Positions 1 through 39,239 of a stretch of DNA of 39,239 nucleotides are shown piece by piece. The translations under genes and the position numbers were made by a program. Each line of letters starts with the position of its first letter. Positions within the stretch are counted from its first letter, which is position 1. The DNA comes from a virus. A model generated the notes under the pieces. The model was not told the origin of the DNA. It saw only the letters and a program-made list of their open reading frames with translations, and did no database searches. Location of the stretch: IMG/VR virus record IMGVR_UViG_3300025300_000031, positions 1 through 39,239 of that record, one strand, 5' to 3'.

Positions 1-38
1 GTCGGTTTGCGCCCGTCGGTTTGCGCTCATCGGTTTGC
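1..38. repeat. Iteron-like array, three TCGGTTTGC repeats
   Basis: The 9-mer TCGGTTTGC occurs at 2-10, 16-24 and 30-38, an exact 14-base period that puts all copies on nearly the same helix face. The same 9-mer recurs at 37090-37098 inside a second array with 13-14-base spacing. The array lies just upstream of the first early promoter and at the window edge. I infer a binding array for a replication initiator or regulator; the assembly may have been cut here because of the repeats. Confidence 0.65.
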
Positions 39-56
39 AATAAATCAAAAAAACAC

Positions 57-87
57 TTGACTCGATGCTGTGGAGATGCAATATATT
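57..87 (+). promoter_or_regulatory. Candidate sigma-70-type early promoter
   Basis: TTGACT at 57-62 and TATATT at 82-87 each match the consensus in 5 of 6 positions. The 19-base spacer is longer than the ideal 17. The position fits transcription of the plus-strand early operon that starts at 132, and the iteron array lies directly upstream, so the same factor could control it. Confidence 0.45.
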
Positions 88-131
88 ATATGCGTGTGCA
101 TGTGAAGGCCAACCCGAGCAGGAGGAGGCAT

Positions 132-380
132 ATGAAGAGACACATAACAATGGATGCAGTCAAGGAGATAAAAGAAAGGAGGCAAAAGGCACCAGGAGGC
201 AAGGTGACATACCAGATGATCGCTTTGGCTTGCCGGATGTCACCAGGATACGTGCGTAACGCTTTAAGCGGCCACTGCCGGATATCTCCGGCGATCTGGA
301 CAGCCTTCACACGGCTGTGCCCACCAATCAAAGGGAGGAAGAGCAGTGAGACAAAAGTACACACTGGCCCCGGGGCCTAA
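132..380 (+). CDS. Small helix-turn-helix protein, putative early regulator
   Basis: An 82-residue protein, first of the early operon. I chose ATG 132 over in-frame starts further upstream because GGAGGAGG lies six bases before it and because it follows the candidate promoter. Residues ~23-62 read like a Cro/XRE-type helix-turn-helix: TYQMIALACRMSPGYV, then an NALSG turn and an amphipathic helix. The N-terminus is basic. A regulator at the divergent control region is the natural reading, but no operator can be assigned to it. The last 35 bases overlap the next gene, which starts at GTG 346. A specific family was not recognised. Confidence 0.6.
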   Translation: MKRHITMDAVKEIKERRQKAPGGKVTYQMIALACRMSPGYVRNALSGHCRISPAIWTAFTRLCPPIKGRKSSETKVHTGPGA

Positions 381-690
381 TCGAGGCGATCTGAACAAAA
401 GCGATGGCCGGATCAGTCTCCGGCAGACGTACCTACGCATCCCCCCGAAAATCGCCGTTAGTATCGGGAAGATGGTAGATCTCTACTACGACAGAGAGAG
501 CAATGTGCTATCCATCGCAAAGGGAAGCACCCTCACCGCCAGCGGTCCCAGCGCAGGGCCTCGGACCATCTACATCAAGGGAGTCCGGGCTGAATTTGGA
601 TTCGAGTTCATGGGGCGACTTGAGGCGGACTGGAACGAGTACCACAAGACCTGGGATATCGCGATCCCAAAAAACGGGAGTGTCTCATGA
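346..690 (+). CDS. Unknown protein, paralogue of the next gene
   Basis: 114 residues from a GTG start preceded by AAGGGAGGA. No known family was recognised. It clearly resembles its downstream neighbour: both contain D-L/V-YYD...L(S)...KG-x-TL at mid-protein, then I-K/M-G-I/V-R-x-x-FG, then H/R-L-x-A-x-WNE(Y/F)...W-x-I/V-x-IP. The two therefore arose by tandem duplication. The stretch before YYD could be a small beta-barrel (AbrB-like or SH3-like), but this is only an impression. It ends in an ATGA overlap with the next gene, implying coupled translation and joint function. Confidence 0.7.
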   Translation: MRQKYTLAPGPNRGDLNKSDGRISLRQTYLRIPPKIAVSIGKMVDLYYDRESNVLSIAKGSTLTASGPSAGPRTIYIKGVRAEFGFEFMGRLEADWNEYHKTWDIAIPKNGSVS

Positions 691-1130
691 GAGAAAAGTA
701 TGCAACAAAAAAGGGGATTCCTGAGATGCTAGGACCGAGAACTGCATCCTTGCAAGCAAACCATATAATGTTCGGGCGAATCTTGACAGACTCGCTCGGT
801 GATCGCATCGATGTTTACTACGACATCGACTCCAGGAAACTCTCCTTCAAGAAAGGGAATACCCTGAAAATGCAGAAGGTGTCCAGCAGGGACTCCACCC
901 GCATAATCGCTTTCATGGGGATCAGGAAGGCCTTCGGCATCAAGCACATGGGGCATTTACAGGCCACATGGAATGAGTTCGAAAACATGTGGGAGGTTGT
1001 GATTCCGCCGGAGAACTCTCACTCCACGGAGAAAGACGCTTCATGGAACGAGTCGAGAGGGGCTTGGGATGCCAGCAAGCCAGAGCCGGAGCCGGAGCCT
1101 CCCAAGAAGAAGGCGTTCTCCTCGTGGTAA
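687..1130 (+). CDS. Unknown protein, paralogue of the preceding gene
   Basis: 147 residues, starting in the ATGA overlap with the previous stop. Residues ~30-108 repeat the pattern of the upstream protein (DVYYD, KKGNTL, MGIRKAFG, LQATWNEF, WEVVIP). A C-terminal extension is specific to this copy: a second SWNESRGAWD segment that echoes the WNE...W motif, then a PEPEPEPP linker and a basic KKKAFSSW end. The extension looks like a partial internal repeat followed by a disordered tail. Function unknown; its place before the lysis and replication genes suggests an early role. Confidence 0.7.
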   Translation: MREKYATKKGIPEMLGPRTASLQANHIMFGRILTDSLGDRIDVYYDIDSRKLSFKKGNTLKMQKVSSRDSTRIIAFMGIRKAFGIKHMGHLQATWNEFENMWEVVIPPENSHSTEKDASWNESRGAWDASKPEPEPEPPKKKAFSSW

Positions 1131-1300
1131 AAAACAGGCAACCACAGAGGCCGTCGATAGCACAGCTACGGTCTATCGCACACCAGGAGAGGAGGCCAGG
1201 GAGACGGCTCCGGCTATTCACCAGGAGGAACTCGTCTCGTATCCTCTGGATTGCCTCGGTAGGCATTGCGAGCCTCCTCCTCTTACTTATGAGGCTATGA
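1124..1300 (+). CDS. Small basic protein with C-terminal membrane segment (reading frame uncertain)
   Basis: Two overlapping frames compete between the preceding gene and the M15 peptidase. The frame listed starts at GTG 1124 and gives about 58 residues: a very basic N-terminal half, then one hydrophobic helix (ILWIASVGIASLLLLLM) at the C-terminus. It has only a distant AAGAAGG ribosome site. The rival frame starts at ATG 1069 and gives 79 residues ending in an ATGA overlap with the peptidase start at 1305, which favours it by coupling, but its composition is less convincing. A small membrane protein beside a peptidoglycan hydrolase would fit lysis. Only one of the two is likely to be real. 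Confidence 0.35.
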   Translation: MVKNRQPQRPSIAQLRSIAHQERRPGRRLRLFTRRNSSRILWIASVGIASLLLLLMRL

Positions 1301-1304
1301 GACA

Positions 1305-1565
1305 ATGAGAGCGGAGTTCATCGAGCGGGTGGTTACCCTGCTGGAGATATACCCGGGATCGGTAACCTCCTGGTTCCGGTCCCACAAGCGAAACAGGGAG
1401 GTAGGCGGCAGTGAGGGCTCATGGCATCTTGCGGGCCTAGCCGTCGATATAGTCCTCGACAACATGGAGGAATCAAACCGGCAAGCGATGGTGTCACGGG
1501 CTCGCCGCCTCGATCTCGACGCGCTAGACGAGACCGATCACATCCACCTGGAAGTCCCACAATAA
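1305..1565 (+). CDS. M15-family peptidase, endolysin candidate
   Basis: An 86-residue protein with the signature of LAS/M15 zinc peptidases: GGSEGSWHLAGLAVDI at ~34-49 (the H-x6-D metal ligands) and DHIHLEV near the C-terminus, carrying the third histidine. SWFRS before it matches the usual Y/F-R-S segment. M15 enzymes cut cross-links in peptidoglycan peptides, so this is the best endolysin candidate here. It is shorter than typical domains (about 110-120 residues) and lacks a signal peptide, so it needs a holin or other release. It lies in the early operon, far from the holin-like gene at 6208-6354. Confidence 0.8.
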   Translation: MRAEFIERVVTLLEIYPGSVTSWFRSHKRNREVGGSEGSWHLAGLAVDIVLDNMEESNRQAMVSRARRLDLDALDETDHIHLEVPQ

Positions 1566-1577
1566 GGAGGAGGGGCT

Positions 1578-2240
1578 ATGGCCCTAGACTTTGGCTACAA
1601 CGGAGAAACCAAGCCGTACATCAAATTCGACGCTCGCGTCGGCATCCTGAAAGTAAAGCTCAACAAGGAGGAAGAACCGCAACTCAAGTACCCGGTGAGA
1701 TTCGCGGCTGATATCGCGAACACCCGGCAACTCCATCTGTGTTTCCCGTCTGACGGCCCCCCGCGAAGGCTCTACTTCGACAACGGTGTTGGTGCGGCGA
1801 ACATCCCGCCCGCGCTGGGGGAACATGAGTTCAAAATCGGGTTCGAGGTCTACCTGTTCTGCACCGACCCCATCCCGAATGGCTCGGACGGGAAGCGCGT
1901 GGGAATCGTGCCCTGGTGCGCCTGTTCGGTGGGCGCAACCATGAGCTTCAATCAGATGCATGACCTCTGGTTACAAAACGACGGAGCGTCCAAGGTGGAC
2001 TCCGTTCCCGTGTACGTATGCACGGGGAGCGAGGCAATCACCCTCGGCAAGGGGGCAACTAATGTCCTCCAGTTCGTTTTGGATAAGTGGGAGGAGCGAG
2101 CCAAAATCCCTGGACTCGCAGAATCCATTGCGTCAAGACCGGGCAGCAACGTGCTGACCCCATCCCGGGACAGCTTTGCCCTCCAATCCGAGGGGGGAGA
2201 TAACCAACCGTCTGAACCAAACGACGATTTGCCGTTCTAA
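1578..2240 (+). CDS. Single-stranded DNA-binding protein-like, SSB-type tail
   Basis: 220 residues with an excellent ribosome site (AAGGAGGAGGGG). No OB-fold family was recognised by eye, but the last residues, EPNDDLPF, closely match the acidic DD(I/L)PF tip by which bacterial SSB recruits repair and replication partners. It is preceded by a disordered, Ser/Asp/Asn-rich linker as in SSB. The body contains a beta-rich region and Cys residues near VPWCACSVG. Neighbours (nuclease, RusA, replication proteins) support a ssDNA-binding role. It could instead be an unrelated DNA-metabolism protein using the same docking tail. Confidence 0.65.
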   Translation: MALDFGYNGETKPYIKFDARVGILKVKLNKEEEPQLKYPVRFAADIANTRQLHLCFPSDGPPRRLYFDNGVGAANIPPALGEHEFKIGFEVYLFCTDPIPNGSDGKRVGIVPWCACSVGATMSFNQMHDLWLQNDGASKVDSVPVYVCTGSEAITLGKGATNVLQFVLDKWEERAKIPGLAESIASRPGSNVLTPSRDSFALQSEGGDNQPSEPNDDLPF

Positions 2241-2345
2241 CACACACCTTCACCCCGGTCAGGGGTATGGGCAGGAGTGGTGATACCGAGCATTATTTCA
2301 TCACAGATAGCCCTTCCCCTGGCCGGGGCCCAAAGGAGGACAACC

Positions 2346-2615
2346 ATGTTGCACCGCGATCTGAGGAATAAGTTCTCTAGCAGAACGACCATGCGGTACG
2401 AACTGAAGTTGGCCATTTTGAAGTCCGGCATCCCTCAATGGAGAATAGCCGGGAAAGCAGAAATCCCCGAGACTTTCCTGAGCCACATTGTCAGGGGCGC
2501 AAGAGATCCCGACCCTTCCACAGCCAAGCGGTTATCTGAAATTCTGAACGTACCTGTCAGCGAATTGTTCCCCGCCGAGAAGGAGGAAAGACACGATGGT
2601 AGATCTGGTTCGTGA
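2346..2615 (+). CDS. XRE/Cro-type helix-turn-helix regulator
   Basis: ATG 2346 is preceded by AAAGGAGG, so the longer frame from 2277 is rejected. The 89-residue product carries a classic HTH_3 domain at ~17-75: LKLAILKSGIPQWRIAG, EIPETFLSHIVRGARDP, then STAKRLSEILNVPVSELF. This architecture is typical of phage Cro/CI-like or Cox-like regulators. There is no repressor protease domain. The last 20 bases overlap the nuclease gene, so it is co-translated with the recombination genes and may act as an operon feedback regulator. Confidence 0.85.
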   Translation: MLHRDLRNKFSSRTTMRYELKLAILKSGIPQWRIAGKAEIPETFLSHIVRGARDPDPSTAKRLSEILNVPVSELFPAEKEERHDGRSGS

Positions 2616-3525
2616 CAATAAAGGATACTATCAGCCGGGAAATCTGGTGTCTGTTACCACGGTACTCCCGTTTGATTCTTCAGGGATACCCAAGGAAACC
2701 CTCAAATCAGCCGCTCGGCGAGGAGAAGCCGTACACGAAGCCGCCTTCATCATGGACGGCGGGAAACCGGAAGAGCCTGTTGTTGATCTTGAAGCCCTCC
2801 ATCCTAGCTGGAGACCATATGTAATCGGATACGACCGCTTCATAAAAGACAAGAGCCCTACCTACACCGAGATGGAAATGGTCGTTTGCTCAAGGAACCA
2901 CGGATTTGCTGGTCGCCTGGACAGAATCGGTTCCTATGAGGGGAAACCCGCCATCTTTGACCTGAAAACCGGGCCGGTCTCAGCATTCGAAGCCCTGCAA
3001 ATGTCCGCCTACCTCTCGGCGTTCGGAGAGGGGCAGGAAACCAACATTGACCAGCACTCACGCATCTCCATCCATGTAACAAGCGATGGGAATTATTCTG
3101 TCCACCAGTGGGACAAAGGCGGGGACGGAAGCGTCCAGGCCAATGACCTCGGCGTATTCCTGAAATTCCTGGACACACACCGCTGGCTTGTAGAAAATGG
3201 TGTTCGAAAACCACAGGTGTTCTCGACACTGAAGGCGCAGAAACCCAGGTCCGAGGAGATCGGGGAGGAAATATCGGTTTTGGACCAACCCGCAATTGCG
3301 ACTAAATTAGACCTATTAGACTTCCTCAAGGGGAAAAAGTCGGAATGCGAAGCCCTTGAAAAGGCTCTCAAGAACCACTTCGAGGGCGTGGAATTGGTCA
3401 GTGTTGGCGATTGGGTGATTGAAGGCAAAGAAACCGAGCGTCTCTTCAAGCCCAAACCCGCGCAAGACGCAAGGATTTCTCGGGGATGGTCAACCAAGTT
3501 CACCCGAATTGGAGATAAGAAATGA
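2596..3525 (+). CDS. PD-(D/E)XK nuclease (RecB/Cas4-like exonuclease)
   Basis: 309 residues starting at ATG 2596 after GAAGGAGGAAA. The core of a PD-(D/E)XK nuclease is visible: RGEAVHEAA (His47), GFAGRLDRI (Asp109), FDLKTG (Asp122-x-Lys124) and a following QMSAY helix (Gln135), the order seen in RecB-, Cas4- and AddB-type nucleases. These enzymes degrade or resect DNA ends. The C-terminal ~100 residues are helical and may form a coiled coil (KKSECEALEKALKNH). With the SSB-like protein upstream and RusA downstream, it forms a recombination or replication-repair set. It may equally break down host DNA. Confidence 0.85.
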   Translation: MVDLVRDNKGYYQPGNLVSVTTVLPFDSSGIPKETLKSAARRGEAVHEAAFIMDGGKPEEPVVDLEALHPSWRPYVIGYDRFIKDKSPTYTEMEMVVCSRNHGFAGRLDRIGSYEGKPAIFDLKTGPVSAFEALQMSAYLSAFGEGQETNIDQHSRISIHVTSDGNYSVHQWDKGGDGSVQANDLGVFLKFLDTHRWLVENGVRKPQVFSTLKAQKPRSEEIGEEISVLDQPAIATKLDLLDFLKGKKSECEALEKALKNHFEGVELVSVGDWVIEGKETERLFKPKPAQDARISRGWSTKFTRIGDKK

Positions 3526-3695
3526 CAGTGCCTGTCCCAAGGGGACCAGACCTCTTGTCATGCGAACTTGCAAGAAGGGACGCCATCCAGGTCTGGGGGG
3601 AATACTCCCCGGTCCTTCTTTTTGAAATGGCCTGTCTGTCTCTGCTGGTACTGCACCGCTTCATGTCCCCGGGACAATTCTGGAACAGGAATTAG
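3522..3695 (+). CDS. Small unknown protein with hydrophobic centre
   Basis: A 57-residue reading frame that fills the otherwise empty space between the nuclease and RusA. It starts in an ATGA overlap with the nuclease stop and ends with TAG at 3693-3695, ten bases before the RusA start. The protein has a polar N-terminus (MTVPVPRGPDLLSCELARRD), a hydrophobic stretch (VLLFEMACLSLLVLHRF) and a short polar end. It could be a small membrane-associated peptide. The overlap and tight packing support it; no family is recognised. Confidence 0.6.
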   Translation: MTVPVPRGPDLLSCELARRDAIQVWGEYSPVLLFEMACLSLLVLHRFMSPGQFWNRN

Positions 3696-3704
3696 GAATA
3701 CCAT

Positions 3705-4154
3705 ATGCTTATAACGGAGTGGTCTCTCGTCACCAAGATCTGGGTCTCTGGGGAACCAAAGGCCCAACCCAGGATAAGAGTCGTAAAGGGCGGGCACGCC
3801 TACACACCCTCAACCGCCGATGGATTCAAGGAAAGAATCCATTGGGAGGCCAAAAAGAACTGTCCCCAGCCCATCGGAGACCCATCCACGCCAATTCGTG
3901 TGGATGTCACCTTTTTCATGAAAAGGCCAAAACGTCTCTGTCGCAAGAAAGATCCCGGGGGGCCAGTCTTTTCAACCAAACGGCCAGACAGGGATAACCT
4001 CGACAAGGTCGTTCTCGACGCTCTCGTTGGTGCGGGTATACTACACGACGACTCACAGGTCGTCAGTGGCCTGATTGAAAAGTACTACCATGCAATCAAT
4101 GGAAAGGGGCCGGGGGCCGAGATTTCCATTTCAATACCCCGGCAGTTATCTTAA
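3705..4154 (+). CDS. rusA: RusA-family Holliday junction resolvase
   Basis: 149 residues with the RusA signature: an N-terminal VSGEPKAQPRIRV strand-turn segment, then RPDRDNLDKVVLDAL at 93-107 and GILHDDSQV at ~111-119. Asp95, Asp97 and Asp116 with Lys101 correspond to the acidic metal-binding site and catalytic lysine of E. coli RusA. These dimeric enzymes cut four-way junctions made during phage recombination and replication, often debranching DNA before packaging. The stop overlaps the next start by one base (TAATG). Confidence 0.92.
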   Translation: MLITEWSLVTKIWVSGEPKAQPRIRVVKGGHAYTPSTADGFKERIHWEAKKNCPQPIGDPSTPIRVDVTFFMKRPKRLCRKKDPGGPVFSTKRPDRDNLDKVVLDALVGAGILHDDSQVVSGLIEKYYHAINGKGPGAEISISIPRQLS

Positions 4155-4375
4155 TGGGTAGCCTCAATCCAAAGGACCACTTCAGCCCCGGCCTTCACCT
4201 ACAGTTCGCAGACATACTGAGAGAAGAGAGGGTAATGTTACACCATTTGGGAGGCAGTCCTGTCGATATAAGTTCTCTCGACTGGATAACAGAAAGGGTT
4301 GCCGACATCCTTGAAGACGATTACGAGAATTTTGATCGTGATGCCTTCATGGAACGGGCAAACCCAGGGGGATAG
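4154..4375 (+). CDS. Small acidic unknown protein
   Basis: 73 residues, starting in a TAATG overlap with the rusA stop. It has no recognised family. The C-terminal half is strongly acidic and helical (DWITERVADILEDDYENFDRD), and no membrane segment or cysteine motif is seen. It is translationally coupled to RusA and directly followed by a membrane protein, so it belongs to the early operon. Confidence 0.6.
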   Translation: MGSLNPKDHFSPGLHLQFADILREERVMLHHLGGSPVDISSLDWITERVADILEDDYENFDRDAFMERANPGG

Positions 4376-4657
4376 ATGACGACTCCGTGGTGGGACGGCG
4401 AAATCGCCAACTGGGTCGTTGCCATCGGCGAAATGTCCGTCTACTTCCTGACTCCCGTTGCCATCGGAGCGGGGAATGCCTACTATTGGATGTTCTTCTC
4501 AGCCCGCCATCCGATGGCAAAGGTAACCCTCGGAGTCCTGGTAGCATCGGCCAGTCTACTGATTTCCGTATCGTGCGCTGGTGGGATGCTGGAGGTGTGC
4601 GAGTGGATCAATCACCGGATCATTGGGGGCTCATGGCCCACGGGTAATCCAAGGTGA
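4376..4657 (+). CDS. Two-helix membrane protein, possible holin
   Basis: 93 residues starting immediately after the previous stop (TAG then ATG). Two hydrophobic helices are visible, at ~20-42 (SVYFLTPVAIGAGNAYYWMFF) and ~48-70 (VTLGVLVASASLLISVSCAGG), separated by a short basic loop (SARHPMAK). The size and two-helix topology fit class II holins. It sits in the early operon, in the same strand and unit as the M15 peptidase, but is separated from it by the recombination genes. The call as a holin is inference; a superinfection-exclusion membrane protein is an alternative. It is the last gene before the terminator. Confidence 0.55.
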   Translation: MTTPWWDGEIANWVVAIGEMSVYFLTPVAIGAGNAYYWMFFSARHPMAKVTLGVLVASASLLISVSCAGGMLEVCEWINHRIIGGSWPTGNPR

Positions 4658-4755
4658 AAATCCATTACGGCCACCCAACCCCCTTGACAAGAACGGAAAG
4701 ATCTGCGACCATGATCGTGAAGCACCCCGCAAACGGTGAGCATGATGGCCTATAA

Positions 4756-4823
4756 ACAGCCCTCGGCTCCGGTGACATATACCTTTTGCGGGGGAATACA
4801 CCGGAGTTCGGGGGCTGTTTTTT
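4756..4823 (+). terminator. Rho-independent terminator ending the first early block
   Basis: A long stem forms between 4756-4774 (ACAGCCC...CTCCGGTG) and 4799-4818 (CACCGGAG...GGGGCTGT) with a couple of mismatches, followed by a run of T at 4818-4823. It lies about 100 bases after the membrane protein stop and separates it from the replication genes at 5159. A TTGACA at 4684-4689 upstream has no convincing -10 element. Confidence 0.8.
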
Positions 4824-4825
4824 AT

Positions 4826-5158
4826 CCGGTATCTCAGGTCACTCGGAACCTGAGATACCGGCAACAAATCCGACTGGCCTGGACAAAAGCCAGCAGTTAA
4901 AACTGTCCACTTGAGGCGGGAATCTTACTTCCGTTGATAGCGGGAGGCTCCCGGTCCTGAAGGGTGTCCGAGTATGACGGCCCCTTCAAGAAGCCAGAAT
5001 ACTGCATATTTTGAGGGTCCGAATCCCTCAAGCAGGGCGATTGGCCTCGAAACCGGCCATCTGGTGGATACGCCTCAGAAGCATTCATGCCCCTGCTCCT
5101 ACTAATGCAGGGATCAAGGGAGGAGGGGTGCGTCTTCAGTACGAAGGGGGAGGAAATA
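4826..5158 (+). other. Non-coding, hairpin-rich region, candidate structured RNA or regulatory leader
   Basis: No gene was found here. The stretch holds a series of inverted repeats: a perfect 14-base stem with 8-base loop at 4826-4861 (arm CCGGTATCTCAGGT), nested GGACA/TGTCC and CAGTT/AACTG at 4881-4908, CGGGAG/CTCCCG at 4941-4953, TGAAGGG/CCCTTCA at 4958-4988, and TTGAGGG-tccgaat-CCCTCAA at 5011-5031. The last looks like a tRNA T-arm, but no full cloverleaf could be drawn. Purine-rich AGGAGG-type sequence follows near 5120-5158, ending in the ribosome site of the next gene. The density of hairpins between a terminator and the replication genes suggests an RNA leader, a small RNA or an origin element. 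Confidence 0.45.
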
Positions 5159-5464
5159 ATGGCATACCTGAAGGAGTTCGAGGATTTCTGGAATGCATAT
5201 CCACGACGGGCGGGTGGAAAGAAGCACACACACGAACGGTGGAGAAAAGCCGTCCTTGAGGCGGGGGCTGGGGCGATCTTGGGGGCGGTCAGGGCCCAGG
5301 TTGCGTCAGGACAGCTAGATGGTGGCCGGTACACCCCATATCCGGCGACTTGGTTGAATCAGGGGAGATGGGAGGATGAAATTGGAGCCAGCGAGGAGAG
5401 CAAACCCAACATTGGGCCAGGAACCTCGAACATCATTAACATTGCGCGAAACTGGACAGGGTGA
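5159..5464 (+). CDS. Replication protein O/primosome-like C-terminal domain protein
   Basis: 101 residues from ATG 5159 after GGGGGAGGAAAT; the longer frame from 5087 is rejected. The protein holds the motif common near the ends of phage replication initiators and primosome proteins: FEDFWNAYPRRAGGKK...AW-type helix...YTPYPATWLNQGRWEDE. The usual N-terminal winged-helix DNA-binding part is missing, so this is a stand-alone version. It likely helps assemble the host helicase at the phage origin together with the next gene, which overlaps it by 89 bases. Function is inferred from motif and context. Confidence 0.65.
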   Translation: MAYLKEFEDFWNAYPRRAGGKKHTHERWRKAVLEAGAGAILGAVRAQVASGQLDGGRYTPYPATWLNQGRWEDEIGASEESKPNIGPGTSNIINIARNWTG

Positions 5465-5816
5465 ATTATCGCCCATTCAAGAGAACCTCATCCTGTTGAC
5501 TTCAGCCTTCCCTGGATTCAAGTTTCCCCCTGAGTCTGTTTCCATATACATGGAGAAACTGGGGAAGATACCAGAAATGGAGCTAGCAAAGGCTATCCAT
5601 TCGTGGGTAGTAAGAGAGAAGTACTTTCCAACGATAGCAGACTTGCTCCGTGAGTGGAGGCTCACCCGGCCAGAGCGGTTGGCAATAGAAAAGAACTCAA
5701 TCTCGATGATACCAGCAACCGAGGAGGAGAAGAGGGAGCGACGGAAGTTTATCGAACAGAATAAGAGAATGCTGGCTAACAAGGGATTTCCCGGCATTCC
5801 GGGAAGGGAGGAATGA
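5376..5816 (+). CDS. Helicase loader/inhibitor-like protein (G39P type)
   Basis: 146 residues; the start is ATG 5376 with GGGAGATGGGAGG directly upstream. Residues ~40-92 form a helical bundle pattern, FPGFKFPPESVSIYMEKL...PEMELAKAIHSW...KYFPTIADLLREW, which resembles the N-terminal domain of phage SPP1 G39P-type helicase loaders and inhibitors. A charged C-terminal tail follows, which in that family contacts the replicative helicase. With no phage helicase in the window, the host DnaB is the likely partner. The first ~30 residues overlap the previous gene and are less convincing, so the true start may be further downstream. Confidence 0.6.
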   Translation: MKLEPARRANPTLGQEPRTSLTLRETGQGELSPIQENLILLTSAFPGFKFPPESVSIYMEKLGKIPEMELAKAIHSWVVREKYFPTIADLLREWRLTRPERLAIEKNSISMIPATEEEKRERRKFIEQNKRMLANKGFPGIPGREE

Positions 5817-6049
5817 TGATGGAGACATTAGAGGTTATGCAGTTAGAGCAGGAGAAGAAGAACATCGGTGGTAAGCGGGAAGGGGCTGGCCGTCCCAGGA
5901 GAAACGGGAATGCCGGGGATTTGCTGGATACCCCCCAAGTTGTCTATTTGACAACGGGCCAGAAGAAAAGAATCAAGCAACGGGCCGCTTTCGAGGGGCT
6001 TTCCGTGTCTGAACTATTGCGTCAAATCATTGAACGGTATCTGTTGTAG
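5813..6049 (+). CDS. Ribbon-helix-helix (CopG/Arc-type) DNA-binding protein
   Basis: 78 residues. The start lies in an ATGA overlap; three consecutive ATG-type starts (5813, 5816, 5819) follow GGGAGG and any could be used. A glycine/arginine-rich GGKREGAGRPRR segment precedes a C-terminal ribbon-helix-helix: a strand (PQVVYLT), then helix A (GQKKRIKQRAAFEG) and helix B (SVSELLRQIIERYL). Such proteins are small dimeric regulators. As the last gene of the early operon it may act on one of the palindromic sites in the window, but which one is unknown. Confidence 0.8.
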   Translation: MMMETLEVMQLEQEKKNIGGKREGAGRPRRNGNAGDLLDTPQVVYLTTGQKKRIKQRAAFEGLSVSELLRQIIERYLL

Positions 6050-6066
6050 AAACGTACCAGGGCCGT

Positions 6067-6090
6067 CCGGTGGGGGCCCCCCCCCACCGG
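6067..6090. terminator. Hairpin between the converging early and late operons
   Basis: A perfect ten-base GC stem (CCGGTGGGGG / CCCCCACCGG) closes a CCCC loop, 18 bases after the last early stop and about 40 bases beyond the last late stop. There is no T run on either side, so it may work as a barrier, with Rho, or as an RNA end protector. Placement between convergent genes supports a bidirectional terminator role. Confidence 0.55.
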
Positions 6091-6131
6091 GGAAATCAGA
6101 ACAAGCCCCAGACCGGGGATTCTTGGTTTCA

Positions 6132-6197
6132 TCACTTCTTCTTTTTCTTGGCCTTCTTCTTCTTTTTCTTCGGAGTAGGGTACTTGTATCCAGCCAT
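6132..6197 (-). CDS. 21-residue lysine-rich peptide
   Basis: A very short frame at the far end of the late operon: MAGYKYPTPK followed by an almost pure lysine tail with one alanine, ending in TGA at 6132-6134. AGGGGA lies nine bases before the ATG, and the gene begins 10 bases after the holin-like stop, so it is packed like the other genes. A short structured head (GYKYPTP) with a polylysine end suggests binding to DNA, RNA, lipopolysaccharide or phospholipid. No family name can be given. Confidence 0.6.
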   Translation of the reverse strand: MAGYKYPTPKKKKKKAKKKKK

Positions 6198-6207
6198 TGG
6201 CTATCCC

Positions 6208-6354
6208 CTAGTCAGAGTTCGGGACGAGGTAGACCAGCAGGGTGGTCAGGATCGTCGAGATGGCCCCAACCGACGCGCTATCCAGCCAACTCCATCCGGT
6301 GATTGAGGCGATTGCGCCCAACACGGCGACGATGGCTTTACTGTACGCTCTCAT
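6208..6354 (-). CDS. Small holin-like membrane protein
   Basis: 48 residues from the ATG at 6354, which has AGGAGATAC upstream and overlaps the lipoprotein stop (ATGA). Two short hydrophobic segments (KAIVAVLGAIASITGW and VGAISTILTTLLVYLVP) flank a short polar turn; the end VYLVPN is typical of a family of tiny phage holins I know from many phages. Holins form pores that trigger lysis. The neighbouring XhlA-like and lipoprotein genes form a lysis-type cluster, while the candidate endolysin is far away at 1305. Confidence 0.65.
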   Translation of the reverse strand: MRAYSKAIVAVLGAIASITGWSWLDSASVGAISTILTTLLVYLVPNSD

Positions 6355-6758
6355 GCCTGTATCTCCTGTTTTGATTGGAATCTTATTGTCCCCCAGGCAC
6401 ATCCTGGCTTCGGTTTCATCCTGATGCGGATAGATGCCTTGGACACACGAATTATCAAACCGGAATTGTAGAAAACAGGGACGCCGTAATCGTTGGGGTT
6501 CCTGTCCAGAACGACCAGTTTCCCGCCGTACCAGACGGCGGATATCATCTCGTTCCCCTTTTTGTAAAGAACCCTCACGACAGGAAAGTATGCACCGTCC
6601 TCATCCATCATGGCAACGGCCATCGCCATTGACGGCCATTCATGGAATCCGCTAGGAGCATTTGGCGGCAAACAGTAAAGTTGACTCTCGGGATAGGGCG
6701 GAACAAGGGGCGAGCAAGAAGATATCAGCAACAGCATCGAAAAAAGGATGGCTCTCAT
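6351..6758 (-). CDS. Putative lipoprotein of the lysis cluster
   Basis: 135 residues. The N-terminus (MRAILFSMLLLISSCSPLVPP) is a lipoprotein signal with a LISSC lipobox, so the mature protein should begin at Cys15 and be anchored in the host envelope. The rest is a globular, beta-rich, proline-containing domain with Cys29 and a late Cys. Its place between the XhlA-like and holin-like genes, with four-base overlaps on both sides, suggests an outer-membrane lysis partner (spanin-like) or an exclusion lipoprotein. It lacks the long proline-rich or coiled-coil form of classical o-spanins, so this is tentative. Confidence 0.6.
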   Translation of the reverse strand: MRAILFSMLLLISSCSPLVPPYPESQLYCLPPNAPSGFHEWPSMAMAVAMMDEDGAYFPVVRVLYKKGNEMISAVWYGGKLVVLDRNPNDYGVPVFYNSGLIIRVSKASIRIRMKPKPGCAWGTIRFQSKQEIQA

Positions 6759-7003
6759 CTGCCGATCCAGAATGCCTTGATTGCTGAGATTATGCCGATT
6801 CCCCCCACCCCCATCAAGATACGCTTTGTCCAGGCATTGCTTCCGTTTAGGGATGCAATCTCATTCGAGTGCCGCAACAACGATGTGTTCTGCTCCTTTA
6901 GATGAGCGCGGACCTCTGAGAGATCCTCGGAATTCTTTTCCGTTCGTTCATCTATGCGAATGAGAAGCTCTAGATGTTTTCCAAGTTCGGGATCGTCAGG
7001 CAT
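6755..7003 (-). CDS. XhlA-like coiled-coil protein with C-terminal membrane anchor
   Basis: 82 residues: an N-terminal heptad-rich region (LELLIRIDERTEKNSEDLSE...HLKEQNTSLLRHSNEI) and a C-terminal hydrophobic helix (ILMGVGGIGIISAIKAFWIG). This layout matches hemolysin XhlA-type phage proteins, which are tied to host lysis through the membrane. An RBS-like GAAGAGA precedes the ATG. It ends in ATGA with the lipoprotein. It could also serve as an inner-membrane spanin partner. Confidence 0.65.
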   Translation of the reverse strand: MPDDPELGKHLELLIRIDERTEKNSEDLSEVRAHLKEQNTSLLRHSNEIASLNGSNAWTKRILMGVGGIGIISAIKAFWIGR

Positions 7004-7010
7004 TTCTCAT

Positions 7011-7535
7011 TCATCTCTTCGGTAGCGGGTTGGCCTTGTTGATCTCTATCCAGGAGTTCAATATTTCTATCATCTTGGGCGGGAGTTCAACGCCCCCGGC
7101 GCGGAACCCCTGAAACGCCTCCAGCATAGCGTCAATGATCGCCAAGTTCCCGCCAAACGCGCTCCTGTACTTCCTTCGTCTGTTTGAACGGACACGATCC
7201 TTCCTCTCTGGAAGCGGGAGGTTGATGATTGTCCATGTTTCCCTGCCGAACCTATCCTTGACCTTGATGCGATTCAGCCGGACATTCTGCGTCCTTGGAT
7301 TGTAAGGGGGCCGCTTGTCTCTGACAATCTTCTTTATTCCCAGCTTTGCCAGTTCCTCGGCAGACCACTTCTTGAAGATTCCCCTTGAGTGATTGATACC
7401 ACCAACCGTCACACCCTTGCGCCCACGGTAAATCTCCCTGACAATCCCCTTGCTATCGACCTTTGCCCATCTAGCCCACGCTGGTCCCGCCAGCAGGATG
7501 GCGGCGAGGGCGGCTACTACCACAACTCTTTTCAT
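7011..7535 (-). CDS. Exported basic protein of unknown function
   Basis: 174 residues starting after AGGAGA. A clear Sec signal (MKRVVVVAALAAILLAGPAWA, cleavage after AWA) is followed by a basic mature protein with a WAKVDSKGIVREIYRGR opening and many Arg/Lys. No family is recognised. Sec signals are unusual in virion genes. This is one of five exported or N-anchored proteins placed in the late operon, so it may act in the periplasm or outer membrane of the infected cell rather than in the particle. Confidence 0.65.
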   Translation of the reverse strand: MKRVVVVAALAAILLAGPAWARWAKVDSKGIVREIYRGRKGVTVGGINHSRGIFKKWSAEELAKLGIKKIVRDKRPPYNPRTQNVRLNRIKVKDRFGRETWTIINLPLPERKDRVRSNRRRKYRSAFGGNLAIIDAMLEAFQGFRAGGVELPPKMIEILNSWIEINKANPLPKR

Positions 7536-7545
7536 TGCCTATCTC

Positions 7546-8352
7546 CTAATCACTTGGGCTGTCTGCCGCATCCGTCAACGCGCCATTTTCGTTGAAATTC
7601 CCCGCAGAACCAAGGTTGTTTTGCCAGGTAGCCGTTGGGTTTGTCAGGCAAATCAGCGGTTGTGATCCGGTTGGCTCCGAGCAGTTTGTTTCGCCAAGAT
7701 CCACGGGCTTCCCATCCCCGTCAATGAATTTTCGCCGATTGGAAGTCGTAGATAGATTCAGGCTGGTTGCGGTGTTAAGATAGAGGTCGGCAATTTCGCA
7801 ATTCAATTTGTTGCCAGCCCCTGGTGTCGATCCTATGCCCCAGTCACTTTGGGTCCACTCGATGTCCTGATCAGTGTTTGTTGCCTCGCTTAGATCAGCG
7901 GAATCATCAACATAGATATATCCCGCCGATGACCCCACATCCCAGGACGCAAGGAAATGATGCCAGTTTCCATCGGCAGTATAGGCCGTCGATGTGGAAG
8001 CGTCCCATCCAAACGCGAAACCACTATTCTGTAAAATCAGCCGTATCTTGTTCGCCGAGTTTTTGATGATCTGAACAGTCGTGGCGGCACCGGATATTAT
8101 TGCTTGCTCTGTTCCATTACCGCCCTGAAATTGGAACCAGAAGCTCAGGACTCCCACTTTAGAATCCGAAGCCCCGGATAGCCCGGCACCGCGCAAAAGG
8201 TAGTCTGCGCTCCCATCGAATCTGACGGCGTTTGCTTCGTATCCGCCAGCCGCCGCAGAATAGAACGTGGTGGGAAACACCATGATGGCCGAGGCTGTGG
8301 ACGGAAACATACATAGAGCCGTCAGGACAAGACCGATAAGCAGTCGCATCAT
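7546..8352 (-). CDS. Exported LamG/concanavalin-A-like lectin-fold protein
   Basis: 268 residues. The N-terminus (MRLLIGLVLTALCMFPSTASA) is a Sec signal. The mature region resembles a LamG/concanavalin A-like sandwich at ~35-225: NAVRFDGSADYLLRGAGLSG, LSFWFQF, WHHFLASWD, GYIYVDDS and a KLNCEIADLYL strand are the typical landmarks. These domains usually bind glycans. It starts in an ATGA overlap with the preceding gene. Being exported, it may bind host surface polysaccharide or be carried on the particle; the sequence does not decide. Confidence 0.75.
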   Translation of the reverse strand: MMRLLIGLVLTALCMFPSTASAIMVFPTTFYSAAAGGYEANAVRFDGSADYLLRGAGLSGASDSKVGVLSFWFQFQGGNGTEQAIISGAATTVQIIKNSANKIRLILQNSGFAFGWDASTSTAYTADGNWHHFLASWDVGSSAGYIYVDDSADLSEATNTDQDIEWTQSDWGIGSTPGAGNKLNCEIADLYLNTATSLNLSTTSNRRKFIDGDGKPVDLGETNCSEPTGSQPLICLTNPTATWQNNLGSAGNFNENGALTDAADSPSD

Positions 8353-8810
8353 TTAAGGTCCAGTTGCGATACGCCATACATCGACGAGCCGTCAGAAATA
8401 AATGTCAGCACGTCAACGCTGGAAGCCGCTGTCGTCAGCGTGGGGGCTGTCCCAGCCGGGAATTTGAACGCACTGTTATAGGAAAGTGTCCGACTGCCAG
8501 ATCCGTCTTGCTTGACGATGAGGATATATGTTCCTCCGTCTCGCATATTGTCCGGTGCGCCAAGAGTCCGGTTGCCAGCCAACGTCACGGTGGCAATCTG
8601 GTTCTTGTCCAAGTCCCATGAGATGGTGACAGCATCGTCGATGGACGTTCCCTTGATTACCTGAGCAAAGTTGTACTGGTTTGCCTTGTTCGTGCTGGCC
8701 CCTCCGAAAGTGGAGATGTCTGGGGCGGGGGCGTTTGACGCGAAGAGCGATAGCGATACCAAAAATATCGCAATCGGGAGCATATACCAGTATTTTCGGA
8801 TGATATACAT
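8349..8810 (-). CDS. Tail-fibre-type domain protein with N-terminal membrane/signal segment
   Basis: 153 residues after GAGGGGAC. Residues ~5-25 form a hydrophobic helix after a basic start (YIIRKYWYMLPIAIFLVSLSLF), a signal or anchor. The rest matches a beta domain found in many phage tail-fibre and receptor-binding proteins: ISWDLDKNQIATVTLAGNRTLGAP, ILIVKQDGSGSRTL, a FKFPAGTAPTLTTAASSVDVLTFISDG run, then MYGVSQLDLK. A fibre-like domain behind an export signal is unusual and suggests a phage-made surface protein. The 3' end overlaps the LamG gene by four bases. Confidence 0.7.
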   Translation of the reverse strand: MYIIRKYWYMLPIAIFLVSLSLFASNAPAPDISTFGGASTNKANQYNFAQVIKGTSIDDAVTISWDLDKNQIATVTLAGNRTLGAPDNMRDGGTYILIVKQDGSGSRTLSYNSAFKFPAGTAPTLTTAASSVDVLTFISDGSSMYGVSQLDLK

Positions 8811-8819
8811 TGTCCCCTC

Positions 8820-9410
8820 TCAGTCCAGAAGCGGTTCGATGCCGATGATGACGACCACCGCTCCATCGGCCCCGGAAAATTTGTCACCCGTTGAGGAGGT
8901 ATTCCTCGGGATAATCTCGATGTGAACCTGGGATGGTCCCACGTCGAGGGGGCTACCCCTCGTCCCGCTCTCACGAATCCGATCCTGGTCACGGTACGGA
9001 ATACTCAATCCAGACACAGAGTATTTGTACTGATCGCCGAACCCGGCTGACGATGATACTTGTTTACCATCAGCGGAAGTGAATGAGTGGAAATCTACAA
9101 GCGGGTCGTCATCCATGTTGGCTCGGGAGAATCTGTCGGAGGAGTAGATGTTCACATCCCATGACAGGTTCTGGATCGATTGCAATCCAATCAGCCGGAT
9201 CACCCCTTCGATGGCGGATCGCGTCTGGTTGAATCCAATCTGCCCCCTGAGATCGAGGTTGACGGTACAGCGATGCCCAGCACCGAGTGCATCAAGGCAC
9301 GTTGTTGCCGGGTTGGATCTCAGATACCAGATGGGTCTACGTTTTTGCGCGTGAGCCGCCACCGGCAGAAGCAGGACGGCCCCGAGCAGGAGTACAGCTA
9401 TCTTCTTCAT
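8820..9410 (-). CDS. Exported protein of unknown function, coupled to the Wzy-like gene
   Basis: 196 residues from ATG 9410, which has GGGAGAGACAC upstream; the longer frame reaching back to 9521 is rejected because the signal peptide begins here. MKKIAVLLLGAVLLLPVAAHAQ is an obvious Sec signal. The mature region is beta-rich, with two cysteines early (TTCLDALGAGHRC) that could form a disulphide and an IEIIPRN...GAVVVIIGIEP end. The start overlaps the stop of the upstream O-antigen-ligase-like gene (ATGA), so both are made together. No family is recognised. Confidence 0.65.
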   Translation of the reverse strand: MKKIAVLLLGAVLLLPVAAHAQKRRPIWYLRSNPATTCLDALGAGHRCTVNLDLRGQIGFNQTRSAIEGVIRLIGLQSIQNLSWDVNIYSSDRFSRANMDDDPLVDFHSFTSADGKQVSSSAGFGDQYKYSVSGLSIPYRDQDRIRESGTRGSPLDVGPSQVHIEIIPRNTSSTGDKFSGADGAVVVIIGIEPLLD

Positions 9411-10657
9411 CGTGTCTCTCCCACGGACAGGCGGCTTGCGGCGATAGACAGTATCACCGCCGATGGTGCGAAATGAAAAGGAAAATGCCAGAGGGCGGAT
9501 ACCAGACCGGCTATCAGGCAAGCACCGAAAGCCCTCGCCTCTCCTCTAGTGTCCTTGTGCTTTTTTATTGGGAGGAGGAGCCCAAACACAAAGACGAGAA
9601 ATGGCAAGATGGCGGCTGGTCCGCCCTCGAACAGCAATGATAAGAACTCGTTATGGGGATGATGCCACGGCCTCCCGGTCACGGTCGTATTTTCTCCCGT
9701 TCTTGTTCGATCCTTGTCAGGCGGACCCTCCTCTCGAATCAGGCCGATACGAAATGAGCGATAATCCCATATCGGAAATCGCTTCTTGAACATTCCGAGT
9801 CCCCATCCGAATGTTGATGATATGGCTGAGACAGGCAAGGATTTGTCTCCAAGAAACCTTCCTGTCGGATACCTGGGCCATAGCCACGCCGTGGCTTTCC
9901 ACACACGGAGACGGTCCAGATGGCGAAAACTTTGTGGGTCTTCAATCTTCAGGAACACGGTGAACGCAACAGCCAGAATCAAGATAACCCACCAGATCTT
10001 GATTAGTGACAGATAGTACACTGTTGCTGTTGCCGCCGCAAGGAATCCAATCACGGATTTCGAGGCTACGAGTCCCGCCATTATTGGTATCGAAGCCCAC
10101 GGGAGCGCGAACAGGGCCAGGGGGAGGGTCAGGGCGAGGGTGATGCCCTGAAGGCCCGGATTTCCCCACAATCCGACGGATGCGCCCACGTCCTTGACCG
10201 GATTCACGCCGTATATGCCCATAAAATCACCGCTGTATAGTTGGATAATCCCCAATACCCCGCTGATGGCCCCAACAAAAGCAATGGATTTCGCCAGGAA
10301 GCGCGAGTCTGAGGCACTCAGATTCGCCGCCCACAAGAAGATACAGACCGCCGCGCCGATGGAAAGACAACCAAGTAGCGGGACGAGTGTGATGTCAGCA
10401 CGTACAGCACCATCGCGCATGCCCTTCAGCAAGACCGTTCGGTTTGTGAACAGGTTTACTCCTGTTCCGATAATCAGGGCCGTGTATGTCCAGCCAAGCC
10501 ATTTCTCGCGTTGTCCCAGTTTCCAGGCCAGCCACAAGCATCCCACCAGAATGAACGTAATCATGTGGGCCGTATCAAATCGATGCGGTGCAAGTAAACC
10601 CGGCCCCCACCATATGAGGGTGAAAACAATCAGGGCTGTGAACATATGGCGGTTCAT
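9407..10657 (-). CDS. O-antigen ligase/Wzy-like polytopic membrane protein (A)
   Basis: 416 residues with about ten hydrophobic helices. The features of the O-antigen ligase/polymerase superfamily are present: a central S-x-S-x-x-G-type helix (VASKSVIGFLAA ~198-208), an Arg after it (DRLRVWKATAW ~248-258), a G-G-F segment (GWGLGMFKKRF ~284-294), and the periplasmic-loop signature WHHPHNEFLSLLFEGG at 331-346. Proteins with this fold polymerise or ligate lipid-linked sugars at the periplasmic face. In a phage, such a protein could change the host O-antigen and block other phages; enzymatic activity is inferred. It is followed by an exported protein with a four-base overlap. Confidence 0.85.
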   Translation of the reverse strand: MNRHMFTALIVFTLIWWGPGLLAPHRFDTAHMITFILVGCLWLAWKLGQREKWLGWTYTALIIGTGVNLFTNRTVLLKGMRDGAVRADITLVPLLGCLSIGAAVCIFLWAANLSASDSRFLAKSIAFVGAISGVLGIIQLYSGDFMGIYGVNPVKDVGASVGLWGNPGLQGITLALTLPLALFALPWASIPIMAGLVASKSVIGFLAAATATVYYLSLIKIWWVILILAVAFTVFLKIEDPQSFRHLDRLRVWKATAWLWPRYPTGRFLGDKSLPVSAISSTFGWGLGMFKKRFPIWDYRSFRIGLIREEGPPDKDRTRTGENTTVTGRPWHHPHNEFLSLLFEGGPAAILPFLVFVFGLLLPIKKHKDTRGEARAFGACLIAGLVSALWHFPFHFAPSAVILSIAASRLSVGETR

Positions 10658-10671
10658 GTTTGATCTTGCCT

Positions 10672-13209
10672 CTATTCTGCTGTTCCAACGTATGGGCGTG
10701 ACGGCTTCATTATTCTGACCAATATTTCCCTTGCTGTTTTTTTGTCAATACGAAATGCGTCGGAAACCATCTTGATTTTCTCTTTAGAAACAACTGGTTC
10801 TTTTCTTTCGAGTCTTTTCATCTCCATTCTTTCCTGTAGGGTTTGCGTTCGCCCAGCCTTGCGTGCCCAATCGGATATTTCTGAGAGGCGTTGTCCCATT
10901 GTTGGTGGCCTGAATGGTGGTGGTGGTGTGAGTGAGGGTAGAATACCCCCTCCGGTTGGGAGTGTTTCTGTTCCTGCGCGATATGCTCCAGGCGCACCCG
11001 CGATTTCCCTCGTTGACCCCGTTATCCTTCCCGCCACATTTCGAACGGCTGAATTAATATCCACACCGATGCTTTTCCGTATCCCCTCCTTTACTTTTCT
11101 CACGTTCGGCATGATGGATTCTCTTACCAGGGTCTCCACGCCCTTCTCGGTTAAGTCTAGTCCAAGTTTCGCAAAAAATGCGGAAACCATAATTGCCCTT
11201 GGAGTCAAGAGACCGTCTGAAAATTCCATTGTTTTTGTCAGTATTCTTCTGCCAATCTTCGTCAGCAACACATCTGCTATTTTCCTGGGAATCTGAACTC
11301 CCATTTTCGCGCCAACCAATCCGCCCATTGCCGCCATACCGGGCCCAAATATAGAGCCGATAGACATACCAGCACCCACACCCAATGCGGAGAATTGTCC
11401 ATACAGTTGGAGCGCACCCGGTCCTACCAGGCTAAGTCTTTCCATGATTTGGGAATGTTTTTCAAAGAACCCTATAACTTCATCAAGGTTTTCCTTTCCG
11501 ATTCCGCGCACGAAGGTCGGATTTGTACTTTTAAGATCCCTTAATTTATCGAGTGCTTTGTTGATGTCTATTATTTCCAGGTTGTGCTTCCCGCTTCCAG
11601 TTAACTGCTTTTTGGACTGCTGAATGACGCTTTGTTCGAAATAGTTTATCGCAATCTCTCTCTCTTTTACATTCAGGGCTTCGAGTAATAGTTGGGATTT
11701 TTTCCCTCGTGCCGTTTCCGTCTCTGTCGCCTTGCGTCCTAATGCAAACAAGCCTTTCTGCGTTCCCTTCCCGATTTCTGCCAGATTCCTAAGATCCCCA
11801 AGTAAGGCATCTCTGACTTTTGTCAAATGTTCATATTCCCTGAGAGGACGAACAAATGTTGGGTCTTTCGCCATGATTGTTTCAAGTTCGCGGATTCTAT
11901 CATCCAGGGTATCTGCATAGTCTGTTATTCTCCTGAGTGGAATATCCGGCTGGGTTCCTGCTTGACCCGCTTTCATGGGCGGAGGAATAATACTCTTTCC
12001 ACCTGGGTCTTTTTTCATTCCCTCAAGCAATTTCTTGGCTGCCCTTTTAAGCTCAAGGGCCTGTGGGGTATCATCTATATATTTCAAAGCATCATCCACC
12101 GCCGCCCTTGTATTCGGGAGACCGGTACCAAATGGAATCTTGACACCGAGCTTGTCAAGCTGTTCGAAATACCATTTTGCGGAGAGAGAGGGTCTCCATT
12201 CCGTTTTCATGTCATCTGTCGCATCCATGAAACGATTTAATCTTATTATATTGAATGGTTTTCGGAGACCTGGCATTTTGTCAAATGCACTCGCGAATTT
12301 CTTGGCCGCGTTTATGCTCACCTTCGTGCCAACCGGTAAGATACCGGCGAGATGTTTTGAAAGTTCGCTTTTTGGGGTTAAACGAAGGGTCTGCGACAAG
12401 TCTTCTGCTGTGTATCCAGTTAAATAGGATAGCATGGTACCAAAGAACTTTACCCCTTTCGGGGCCTGTCTTGCGGCGGTGTAAACCTTAGCCGCAGCCC
12501 CGAAGGGTGCGTATGACAATATAGTGTGTAATGCCAATTGTTCGTGCGCGGGAAGCGATGACATCCAGTCGGAAACAGCACGCTGGCCTGTCTGCAATGC
12601 TCTCGCGGGCAGATTGGTTAGGGGACTACCTGTTCTTGTCCCACTTTCCAGCCAACCAGCCTTGAGGGCTCGACGCGCTATGTTGGCGGATTCTGGGTTA
12701 ATAAAAGCTCCGGGCGCGCCCGGAGGCGCGGGGATGGGAATTCGAGGTGGTTTGTCGGTAAACATGGATGTGGCTGGAGTAGGAACGCGTGTTCTCCAGG
12801 AAAGCTCCTGGGAGGGGTCGTGTCCTTGATACCGGTCGATAAACTTCCGTCGTTGAACCTGCATTTCCTGCTCTCTTCTTGCCATTTCGGCAAGAGAGGA
12901 ACCGCCGTAGACATCCTGTTGGTGTTTCCGTGCTTCAAGGGCACTTTGCCACGGGTCAGATAACAGGCCTTCAGCATCCCATCTGCCCCCGGGATCGGGA
13001 CCAAGTGCCCTCCTCTTGTGGATTGGGGGAGGCCCTTCCACTCCAGGCCCGTACTCCCCGGCAGAGTAAACCCCCGTGGTTTCGCCTCTTCCTGGGCCTT
13101 CATATCCCTGGCCTTCGTGTATCATCCTGGCCCATCGATCTCTTTTTTCTTTATCCCATTCCAGGGGATAATAGTATGATCCACCCTTAATTATCATTCT
13201 ACCGGCCAC
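10672..13209 (-). CDS. Large virion protein, probable internal/ejection protein
   Basis: 845 residues from a GTG start at 13209 preceded by GGAGAGGT. The N-terminal ~170 residues are polar and proline-rich; the middle is helical and charged. Around 610-640 there is a glycine-rich hydrophobic region (QFSALGVGAGMSIGSIFGPGMAAMGGLVGAKMG), as expected for a protein that inserts into membranes. The C-terminus is Lys/Arg-rich. Three large consecutive proteins after the tail genes (this, 13239-15353 and 15523-16839) match the place and size of podovirus ejection proteins, which form a channel through the envelope. The DNA here looks more A/T-rich than its neighbours, which may indicate separate origin. 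Confidence 0.6.
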   Translation of the reverse strand: MAGRMIIKGGSYYYPLEWDKEKRDRWARMIHEGQGYEGPGRGETTGVYSAGEYGPGVEGPPPIHKRRALGPDPGGRWDAEGLLSDPWQSALEARKHQQDVYGGSSLAEMARREQEMQVQRRKFIDRYQGHDPSQELSWRTRVPTPATSMFTDKPPRIPIPAPPGAPGAFINPESANIARRALKAGWLESGTRTGSPLTNLPARALQTGQRAVSDWMSSLPAHEQLALHTILSYAPFGAAAKVYTAARQAPKGVKFFGTMLSYLTGYTAEDLSQTLRLTPKSELSKHLAGILPVGTKVSINAAKKFASAFDKMPGLRKPFNIIRLNRFMDATDDMKTEWRPSLSAKWYFEQLDKLGVKIPFGTGLPNTRAAVDDALKYIDDTPQALELKRAAKKLLEGMKKDPGGKSIIPPPMKAGQAGTQPDIPLRRITDYADTLDDRIRELETIMAKDPTFVRPLREYEHLTKVRDALLGDLRNLAEIGKGTQKGLFALGRKATETETARGKKSQLLLEALNVKEREIAINYFEQSVIQQSKKQLTGSGKHNLEIIDINKALDKLRDLKSTNPTFVRGIGKENLDEVIGFFEKHSQIMERLSLVGPGALQLYGQFSALGVGAGMSIGSIFGPGMAAMGGLVGAKMGVQIPRKIADVLLTKIGRRILTKTMEFSDGLLTPRAIMVSAFFAKLGLDLTEKGVETLVRESIMPNVRKVKEGIRKSIGVDINSAVRNVAGRITGSTREIAGAPGAYRAGTETLPTGGGILPSLTPPPPFRPPTMGQRLSEISDWARKAGRTQTLQERMEMKRLERKEPVVSKEKIKMVSDAFRIDKKTAREILVRIMKPSRPYVGTAE

Positions 13210-13238
13210 GTTACCTCTCCAGCGTTAATATCAGGCGA

Positions 13239-15353
13239 TCAAAAGCCCATCGGGGAGGTCCATTCTGGAAGCCCCGCGTCTGTTCGTTCCCTTTCCAACC
13301 TTTCCTCTTCGGTTTCGTATCTGCTTGCCTTTTTCGTTTCATCATAGACCATCACCCTTGTTTCGCGGGGACGTACTTTCGGTTTCCCGCTCCCGGCGGC
13401 GGCTCCCGGTGTCTGGGGTGTTTTACCTCTTTCAAGCTCACCATTTTCCGTGTTGAAGTATGTCGATTCGTGCGCGATTGTTGCCGCGATTCTTCGATCG
13501 GGTCTTATGCCCATCCCAGCATAGATGTTCATGGGATGAAAGGGTTGCATGAAAATAGACAGGGAAGATTTTACCACTGGCTGAATCAGGCGACGTTCAA
13601 GGTTATCCAGTTTTGCTACGAACGTCTCAACACTATCGGTTACTCCGGCAATTTCAGTAATGGTTAGATTTAACAGTTTCGTGCTGATTCGGCTTCCCTT
13701 GATACCCCTTGCGGCTAATACATGAAGAGCCAGACCGAAAATCGTGGATTTAACAGTCTCCCTTGATACCCCGCCAGCCATCATCGTTTGCCATACGTGG
13801 GACTTCTCGATTCGTGTGAAGGTATTATTTATTACCGTTGAATGGTCTTGGCCCCTCTCCCAATTGCCGATATCCTTGGCGTTCTCGGCTTTCACCCACT
13901 CGTTTGTCCATTTTCCGTCTTTTAGCGTTGCTTCCAGAACCATTCCATCCTTGCCCTTCGTCCACGAAAGAATACCTCGCTCTTCAAACCCTCCCACGCC
14001 TCCAGGGTTTTCAGCCACAAATTTTCCCATTAACGGAATAGTGCGGAATTTTCTCAGCAATTGTTTGGTATGAGATGTGAACCGCTGGGCAAGAGATGAG
14101 AGTGCTCCTGCCTGACCAAGAATGGCAGGCTGTTTCAGTGCCGCTTCCTTAATGGCTCGGGCTAGTGTGATGGCAGTCCCACCCGATCCGGCCTGATCAA
14201 GAAATTTCTGGGCCCTTGGCGTTAATTCAAACCTATGTGGCATACCCTTGGATGGCTGGAATATATTTCCGACAAATCCCCTCTTTTCCAGTTCCTCGAT
14301 ATTTGTCGCCCCCCCCGACATCCGTGAAATCATAATTCCAAGCTGCCTCTTGCGATATCGCGCCTCCTGGGCAGTCATACCCATTTTTGGGTCCGTAACC
14401 GGATAGCTTCCCGGTGGTGCCCGGAAGAGCTTTTCAGTTCCATCTGGGTTTTTCAGGTAACCTCCTGTCTTCGGATTTTCTCTGTATTCAAATAAGCGAC
14501 CCCCCCTGATAACTCCAGACCCTGCCGTGTAAGATCCGTCCTTATTCTTACGGTAAATGGCTGTGTGTATTGGGGTCAGACCCGACAGGTTTAGGAAATG
14601 CCTCTGTTCCGCGGGTGTTCGTCCCGCCCCCCATGCCGTTGGCGGTCCTTTACGCTGAAGTCTTTCGAAGATGGTTGAACCCTCGCGATCCCCACGTGTC
14701 AAATATACCAATTGATTGTACATATCTCTCGTTCGGGGATCTGTAGGCCATAGATTTTCTGGAACCTTGGTTGCTTCCAATTGTATTCTAAGACGGGACA
14801 CCTCTCGTGCAACCGCTATCTTGGCTGGTGGTTTGACGGGGTCTGTCCCGAGAGGCAATGACTTCCTGAATGATTCATGTTTCGGTGCCCGTTCTATAGC
14901 ACCAATTGACGGCCACGAAGGAGCCCCGCTTCCAGGACCAAAAGAACCTTCCATACCAGGTTGATCAAGGGTTCTTGGATCTCTACCATAGGCCCGGAGT
15001 TTTATATCATACGCTTCTCGCGAGGCGGGTCTATCAAGTCTGGCCTGCTCCAGTTCATCTTCTCGTCTTTTCCGCAGCTCCCACGTTATCTGTGCTTGCA
15101 TTCGGGCGTCGCGCGTTCGAGCCTCTTCCCATAGGCGTCGGCTGTCCTCTACCGTTTTGGCTTGGGCCGCCCGTCTCTTTTCCGCCCTAATTTGCCTGTC
15201 TTCTGCCGCCCGATTAAGAATCTTGCTCTTCATAAGATCTGATTCAAGGGCTCTTTGCTCTGCCAGCGGCGCGAGAAGGTTTTGGGCAAATAGCCGAAGG
15301 CCGCCTCCAATGCCGGAGAACTGGGGTGGCCTGCGTCGATCATGGTAAGGCAT
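13239..15353 (-). CDS. Large virion protein with N-terminal coiled coil, probable internal/ejection protein
   Basis: 704 residues from ATG 15353 after GGGAGAAACC. Residues ~30-110 form a long, highly charged helix (LAEQRALESDLMKSKILNRAAEDRQ and onward through repeated Arg/Glu/Ala). A central globular part follows, and the C-terminal tail is polar and disordered, with TPQTPGAAAGSGKPK. No catalytic motif such as a transglycosylase was recognised. The gene lies between two other large proteins without tail-tube features, so an internal injection protein is the most likely role. Confidence 0.6.
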   Translation of the reverse strand: MPYHDRRRPPQFSGIGGGLRLFAQNLLAPLAEQRALESDLMKSKILNRAAEDRQIRAEKRRAAQAKTVEDSRRLWEEARTRDARMQAQITWELRKRREDELEQARLDRPASREAYDIKLRAYGRDPRTLDQPGMEGSFGPGSGAPSWPSIGAIERAPKHESFRKSLPLGTDPVKPPAKIAVAREVSRLRIQLEATKVPENLWPTDPRTRDMYNQLVYLTRGDREGSTIFERLQRKGPPTAWGAGRTPAEQRHFLNLSGLTPIHTAIYRKNKDGSYTAGSGVIRGGRLFEYRENPKTGGYLKNPDGTEKLFRAPPGSYPVTDPKMGMTAQEARYRKRQLGIMISRMSGGATNIEELEKRGFVGNIFQPSKGMPHRFELTPRAQKFLDQAGSGGTAITLARAIKEAALKQPAILGQAGALSSLAQRFTSHTKQLLRKFRTIPLMGKFVAENPGGVGGFEERGILSWTKGKDGMVLEATLKDGKWTNEWVKAENAKDIGNWERGQDHSTVINNTFTRIEKSHVWQTMMAGGVSRETVKSTIFGLALHVLAARGIKGSRISTKLLNLTITEIAGVTDSVETFVAKLDNLERRLIQPVVKSSLSIFMQPFHPMNIYAGMGIRPDRRIAATIAHESTYFNTENGELERGKTPQTPGAAAGSGKPKVRPRETRVMVYDETKKASRYETEEERLERERTDAGLPEWTSPMGF

Positions 15354-15460
15354 TTATGGTTTCTCCCGTTGCTGGGATTTCATTCTTATCATTCTTAATT
15401 ACTGTCCTGAGTACCGAAGCCACTATGGTTTAAAGCGCGTCGTAATAAGATCCTGGTTCT

Positions 15461-15522
15461 ATGAACTGGTTCAGGAGAGTATTGGTGATGTCGTCAAGAT
15501 GGCCGATCCATTCAGCCACACC
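15461..15522 (-). repeat. Duplicated fragment of the portal gene
   Basis: 62 bases here match the portal coding sequence at 30924-30985 in the same orientation with three differences. Read on the minus strand it continues in frame directly after the TAG stop (15523-15525) of the gene at 15523-16839. It would encode GVAEWIGHLDDITNTLLNQF, then IEPGSYYDAL and a TAA stop at about 15431. A separate 29-residue frame could start at the GTG inside it. It is a recombination scar, a decaying extension or a readthrough tail; which one cannot be decided by reading. Confidence 0.85.
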
Positions 15523-16839
15523 CTACCAATACGGTCCCGTTCTGCCATAAAGTGACCCGCCAGCCAGAGGACTGTAGGTGTCGACAGGCCCACCGTAGTC
15601 AGGGGTGCCGAAACCACTTTCATCTCTATAATCCATAGGATTCGGCGCACCTCCCCAGCCGGAATCGGGGAGGTTTGAACCCGCCCACGGATCTCCATCC
15701 CACGGGCTTTCCCACTCAGGAGCGGAAGGATCTTGTCCGGTCGGATACTGCCTCTTCAGCCAATCTTCATGTCTTTTTGACCTGAGAGCCTCCCCGACGA
15801 CAGTTCCGCCAAGACCCATGAGATCACTCCCCCAGTCAGAGCCACCTGTTTGTGTCGGGAATGTTGGGCCTCCACCACCCCCTGGGCCGCCCTGAATGGT
15901 TCTTACGGCCTTCAACGCATCCAGGGGAGCCCCCATGAGGTTAGGTGTTTCAGTTTGAACCCTCTGGAGGTATGCCATCCTTGCGCGGGCGTCTTCGGAA
16001 CGCAACGTCGCCATGTCCAGTCCGCCTCTCTGTAGCTCGCGGGCCGCAACGTCACCATATTGACCAGCCTGTAATTGCGCTCTGACCGCATCACCGAGGA
16101 CATCTCGTTCATATCCCCTTTGCCACCTCGCCGCCCCGAGACGTTGTTCGATGTCGCTAATACCTAGCTGTGTAAGCCCTTGAGCATAGGGCCGCGTGAC
16201 ATATTCTTCTTCTCCTGCGAGGAATGGAGTCCCTGACTGGTATCCCGGCCCGAAACGCCCAGCAAGTCTTTCCCGCAATCCGGCGGCGGCCCTTGCCTGT
16301 TCAGCCAGTAAAAGGTTTCTACGCCCAGCGGCTCGTTGATCAAAGAGACCCTCTGTTTGTGGTCCGAGAGCAAATGGGGTGGCAAGACCTTGTTCCACCA
16401 AGGGGCGAGCAATCATTTCTGTGCCAAGTGCCCTCCCGCCAAGCGCACCATACCGATCAATACTTGCTCCGAAGGCATCACGCGCCCTTTCGAATGCATC
16501 TAAATCCCGTCCGGCACCGTACAGATCTCCTCGGAAAACATCCTCACCGGGGGCGGGCATGAATCCCGGCAACGCTCCCCGCATGGAGCCCAGTGCTTCC
16601 CCACCAAAATCCGCTCGGCCAAAATCTAGTTCCCTTTGTCTTGTGGCGGCACTGGGCAGACCCGAAAGTTGCTCCCTCTGAAAGCCGCCCCAAAACGGGC
16701 CTTCTCCAAATCCCGGGACTGGAGGCGGGCCTTGCCCGCCTCTTCCCCCGCCGCCCCCACCCGGTGAGCTGGCGAGGCTTTTCCCCGTACCTATCGCCGC
16801 CAGTCCTACTCCTGCCCAAGCCGCTGCCGCCGCACCCAT
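15523..16839 (-). CDS. Glycine/arginine-rich virion protein, probable internal protein
   Basis: 438 residues. The N-terminus is a hydrophobic Ala/Gly helix (GAAAAAWAGVGLAAIGTGKSL) followed by a GGGGGGRGGQGPPPVPGFG linker. The body (~90-300) is a long helical region rich in Arg, Ala and Gln (e.g. RAAGLRERLAGRFG, ARELQRGGLDMATLRSED). The C-terminal ~120 residues are disordered, with Pro/Trp/Asp/Gly repeats (SPWDGDPWAG). The hydrophobic start and helical core suit a DNA-ejection pilot protein. It begins in a one-base TAATG overlap and its TAG stop is followed in frame by the portal-derived fragment. Confidence 0.6.
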   Translation of the reverse strand: MGAAAAAWAGVGLAAIGTGKSLASSPGGGGGGRGGQGPPPVPGFGEGPFWGGFQREQLSGLPSAATRQRELDFGRADFGGEALGSMRGALPGFMPAPGEDVFRGDLYGAGRDLDAFERARDAFGASIDRYGALGGRALGTEMIARPLVEQGLATPFALGPQTEGLFDQRAAGRRNLLLAEQARAAAGLRERLAGRFGPGYQSGTPFLAGEEEYVTRPYAQGLTQLGISDIEQRLGAARWQRGYERDVLGDAVRAQLQAGQYGDVAARELQRGGLDMATLRSEDARARMAYLQRVQTETPNLMGAPLDALKAVRTIQGGPGGGGGPTFPTQTGGSDWGSDLMGLGGTVVGEALRSKRHEDWLKRQYPTGQDPSAPEWESPWDGDPWAGSNLPDSGWGGAPNPMDYRDESGFGTPDYGGPVDTYSPLAGGSLYGRTGPYW

Positions 16840-17222
16840 TATTTGGTTCTCCTGTATTCGTATTCCGCGTAACCAAGAGCGACGAGACGTTCCAACTGAA
16901 TGGCATCAGGGTCACTCCCATTTTTCCAGTGCGGAGTGAACCAAGTCCCATTGCGCTCCGAAATTTCATGCTCCAATTCTGCCGAAATCATTGGAATACC
17001 AAACATCACAATGTGCTTACAGGTTTTGCATTTAAGCAAAATGTTGTCACAAACGGGTTCCTGCTGAACGATGGAATACCTGAACCCCATGATTCCTTCA
17101 CGGCCATTAACAAAACAAATAGGGCATACCTGTTCTATGAAGCCGAGACGCGAATAAATCCTCTCAAGTCCAGACTCATACTTCTCATCTGTTCTTTCAT
17201 CGGCCACCGAATTCTCGCTCAT
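16839..17222 (-). CDS. Small protein with CxxC...CxxC zinc site
   Basis: About 127 residues. I chose ATG 17222 because it overlaps the stop of the 39-residue gene upstream (ATGA); a longer form from 17270 would overlap that gene by 52 bases. CPIC and CKTC are separated by about 34 residues (VCPICFVNGREG ... LKCKTCKHIVMFG), a likely zinc ribbon, with another Cys between. The C-terminal part is acidic then basic (LGYAEYEYRRTK). It could be a small virion-assembly or regulatory protein; no family is recognised. Confidence 0.6.
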   Translation of the reverse strand: MSENSVADERTDEKYESGLERIYSRLGFIEQVCPICFVNGREGIMGFRYSIVQQEPVCDNILLKCKTCKHIVMFGIPMISAELEHEISERNGTWFTPHWKNGSDPDAIQLERLVALGYAEYEYRRTK

Positions 17223-17338
17223 CTGTCTGGAATCTTTTTCTTGTCTTCCCTGATCTTCTTGCCATCCCATTTATACACAAGGTGTCTGTGCTTCGTCAGC
17301 ATATCGTCGCCAACCCAAGGCAAATCATCCTCATCCAT
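17219..17338 (-). CDS. 39-residue protein, short paralogue of the upstream gene
   Basis: A short frame that fills the gap after the 99-residue gene. The product begins MDEDDLPWVGDDM and continues TKHRHLVYKWDGKKI before a lysine-rich end. It aligns with the C-terminal half of the neighbouring 99-residue protein (EEDALPWIVDP, then DHRHYVCSWDGAKI). It starts 9 bases after that gene's stop and ends in ATGA with the next gene. The upstream ribosome site is weak, so it may be translated by coupling. The similarity is the main reason to accept it. Confidence 0.65.
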   Translation of the reverse strand: MDEDDLPWVGDDMLTKHRHLVYKWDGKKIREDKKKIPDR

Positions 17339-17347
17339 TGTTGCGGC

Positions 17348-17647
17348 TCACTTCGGCACCTTCGTCTTGTCTTCCTCTGGAATTTTGGTCAGGTCTATCA
17401 CGATTTTCGCCCCATCCCAGGAACACACATAGTGACGGTGATCCGCTATTGTCGGGTCCACGATCCAGGGAAGCGCATCTTCTTCGATATAGAGAACACG
17501 GGTCGCATCAGACAAGTCCGGATCTTTGGCCGCTTGGGAGCCGAACCAGGAATCAACAAGTTTCTGTGGTGGAAATTTGTTCCGGTTCGGGTAGATGACC
17601 CGAAGGCTCCCATCAGGCTTTGCATAGACGGCGCATTTGCCGGACAT
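17348..17647 (-). CDS. Tail-fibre-adjacent small protein (DLPW...HR...WDG family)
   Basis: 99 residues after AAAGGATTCG. It starts GKCAVYAKPDGSLRVIYPN and later has EEDALPWIVDP and HRHYVCSWDGAKIVID. Small proteins with 'dG..V..P' near the start and 'DLP....FR.aW..dG..i.vD' at the end are common just downstream of phage tail-fibre genes, where an assembly or chaperone role is suspected. Its 3' neighbour repeats the second half and its 5' neighbour shares both motifs in a longer form, so it belongs to a local family of three. Confidence 0.65.
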   Translation of the reverse strand: MSGKCAVYAKPDGSLRVIYPNRNKFPPQKLVDSWFGSQAAKDPDLSDATRVLYIEEDALPWIVDPTIADHRHYVCSWDGAKIVIDLTKIPEEDKTKVPK

Positions 17648-18443
17648 TCTCGAATCCTTTCATCGTTGGAACCGCTGGATCGTCATGGTTTACGGGCTTC
17701 CTTGGCATCGGTGGAGGTAAAGCGTTCTTCGGAGGAACAAACGCGGAACACTGAGGAGCCGCTTCCTTGCGCCACCTCATCACCATTTCCGAAATTCCGT
17801 TTTCGGTGTAATTCCCCCTTGGCGGCAACTCATACCACCTGAGCATTTCCGAGACTTCCATTTGGGTCGTGACCCGCTTGTCATCCCACAAGACTTTTTT
17901 CTTCTCGTTTTGCCGGTATGCGTTCCGCCTGAAGTACCTGAGTGGCCTGAAACCCTTCCTTTCAAACCACCACGGCTGATCCTCGGGATAGAGGTTCCAT
18001 TTCCCGATGAACCCGGCATGGTTGGCATCCTTTCTGCGATCAATCTTCGCCCATTCCCGGTCTACGTGATCATCATCGCTCTCTGCTGGATCGAATCTCT
18101 CGCTAATCTGGCGGAAGATAATGTCATCTCGGACCAGCGGGTGCATATCGTTGGGTAAGTTCGGGCGAATTTCAAGGTAAGTCTCTTTCGGAAGCGTGAA
18201 CCCGCGTTTCATATATTCTTCAAGCGTTAGCCCCCTCCGAACCGCTTCGGGCCAGACCATCGTGATCTCATGCTTTTTGACCTCGACCATCCGCTCGATC
18301 CCGTTCTCGTCAGGCTCCAGTCGCTCAAACGTGAGTTCCCTGAGCGAGTTCGGAGTTCCTTTCCAAAGCCTAAACCTTGGGTTTGGCACAAGGATCGCCA
18401 CGAACCCATCCGGCTTCTCCAAGACCTTTAACTTGGTCCGCAT
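17613..18443 (-). CDS. Larger member of the same tail-fibre-adjacent family
   Basis: 276 residues. The start LKVLEKPDGFVAILVPNPRF resembles the 'dG..V..P' opening of the next gene, and EDQPWWFERKGFRPLRYFRRNAY ... VLWDDKRV resembles the 'DLP...FR.aW...vD' module. Between them is an acidic helical insertion (FDPAESDDDHVDREWAKIDRR). The C-terminal ~80 residues are proline-rich with a PPKNALPPPMPRKP linker. It overlaps the fibre gene stop by one base and the next start by 35 bases. A tail-assembly or fibre-attachment role is inferred from position. Confidence 0.6.
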   Translation of the reverse strand: MRTKLKVLEKPDGFVAILVPNPRFRLWKGTPNSLRELTFERLEPDENGIERMVEVKKHEITMVWPEAVRRGLTLEEYMKRGFTLPKETYLEIRPNLPNDMHPLVRDDIIFRQISERFDPAESDDDHVDREWAKIDRRKDANHAGFIGKWNLYPEDQPWWFERKGFRPLRYFRRNAYRQNEKKKVLWDDKRVTTQMEVSEMLRWYELPPRGNYTENGISEMVMRWRKEAAPQCSAFVPPKNALPPPMPRKPVNHDDPAVPTMKGFENVRQMRRLCKA

Positions 18444-19510
18444 CAGTTGTCTCCAACCGCCATTATGATCATGTCACAGTCGTCAGCACCAATGCCAGTA
18501 ACAAAGGTGTAGGCGATCCAAGACCCGGTTGTCCTTCCTGGGTTGGTTCCGCTATTCAAACCATCGGTCCAGGTATTATCATCCCCAGCCGGGTTTCCTG
18601 TGCTAACACCTCCCCCTGAGTAATTCGCACTGGACATGGCTCTTGCCCAGACGAAGGTGTACTGACCGACACCCGTGTCCGTAATGCTAGATACATTTAC
18701 GTCGTCGCTGATGCTGGGCGAGGTGTCCCCGCCCTTTACGCACCATCCCTTGACAATGGTGTCGGCATATAAGGTGTCCACTGCCGGGGTCGATGGCGCA
18801 TCAGTCGCCAGAAGAACAGGGTCGGCCCCACCCAGGTCGGTTCCACGGAAGAAGGCCGAGAAGGTTTCCGCCGCACCCGAAGCCGCCTCCAGAGCAACAC
18901 CAAAGTCGCCGGTTGTAAATGTCGATGAATCCGTGGCTCGCTTTGCCGTGCCCGACGTTCTGAGAGAGTTACCCCGAGTTATGGCATCAGCGGCAGTCAT
19001 GGTCACGATGCCGGGTCCGGCAAGGAAGTAACCAGCGGCATTATTGGAAATGGTTTCAAGACAGACAAATGCCTGGGCGGTTGAACCCTCTGCGGTTGTC
19101 GTGGTGACTGCGCTGTCGTTGCCGGTGTCCTGAATCACAAGGTCACCAGCCGCCAATGACCCACCCGACTTGTTCGTCAGGTGGACTATGGGCTGTGTCT
19201 GTCGTCCACCCTGAAGCGTGAGTGGAATGGTTGCCCTGTCACTCTCCCCACCGAAGAAGAGTTCCGTGAGCGAGGATATCGCGCCGACGTTGCAGTACAA
19301 AGCCCCCTGGTTGGCGGTTGTCGTCCCTTTCGCTTCCTCACGGTATATGATATTGCCCATATCCGTCAGGTTGAATCCATCCGCATCACAGTTCCCTGTC
19401 CACGGCGAGATAATTGCAATTCCGCCACCAGTGATGTCGGTGAAGTTGGTATTCAATTCACTCGCAAAGAGAACTTCTGCGGTGAAAGTCTTGCTTACAG
19501 AGACAGCCAT
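18443..19510 (-). CDS. Tail fibre/receptor-binding protein
   Basis: 355 residues. The opening VSVSKTFTAEVLFASELNTNF followed by TDI is characteristic of many phage fibre proteins, where it starts the virion-binding domain. The middle (QPIVHLTNKSGGSLAAGDLVIQ) is a beta-rich shaft-like section. The last ~110 residues match a frequent terminal module: VDTLYADTIVKGWCVKGG, VSSITDTGVGQYTFVWA and a Ser/Gly/Tyr-rich strand, probably the trimeric head-binding or knob part. It is the only clear fibre of the particle, so it is the best candidate for host recognition. Confidence 0.8.
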   Translation of the reverse strand: MAVSVSKTFTAEVLFASELNTNFTDITGGGIAIISPWTGNCDADGFNLTDMGNIIYREEAKGTTTANQGALYCNVGAISSLTELFFGGESDRATIPLTLQGGRQTQPIVHLTNKSGGSLAAGDLVIQDTGNDSAVTTTTAEGSTAQAFVCLETISNNAAGYFLAGPGIVTMTAADAITRGNSLRTSGTAKRATDSSTFTTGDFGVALEAASGAAETFSAFFRGTDLGGADPVLLATDAPSTPAVDTLYADTIVKGWCVKGGDTSPSISDDVNVSSITDTGVGQYTFVWARAMSSANYSGGGVSTGNPAGDDNTWTDGLNSGTNPGRTTGSWIAYTFVTGIGADDCDMIIMAVGDN

Positions 19511-19540
19511 GTTATATATCCCCAGCGAGAGATACAGGCA

Positions 19541-20038
19541 TCAGATGTAAGACCCCACAACCGCGCCCTTATCTATATGCCGTTCACGTTTAAGTTCGGA
19601 CTTGATCTTTATTTCCTTTGAATAATAATCCTTTTGTGCCTTGACCTTATCCGGTGTCCACCGAGCCAGTTTCACCCGGCCCTCGGAAATGAATCTTTCA
19701 ATCTCTGCCGTGGACAGGTCTTTTTCCGCTGTTGATAGCACCGCTCTCAGGTTCTCCACCTCTGCCAGCCGGGATGCGTCGATGCCGCCGTGGAGTGAAC
19801 GGACAAGACATTCCTCTATCTGCTTGTAGTCCTTCTTCTTTAGCGTCGGAGCGCACTCACCACACAGATCCACGCATACATGGTTCTGCGCCCCGCTTTC
19901 CGCCTTGCCATATGGAAACCAGACCTGGACCGATTCGGGATGAAATGGTACATCTCCCTGGAACTCTGGTTGCTTGGTTATTCCGCAACCGCAACAGGTA
20001 CATTTCCCGGCAACCTTTTTTGCGAACCGATCCGTCAA
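19541..20038 (-). CDS. Cysteine-rich putative zinc-binding protein
   Basis: 165 residues if the TTG at 20038, in a TTGA overlap with the upstream stop and preceded by GGGGGTGG, is used. An earlier TTG at 20065 lacks a ribosome site. N-terminal cysteines (GKCTCCGCGITKQ) and a second group (VCVDLCGECAPTL) about 45 residues later form a likely zinc ribbon. The remainder is charged helix (EIERFISEGRVKLARW; DYYSKEIKIKSELKRERH). It sits between the nozzle-like and fibre genes, so a virion or assembly role is likely, but no family is recognised. Confidence 0.55.
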   Translation of the reverse strand: MTDRFAKKVAGKCTCCGCGITKQPEFQGDVPFHPESVQVWFPYGKAESGAQNHVCVDLCGECAPTLKKKDYKQIEECLVRSLHGGIDASRLAEVENLRAVLSTAEKDLSTAEIERFISEGRVKLARWTPDKVKAQKDYYSKEIKIKSELKRERHIDKGAVVGSYI

Positions 20039-21648
20039 ACTGCCACCCCCAACTGCATGGGCCAAGGACGCTCTGAACCAAAGAAGTCAATATCAAAGAT
20101 AATCCGATATATTTCAATGGATTGGCTCTTCGCAGTCTTTCTGAGACTGAAGGATATGACATATCCCTCCGTAACACCCCGAAGATTGGTCTTGGATATC
20201 AAGAGAATGTTCTTGTCGGCCAACAGATCCGTATCCAGAAGAAATGTGTTGAGGGGGACATGAACACCAAGTTGATCAACCAACTCCGTTTGCTTCGCAT
20301 TGTCATCTATTGACCAAGCAAATGTCAGATCGGTATCAGCCTCTGGACGAAGATGGACCGTAATATCCTTGATCTTTTTCTTTATCTCGGGCTTTCCAAA
20401 ATCAAGGTTGAATATGTCAAGGCGGGCCACGATTGCCGTCCCCCCGGATTCTGTTGAGAAATCCGTCAGGTTGGACCCGAACTGCCGATCCAGGAAGCCA
20501 TTGTATCCACCAGTTACAATTCGCTGTCGGTTCTTAATCTTGACTGTGCCAACAGAGGCGGCTTCTACCCCTGGATGGATCTGGCACTCAGGAAACCAGC
20601 CTTTTCTACCCTTTAATTCCCCGCCCACGCGGTAGCTGGCTGTAAACATCCTGTCGTTCTTGTCGGTAGCATCCACGGATGCAAACAGGCAGTATTGCTC
20701 GCCTTCTGTGTCCACCTGTGCCACAGTATTCTCAAGCCTGGACTTTTTGATTTCATCGAAAGAGGTCGAGTACGGAAAACTAATGCTCGCAAGCTGTAAA
20801 TCCTGGGTTTCGATAAGGCGGTTGAGGGAATATAGCTGCCCATCGTTTCCAAGAAACCACACGTCAGGACCGTTCGGAACCGGAACAGCCTTGATGGTAT
20901 GAAAACTGGGGCATCCCAACCTGAGATCCGTACCCGTTAGCTCTCTTACCGTCCAGCCACCAGCAGATGAAATATTCGGCATATCAAGAGCGTATATTCC
21001 GCGTTCCTTGAAGACAATCCCGAAGTTCACGTTGGGATTCGGATGCCCGATGAACCCGGTGATTCCGCCGAGTCCGTCTCCAAGCCCGATATTAAGTGCC
21101 GAGAAAGTGCCATCAATGTCCCCGACAGCACTATAATAAAGCGTGTCAATGGTAGCCGCCACCCCGGCGGCAAAGCCCACACCGCGATAGGCCACGGCGA
21201 AAGCCGCCGTCGTTGCGTTTGTAGCACCGAGATCGGAGGTCGTCACGTCTGTCTGGTTCCACTTCTGGGCATCATCCCCGTTACGATTCCAGATGCCAAT
21301 AATAGAATTCATTACAATCGTGGACGTAGGGGCAGTTGAACTCCATGCCAGTCCCGCTTGCGTAATATCATCGAAGGCTCCGTCAAAATTGTCTTCTTTG
21401 AGAATCTTCCCGCCAGCAGAAACAATAAGTTTCTGCGTATCGCCCAGTTGGAAGTCGTGGACACCATTCACGACTGTCGCATCTGTGATCGCATTGCTCA
21501 TGTGACGATCTTGACCACCCCGCTGTTTGCGGCCTCCATCACGGGTCACCACCATGTTCTGCAAAGGAACACGCCTTTCCGCGCCGAACGGAGGGCGGAT
21601 CGGCTGGTTCAGGGTGATCGTGACAGGTTGTGTGAATTTCTGTGCCAT
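20035..21648 (-). CDS. Tail nozzle/stabilisation-like protein (beta-propeller type)
   Basis: 537 residues. The opening has a basic loop after LQNMVVTRDGGRKQRGG, then alternating strands with WSSTAPTSTIVMNSIIGIWN, TGFIGHPNPNVNFGIVFKERGIYALDM, FLGNDGQLYSLNR and KIKNRQRIVTGGYNGFL. This looks like a beta-propeller of the kind found in podovirus nozzle or plug proteins (T7 gp12- or P22 gp10-like). The C-terminal 150 residues are beta-rich (IKDITVHLRPEADTDLTFAWSI). Its place between the adaptor and the fibre supports a tail role. The exact family is inferred, not certain. Confidence 0.6.
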   Translation of the reverse strand: MAQKFTQPVTITLNQPIRPPFGAERRVPLQNMVVTRDGGRKQRGGQDRHMSNAITDATVVNGVHDFQLGDTQKLIVSAGGKILKEDNFDGAFDDITQAGLAWSSTAPTSTIVMNSIIGIWNRNGDDAQKWNQTDVTTSDLGATNATTAAFAVAYRGVGFAAGVAATIDTLYYSAVGDIDGTFSALNIGLGDGLGGITGFIGHPNPNVNFGIVFKERGIYALDMPNISSAGGWTVRELTGTDLRLGCPSFHTIKAVPVPNGPDVWFLGNDGQLYSLNRLIETQDLQLASISFPYSTSFDEIKKSRLENTVAQVDTEGEQYCLFASVDATDKNDRMFTASYRVGGELKGRKGWFPECQIHPGVEAASVGTVKIKNRQRIVTGGYNGFLDRQFGSNLTDFSTESGGTAIVARLDIFNLDFGKPEIKKKIKDITVHLRPEADTDLTFAWSIDDNAKQTELVDQLGVHVPLNTFLLDTDLLADKNILLISKTNLRGVTEGYVISFSLRKTAKSQSIEIYRIIFDIDFFGSERPWPMQLGVAV

Positions 21649-21662
21649 TCAAGCACCTACCC

Positions 21663-22322
21663 TTAAAAAGGCCCCTCACCCAAAATATCGCCCCACTCGT
21701 TTCTTATCGGTTTGGATAGAAGTTTACGCAAGCGTTTACGCAACGCTTGTTCATATTTACGCAACTTCTTGAGGTAGGCCTCCCGTTTCCGGAAATTCTC
21801 TCTTTCTTTTCTTTTAATTTCCTTCATCCTCTTCTGATATATTCGATAATCCTTGGCGTCTTTTCGTTTTGCCTGCGCCATACCTTTACGAATAGCATCC
21901 TCCGACTCTGGGAGACCATACTCGGTCCACGGCTGATTTCTTGTCTGAGGGCCTTTGCTACCAGATCCACCCACCGACTTAACCGAAATACGCCGACTCG
22001 CCTGGGGACTCCTGGGCTGGTCGGGAGGACGCCTCCCGAACTTAATGGATGGGATCTCACTCGGGGCTTGGGGCAACCTCCCAGAAGCCCATTTACCAAA
22101 TGTCGATCCTGCTCGGCCCAAGACCGATCCAGACCAAGGCGCATCCTCTGGAACATTTTCCTCCATACGCCTACCTATGCCTCTCCAGGGTTCTTGAACA
22201 TAGGGATCTTCAAACACCGCACTCAAAGCGTCCCCCCCCGGCCCCGGTCCCTGCGGAACGGGTGGCGGGAGCCGATCCAATGCATTGTAAAACTCAAAGT
22301 CCTCTTCATCGAAATACGGCAT
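21663..22322 (-). CDS. Disordered, basic coiled-coil protein of the tail module
   Basis: 219 residues. The N-terminal ~130 are proline- and glycine-rich and probably disordered (PPPVPQGPGPGG). The C-terminal ~80 are a highly charged, basic helix with heptad spacing (KRKDAKDYRIYQKRMKEIK; YLKKLRKYEQALRKRLRKLL). GGGTAGGCG precedes the ATG and the upstream stop is only two bases away. A small connector, DNA-binding or head-completion part is possible; no family is recognised. Confidence 0.55.
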   Translation of the reverse strand: MPYFDEEDFEFYNALDRLPPPVPQGPGPGGDALSAVFEDPYVQEPWRGIGRRMEENVPEDAPWSGSVLGRAGSTFGKWASGRLPQAPSEIPSIKFGRRPPDQPRSPQASRRISVKSVGGSGSKGPQTRNQPWTEYGLPESEDAIRKGMAQAKRKDAKDYRIYQKRMKEIKRKERENFRKREAYLKKLRKYEQALRKRLRKLLSKPIRNEWGDILGEGPF

Positions 22323-22323
22323 T

Positions 22324-23457
22324 TCAGACGCCTACCCTTGGGTTGGTTAGCGCAGGAATCAATCTCACCGTCTGCGTGCCAAGGCTGTAATCTTTTCGCA
22401 GTTGTTCTTTCCAGCGTTCAAAATCAGCGCGGGCTATGACTCGCTGTCGATCACTTTGGTCGGCATACATATCAATCAATGCCCCGTCGATGATAGCCGG
22501 ATGGTAGAGGTCCGGCATTTCCGGGATATTTGTCATGTCCGCCAGATCCGGTAACTGCCGGATATATTTCAGTGTGTGAAGAATCTCGTCGTCTGGAATC
22601 GGATGGAGCCTCACCCGCAACCACCCGTCCTGGCGTTGAGAGGTTGTGCTGGTCCCCGTCGTTCCGTTCCACGCCTGTTTCAGTGTCAGCGCAGTGTCCG
22701 AGGCAATAGAGTCTACTTCCCGCCAGAGCGTTCCGGCTTCTGTCCCCGAGACAAAGGTTACAACGTGGCGAATCATGTCGCCGGGAACAAGTTCCGTCGT
22801 AAAGCTCGATCCAGAACCCGTCACGCTTCTGGAGGCATCGTTGAATGTGATGGTTCCCGTGAGCGTTGTCACCGCCCCCTCGCGAGACTTGAAACTTTCA
22901 ATCGTGTATCGTTGCGGGGTTCCAAACGAGGAATTGTTCGGGAACTCGTTCGTCAAATCCCAGACCCCCTCCTTCTCAAGCCCACCGCTTGAATTCGGGT
23001 TTGACATGATGATATCTGCGTGGAAGTCGGCTGGCATGTCGTACTGATCTTCAAAGATGTCGTAGTTCAGGGTGCCAGCCGTAGTTCCCTGAAATGCCCG
23101 ATCTATCTGAATGGAAGTCGTAGAGACGAACCGCGTAATGATGTAAATAGATTGGTCCGAAGCCAGCTTGAACTTACGCCCAACCATCGCCGAGGTGAAT
23201 GTCGTTCCTGACCCCGCAATCGTGCGCGAGGCATTCGTTGCCGTGACCGTACCCGTGTTATAGGGAGCGGTAGTCAGGAACGTGTACCGTTTTGACATCC
23301 ACGGGAGACCACGCCTGTTCCCCGTCAGGTAATTCAGTTCCTTATATCGGCGGTTAATGGCCTCAAGGGCCTTGATCTCAATCGCCGTGTTGAACGAGGA
23401 ACTAACCCGATTGTCTATTTGCTCGATAACTCTTGTCAGGATAGTTCTAAGAAGCAC
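22324..23457 (-). CDS. Head-tail adaptor-like protein with two beta-sandwich inserts
   Basis: 377 residues from a GTG start with GGAG seven bases upstream. The C-terminal ~70 residues (IPEMPDLYHPAIIDGALIDM, then ADFERWKEQLRKDY) are typical of podovirus adaptor/tail-tubular-A-type proteins. The body holds two copies of a GT(I/V)T-x-N(D)ASR(T/S)(I/V)xGSG(T/S)(T/S)FT motif at ~69-90 and ~200-225. Each is followed by 'mv...' strand segments, i.e. duplicated beta domains also seen in phage tail proteins. The N-terminal ~60 residues are helical. The adaptor would sit under the portal and link it to the nozzle. Confidence 0.7.
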   Translation of the reverse strand: MLLRTILTRVIEQIDNRVSSSFNTAIEIKALEAINRRYKELNYLTGNRRGLPWMSKRYTFLTTAPYNTGTVTATNASRTIAGSGTTFTSAMVGRKFKLASDQSIYIITRFVSTTSIQIDRAFQGTTAGTLNYDIFEDQYDMPADFHADIIMSNPNSSGGLEKEGVWDLTNEFPNNSSFGTPQRYTIESFKSREGAVTTLTGTITFNDASRSVTGSGSSFTTELVPGDMIRHVVTFVSGTEAGTLWREVDSIASDTALTLKQAWNGTTGTSTTSQRQDGWLRVRLHPIPDDEILHTLKYIRQLPDLADMTNIPEMPDLYHPAIIDGALIDMYADQSDRQRVIARADFERWKEQLRKDYSLGTQTVRLIPALTNPRVGV

Positions 23458-23469
23458 AAACCATCTCCG

Positions 23470-24408
23470 TTATGCCGAAGCGGGTTCTGAGAGTTTCCCC
23501 TGAATACGAAGAACCTCTTCCACCGTGGTCCCCTGCTCTTCGGCGATCTTCTCGGGGTCAAGATTCTTGAACATCCTGATAGCTTTTTCTGTGTCGGAAA
23601 GGCCGGGGTCTTCCCAACCCTGAATCATCACGCTGGCCGAGGACGGCTCGAACCGCTTTAGCGCGGGCGCACCCGGCCTGATGGTCTCTATGGACCGATA
23701 CGTCGAGTCCGTCTGATAGCGTTCCGGGTCCAAGGTCTGCCGCAAATGCTTGATGCGTGAAATCCTCGAACTGTTGTGTTCGTGCCAGTCCAGGTTGTAC
23801 TGGCCGTGGTTTTGCAAAAGAACCCCGTTCTTGGATTTGCTGTCAGGCAGGAAGTAATCGTTCTGATGCAACATTCCCTCGGACACTTCCTTTTCAAGAT
23901 GTTTCAGTTCTTGATTGAGGGAGTCCCTTCGGGTGGGAGATGTCGCAACGGTCGTGGCATCGGAAATTATCTTGTCAATCTCCGTAATCCGGTTCCGAGC
24001 GGAAGCCTCATCAATCTTGGCGGCAAATTCCGGGGCCGAATCAAAGACACCAGCCGGAAGTCCCTGTAAATCCGACTGGTTCTTTATCTTCATCCCGCTC
24101 TCACCCAACAAGGAACCTTCGAGCTGGGTTTTCTCAGACTCCAGTTCCTTCAGGTATTGAGGGCTGAGAGGTGCGCTTTTTGGCTCAACATCCTGTGGAA
24201 CATGAACGTCGGCCAATGCAGATCGAACCGGCATCGGGGCTTCCACGGTCATGACTTCACCGGAAATATGGTCTGCTTGTTGTTGCGCCCTTGTCTGGGC
24301 TTCATGCTTTGCAGAAACGGTTCTGATCCCTTCCGCAATCTTGTCTTTCTGTTCTGGAGACATTGCCCGTCCCCTTTTTCCCCGTTTCTTGATTGTTTCC
24401 GTACTCAT
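23470..24408 (-). CDS. Helical charged protein of unknown function
   Basis: 312 residues, starting in an ATGA overlap with the stop of the Wzy-like gene. The first 40 residues are very basic (KKRGKRGRAMSPEQKDK), followed by acidic, helical, glutamine-rich sections (SPQYLKELESEKTQLEGSL; RRDSLNQELKHLEKEVSEG) and an EPSSASVMIQGWEDPG linker. The C-terminal helix pattern (DTEKAIRMFKNLDPEKIAEEQG) may be a peptide-docking segment. It is coupled to a membrane protein on one side and the adaptor on the other. A scaffold or particle-assembly role is possible; no family is recognised. Confidence 0.55.
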   Translation of the reverse strand: MSTETIKKRGKRGRAMSPEQKDKIAEGIRTVSAKHEAQTRAQQQADHISGEVMTVEAPMPVRSALADVHVPQDVEPKSAPLSPQYLKELESEKTQLEGSLLGESGMKIKNQSDLQGLPAGVFDSAPEFAAKIDEASARNRITEIDKIISDATTVATSPTRRDSLNQELKHLEKEVSEGMLHQNDYFLPDSKSKNGVLLQNHGQYNLDWHEHNSSRISRIKHLRQTLDPERYQTDSTYRSIETIRPGAPALKRFEPSSASVMIQGWEDPGLSDTEKAIRMFKNLDPEKIAEEQGTTVEEVLRIQGKLSEPASA

Positions 24409-25685
24409 TTACCAATCCTCCCTTCGAGAATTCCAAGAACCATTAAACCCGATACCGCCAGCGGAGCCACCGCAAACGGTTGATACCCGAGCATTGTGAC
24501 CATGAAAACCACCGAGGCTCCCATGTAAGCATTTGTCCATTTCTCCGACTTCTTTCTGGCAATCTTCCGGCACATCCACATGAGCCATCCAGTTATGATA
24601 AATAGAACCGGCCACCCCAGTTCAAATACGGCTTTCAGCAGTTCACTGGATGGGTGATGGTATATTTCCGTATGGGTAGGGAACCTCTTCTGCTGAACGT
24701 GTTTCCCTGTTTGTCGATTCCGAACTGATGCCGTTCCGAGATTGTGGTCGGTTTTGATCAACCACCGGACGAAGACCTGCTTGAAACTTCCCGGCCCACA
24801 CCCGAAAACCAAACCGTTTGGGCACTGCGCCTGAACTTTCAGGGAATCCCTGAAGACTGCCAAACGCACTCCGTCCCCAGAGAACCTCGGGGGGTCCAGT
24901 ATCCCGATGTAAAGAGCCGCGAGTCCGAACAGGGCGAGAACTATTGGGCGAAACCTCTTCGCCCACCAACGCTTCGCAACGATCACGCCGATGATTCCAG
25001 CCACTATCGGAAGGGTCTTTGTAGCCAACAGGACCGGGATCGCCAGCGGGATCACCAGCCACCATGACAGAACCGATGCAAGCGGAATTGTCATCGCCAG
25101 GTAGTGAACAAGATTCGTGTTGTTGTCCAGCCAACCCGTGAACCTCCAGTTGTGTTTCAGTTCTTCCGGTCGAATCTGATGCCATATCGGGTCAATTTCC
25201 CAGTGTTGCAGTGGAAGCCAAAACACGTTGATAAGCGCGATGAACAGAAGAACCCTTGCCATCATCTCTGCATGGAGTCTTTTTGAAAACACGAAGAAGG
25301 ATATCAGTGCTACTGCGTAGAATGTATCGTAGAAGATAAAAACGAACGGGCGACCGACCCATAGGATCTGGTAGGCTGACATGAGTGATATCCATGCGAT
25401 CAGCGCACCCGCCCACAGACTTTTTGTCGCAACCCATGCTCCAAATCCCACCAGAATGAGTGTGAGCGTCCACACCTCTCTTGGCCCCCTTACGCCAAGA
25501 AAGGTAATTAGTCCAACTGATTCCTGGGGAGTCCTGCCTTCTTGCGGCAGGACTCCCCACCAGACCAGGAAGTGAACCCCTATAAGGAGTATCCCGACAA
25601 CCACACAAGTCCACGCATCTTTTGTCGTATGCAAAAGATAGCTGACTATGGAATATCGTTCGGGCACCCTTGAGCCGTTATGCAC
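24405..25685 (-). CDS. O-antigen ligase/Wzy-like polytopic membrane protein (B)
   Basis: 426 residues from GTG 25685 (AAGGGAG upstream, 40-base overlap with the exported gene). It has ten or so hydrophobic helices. Superfamily features: LLATKTLPIVAG (~219-230), RLAVFRDSLKV after the helix, FGCGPGSFKQVF (~294-305), and the signature HHPSSELLKAVFELGW at 343-358, equivalent to HPHNEFL...FEGG of the other copy. The two phage copies are clearly different in sequence, so they are not a recent duplication. Activity on lipid-linked O-antigen units is inferred. It is coupled to a helical cytoplasmic-type protein. Confidence 0.85.
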   Translation of the reverse strand: MHNGSRVPERYSIVSYLLHTTKDAWTCVVVGILLIGVHFLVWWGVLPQEGRTPQESVGLITFLGVRGPREVWTLTLILVGFGAWVATKSLWAGALIAWISLMSAYQILWVGRPFVFIFYDTFYAVALISFFVFSKRLHAEMMARVLLFIALINVFWLPLQHWEIDPIWHQIRPEELKHNWRFTGWLDNNTNLVHYLAMTIPLASVLSWWLVIPLAIPVLLATKTLPIVAGIIGVIVAKRWWAKRFRPIVLALFGLAALYIGILDPPRFSGDGVRLAVFRDSLKVQAQCPNGLVFGCGPGSFKQVFVRWLIKTDHNLGTASVRNRQTGKHVQQKRFPTHTEIYHHPSSELLKAVFELGWPVLFIITGWLMWMCRKIARKKSEKWTNAYMGASVVFMVTMLGYQPFAVAPLAVSGLMVLGILEGRIGK

Positions 25686-26038
25686 GCCACTCCCTTGGAA
25701 TCATCCAGCGTCACATTTCCTTGCCGGATCGCGTCCGCACCCAGTCCAGATTCCACCGTTGCGTGATGCGATACAAGCAAGACCCCGTTCAGCGGGGGTG
25801 TTTGGCCGAGCCAGAAATAGTAGCGATCATACGTTCCGCTACCAAGTCCAGAGTTGTTCGACCCAGCACGGGGCACCTCGACCATCTTGTACGGGATCGG
25901 AGTTGAGTCTACCGATTTTCCGAAGCAGACGGTTCCGGTTCCGGGCGGGTAAAAGCACGTCCACTCGGCTGATACAATCGTTGGCAATACCAGCCATGCG
26001 GCCAGGAGAGCCAACGCCAGGAACAATTTTCGCTTCAT
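25646..26038 (-). CDS. Small exported protein, upstream of Wzy-like B
   Basis: 130 residues from ATG 26038 after AAGGAGAGAGCC; the frame reaching back to 26095 is rejected. MKRKLFLALALLAAWLVLPT followed by IVSAEW is a Sec signal with cleavage after VSA. The mature region (FYPPGTGTVCFGKSVDS, YDRYYFWLGQTPPLNGV, HHATVESGLG) is beta-rich with several cysteines (two early, two near the C-terminus, ACITAQGC) that could form disulphides in the periplasm. It begins 11 bases after the capsid stop and overlaps the start of Wzy-like B, the same pairing (exported protein plus Wzy-like) seen at 8820-10657. Confidence 0.65.
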   Translation of the reverse strand: MKRKLFLALALLAAWLVLPTIVSAEWTCFYPPGTGTVCFGKSVDSTPIPYKMVEVPRAGSNNSGLGSGTYDRYYFWLGQTPPLNGVLLVSHHATVESGLGADAIRQGNVTLDDSKGVACITAQGCPNDIP

Positions 26039-26048
26039 GGCTCTCTCC

Positions 26049-26993
26049 TTATGACACCTGTGCGCCAACAACCCATCTCCAGTCATTGAAGTCACAACCG
26101 TACCTGACGTACCCGCGTTCCTTCATGACCATCGTGTCGAAGTCGTTGAACATTTCCATCTCGAACGACTCGCGGTTCCACCACGTCAGGGCTTGTTTCA
26201 TCCGGCGAGAATCGATCAGGAAGTAGTTGTTCGTCTCGCTGTTGTCGTCACCCGTCAGGTAATCCCACTGGAGGAGCCGATACTGGCCCTGATGGACGTT
26301 GGGATTGTTGTTCGAGGTGTCAACCTTCCCCGCCGCCGCAATGATCTCATATGCGGTTGCATAAAGATCGGGCGGAATCAGGATGGTATCGGGATTGATT
26401 CCGCCCATCCGTAGCGAGGCTGGATTCCTGAACTTCGACATCAGGATTCGCATGGTAATAAGGTTCACGGCAGAAAGAGCAGTCGTGACCAGATTGTCGA
26501 ATCCCGTCGTGGTGCTGGTCCCACTGTTGGTCGTGTGGGAGTTCGAGCAAAGCGCAACAGCCTCGGACTGGCTGTAAAAATACGAGTCCGACTGGAACGC
26601 AAGCCGGAAGACCCGAGAAGCGTTATGCTCTTCGAGATCCTGGAAGGAATCCCTGAGAAGAGTCGGCAAACGCTCGATAGCACCATATTGATCGTCCCGC
26701 ATCAGCTTCCGCTGGATCTGGAAACCGCCCGCGAACTCACGGGGGGTGGCAATCACATCGTATCCCTGTGACTGGGACTGATACGTGATTGACTGGTTGC
26801 TGGTGGTGCCAAACTCACTCGGACGACCAAACGGCTCCATCTGCGACTGCCGCTCATCCGCCTTCGTGGTGGTCTTCACCGTATAGAATTCCGGCAACAT
26901 CGCGTCAGGTGGCTCAGTCCACCGCATTAAGATTTCTCTGAAACGGGTATCCAGCAGATCTGGATGGCTTCCCGCTGTCATCGGTACGGCCAT
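26049..26993 (-). CDS. Major capsid protein
   Basis: 314 residues. The features resemble HK97-fold capsid proteins of the Mu gpT-like type: an N-terminal arm (DLLDTRFREILMRWTEPPD), then TPREFAGGFQIQRKLMRDDQYGAIERLP, a helix (DSFQDLEEHNASRVFRLAF), INPDTILIPPDLYATAYEI, and the C-terminal FNDFDTMVMKERGYVRYGCDF with the usual aromatic end. The portal, scaffold and decoration genes upstream support it. The expected internal scaffold is a separate gene (28521-29405). It follows a terminator-like hairpin at 27025-27062 and probably has an additional promoter or relies on readthrough for high expression. Confidence 0.75.
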   Translation of the reverse strand: MAVPMTAGSHPDLLDTRFREILMRWTEPPDAMLPEFYTVKTTTKADERQSQMEPFGRPSEFGTTSNQSITYQSQSQGYDVIATPREFAGGFQIQRKLMRDDQYGAIERLPTLLRDSFQDLEEHNASRVFRLAFQSDSYFYSQSEAVALCSNSHTTNSGTSTTTGFDNLVTTALSAVNLITMRILMSKFRNPASLRMGGINPDTILIPPDLYATAYEIIAAAGKVDTSNNNPNVHQGQYRLLQWDYLTGDDNSETNNYFLIDSRRMKQALTWWNRESFEMEMFNDFDTMVMKERGYVRYGCDFNDWRWVVGAQVS

Positions 26994-27024
26994 GCTAATC
27001 TCCTTCCTGGTTTATAACGAGAAA

Positions 27025-27062
27025 AAGGGGCCACCCAGGTACTCGGCCCCGAGTGGCCCCTT
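27025..27062 (-). terminator. Terminator-like hairpin just before the capsid gene
   Basis: On the minus strand a ten-base stem (AAGGGGCCAC / GTGGCCCCTT) with an 18-base loop is followed by TTTC, the form of a Rho-independent terminator. It lies between the decoration and capsid genes, in the middle of the late operon. An attenuating terminator or an RNA end that protects the capsid transcript are both possible. The loop carries an inner CGGCCCCG, so alternative folding is possible. Confidence 0.65.
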
Positions 27063-27117
27063 ATCCCGATGTTCTTGCCAGGGAGCGACCTTGGCAAGTC
27101 AGATTGTTTCCCGACTA

Positions 27118-27834
27118 TCAGTCAATCGGACTGAAGTAATGATTCGAGAAAACGATGTTCGCAAAGCTGTTTGTTGCGCCATCGAGTTCAACACTCTGGC
27201 ATCGAGCCGTCCCACCAGTTCCCACCGCAATCGCAGAGTTAATCTGGTCAAGGGTGGACGTAAGCTGGACAGCCGCAGTCCGGCCAGGACACATCGGAGT
27301 GAAATGGTAAGTCTCCGTTGTCCCGATGTCCTGGGAAAACGGAACCGTAACCACGATGCTGGTAGCCGAGTTGAACGTGACGATTACTCTCGACTCGTCC
27401 TTGTTGCCAGCCAGCCAAGCGGTCCCATTCACCATCGTGGCAGTCCCAACATCCGCATCGGTAATGGTCAGTCCATTGGTGTCTGCGGAGGTCGAGATGA
27501 GATCCTGCAACGCGGTATTCGCCGTTGCACCACCACTCAGAAGCCCACGGTAGATGGCGTGGGGATCGCAATTCACATCCGCAAGCCCTTCCGCGTCACC
27601 CTGTGTGGTTGAATAGGTAAGCGATCCGATGTTTCTTCCAACACCGACACCGCCACCAACCGCCATGACCGTTCCCATGCAATCAACAAATCCAGTCGCG
27701 GTAGCGGCTTCGAGTTGACCCGTCCCAGCGGTAGTCTCACTATTGACCACGCGCCCAGCCGTCAAGGTTTCACCCGCTTTGAAGGTAGCGACCAAAGGGG
27801 CCGTACCACCACTTAAAGCACCTGAATACTCCAT
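27118..27834 (-). CDS. Decoration/head-stabilising protein
   Basis: 238 residues from ATG 27834 after GGAGATAAGG. The protein is beta-rich, with small residues and few charges (FKAGETLTAGRVVNSETTAG; GVGRNIGSLTYSTTQGDAEG; GTAWLAGNKDESRVIVTFNS). Its opening reads like the small decoration domain (LTAGRVV...GFVDCMGTV) that binds capsids in phages such as lambda gpD-like or L-type systems. It is directly upstream of the capsid gene, the classic position. The exact family is inferred. Confidence 0.6.
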   Translation of the reverse strand: MEYSGALSGGTAPLVATFKAGETLTAGRVVNSETTAGTGQLEAATATGFVDCMGTVMAVGGGVGVGRNIGSLTYSTTQGDAEGLADVNCDPHAIYRGLLSGGATANTALQDLISTSADTNGLTITDADVGTATMVNGTAWLAGNKDESRVIVTFNSATSIVVTVPFSQDIGTTETYHFTPMCPGRTAAVQLTSTLDQINSAIAVGTGGTARCQSVELDGATNSFANIVFSNHYFSPID

Positions 27835-27836
27835 CC

Positions 27837-28253
27837 TTATCTCCTTCGCCGAACAGGGATATCCCCCGAGGTGAGCAAGCCTGTTGCTGGCCTTGCCCGG
27901 TTCTCTTTCATTTGAGGCTTTTTCAACCCGAACCAGGGCGCATGGACTTTCCGAAACTTCTCTTCGGGGTAATACTGATGACAGATACTGAAATCAGCAT
28001 TACAAGCCGTGCATCTGGTGTAGGCTGTTCTTGGTTTTCCGGTTACGTCGGTCACAAGCCCATACGCATTTCCTCGCGCCTTGAGCCGTTTCCGATTGCA
28101 AAGCTCGCAGAGATAGACGGGCATTCGGAGGTCTATTCTATCGTCCACCCTGGTTCCAGCCATCTTTCCACGCCCAACCAGCGGCATCAGCCTGAAGATC
28201 ATTTCCACCAGTTTCCGGCTGATATGCGTGGGTGGCTTTACCGGAATAGCCAT
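27837..28253 (-). CDS. Zinc-ribbon protein of the head gene cluster
   Basis: 138 residues from ATG 28253, one base after the upstream stop (TGA A ATG). A zinc ribbon is visible: YLCELCNRKRLKARG ... YTRCTACNADFSICHQYYP, that is CxxC then CxxC with a further Cys four residues on. The ends are basic (MKENRARP, VRRRR), as in nucleic-acid-binding proteins. It sits between the other zinc protein and the decoration gene. It could bind DNA or RNA during packaging; no family is named. Confidence 0.6.
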   Translation of the reverse strand: MAIPVKPPTHISRKLVEMIFRLMPLVGRGKMAGTRVDDRIDLRMPVYLCELCNRKRLKARGNAYGLVTDVTGKPRTAYTRCTACNADFSICHQYYPEEKFRKVHAPWFGLKKPQMKENRARPATGLLTSGDIPVRRRR

Positions 28254-28254
28254 T

Positions 28255-28524
28255 TCAGCGTCTCCGCGATCCATCAATGAAGTTATTCGTTCCGCAGTGT
28301 GGGCAGTTCGATGAAGACTGAACCGTCGCCCTTGCAACGGAAGTAACCCCAAGGTTGTCGGCAGGAACAGTCACCGGATCTTTCGCCGTTCCATCCGTAT
28401 TTCCGGTGTCCGTACTCGACCCCCCCACGGATTGGACGCGGAGGTCAATTCCCGAGAACCCACAAACCGAACACTTTATTCGGTAAGGCTCATCGCGTTC
28501 GGCATTCGGGCCGCGAGACCTCAT
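28255..28524 (-). CDS. Small zinc-ribbon protein
   Basis: 89 residues, starting in an ATGA overlap with the scaffold stop. Two CxxC pairs are present (IKCSVCGFSG near the N-terminus and NCPHCGTNNF near the C-terminus), separated by a Gly/Ser/Thr-rich linker (VGGSSTDTGNTDGTAKD). It is followed by a very basic end (GSRRR). The pairing of two different zinc proteins here is notable. A single zinc ion held by both pairs is likely. Function unknown. Confidence 0.6.
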   Translation of the reverse strand: MRSRGPNAERDEPYRIKCSVCGFSGIDLRVQSVGGSSTDTGNTDGTAKDPVTVPADNLGVTSVARATVQSSSNCPHCGTNNFIDGSRRR

Positions 28525-29405
28525 CGGCCTACCATAGCCTCGGGATTTTTAAACATCCTCTCCATAGTCGCCGGAGCCGCCGCACCGGCAAACCTTCGGA
28601 GATCTTCCTGGCTATCGGGGTCGTATCCGAGGGTTTTCATCATATCTCGGTCTACACCCCCCTTGAGAACCAAGTCCGGCACGTCCGGTTCCTTGGACCC
28701 ACCAACACGATCCACTCCATCCAGATGACGGGAAACCCGCTGTCTGCGCTGAGATTCGTTTTGCCTACCGCGAACCTCTGCTTCCTTGGCTCCGAACACG
28801 GAATCCAGGTGCTTCTTGACAATAGCCGCACCCCTTGGATTCTTGCTCAAGTCCTCACCGTAATCCTGCGACCACTGGCCCATGAAACGAACTGTTTCCT
28901 CGTTCTGAGATGTGCCAGCAGTTGCATAATCTGGGTATTCGGACTGGAGTGATGTATTGGCCCGTTCCTGTATGGCATAGGCTTGTCGTGCATAAGCGTC
29001 AACCTTGTGCCGCTGGCGGTCCTTGATGTCGGACAGATGCTCCAGATAATCCACTTCCGCGAGTTCGCCCGCCTCGAACATGGCCCTTACGTCGGCAATC
29101 TCCGCTTCGGGTGTTCGCTCTCGTGGTTCCTGCTGGGGAGCCTGGTTTCTTTCGACTTGTTCCAGGCGCGCCCTGAGTTCTGAATTCTCCTGTCGTTGCC
29201 GGTCAGCATACCGGATGGTCTCATCGATCTCGGTCACTTGGTCTGGCCGAAACCGCCCGCCAATGAGAACTTCTTCCTCTGTTTCCTGAGAGGTCGTCTC
29301 CTCTGGAGGGCTCTCAGGTAGTTGGGAAGGCGTGTCCTCGACGCCTTGTGAACCCTCCGGTTCTCCCGTTTCGGGGGCTTCGGGTTCAGTCACATCATCA
29401 GCCAT
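28521..29405 (-). CDS. Scaffold-like protein
   Basis: 294 residues from ATG 29405 after GGGGAGAATTGAAAG. The N-terminal ~45 residues are acidic and Pro/Gln/Glu/Thr-rich (PEAPETGEPEGSQG), then a coiled-coil helix (YADRQRQENSELRARLEQVER) and a charged region with an LSDIKDRQRHK helix. The C-terminal part is basic (RGRQNESQRRQRVSRH). This long acidic, helical design and its position between portal and capsid match internal scaffolding proteins, which shape the shell and leave. No protease motif was found. Confidence 0.7.
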   Translation of the reverse strand: MADDVTEPEAPETGEPEGSQGVEDTPSQLPESPPEETTSQETEEEVLIGGRFRPDQVTEIDETIRYADRQRQENSELRARLEQVERNQAPQQEPRERTPEAEIADVRAMFEAGELAEVDYLEHLSDIKDRQRHKVDAYARQAYAIQERANTSLQSEYPDYATAGTSQNEETVRFMGQWSQDYGEDLSKNPRGAAIVKKHLDSVFGAKEAEVRGRQNESQRRQRVSRHLDGVDRVGGSKEPDVPDLVLKGGVDRDMMKTLGYDPDSQEDLRRFAGAAAPATMERMFKNPEAMVGR

Positions 29406-29688
29406 CTTTCAATTCTCCCCTTGATCCTTGTTTTCCAATCTCAATTCCCTTTTCCAACCACTGAAAGATTTTCTTCTTTCCGAAAAACATTTCCCCTGCA
29501 TAGAATTCCCGCGTTCCCTTTGAAACCTCCGCTTTCATCACTTGCCGTTCCACGTATTCAATTTCTCTATTCAGGTGGAACTTCAAAATCTCCCATCCCG
29601 GTGTCCTCTTCATATTCCACAGGTGGCGGGCCTGTATCCCCTGCTCGTCGTCCCGGAACTGGGGCGGGCCCTCCATTGGCAGTTCCAT
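29398..29688 (-). CDS. Small protein overlapping the portal C-terminus
   Basis: 96 residues starting at ATG 29688 with a very strong ribosome site, GGGAGGAAATGAATG, located inside the portal gene; the overlap is 122 bases, out of frame. The last ~70 residues read TPGWEILKFHLNREIEYVER ... FYAGEMFFGKKKIFQWLEKG, a pattern of small helical proteins that often follow phage portals. If the ATG at 29613 is used instead, the overlap shrinks to 47 bases, but its ribosome site is weak. A small head protein is likely; its function is not known. Confidence 0.6.
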   Translation of the reverse strand: MELPMEGPPQFRDDEQGIQARHLWNMKRTPGWEILKFHLNREIEYVERQVMKAEVSKGTREFYAGEMFFGKKKIFQWLEKGIEIGKQGSRGELKDG

Positions 29689-32050
29689 TCATTTCCTCCC
29701 GACCCGCCTGGTTTAGGGCGTTGAAAGATGCCACATCCACGGCATCCGTATCAACAACAGCTTTTTTGATCTGTTGGGACTTGAGCTGAATATCCGCAAC
29801 GCCCGCCTGTAGATCCATTCTTATCCTTGCTATCCTCTCCTGTGCGCGGGCGATGATGTCCTGAACATTGGCCTTGCTCACTTCGATCTCGGCCTGTCCC
29901 TTCGCCTGCTCCAACTGTGCCTCGGCCTTCATCAGTTGAGCCTGGAGTTCCTGCATCTGGCTCGCTGACTGGGCTTGCTGTTCCAGCAGTTGAATTACCT
30001 TATCCGGCAGAATCTCGTCTGCGTCTTTTCTATTGAAATCATGGAGCATTGACCGAATATATGTGACCACTCCGGGTGGATAGACCTGTGCAAGCACCGG
30101 AAGAAGGCTCTGGGAAAGAAGCATTGACTGTTGCATTCTCAGTTGCTTGTTCCCGGACACCGGGTCGCCAAGGAACCGGAAATCAAACTGGCCCCTGATC
30201 TCCTCGCGGGTGAATTCCCTGAATGGATTTAGCGGATGTTGCTGTCCCGATAGGTGGGGCGGAATACCAAGGCCCATTTTGGCTTGCGGGGCAAGCGGAG
30301 GTCCGCCGCCTCCCGGCTCTTGTTGTGTAGCGGCCATCATCTGCTCTTCGGGACTCATGCCCATCTGCGCCTGACCGTTCATGCCCTGGCCTTGCTGAAG
30401 AGCCATCATCATTTGCTGTTCTTGCGGGTTCATTCCCGGCTGGGGTTGCCCACCAGGGCCTTGGCCCGGTTGCGGTGGCCCACCAGGGCCTTGGCCCGGT
30501 TGAATCTGTTGCGCGAGTTTGGGATTGACCTTGATCTCGAATCCGTCCGGCATGAATGCCTGGTAAAGCTGAAACATCATGGTGATGATTTCACTGGCGG
30601 CGGACTGGAACCGCCTGTTCTTGATCTCAAAACCCATCGCACCTTCGCCGAGCGTTCCCTGGAATTCGGCGGCGGATGCCCTTGAGCTTGGATTCAGCTT
30701 TCCAAGAAAAGCGTCAGACACCCCGGTAACAGTCTCGGTCTTTCTCTCGATGAACTGTATAAGCGTACTGAACACGGGGCCATAATCTGGAAGTGTCGGG
30801 AAGGTAATTCTTGCACCTTCGGGAACCGGGATGAGCTTTCCAAGTTCGAGTGTGATCGGGCCTTCTTCAAGAGAATCCGACTCGTAAGCCCCGGTCATCG
30901 CATTGATGAGCGTCGCCCTGTCGATGAACTGGTTCAGAAGGGTATTGGTGATGTCGTCCAGATGGCCGATCCATTCAGCCACACCTTTTCCATAGGGTGA
31001 CTGCGGGCGAGGGGTATATCTGCCAATGACGATTGGGCGTTTCCCGTGCGGATGCACCTCATCAAGATAGGCGGCCTGGAGAAGCGTTTCCGTCTCGACG
31101 TGAACGGTGAAAACCACCTCTTCGAGCAATCCGTCCTTGTCAATGTCATAAGCCCCGTGCCACTTGTAGGCTCTTCGCTTGTTGCGGCCCGGAGTGGAGA
31201 TGACACCCTCGCTTGAATCCTGTTCCTCTTTCGTTTCGGTCGGAGACGAGCTATCATCCCGCTTCTCGAATTGCTTGACACTCTCGAAATCCTTGCGGGT
31301 CATGACATTGTATGCGCCGGTCTTGTACCGTCTGGCGATGGCATCGAAGGGCAACCAGACCTGAAGAATGACCCAGTCAGCCTCTCCCGCCTGAACCCCC
31401 GTTGCGTCCGAGGGAAGGATGACATTTTCCGTGTCAATCATGTCAACCCATGCGCCCTCAAAGATAACCTCTTCCTGCTTTTCAATGAATTCATTTCCAT
31501 CCAGGTCTGTAATGACGCTCGGGATGTTTCGAACCTGGCGTTTCCAGTAAACATGCGCCGCGTAATCTCCCCTTGGGGGAATTGCGGCGGCGAACTCATC
31601 GAGTTTTTCGTAGAGATTCAAGCGGTCATCGGTAACAAGCCATTCAACAAACTGGCGGGCGGCAGGAATTCTCGAAATGTCATCAGATCCAACCGCCGTC
31701 ACGTCCATGATCTGGGAGACACCGAAGATTGAAGCCATGTAACGGGCGGCGGTGGCAAACGAAGCAACGGCAACGGCAGGGAGCTTTATGTTGGATGCGC
31801 CCTCCCAGGGCCAGGTCTTGGACTCGGTTTCCATCTCCAGACGCTTGATCGCGTCACGGCGTTTCGATAACCAGTCGGACCTGGCTTCCATGCCAGCCTT
31901 GGCATCAGCAATGACCATGCGGGCAATCTTCTCCCGCTCGGTCTTGCTTAACCGGATTTCTATCTCTGGCCGCTCCTCATCCGACCGACCTGGTACGGGA
32001 GCGTCGAGATCGATGGCTACAGATGCTGATTCTTCAATATCATCAAGCAA
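29567..32050 (-). CDS. Portal protein
   Basis: 827 residues from a TTG start with AGGGG upstream. The order of features fits a large podovirus portal: an N-terminal stretch with DAKAGMEARSDWLSKRRDAIKR, a stem region (WPWEGASNIKLPAVAVASFATAARYM), the core VAEWIGHLDDITNTLLNQFID, the long helices (GAMGFEIKNRRFQSAASEIIT), and a C-terminal coiled coil with many Gln/Glu/Lys (QEQ-type heptads, KAEAQLEQAKGQAEIEVSKAN). The C-terminal third has an unusual Gly/Pro/Gln/Met-rich insertion. Portals form the dodecamer through which DNA is packaged. The terminase genes are one block upstream. Confidence 0.88.
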   Translation of the reverse strand: MLDDIEESASVAIDLDAPVPGRSDEERPEIEIRLSKTEREKIARMVIADAKAGMEARSDWLSKRRDAIKRLEMETESKTWPWEGASNIKLPAVAVASFATAARYMASIFGVSQIMDVTAVGSDDISRIPAARQFVEWLVTDDRLNLYEKLDEFAAAIPPRGDYAAHVYWKRQVRNIPSVITDLDGNEFIEKQEEVIFEGAWVDMIDTENVILPSDATGVQAGEADWVILQVWLPFDAIARRYKTGAYNVMTRKDFESVKQFEKRDDSSSPTETKEEQDSSEGVISTPGRNKRRAYKWHGAYDIDKDGLLEEVVFTVHVETETLLQAAYLDEVHPHGKRPIVIGRYTPRPQSPYGKGVAEWIGHLDDITNTLLNQFIDRATLINAMTGAYESDSLEEGPITLELGKLIPVPEGARITFPTLPDYGPVFSTLIQFIERKTETVTGVSDAFLGKLNPSSRASAAEFQGTLGEGAMGFEIKNRRFQSAASEIITMMFQLYQAFMPDGFEIKVNPKLAQQIQPGQGPGGPPQPGQGPGGQPQPGMNPQEQQMMMALQQGQGMNGQAQMGMSPEEQMMAATQQEPGGGGPPLAPQAKMGLGIPPHLSGQQHPLNPFREFTREEIRGQFDFRFLGDPVSGNKQLRMQQSMLLSQSLLPVLAQVYPPGVVTYIRSMLHDFNRKDADEILPDKVIQLLEQQAQSASQMQELQAQLMKAEAQLEQAKGQAEIEVSKANVQDIIARAQERIARIRMDLQAGVADIQLKSQQIKKAVVDTDAVDVASFNALNQAGREEMNGTANGGPAPVPGRRAGDTGPPPVEYEEDTGMGDFEVPPE
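30448..30502 (-). repeat. 30-base tandem repeat in the portal gene
   Basis: The sequence GCCCACCAGGGCCTTGGCCC and the following GGTTG occur twice at a 30-base period, encoding two 10-residue units (QPGQGPGGPP and QPGQGPGGQP). The repeats lie in a Gln/Met/Gly/Pro-rich insertion of the portal, a type of sequence prone to slippage or recombination. Length variation between related phages would be expected here. Confidence 0.8.
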
Positions 32051-32059
32051 TTATGGCCC

Positions 32060-32413
32060 CTAAGCGACACCTTCCTTCAGTCTTTTTCTTACATCTCCGA
32101 GATCAAGGTCCAGGAGATCGCAGCAATCTTCAAATTTCAATCGGGACGTCTTCTTGTCTGCTGGTTTTCCGAATATCCATGCCGTGGCCTCGGCCTTCCA
32201 CAGTTTCAGTCCTTCCAGTCGCTCAGAGACGTGGCATCGGCTCGGGTCAATCTGGTAGTCCCTGACGGCCTGAAGAACCACCGCCGAGAGAAGGTTTCTG
32301 CAAGCATCGTCACTGGGCTCTGTGGCCCTGAACTTCTTCAGTTCCTTGTCTATTCTTCCTGGTCTTTTGGTCTTTTTTGAATTATCACGGCTTCGAAGCC
32401 TTGGGCTCATCAC
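32060..32413 (-). CDS. Unknown helical basic protein upstream of the portal
   Basis: 117 residues. The first ~30 residues are very basic (RLRSRDNSKKTKRPGRIDKE), and the C-terminal ~60 contain KAEATAWIF, then RLKFEDCCDLLDLDLGDVRKRL. The last part (F-x-x-C-x-x-L-x-L-D-x-x-x-VR) is a motif I recognise from many phage proteins next to packaging genes. A DNA-binding helix-turn-helix is plausible, but it is not called firmly. It could be the small terminase subunit, which otherwise is not recognised in this window. Confidence 0.55.
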   Translation of the reverse strand: MMSPRLRSRDNSKKTKRPGRIDKELKKFRATEPSDDACRNLLSAVVLQAVRDYQIDPSRCHVSERLEGLKLWKAEATAWIFGKPADKKTSRLKFEDCCDLLDLDLGDVRKRLKEGVA

Positions 32414-32449
32414 TCACCTCCGATTGTGATTTCAGCGGATGGGCATGGA

Positions 32450-32701
32450 TTATGTTCTCGATGCCCTCTTGGAGTCCCGTCCAGCTTTAAGGGAAATCTT
32501 CCCGCCATCGCTACCCGATGATGGTTGCACGGAGTCAACAGAACCTTGCGCCGCCCCGCTTGAGGCAATCTGCGGCATATTGATTCCGCTTTTGGTGGAA
32601 GCACTAGATCCAAAACTCATAGTTCCAGGCAGAACGTGGCCCTTCTGATTGGAGGGTCCACGGGTGTCTGGCTTCACATAGTTATGGTCACCTTTCGGCA
32701 T
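32450..32701 (-). CDS. Small basic, low-complexity protein
   Basis: 83 residues from ATG 32701, preceded by TAAGGAGACAG. The long frame reaching 32923 is rejected. The protein begins MPKGDHNYVKPDTRGPSNQKG and continues Ser/Gly-rich, ending SLKAGRDSKRASRT. The composition suggests a disordered, DNA- or particle-associated protein. It lies between two other small genes at the head of the late operon, so it could be a transcription or packaging accessory. No family is recognised. Confidence 0.55.
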   Translation of the reverse strand: MPKGDHNYVKPDTRGPSNQKGHVLPGTMSFGSSASTKSGINMPQIASSGAAQGSVDSVQPSSGSDGGKISLKAGRDSKRASRT

Positions 32702-32711
32702 TTCTGTCTCC

Positions 32712-32954
32712 TTACAGGATTTTCGCTCCGGTTCGGGCCTCGACAGACTTGATCGTACCCGCGCCCTTCCCGGCCATGATTGCCTTCGCCTCGGCATCCG
32801 AGATGGAGCCATCACCGGGAATTGCCCGGTTGCAAGCATCAACAAATTTCTGCATTGCCGCCGGATTGGGTATCTTGGACGATACCGGCTTTGCGGCGGC
32901 AATCTTCTTCTGATCTTTTTCAATAGCCTTTTTCTTCTTGTCCAGAATTGACAT
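32712..32954 (-). CDS. Small helical protein, first gene of the late operon
   Basis: 80 residues from ATG 32954 after GGAGACAAG. The N-terminus is a lysine-rich helix (LDKKKKAIEKDQKKIAAAKP), and the rest (NPAAMQKFVDACNRAIPGDG, AEAKAIMAGKGAG) is helical with small residues. The gene is the first after the candidate promoter at 33001-33030, so it probably marks the start of the structural transcript. No domain is recognised. Confidence 0.6.
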   Translation of the reverse strand: MSILDKKKKAIEKDQKKIAAAKPVSSKIPNPAAMQKFVDACNRAIPGDGSISDAEAKAIMAGKGAGTIKSVEARTGAKIL

Positions 32955-33000
32955 TCTTGTCTCCAGAAAAGGAAAGCCTAAATTTCATCTGCCCATTTCG

Positions 33001-33030
33001 GATATACATCCTTTCAAAGCAACGTGTCAA
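33001..33030 (-). promoter_or_regulatory. Candidate sigma-70-type promoter of the late operon
   Basis: On the minus strand a perfect TTGACA (33025-33030) is followed after 18 bases by TATATC (33001-33006), which matches the -10 consensus in 4 of 6 positions. The first gene starts at 32954, giving a short leader with a GGAGACAAG ribosome site. The region upstream holds inverted repeats that could block read-through from the terminase transcript or bind a regulator. Confidence 0.5.
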
Positions 33031-33117
33031 CAAGTTTTTTTGATGAATCGGGTTCATTTGTCAAAGGAACAAAATAGAACGGGTTTTGCGGGAATTCTGT
33101 TCTATCCCATAACTCCT

Positions 33118-33176
33118 TTGTTTTCAAGTATATCCTCATAAGACAAAATGAATCATGAGGATATACTTGAAAACAA
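33118..33176. repeat. Perfect 22-base inverted repeat with 15-base loop
   Basis: The arms 33118-33139 (TTGTTTTCAAGTATATCCTC plus AT) and 33155-33176 are exact reverse complements. There is no T run, so it is not a standard terminator. It lies upstream of the late promoter at 33001-33030. It could form a cruciform in DNA, a strong RNA hairpin, or a dimer-binding site. It is one of four strong inverted repeats in this 648-base non-coding region. Confidence 0.85.
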
Positions 33177-33217
33177 ACCACGCACCAAAGAAACCTGGTT
33201 TGTCTGGTGCGTGGTTT
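33175..33217 (-). terminator. 13-base hairpin, probable end of the terminase transcript
   Basis: Arms AAACCACGCACCA (33175-33187) and TGGTGCGTGGTTT (33205-33217) pair exactly. Read on the minus strand the stem is followed by GTTTTC, enough for a weak Rho-independent terminator of the upstream genes. It shares two bases with the 22-base repeat, so the two hairpins are back to back. The plus strand reads CATCC afterwards, so termination is one-directional. Confidence 0.55.
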
Positions 33218-33602
33218 CATCCGGTCTGTCCGGTTAATATCCCAGACAGCTCAGGTGTGAACTGGTGCGTGCGATCCCGGGGGGATAGACCCCCCCCGGC
33301 CATTACTGTGTACGAATGGGCTCGGACAGCATCAAATGGGAAGTTTGTTCCCATATAGGGGGATGGTACGTATTCGCGGGGGTATACTTGATTGCTGTTT
33401 ACAGGGTCTGTTTTTGCACGGGGAGTCCGGCTGGCTGGGGGGTACTCTGAAGTGTTACAGCGTAACAATCGTTTACTGGCAAGGGTTTTCGGGGATCTTC
33501 AACCGTAACATGACCCCCCTCTGTTACGGTTTGAAATTCGCTGAAACCCTTGCCAGTATCGGGTTGTGACGTTGTGACGTTTTGAATGGGGGGGGTAGGG
33601 GT
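33218..33602. promoter_or_regulatory. Non-coding region with nested inverted repeats and TGTTAC half-sites, possible origin or control region
   Basis: No convincing gene was found. Features: a CCGGGGGG/CCCCCCGG hairpin at 33277-33299; the palindrome TGTTAC-AGC-GTAACA with the T..A ends at 33453-33467; a large nested stem whose outer arms are TACTGGCAAGGGTTT (33474-33488) and its reverse complement (33544-33558), with an inner arm TTCAACCGTAACA (33498-33510) against 33522-33535; and a tandem TTGTGACG at 33564-33579. TGTTAC/GTAACA occurs four times between 33453 and 33527. Spaced half-sites plus strong hairpins are typical of replication origins or of multi-site operators. Confidence 0.55.
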
Positions 33603-33944
33603 TTAATGGGGATTTGCCTCAAGCTCTTCGAGTACTTGCTGCCTCTCAACCCATCTTTTCCACGGCCTGCCGTCAGAATCACCACTCAGGCAAACGAAAT
33701 TCCTGGACAGGGCGACTTCCTCGACAATACCGTCGTGCAAACTCATGTCATGTCCCAGGACAAATAGAACACGCATTCCGGCCCGTGGGCGAACCGGCCC
33801 GCTCTTAATCCGGGCTTGCGCCTGTTTCAGCTCCTTTTTCTGCTCATCGGAAAGGGGAATGGACTTGAGCTTTGCGGGACCGGGCCCTATGGATTCTTCA
33901 TCCTCCAGATCTTCTTCCAGGACAAAATCTTCTTCGTTCGTCAT
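33603..33944 (-). CDS. Small acidic protein downstream of terminase
   Basis: 113 residues after GGGGAGAATTGG. The N-terminus is very acidic (NEEDFVLEEDLEDEESIGPG), a basic middle follows (KKELKQAQARIKSGPVRPR), and the last ~55 residues resemble a small SH3/KOW-like beta barrel (GMRVLFVLGHDMSLHDGIVEEVA ... WKRWVERQQVL). It is the last gene before the long non-coding region and would be at the end of the terminase transcript. Function unknown. Confidence 0.55.
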   Translation of the reverse strand: MTNEEDFVLEEDLEDEESIGPGPAKLKSIPLSDEQKKELKQAQARIKSGPVRPRAGMRVLFVLGHDMSLHDGIVEEVALSRNFVCLSGDSDGRPWKRWVERQQVLEELEANPH

Positions 33945-33977
33945 GCCAATTCTCCCCGGCTGGTATGGAAATAACCC

Positions 33978-35585
33978 TCAGTATCCCGTGCTTTGAGCAA
34001 TTCCACGGCGAATATCACTGGCTTTGGAATCCCGAATACTGTCCTGGAATCTCCTTGTTGGCTCCACGTAGGCACGGCCCTGCCGCGCAATGCGTTCCTC
34101 GATGTAGCGCAGGCAGTCAGGATGGTCCCGATTCACCTCCTTCAGCTTGTCTGTCCTCGATTTCTCATAAATCGAGTGCCTGGAACTGTCATCCCACTGG
34201 ACACGGCGCATCTGGTGAATCAAACCATACTTTTCACCCTGCCTGCCGACTTCAATTTTCCCGCAGGCTCCGCGAAAGAACATGATCGATGGGATTTCCC
34301 GCTTTTCGAACGTGTCGTACTCCGGTTTAAGGCCCTTCTTGACAATCCTTACCCCGATTCCCACCGATCCGGGGGATGAGTTGCTTAATTTGATGTTTCT
34401 GAGTCCGGCACGCTCAAGTTCCCGCTTCCAGGACGTCCTGTGTCCACTTACCACGGACGGCTCCTCGGCGGCTTTTCGGTCAATTACGGTCCAGAACGGG
34501 TCGTTTCCGCCATGCTCGGCCCTTTTTGCCTTGATAGCCTGGACCAGTTCCCTCGGACCCCCGTCCACCACAAGCTGATCGTAGTAATACCGCCGTCCCT
34601 CCCGATTAACAGCACAGAAAACAATGCACGACGGCCTCGATCCGTGCGGATCTATGGCCTCATAACGGGTCCATTCCCACGGAATGGGGAAATCCTCGAC
34701 CATATGAGCCTCGCCAATCTCGGGATACGCCACGCCAGCCAGATGAGAGAAGATTCCTTTTTCCCGCGCCAACCTTTCTTCAGGGGGAACCGTCTTCAAG
34801 AACGCCTCTATCTGGTCCCGGCGCAGATGACCCCCGGTGTCAGCGCAGTTTTCCCATATTTCCACCCGCCGGACGTGAATGTTCTTGTCCTCATCCTCCT
34901 GATCACACAGCTCGGAGTCCACCCACGGCTCAATCAGGGGTGTCATGGTGAAAAACGCAATCCCGTCACGTGCCATCAACCCACGCTTGGTCGCCGTCCA
35001 TAACTTGTGAGGGGGGGGCTCGTCAAAACCCGCAATATCAAAGGTTTTCCCCTCAAAAGCCATCGAATCCTGCTGGTATGAGTTGAAATATAGCGTGTTT
35101 CTAAGATTCGGGTTGCAAAGACTCGGAACAGAAGTGGGATCGAAGAACCTGAAGCTGAATCCGCGTATATGTCCGCCATTCTTTATCGGTTCCGCCATGC
35201 CCTCGGGAAGAAGCTCGTAAAACTTTCGTAAATACGTCTGTTCCAGCCAGTTATCGAAGTCCGGGCCGCTCTGAACGCCGATCAGCGGCGGTCCCCAACG
35301 CCCATCCTTCCCGTCCTTCCGGTTCTCAAGGGGCCACCAGTCAGGATATATCTGCATCATGTGGCAAAGCATCTCGAAGATGGCAAAAGTCGTCTTTCCA
35401 GACTGGTTACCACCCGGGATCACCCGTATGGACTGCGGATGGCCCCGGGAATGCTCCTCCTTCTGCCACGGCAGGGGATTATGGAACATCATCGGCTGAA
35501 TGCGCCGAGCCTCGCGCTCCCGAAGCTCCGCTACGCCCAGATCTCGGATTTCTTCACGACTCATGCCGTCAAGAAGACCAGGCAT
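33978..35585 (-). CDS. terL: Terminase large subunit
   Basis: 535 residues from ATG 35585, preceded by GGGGAGCAATAGG; a TTG at 35600 would add five residues. The ATPase signature is clear: Walker A-type GGNQSGKTTFAIF (~58-70) and Walker B FDIAGFDEPP (~182-191, Asp-Glu). The nuclease half has RYEAIDPHG as the first acidic position of the RNase H-like fold, followed by VIDRKAAEEPS and a C-terminal DSSRHSIYEKSRTD segment. It cuts and pumps phage DNA into the head through the portal. A small terminase was not recognised with confidence (see 32060-32413). Confidence 0.93.
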   Translation of the reverse strand: MPGLLDGMSREEIRDLGVAELREREARRIQPMMFHNPLPWQKEEHSRGHPQSIRVIPGGNQSGKTTFAIFEMLCHMMQIYPDWWPLENRKDGKDGRWGPPLIGVQSGPDFDNWLEQTYLRKFYELLPEGMAEPIKNGGHIRGFSFRFFDPTSVPSLCNPNLRNTLYFNSYQQDSMAFEGKTFDIAGFDEPPPHKLWTATKRGLMARDGIAFFTMTPLIEPWVDSELCDQEDEDKNIHVRRVEIWENCADTGGHLRRDQIEAFLKTVPPEERLAREKGIFSHLAGVAYPEIGEAHMVEDFPIPWEWTRYEAIDPHGSRPSCIVFCAVNREGRRYYYDQLVVDGGPRELVQAIKAKRAEHGGNDPFWTVIDRKAAEEPSVVSGHRTSWKRELERAGLRNIKLSNSSPGSVGIGVRIVKKGLKPEYDTFEKREIPSIMFFRGACGKIEVGRQGEKYGLIHQMRRVQWDDSSRHSIYEKSRTDKLKEVNRDHPDCLRYIEERIARQGRAYVEPTRRFQDSIRDSKASDIRRGIAQSTGY

Positions 35586-35609
35586 CCTATTGCTCCCCAA
35601 ATACAGGTA

Positions 35610-35891
35610 TCAAAAATCCCCGTACCTTCCTTTTGCCTCATTCGGCAACAATATCTTCCGCCCGGTATCCCTCTCCACCCGCCCAACCCTGAATCCAAGG
35701 GCAAAAGTATACCATAGAGCCTCGTCCGGTGTTAATTGCTCCTCCCCAACACGATCAAGGTATATCTCAATCGTCTTGGAAACAGGCTTGTAGGGAATCA
35801 TCATGTGTTCAAGACATAACTGGCGGGGATGTATGACTCCAATCTTCGCAGATTCGTCCTCAAGTATCTTTGCTAACTCAAGATCCGTCAT
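35610..35891 (-). CDS. Small helical protein of unknown function
   Basis: 93 residues, overlapping the previous stop by 14 bases. It is helical with several Glu/Leu runs (LELAKILEDESAKIG, PVSKTIEIYLDRVGEE, TPDEALWYTFALGFRVGR). No signal, membrane segment or cysteine pair is seen. It lies between the membrane protein and terminase. A packaging accessory is possible; no family is recognised. Confidence 0.55.
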   Translation of the reverse strand: MTDLELAKILEDESAKIGVIHPRQLCLEHMMIPYKPVSKTIEIYLDRVGEEQLTPDEALWYTFALGFRVGRVERDTGRKILLPNEAKGRYGDF

Positions 35892-36126
35892 TCTCCATCC
35901 TCATGAGGGCTATCTTCTGGCAGAAATCCGACTTCCGCGCTACCGGATGATGCTCGCACTCCCAGGCACTCAAAGAGGCCAGATACAACAAAAACACCGT
36001 CCCCGCAACCAATATCCCCACCCACCACCACCAGCGATATGCCAGAAACCACCATAGTTCGCGGAGGAAAACCAACCCCTCAGAGCCTTGGATTGTAGTT
36101 TTCGAGATAAATCTCTGTCCAGGCAC
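35878..36126 (-). CDS. Small single-span membrane protein
   Basis: 82 residues from GTG 36126 (AGGGG upstream); a TTG at 36129 is one codon earlier. A tryptophan-rich membrane segment (LWWFLAYRWWWWVGILVAGT, continuing into VFLLYLASL) is the dominant feature, then a soluble tail with two cysteines (WECEHHPVARKSDFCQ). It overlaps the citrate-synthase-like gene by 47 bases. It might anchor or partner its upstream neighbour. No family is recognised. Confidence 0.55.
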   Translation of the reverse strand: MPGQRFISKTTIQGSEGLVFLRELWWFLAYRWWWWVGILVAGTVFLLYLASLSAWECEHHPVARKSDFCQKIALMRMENDGS

Positions 36127-36625
36127 CAATTCGACCCCTGATCAACCAGTAAAGAGCCGCTTCCGCCGGAAATCCCAGGGCCAAACAAACAGAACCCGTG
36201 TAACAGGCCGCATTGGGAAAGACCTTCTTGCCGCTTTCGTGGAGTATGTCCGTGATTTCCCTTATCCTGTCCCAGATGTCCCGGTTCCTTACACATAGAA
36301 CACGGTCAATCCTCGAAAGCTCCGGGTCAGGTCTGCCTTTCACGAAACCAGAACCCCAACCAGGAACCAAACGCTTCCCCTTGATTCTGAGCCTCGCCTC
36401 TTCTGCGTAAGAAGACCCGGAAAGGAATCTCACTACCTGGCTCACAGGCCCGTGAACCCCCCCGATAGCAAGCATCCCAGCAGCAATGGATGAAATGTAG
36501 TCCTTCTCAGCCGTCGCGTACTGGGAAATGACAACCGAGCTTAGATTCTCCCTCCTCGCTAACCGATCGTGGACCAACATCAACTCGTCAACCAGAACCC
36601 CGCCTAGCTCCCGAAGAAGAACCAT
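36080..36625 (-). CDS. Citrate-synthase-like protein lacking catalytic residues
   Basis: 181 residues that follow the C-terminal part of citrate synthase in order: ELMLVHDRLARRENLSS (cf. the L-x-H-DHE-x-N-x-S helix), ISSIAAGMLAIGGVHGPVSQ (cf. 'AaigalkGplHGGAn', His58), GKRLVPGWGSGFVKGRPDPE (cf. 'ipGfGHrvyk.DPR'), and KKVFPNAACYTGSVCLALGF (cf. 'yPNVDFYSG...lGiP') with LIRGRIGAWTEIYLE (cf. 'laRt.GWiAhw.E'). The first catalytic His remains, but the GFGH His is Ser92 and the PNVD Asp is Ala140. The N-terminal ~200 residues of a normal enzyme are absent. It is therefore probably a pseudoenzyme of the fold, of unknown use in a phage. Confidence 0.75.
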   Translation of the reverse strand: MVLLRELGGVLVDELMLVHDRLARRENLSSVVISQYATAEKDYISSIAAGMLAIGGVHGPVSQVVRFLSGSSYAEEARLRIKGKRLVPGWGSGFVKGRPDPELSRIDRVLCVRNRDIWDRIREITDILHESGKKVFPNAACYTGSVCLALGFPAEAALYWLIRGRIGAWTEIYLENYNPRL

Positions 36626-36649
36626 ATGGTTAATTCTGCCTCACCGTAT

Positions 36650-36895
36650 CTAAAAGGGGATGTACGCCGCGATCCGTAACAACGTGATAAGGACCATTCC
36701 CGTGAGCAGAAAAATGGTCCAAGTAATGGCCCAAATGGCGATTTGGAGGGGTTTCATCCTCACACCTTCGCGTAACCCGGCACTCCAGGCCCCGCCACCC
36801 CGTTCCACCAGTAGAAATGCGCCCACCATACAGAGACAGGTTCCACGTGAAACCCTATAACACCCCAGGAACCGTTTGGCAAGACCAAGCATCAT
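36650..36895 (-). CDS. Small membrane protein with two hydrophobic segments
   Basis: 81 residues if ATG 36895 is used (AGGGG lies five bases upstream). Two hydrophobic stretches are visible (TCLCMVGAFLLV and IAIWAITWTIFLLTGMVLIT). A shorter version from ATG 36757 (35 residues, MKPLQIAIWAITW onward) with AAGG upstream would contain only the second. Which start is used is unclear. It is the first gene of the terminase block and starts the minus-strand transcript here. Confidence 0.45.
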   Translation of the reverse strand: MMLGLAKRFLGCYRVSRGTCLCMVGAFLLVERGGGAWSAGLREGVRMKPLQIAIWAITWTIFLLTGMVLITLLRIAAYIPF

Positions 36896-37078
36896 GGGGC
36901 CCCTAATCCTGTCCCGGGCAACATGTGACAACCGGCAAATGGATAAGGGGCCCCTTTGTGGGGACGGCACAGGGAGGGGGATGCAAAGCGCGAGGTCGCG
37001 CTTTGGGAAAATTTTGTCAAGGCTTTTTTTGGGGCCTCGCCGTCCTTATCATCGGGAAAAATGGGGCCCTTTTTTCAA
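36896..37078. other. Non-coding, GC-rich spacer with a perfect hairpin
   Basis: No gene is seen. It contains GGGGCCCC-type palindromes near 36896-36904 and 36944-36955, and a perfect nine-base hairpin, AAAGCGCGA / TCGCGCTTT with a GG turn, at 36985-37004. A TTGACA on the minus strand (37016-37021) has no matching -10 element. The spacer separates the terminase block from the iteron array and the cassette terminator, so it should hold the promoter of the terminase transcript, but none is convincing. Confidence 0.45.
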
Positions 37079-37140
37079 TGATAAGTTTGTCGGTTTGCGA
37101 TGATAGGTTTCAATGATAAGTTTCGAATGATAAGTTTCGG
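37079..37140. repeat. Second iteron-like array (ATGATAAGTTT / TCGGTTTGC)
   Basis: ATGATAAGTTT starts at 37078-37079 and recurs near 37113-37123 and 37127-37137, with a variant ATGATAGGTTT at 37100-37110 and TCGGTTTGC at 37090-37098. From 37091 on, the GTTT cores are 14, 13 and 14 bases apart. The TCGGTTTGC copy is identical to the array at 1-38. Two arrays with the same spacing and core, about 2.1 kb apart if the genome is circular, suggest one binding protein. Confidence 0.65.
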
Positions 37141-37149
37141 GGCGCGGAC

Positions 37150-37179
37150 AAAAAAAGAGCCCGGGATTTTCCCGGGCTC
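37150..37179 (-). terminator. Rho-independent terminator after the gene cassettes
   Basis: A ten-base stem (GAGCCCGGGA / TCCCGGGCTC) with a 3-base loop is followed, on the minus strand, by seven T residues. It ends the transcript that starts at the strong promoter near 39040 and covers the small gene, the Gp88-like gene and the cassettes. It also shields the iteron array behind it. Confidence 0.9.
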
Positions 37180-37184
37180 TTCGG

Positions 37185-37233
37185 GCGGCCCGGAGGGCCG
37201 ATATCTCGGCCCGCCGGGGCGCCCGGAGGCGCC
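37185..37233. repeat. Cassette repeat, copy A
   Basis: A 49-base element identical to copies B and C except for one base (G at 37213 instead of A). It can form several hairpins: GGCCC-GGA-GGGCC, GGGCCGA-TATC-TCGGCCC and GGCGCC-CGGA-GGCGCC, all in one unit. Here it lies between the stop of the first cassette gene (3 bases away) and the terminator, with no leader or gene on its other side. It may mark the end of the array. Confidence 0.85.
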
Positions 37234-37235
37234 CG

Positions 37236-37517
37236 TCACACAAATACCGATAACCCGAACAGCGGACGGGTATACACCAGGATTTCAGGATCTGATAAAA
37301 AATCAACATCCGGGTTCCGCGACGCCGCCTCTTCCGCGAGGTGCAGCAGATCCGGCATGTCCTGGATTGCATAATCCGCCGCTAGATCTCTATCCCCTGT
37401 ATCGTAGGATCGAGTCAGATCGTGTCCGCCCTCCGCCGCCAAGGCGTGCATCAAAGCCCGAAGTTGCGTCAATTGCGCCGCCGATACTTCTATCTCTGCT
37501 CCGTACATCCGTTCCAT
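37236..37517 (-). CDS. Cassette gene 1, unknown acidic protein
   Basis: 93 residues from ATG 37517, after AAGGGGG in the repeat leader; a longer frame reading into the repeat is rejected. The protein is acidic and helical (YGAEIEVSAAQLTQLRALMHAL, DRDLAADYAIQDMPDLLHLAE) and ends with a hydrophobic LFGLSVFV. Stop and start sit 3 bases from repeat A and 11 bases from the leader of copy B. No family is recognised. Being bounded by repeats suggests it can be gained or lost as a unit. Confidence 0.6.
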   Translation of the reverse strand: MERMYGAEIEVSAAQLTQLRALMHALAAEGGHDLTRSYDTGDRDLAADYAIQDMPDLLHLAEEAASRNPDVDFLSDPEILVYTRPLFGLSVFV

Positions 37518-37527
37518 TTTCCGACCC

Positions 37528-37603
37528 CCTTGATATTCCGCCTGGGTCATCCAAGCGGCCCGGAGGGCCGATATCTCGGCCCACCGGGGCGCCCGGAGGC
37601 GCC
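37528..37603. repeat. Cassette repeat, copy B with leader
   Basis: The 49-base core (37555-37603) matches copies A and C. It is joined to a 27-base leader (37528-37554), shared with copy C apart from two bases, that reads on the minus strand as GGAT(G/A)ACCCAGGCGGAATA followed by TCAAGG. The leader ends in the ribosome site of cassette gene 1. The whole unit works as a repeated 5' untranslated region, not only as a spacer. Confidence 0.88.
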
Positions 37604-37607
37604 TGGT

Positions 37608-37808
37608 CTATGTCCTGTGGACAACGACAGTCCTACCTGAGATTCGTTTCCAGCTGACTTCTTTGGCCTCGAGGGCGCATCCAGCAATAGGCCGCAGGAC
37701 GCACGCCCTTTTAATCGCCATTTCCGCCGATGGCGCGGTCACCCGCAACGTCTCAATCACTCTCTCGTTCATTTTGGCGACGATCAGAAACTGGGTTTTG
37801 CGGCCCAT
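37608..37808 (-). CDS. Cassette gene 2, small basic protein
   Basis: 66 residues from ATG 37808 after AAGGAG in the leader. The protein is short, basic and mixed alpha/beta (FLIVAKMNERVIETLRVTAPS, AEMAIKRACVLRPIAG). Its two cysteines are not paired. The stop is five bases from copy B. It is unrelated by eye to cassette gene 1, which is what one expects if different genes occupy similar repeat-bounded slots. Confidence 0.6.
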   Translation of the reverse strand: MGRKTQFLIVAKMNERVIETLRVTAPSAEMAIKRACVLRPIAGCALEAKEVSWKRISGRTVVVHRT

Positions 37809-37817
37809 TATCCGGCT

Positions 37818-37893
37818 CCTTGATATTCCGCCTGGGTTATCCAGGCGGCCCGGAGGGCCGATATCTCGGCCCACCGGGGCGCCCGGAGGCGCC
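37818..37893. repeat. Cassette repeat, copy C with leader
   Basis: Core at 37845-37893, identical to copy B; leader at 37818-37844 differs from B's by two bases. It separates cassette gene 2 from the Gp88-like gene, whose stop at 37923 is 30 bases away. On the minus strand it lies before the ribosome site of cassette gene 2. The strong GC hairpins should also affect transcript stability or translation. Confidence 0.88.
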
Positions 37894-37922
37894 TTTATGG
37901 GGGGATTCCTGAGATGCGTTGA

Positions 37923-38726
37923 CTACTTTCTTTTTTCTCTATCCCACTCCATGCCCTGACCGATCTTCCATGCCCTAATTGAATCCATTAAGGCTTGGTC
38001 CGCAAGGCCTGCGCCGGAACCGTGTGTTGCGAAACCGATCGTAATCTCCGCTCGCTTCAACCTGGATACGTCCAGGCAAAGCCGACATTTGACGCAAGGA
38101 ACGTGTTGTGTTTGAGCTGGGCACGGAACGATCGTGTGGCCGTCAAGCTGATAGGCGCGATCGGATTTAAACCGATCGACCACGATGGCCGTAGCGTATC
38201 CGCGTGATCGTGCCAACCTGATATCGGCGGTTGTCTCACATGATGCGATCACGTTAGCACCATACCAGTATTTTTCAAGTATTGTGCGCCAACCGTGGGC
38301 GAAGGCCCAAGCGGACACTACGGCCCCGTAGAGCCGCATGGCGCGCTTTTGATAGCGCACCATGGCGCGGCCTACCTTAGAAGCCGAGCGCCTATCCGGG
38401 CAATCACCAACTACGGCATGACGAAAATCCCGAACGGGATCTAATGCGTCAATTCTTTTCACGTACGCATTTATGATCCGTCGGATAGTTGCGGCCTTCC
38501 CGAAGATCGCAACCCAGGCCTTCGCAATCTTGTTGATCCTTCGGGTTGTAAATGCCGTATTTCCACTTTCGGCATAGCAACCCGAACCAAGGAACGGGCA
38601 ATCATTGGGGCACGTTTCCTGTGAGAGATAACTAGCATTGACTGATAGGCCTTCGGCCTTGCGGAGTTCTGGGTTCCCGACCAACTTTGCGTTTTGGCTT
38701 TTTTCCTTTATTGTGAATCCGTTCAT
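37923..38726 (-). CDS. Gp88-like phage protein with Cys-rich motif
   Basis: 267 residues. The N-terminal 60 contain KLVGNPELRKAEGLSVNASYLS then TCPNDCPFLGSGCYAESG, the signature of the 'Gene 88'/Gp88-like phage family (KLV...TCP..CP...GCYA). The middle is helical and basic (VGRAMVRYQKRAMRLYGAVVS), and the end has a second cysteine cluster (PCPAQTQHVPCVKCRLCLD) next to ETTADIRLARSRGYATAIVV. Cysteines could bind a metal or iron-sulphur cluster. The family is widespread in phages, and I know no firm function. It is the second gene behind the strong minus-strand promoter. Confidence 0.75.
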   Translation of the reverse strand: MNGFTIKEKSQNAKLVGNPELRKAEGLSVNASYLSQETCPNDCPFLGSGCYAESGNTAFTTRRINKIAKAWVAIFGKAATIRRIINAYVKRIDALDPVRDFRHAVVGDCPDRRSASKVGRAMVRYQKRAMRLYGAVVSAWAFAHGWRTILEKYWYGANVIASCETTADIRLARSRGYATAIVVDRFKSDRAYQLDGHTIVPCPAQTQHVPCVKCRLCLDVSRLKRAEITIGFATHGSGAGLADQALMDSIRAWKIGQGMEWDREKRK

Positions 38727-38743
38727 TTTCCCATTCCCCTAAT

Positions 38744-38767
38744 GGGCCCGGGACAATTCCCGGGCCC
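38744..38767. promoter_or_regulatory. Perfect hairpin between the first two minus-strand early genes
   Basis: GGGCCCGGGA (38744-38753) and TCCCGGGCCC (38758-38767) form a perfect ten-base stem with a CAAT loop and no T run. It lies 17 bases upstream of the Gp88-like start. The stem resembles the terminator at 37150-37179 (both have a CCCGGGA core). A processing or mRNA-stability element is likely. Confidence 0.7.
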
Positions 38768-38777
38768 GGATTGAATG

Positions 38778-38984
38778 CTATCGATCGGATCGCATGATCC
38801 GATCGTACATGGCCCGGACGTCTACCCAGGCGACGAACCCGTCGCCCATCGCATCCTTCAGAGCGGCCAAGATATCTTCCTGTGGGACGTCTTCCCAGTC
38901 CGCGTCAAGGCAAAGATCCGCCTTACGGGCACGATCCCTATTCCATGAGTAACTTTTTTTCTGGTACCGATCTTTGTCTCTCAT
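38778..38984 (-). CDS. Small acidic/basic unknown protein, first minus-strand early gene
   Basis: 68 residues from ATG 38984, with CGGAGAACGGG upstream. It has a basic N-terminus (MRDKDRYQKKSYSWNRDRARK) and an acidic, helical remainder (DLCLDADWEDVPQEDILAAL, then MGDGFVAWVDVRAMYDRIM). No family is recognised. Lying directly behind the strong promoter at 39040-39068, it is likely to be expressed early and well, and could be a host-takeover protein. Confidence 0.6.
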   Translation of the reverse strand: MRDKDRYQKKSYSWNRDRARKADLCLDADWEDVPQEDILAALKDAMGDGFVAWVDVRAMYDRIMRSDR

Positions 38985-39039
38985 TTTCCCGTTCTCCGTT
39001 TAGGTGTTACTCATTGATCCCTTGACCAACTTGATTACT

Positions 39040-39068
39040 ATTTTACAAAATAGATATCAGAGTGTCAA
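39040..39068 (-). promoter_or_regulatory. Strong sigma-70-type promoter
   Basis: On the minus strand TTGACA (39063-39068) and TAAAAT (39040-39045) are spaced by 17 bases, close to the ideal. A/T-rich sequence with two TGAAAAAAAA-type runs lies upstream (39087-39108), as in UP elements. It would drive the genes 38984 to 37236 and end at the terminator 37150-37179. This is the best promoter in the window. Confidence 0.9.
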
Positions 39069-39130
39069 GGGAAAAATGGGCTAAATTGAAAAAAAATGAA
39101 AAAAAATATAGACCGACAAATACAAGATTT

Positions 39131-39146
39131 TGGCACAGAGATTGCA
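39131..39146 (+). promoter_or_regulatory. Sigma-54-type (-24/-12) promoter
   Basis: TGGCAC then five bases then TTGCA at 39131-39146, with GG and GC separated by 10 bases, matches the sigma-54 consensus TGGCACG-N4-TTGCA/T except for one base. The start of transcription would be near 39157. It points toward the window end, that is toward the early operon at 132 if the genome is circular. Sigma-54 promoters need an activator and are rare in phages. Confidence 0.6.
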
Positions 39147-39167
39147 AGAAACATCTGGGGCCTGCTA

Positions 39168-39215
39168 ACTGTTAACAGTCAACTGTGATGTTTGGGGGGC
39201 GAAATTGTTAACAAT
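39168..39215. promoter_or_regulatory. Pair of GTTAAC palindromes, candidate operators
   Basis: Two perfect 12-base palindromes, ACTGTTAACAGT at 39168-39179 and ATTGTTAACAAT at 39204-39215, share the core TGTTAACA and are 36 bases apart from centre to centre. They lie 11-58 bases after the predicted sigma-54 start site, so a bound protein would block transcription. The XRE or HTH protein of the early operon is the natural candidate, but binding is not shown. Confidence 0.7.
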
Positions 39216-39239
39216 CGGCAATCGACTGTGGGCTGTTGA

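What the first reader, a model, noticed from the sequence alone, without database searches (positions are those of the whole stretch)
37185..37893. Single-gene cassettes bounded by three near-identical structured repeats
Copies A, B and C (49 bases, one difference) alternate with unrelated small genes (93 and 66 residues). B and C also share a 27-base leader that supplies the ribosome site, so the repeat acts as a portable 5' untranslated region. Several internal hairpins are formed. The array ends with a terminator. This looks like a repeat-mediated cassette array for exchanging small early genes, in concept like an integron, but without an integrase and built from homologous repeats.
Basis: partly seen in the sequence, partly recalled or inferred. 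Interest (0 to 1): 0.88.

Follow-up and report, generated by a model that had tools for sequence, protein, structure and literature searches.

The report
Hairpin-punctuated swappable phage gene operon
A small early-type operon of an uncultivated phage separates its genes with near-identical RNA-hairpin-plus-ribosome-site repeats, and most of the operon is replaced in an otherwise 99.9% identical sister phage, so the repeats probably act as RNA punctuation in a gene-swapping hotspot; a dedicated integron-like exchange machine is not shown.

Summary
The repeats are real. Three 49-nt copies (37185-37233, 37555-37603, 37845-37893; one difference) each follow a stop codon on the minus strand. B and C continue into a shared 27-nt leader (2 differences) carrying the ribosome site; A abuts an intrinsic terminator. 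They fold as 2-3 stacked GC hairpins, the strongest structures in the window.

A sister contig (L004) is 99.9% identical over 13.1 kb and shares the terminator and promoter. Between these its operon differs: a diverged GP88-family gene (43% identity), a different last small gene, and no 49-nt repeat. Its junctions carry another hairpin-plus-RBS repeat, present once in the window. So gene content here turns over and hairpin junctions recur, but no exchange through the A/B/C copies was observed.

Best reading: intercistronic RNA punctuation (3' hairpins fused to the next gene's leader) in a hypervariable operon; near-identity secondarily offers homology for shuffling. It resembles T4 PeSLs and mycobacteriophage SAS/ESAS repeats but is a member of neither. 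Around GP88 genes of other phages, 33 of 45 gene-sized indels fall at gene starts with ribosome sites (random positions: 10), an analogous pattern. The element was found nowhere else. New variant of a known kind; moderate interest.

The parts
39040..39068 (-). sigma-70-type promoter at the head of the operon (TTGACA-17-TAAAAT)
   Evidence: 11 of 12 consensus positions; same hexamers and spacing in L004
38778..38984 (-). first gene, 68 aa; C-terminal half shared with L004, N-terminal part diverged
38741..38769 (-). type-1 junction: hairpin GGGCCCGGGAATTGTCCCGGGCCC, followed by a GGGGAATGGGAAAATG leader; two further copies in L004 with one extra G-C pair
37923..38726 (-). 267-aa GP88/DUF7227-family gene
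   Evidence: Pfam PF23872 1.5e-21, PF17338 2.2e-6; 43% identical to the L004 counterpart
37845..37893 (-). repeat copy C (49 nt, two hairpins)
37818..37844 (-). 27-nt leader after C; completes the third hairpin and supplies AAGGAG
37608..37808 (-). 66-aa orphan gene
   Evidence: no homologue; gene frame scores best
37555..37603 (-). repeat copy B (49 nt)
37528..37554 (-). 27-nt leader after B (2 differences from C); ribosome site AAGGGGG
37236..37517 (-). 93-aa orphan gene
   Evidence: no homologue; gene frame scores best
37185..37233 (-). repeat copy A (49 nt, one difference), without leader
37154..37182 (-). intrinsic terminator; identity with L004 resumes here

Best explanation
The repeats are intercistronic RNA punctuation modules in one operon, probably expressed early. 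Each module joins the 3' hairpins of one gene (H1, H2) to a third hairpin and the ribosome site of the next gene (H3-RBS). Inferred function: they seal the 3' end of the upstream message segment (protection or processing by host RNases) and give each small gene an insulated, similar translation start; the last copy runs into the terminator. The operon is a hypervariable locus between a conserved promoter and terminator, where gene sets are replaced between near-identical phages. Near-identical modules would also serve as short homology for gain, loss or shuffling of single genes. Shown: repeats, position, predicted folds, and replacement in a sister phage. Inferred: the RNA function, and use of the repeats as crossover sites.
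For: All copies have one orientation and lie between a stop codon and the next RBS or the terminator. Folding z -5.3 to -6.0, and these are the strongest structures in the window. The differences among copies leave the fold intact: an internal-loop C/U, a G-U pair and a loop base. Type-1 hairpins in window and L004 differ in length by a matched base on both arms. One promoter-like site and one terminator on the operon's strand, none inside. L004 is 99.9% identical over 13.1 kb but differs in the operon. In the GP88 neighbourhoods of other phages, repeated RBS leaders precede several genes and 33 of 45 gene-sized indel junctions lie at starts, against 10.1 +/- 2.8 at random positions.
Against: No transcript data. 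Only one close relative, and it lacks the 49-nt element, so covariation across phages cannot be tested. The indel control does not correct for selection against broken genes, and overlaps of 10 nt or more at junctions are about as common at starts as elsewhere (read off the list). Identical modules also fit recent duplication without function.
Confidence: 0.6

Rival explanations
1. A dedicated repeat-mediated cassette array: phage annealing or recombination proteins cross over within the 49-77-nt repeats to add, delete and reorder single genes, integron-like in concept without an integrase.
For: B and C share 77 nt at 97%; gene-sized units; gene content turns over in a 99.9% identical relative; single-gene indels at leader repeats with overlaps up to 44 nt in other GP88 phages.
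Against: No exchange at A, B or C observed; L004 has no copy; the difference is one block between promoter and terminator with a diverged GP88 allele on each side. Gene-boundary breakpoints are also what selection would leave.
Confidence: 0.15
2. Ordinary operon replacement: homologous recombination in the conserved promoter and terminator flanks swapped in a diverged version of the operon; the repeats are passengers that came with it.
For: Identity breaks at the terminator edge (37185) and near 38981, with conserved promoter and terminator; both versions keep the order first gene-GP88-small gene(s)-terminator.
Against: Does not explain why each version carries its own near-identical hairpin+RBS module at its junctions, or the type-1 module shared by both.
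Confidence: 0.15
3. Small mobile or repeat-derived element (REP/BIME or MITE-like) that spread into intergenic sites.
For: Compact GC hairpin, three near-identical copies, absent at the terminator edge in L004.
Against: Not found in viral contigs, bacterial genomes or phages, and only short weak matches in plasmids; all copies in one orientation; no target duplication seen; carries the next gene's RBS.
Confidence: 0.05
4. DNA-binding sites (repressor, stoperator or partition) or an assembly chimera at repeats.
For: Palindromic cores; repeats of 49-77 nt can mislead short-read assembly, so the order of the two small genes is not beyond doubt.
Against: Position is always stop-to-RBS on one strand; different hairpins occupy the same kind of position in L004, which fits structure rather than a sequence-specific site. 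A chimera would not create the module sequence or the unique genes.
Confidence: 0.05

Closest known systems
PeSLs (promoter early stem-loops) of T4-type phages (Arbiol 2010; Comeau 2014, as cited in PMC4503421)
   Same: Repeated stem-loop regulatory motif between genes in regions of intense shuffling, credited with gene shuffling between close relatives
   Different: By the title of the 2014 paper PeSLs are promoter-terminator composites; here the junction has hairpins plus an RBS and no promoter. The two PeSL papers were not held and were not read
SAS/ESAS of Cluster K mycobacteriophages (PMC3203893)
   Same: Repeated sequences at starts of non-structural genes, carrying the Shine-Dalgarno; in ESAS an inverted repeat lies just upstream
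   Different: SAS is 13 bp and ESAS has 17-bp imperfect repeats that give little support for RNA pairing; here 77 nt with strong predicted RNA hairpins, also forming the upstream gene's 3' end
RNase III-processed intercistronic hairpins of T7 early mRNA (own knowledge)
   Same: Hairpins between early genes of one transcript
   Different: T7 sites, as I know them, are not near-identical modules carrying the RBS; processing is untested here
Integron gene cassettes (own knowledge)
   Same: Single promoterless genes separated by structured repeats behind one promoter
   Different: No integrase identified; attC and attI features not tested; no site-specific exchange shown

Membership tests
Integron | IntI tyrosine recombinase beside the array | tested here: inconclusive
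   No recombinase among the family hits for the array and neighbouring proteins scanned; not every ORF of the window was scanned and the record may be incomplete
Integron | exchange at structured repeats, one cassette at a time | tested here: inconclusive
   L004 shows one block replacement, no repeat-internal crossover
PeSL | early promoter inside each junction motif | tested here: not met
   The only minus-strand promoter-like site is at the operon head, none in the repeats; the scan covers sigma-70-type sites only
PeSL | stem-loop between small early genes in a region of gene turnover | tested here: met
   'early' itself is inferred
SAS/ESAS | 13-bp GGGATAGGAGCCC next to start codons | tested here: not met
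   Leader reads CAGGCGGAATATCAAGG
Intrinsic terminator | GC stem followed by a T run | tested here: not met
   Met only by 37154-37182, not by A, B or C
Known RNA family (Rfam 15) | match at gathering score | tested here: not met
   0 matches in the window
Mobile repeat (REP/MITE) | copies elsewhere, either orientation | tested here: not met
   No copy elsewhere in this record or in viral contigs, phages or genomes; plasmids gave only short weak matches

The most novel reading that the evidence does not exclude
A recombinase-free phage cassette array in which a 77-nt RNA-structured 3'-tail+5'-leader module is both the expression unit and the crossover site, letting a phage population exchange single early genes while keeping expression intact.
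Probability: 0.15. Interest if true: 0.7.

Novelty: new variant of a known kind. Interest (0 to 1): 0.45.

Why it matters
Small early genes are where phages keep many host-takeover and counter-defence functions (general knowledge; the genes here are of unknown function). A standard junction that supplies 3' end, insulation and ribosome site would let any gene dropped in be expressed at once, and would make these hotspots easy to find by their repeats. The sister pair gives two natural versions of the same locus in an almost identical background.

Tried and rejected
Exact core searches in viral contigs (26 nt: none; 17 nt: 4 chance matches without the rest of the element) and genome contigs (none); blastn to phages (none) and plasmids (two weak short matches in Streptomyces plasmids, taken as chance). 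GP88 and TerL as single queries: GP88 found no relative, TerL found two contigs; TerL in genome contigs none. Terminator and type-1 hairpin patterns found only the L004 contig. 93-aa protein: no relative; its structure prediction was poor (pLDDT 46.5) and was not searched further. Rfam: none. tRNA: none. Relatives by taxonomy cannot be drawn for a virus record. Regular hairpin modules are not general in other GP88 arrays, where hairpins before starts are sporadic.

Full report
Observation. The window is a 39,239-base virus record. All features of the finding lie on the minus strand. Three 49-nt copies sit at 37185-37233 (A), 37555-37603 (B) and 37845-37893 (C); B and C are identical and A differs at one base. 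After B and C follows a 27-nt leader with 2 differences; it ends in the start of the ribosome site, 9-10 nt before the ATG of the 93-aa and 66-aa genes. Shuffled sequence never gave an exact repeat longer than 14 nt. Copy A runs straight into an intrinsic terminator (37154-37182). The copies follow stop codons by 29 (C), 4 (B) and 2 nt (A).

Structure. The 77-nt module is predicted to fold as three stacked hairpins leaving the ribosome site open: GGCGCC-loop-GGCGCC; CCGG-u-GGGCCGA-GAUA-UCGGCCC-u-CCGG; and CCGCCUGG-loop-CCAGGCGG (z -5.3 and -6.0). A long rod made of H2 and parts of its neighbours is an alternative; in A, which lacks H3, the rod is the predicted form. The three copies are the strongest 50-nt structures on either strand. 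No T run follows the hairpins of A, B or C, so they are not intrinsic terminators.

Operon. One promoter-like site (39068-39040, TTGACA-17-TAAAAT) heads a run of four genes: 68 aa, a 267-aa GP88/DUF7227-family protein, 66 aa and 93 aa. The two last have no homologue in Pfam, PHROGs or phage records and no similarity to each other, but the gene frame has the best codon score of all six frames. The first junction carries a different hairpin (type 1, GGGCCCGGGAATTGTCCCGGGCCC) and leader. That the operon is expressed early is an inference from its host-like promoter and its place outside the structural genes.

The sister phage. L004 (IMGVR_UViG_3300025280_000182) matches window 23979-37111 at 99.9% over 13,134 bases, again at 37127-37185 (100%, the terminator) and at 38981-39239 (97%, the promoter region). 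Between 37185 and about 38981 it differs. It has a first gene of 63 aa whose C-terminal half matches, a GP88-family gene at 43% amino-acid identity, and one different 83-aa gene that joins the terminator directly and has no phage homologue. L004 has no copy of the 49-nt repeat. Its two internal junctions carry type-1 hairpins plus RBS leaders, and the stems are one pair longer than in the window through a matched change on both arms. So the locus turns over; each version uses near-identical hairpin+RBS modules; the module type can change.

What this says about exchange. Breakpoints fall at the terminator edge and in the first gene or its leader region, so the simplest account is replacement of most of the operon by a diverged version, perhaps in several steps. 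No crossover inside A, B or C is seen. As a wider test I collected 71 viral contigs with GP88 relatives. Many carry repeated 18-37-nt RBS leaders before several small genes. Among 45 non-redundant gene-sized indels between related loci, 33 junctions lie at RBS-start sites, against 10.1 +/- 2.8 for random nearby positions, with shared sequence at the junction of up to 44 nt. Two cautions: selection removes broken genes, which the control ignores, and long overlaps are about as common away from starts. These phages are only distantly related to the window, so this is an analogy.

Mechanism. I favour RNA punctuation: one orientation, stop-to-RBS placement, structure kept through the few differences, and different sequences of the same kind in the sister. 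Whether the modules stabilise, direct RNase processing or insulate translation is not testable here. Their near-identity makes them plausible homology for shuffling, which is secondary and unproven. A short-read assembly could also misorder segments at such repeats; reads would settle this.

Known relatives in concept. [quoted passage not shown] a junction promoter is absent here. SAS/ESAS of Cluster K mycobacteriophages are repeated start-associated sequences with a Shine-Dalgarno, whose inverted repeats give little support for RNA pairing (PMC3203893). The window's element is neither, and it was found nowhere else. Verdict: confirmed observation, partly supported interpretation, new variant of a known kind.

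Noticed in passing
36080-36625 (-): 181-aa protein downstream of the terminator matches the citrate synthase C-terminal domain (Pfam 3.1e-8; PDB citrate synthases about 1e-3), unusual for a phage; possibly a repurposed enzyme fragment.
   Followed up: partly
window 1-36 and 39140-39239; L004 5100-5800: Noncoding region dense in GTTAACAGT / CAAACCGAT repeats; the window's ends lie in it, so the contig probably broke there. May be an origin or iteron region.
   Followed up: no
33117-33217 and 33454-33578: Cluster of inverted repeats (23-nt perfect arms; 57-nt arms at 75%) downstream of the terminase large subunit gene.
   Followed up: no
L005:6-634 versus window 34056-34684: L005 is 99.9% identical downstream but its terminase segment is only 84% identical, a possible second recombination tract in this phage group.
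   Followed up: no
15458-15535 and 30921-30998: 78-nt direct repeat at 88% identity, one copy within the portal-like gene.
   Followed up: no
L012, L019, L022, L050, L066-L082: GP88-gene neighbourhoods of other phages with repeated RBS leaders (e.g. CCCGTAACCCGTAAAAGGATCAATCATGAA) and single-gene gain or loss at those leaders.
   Followed up: partly
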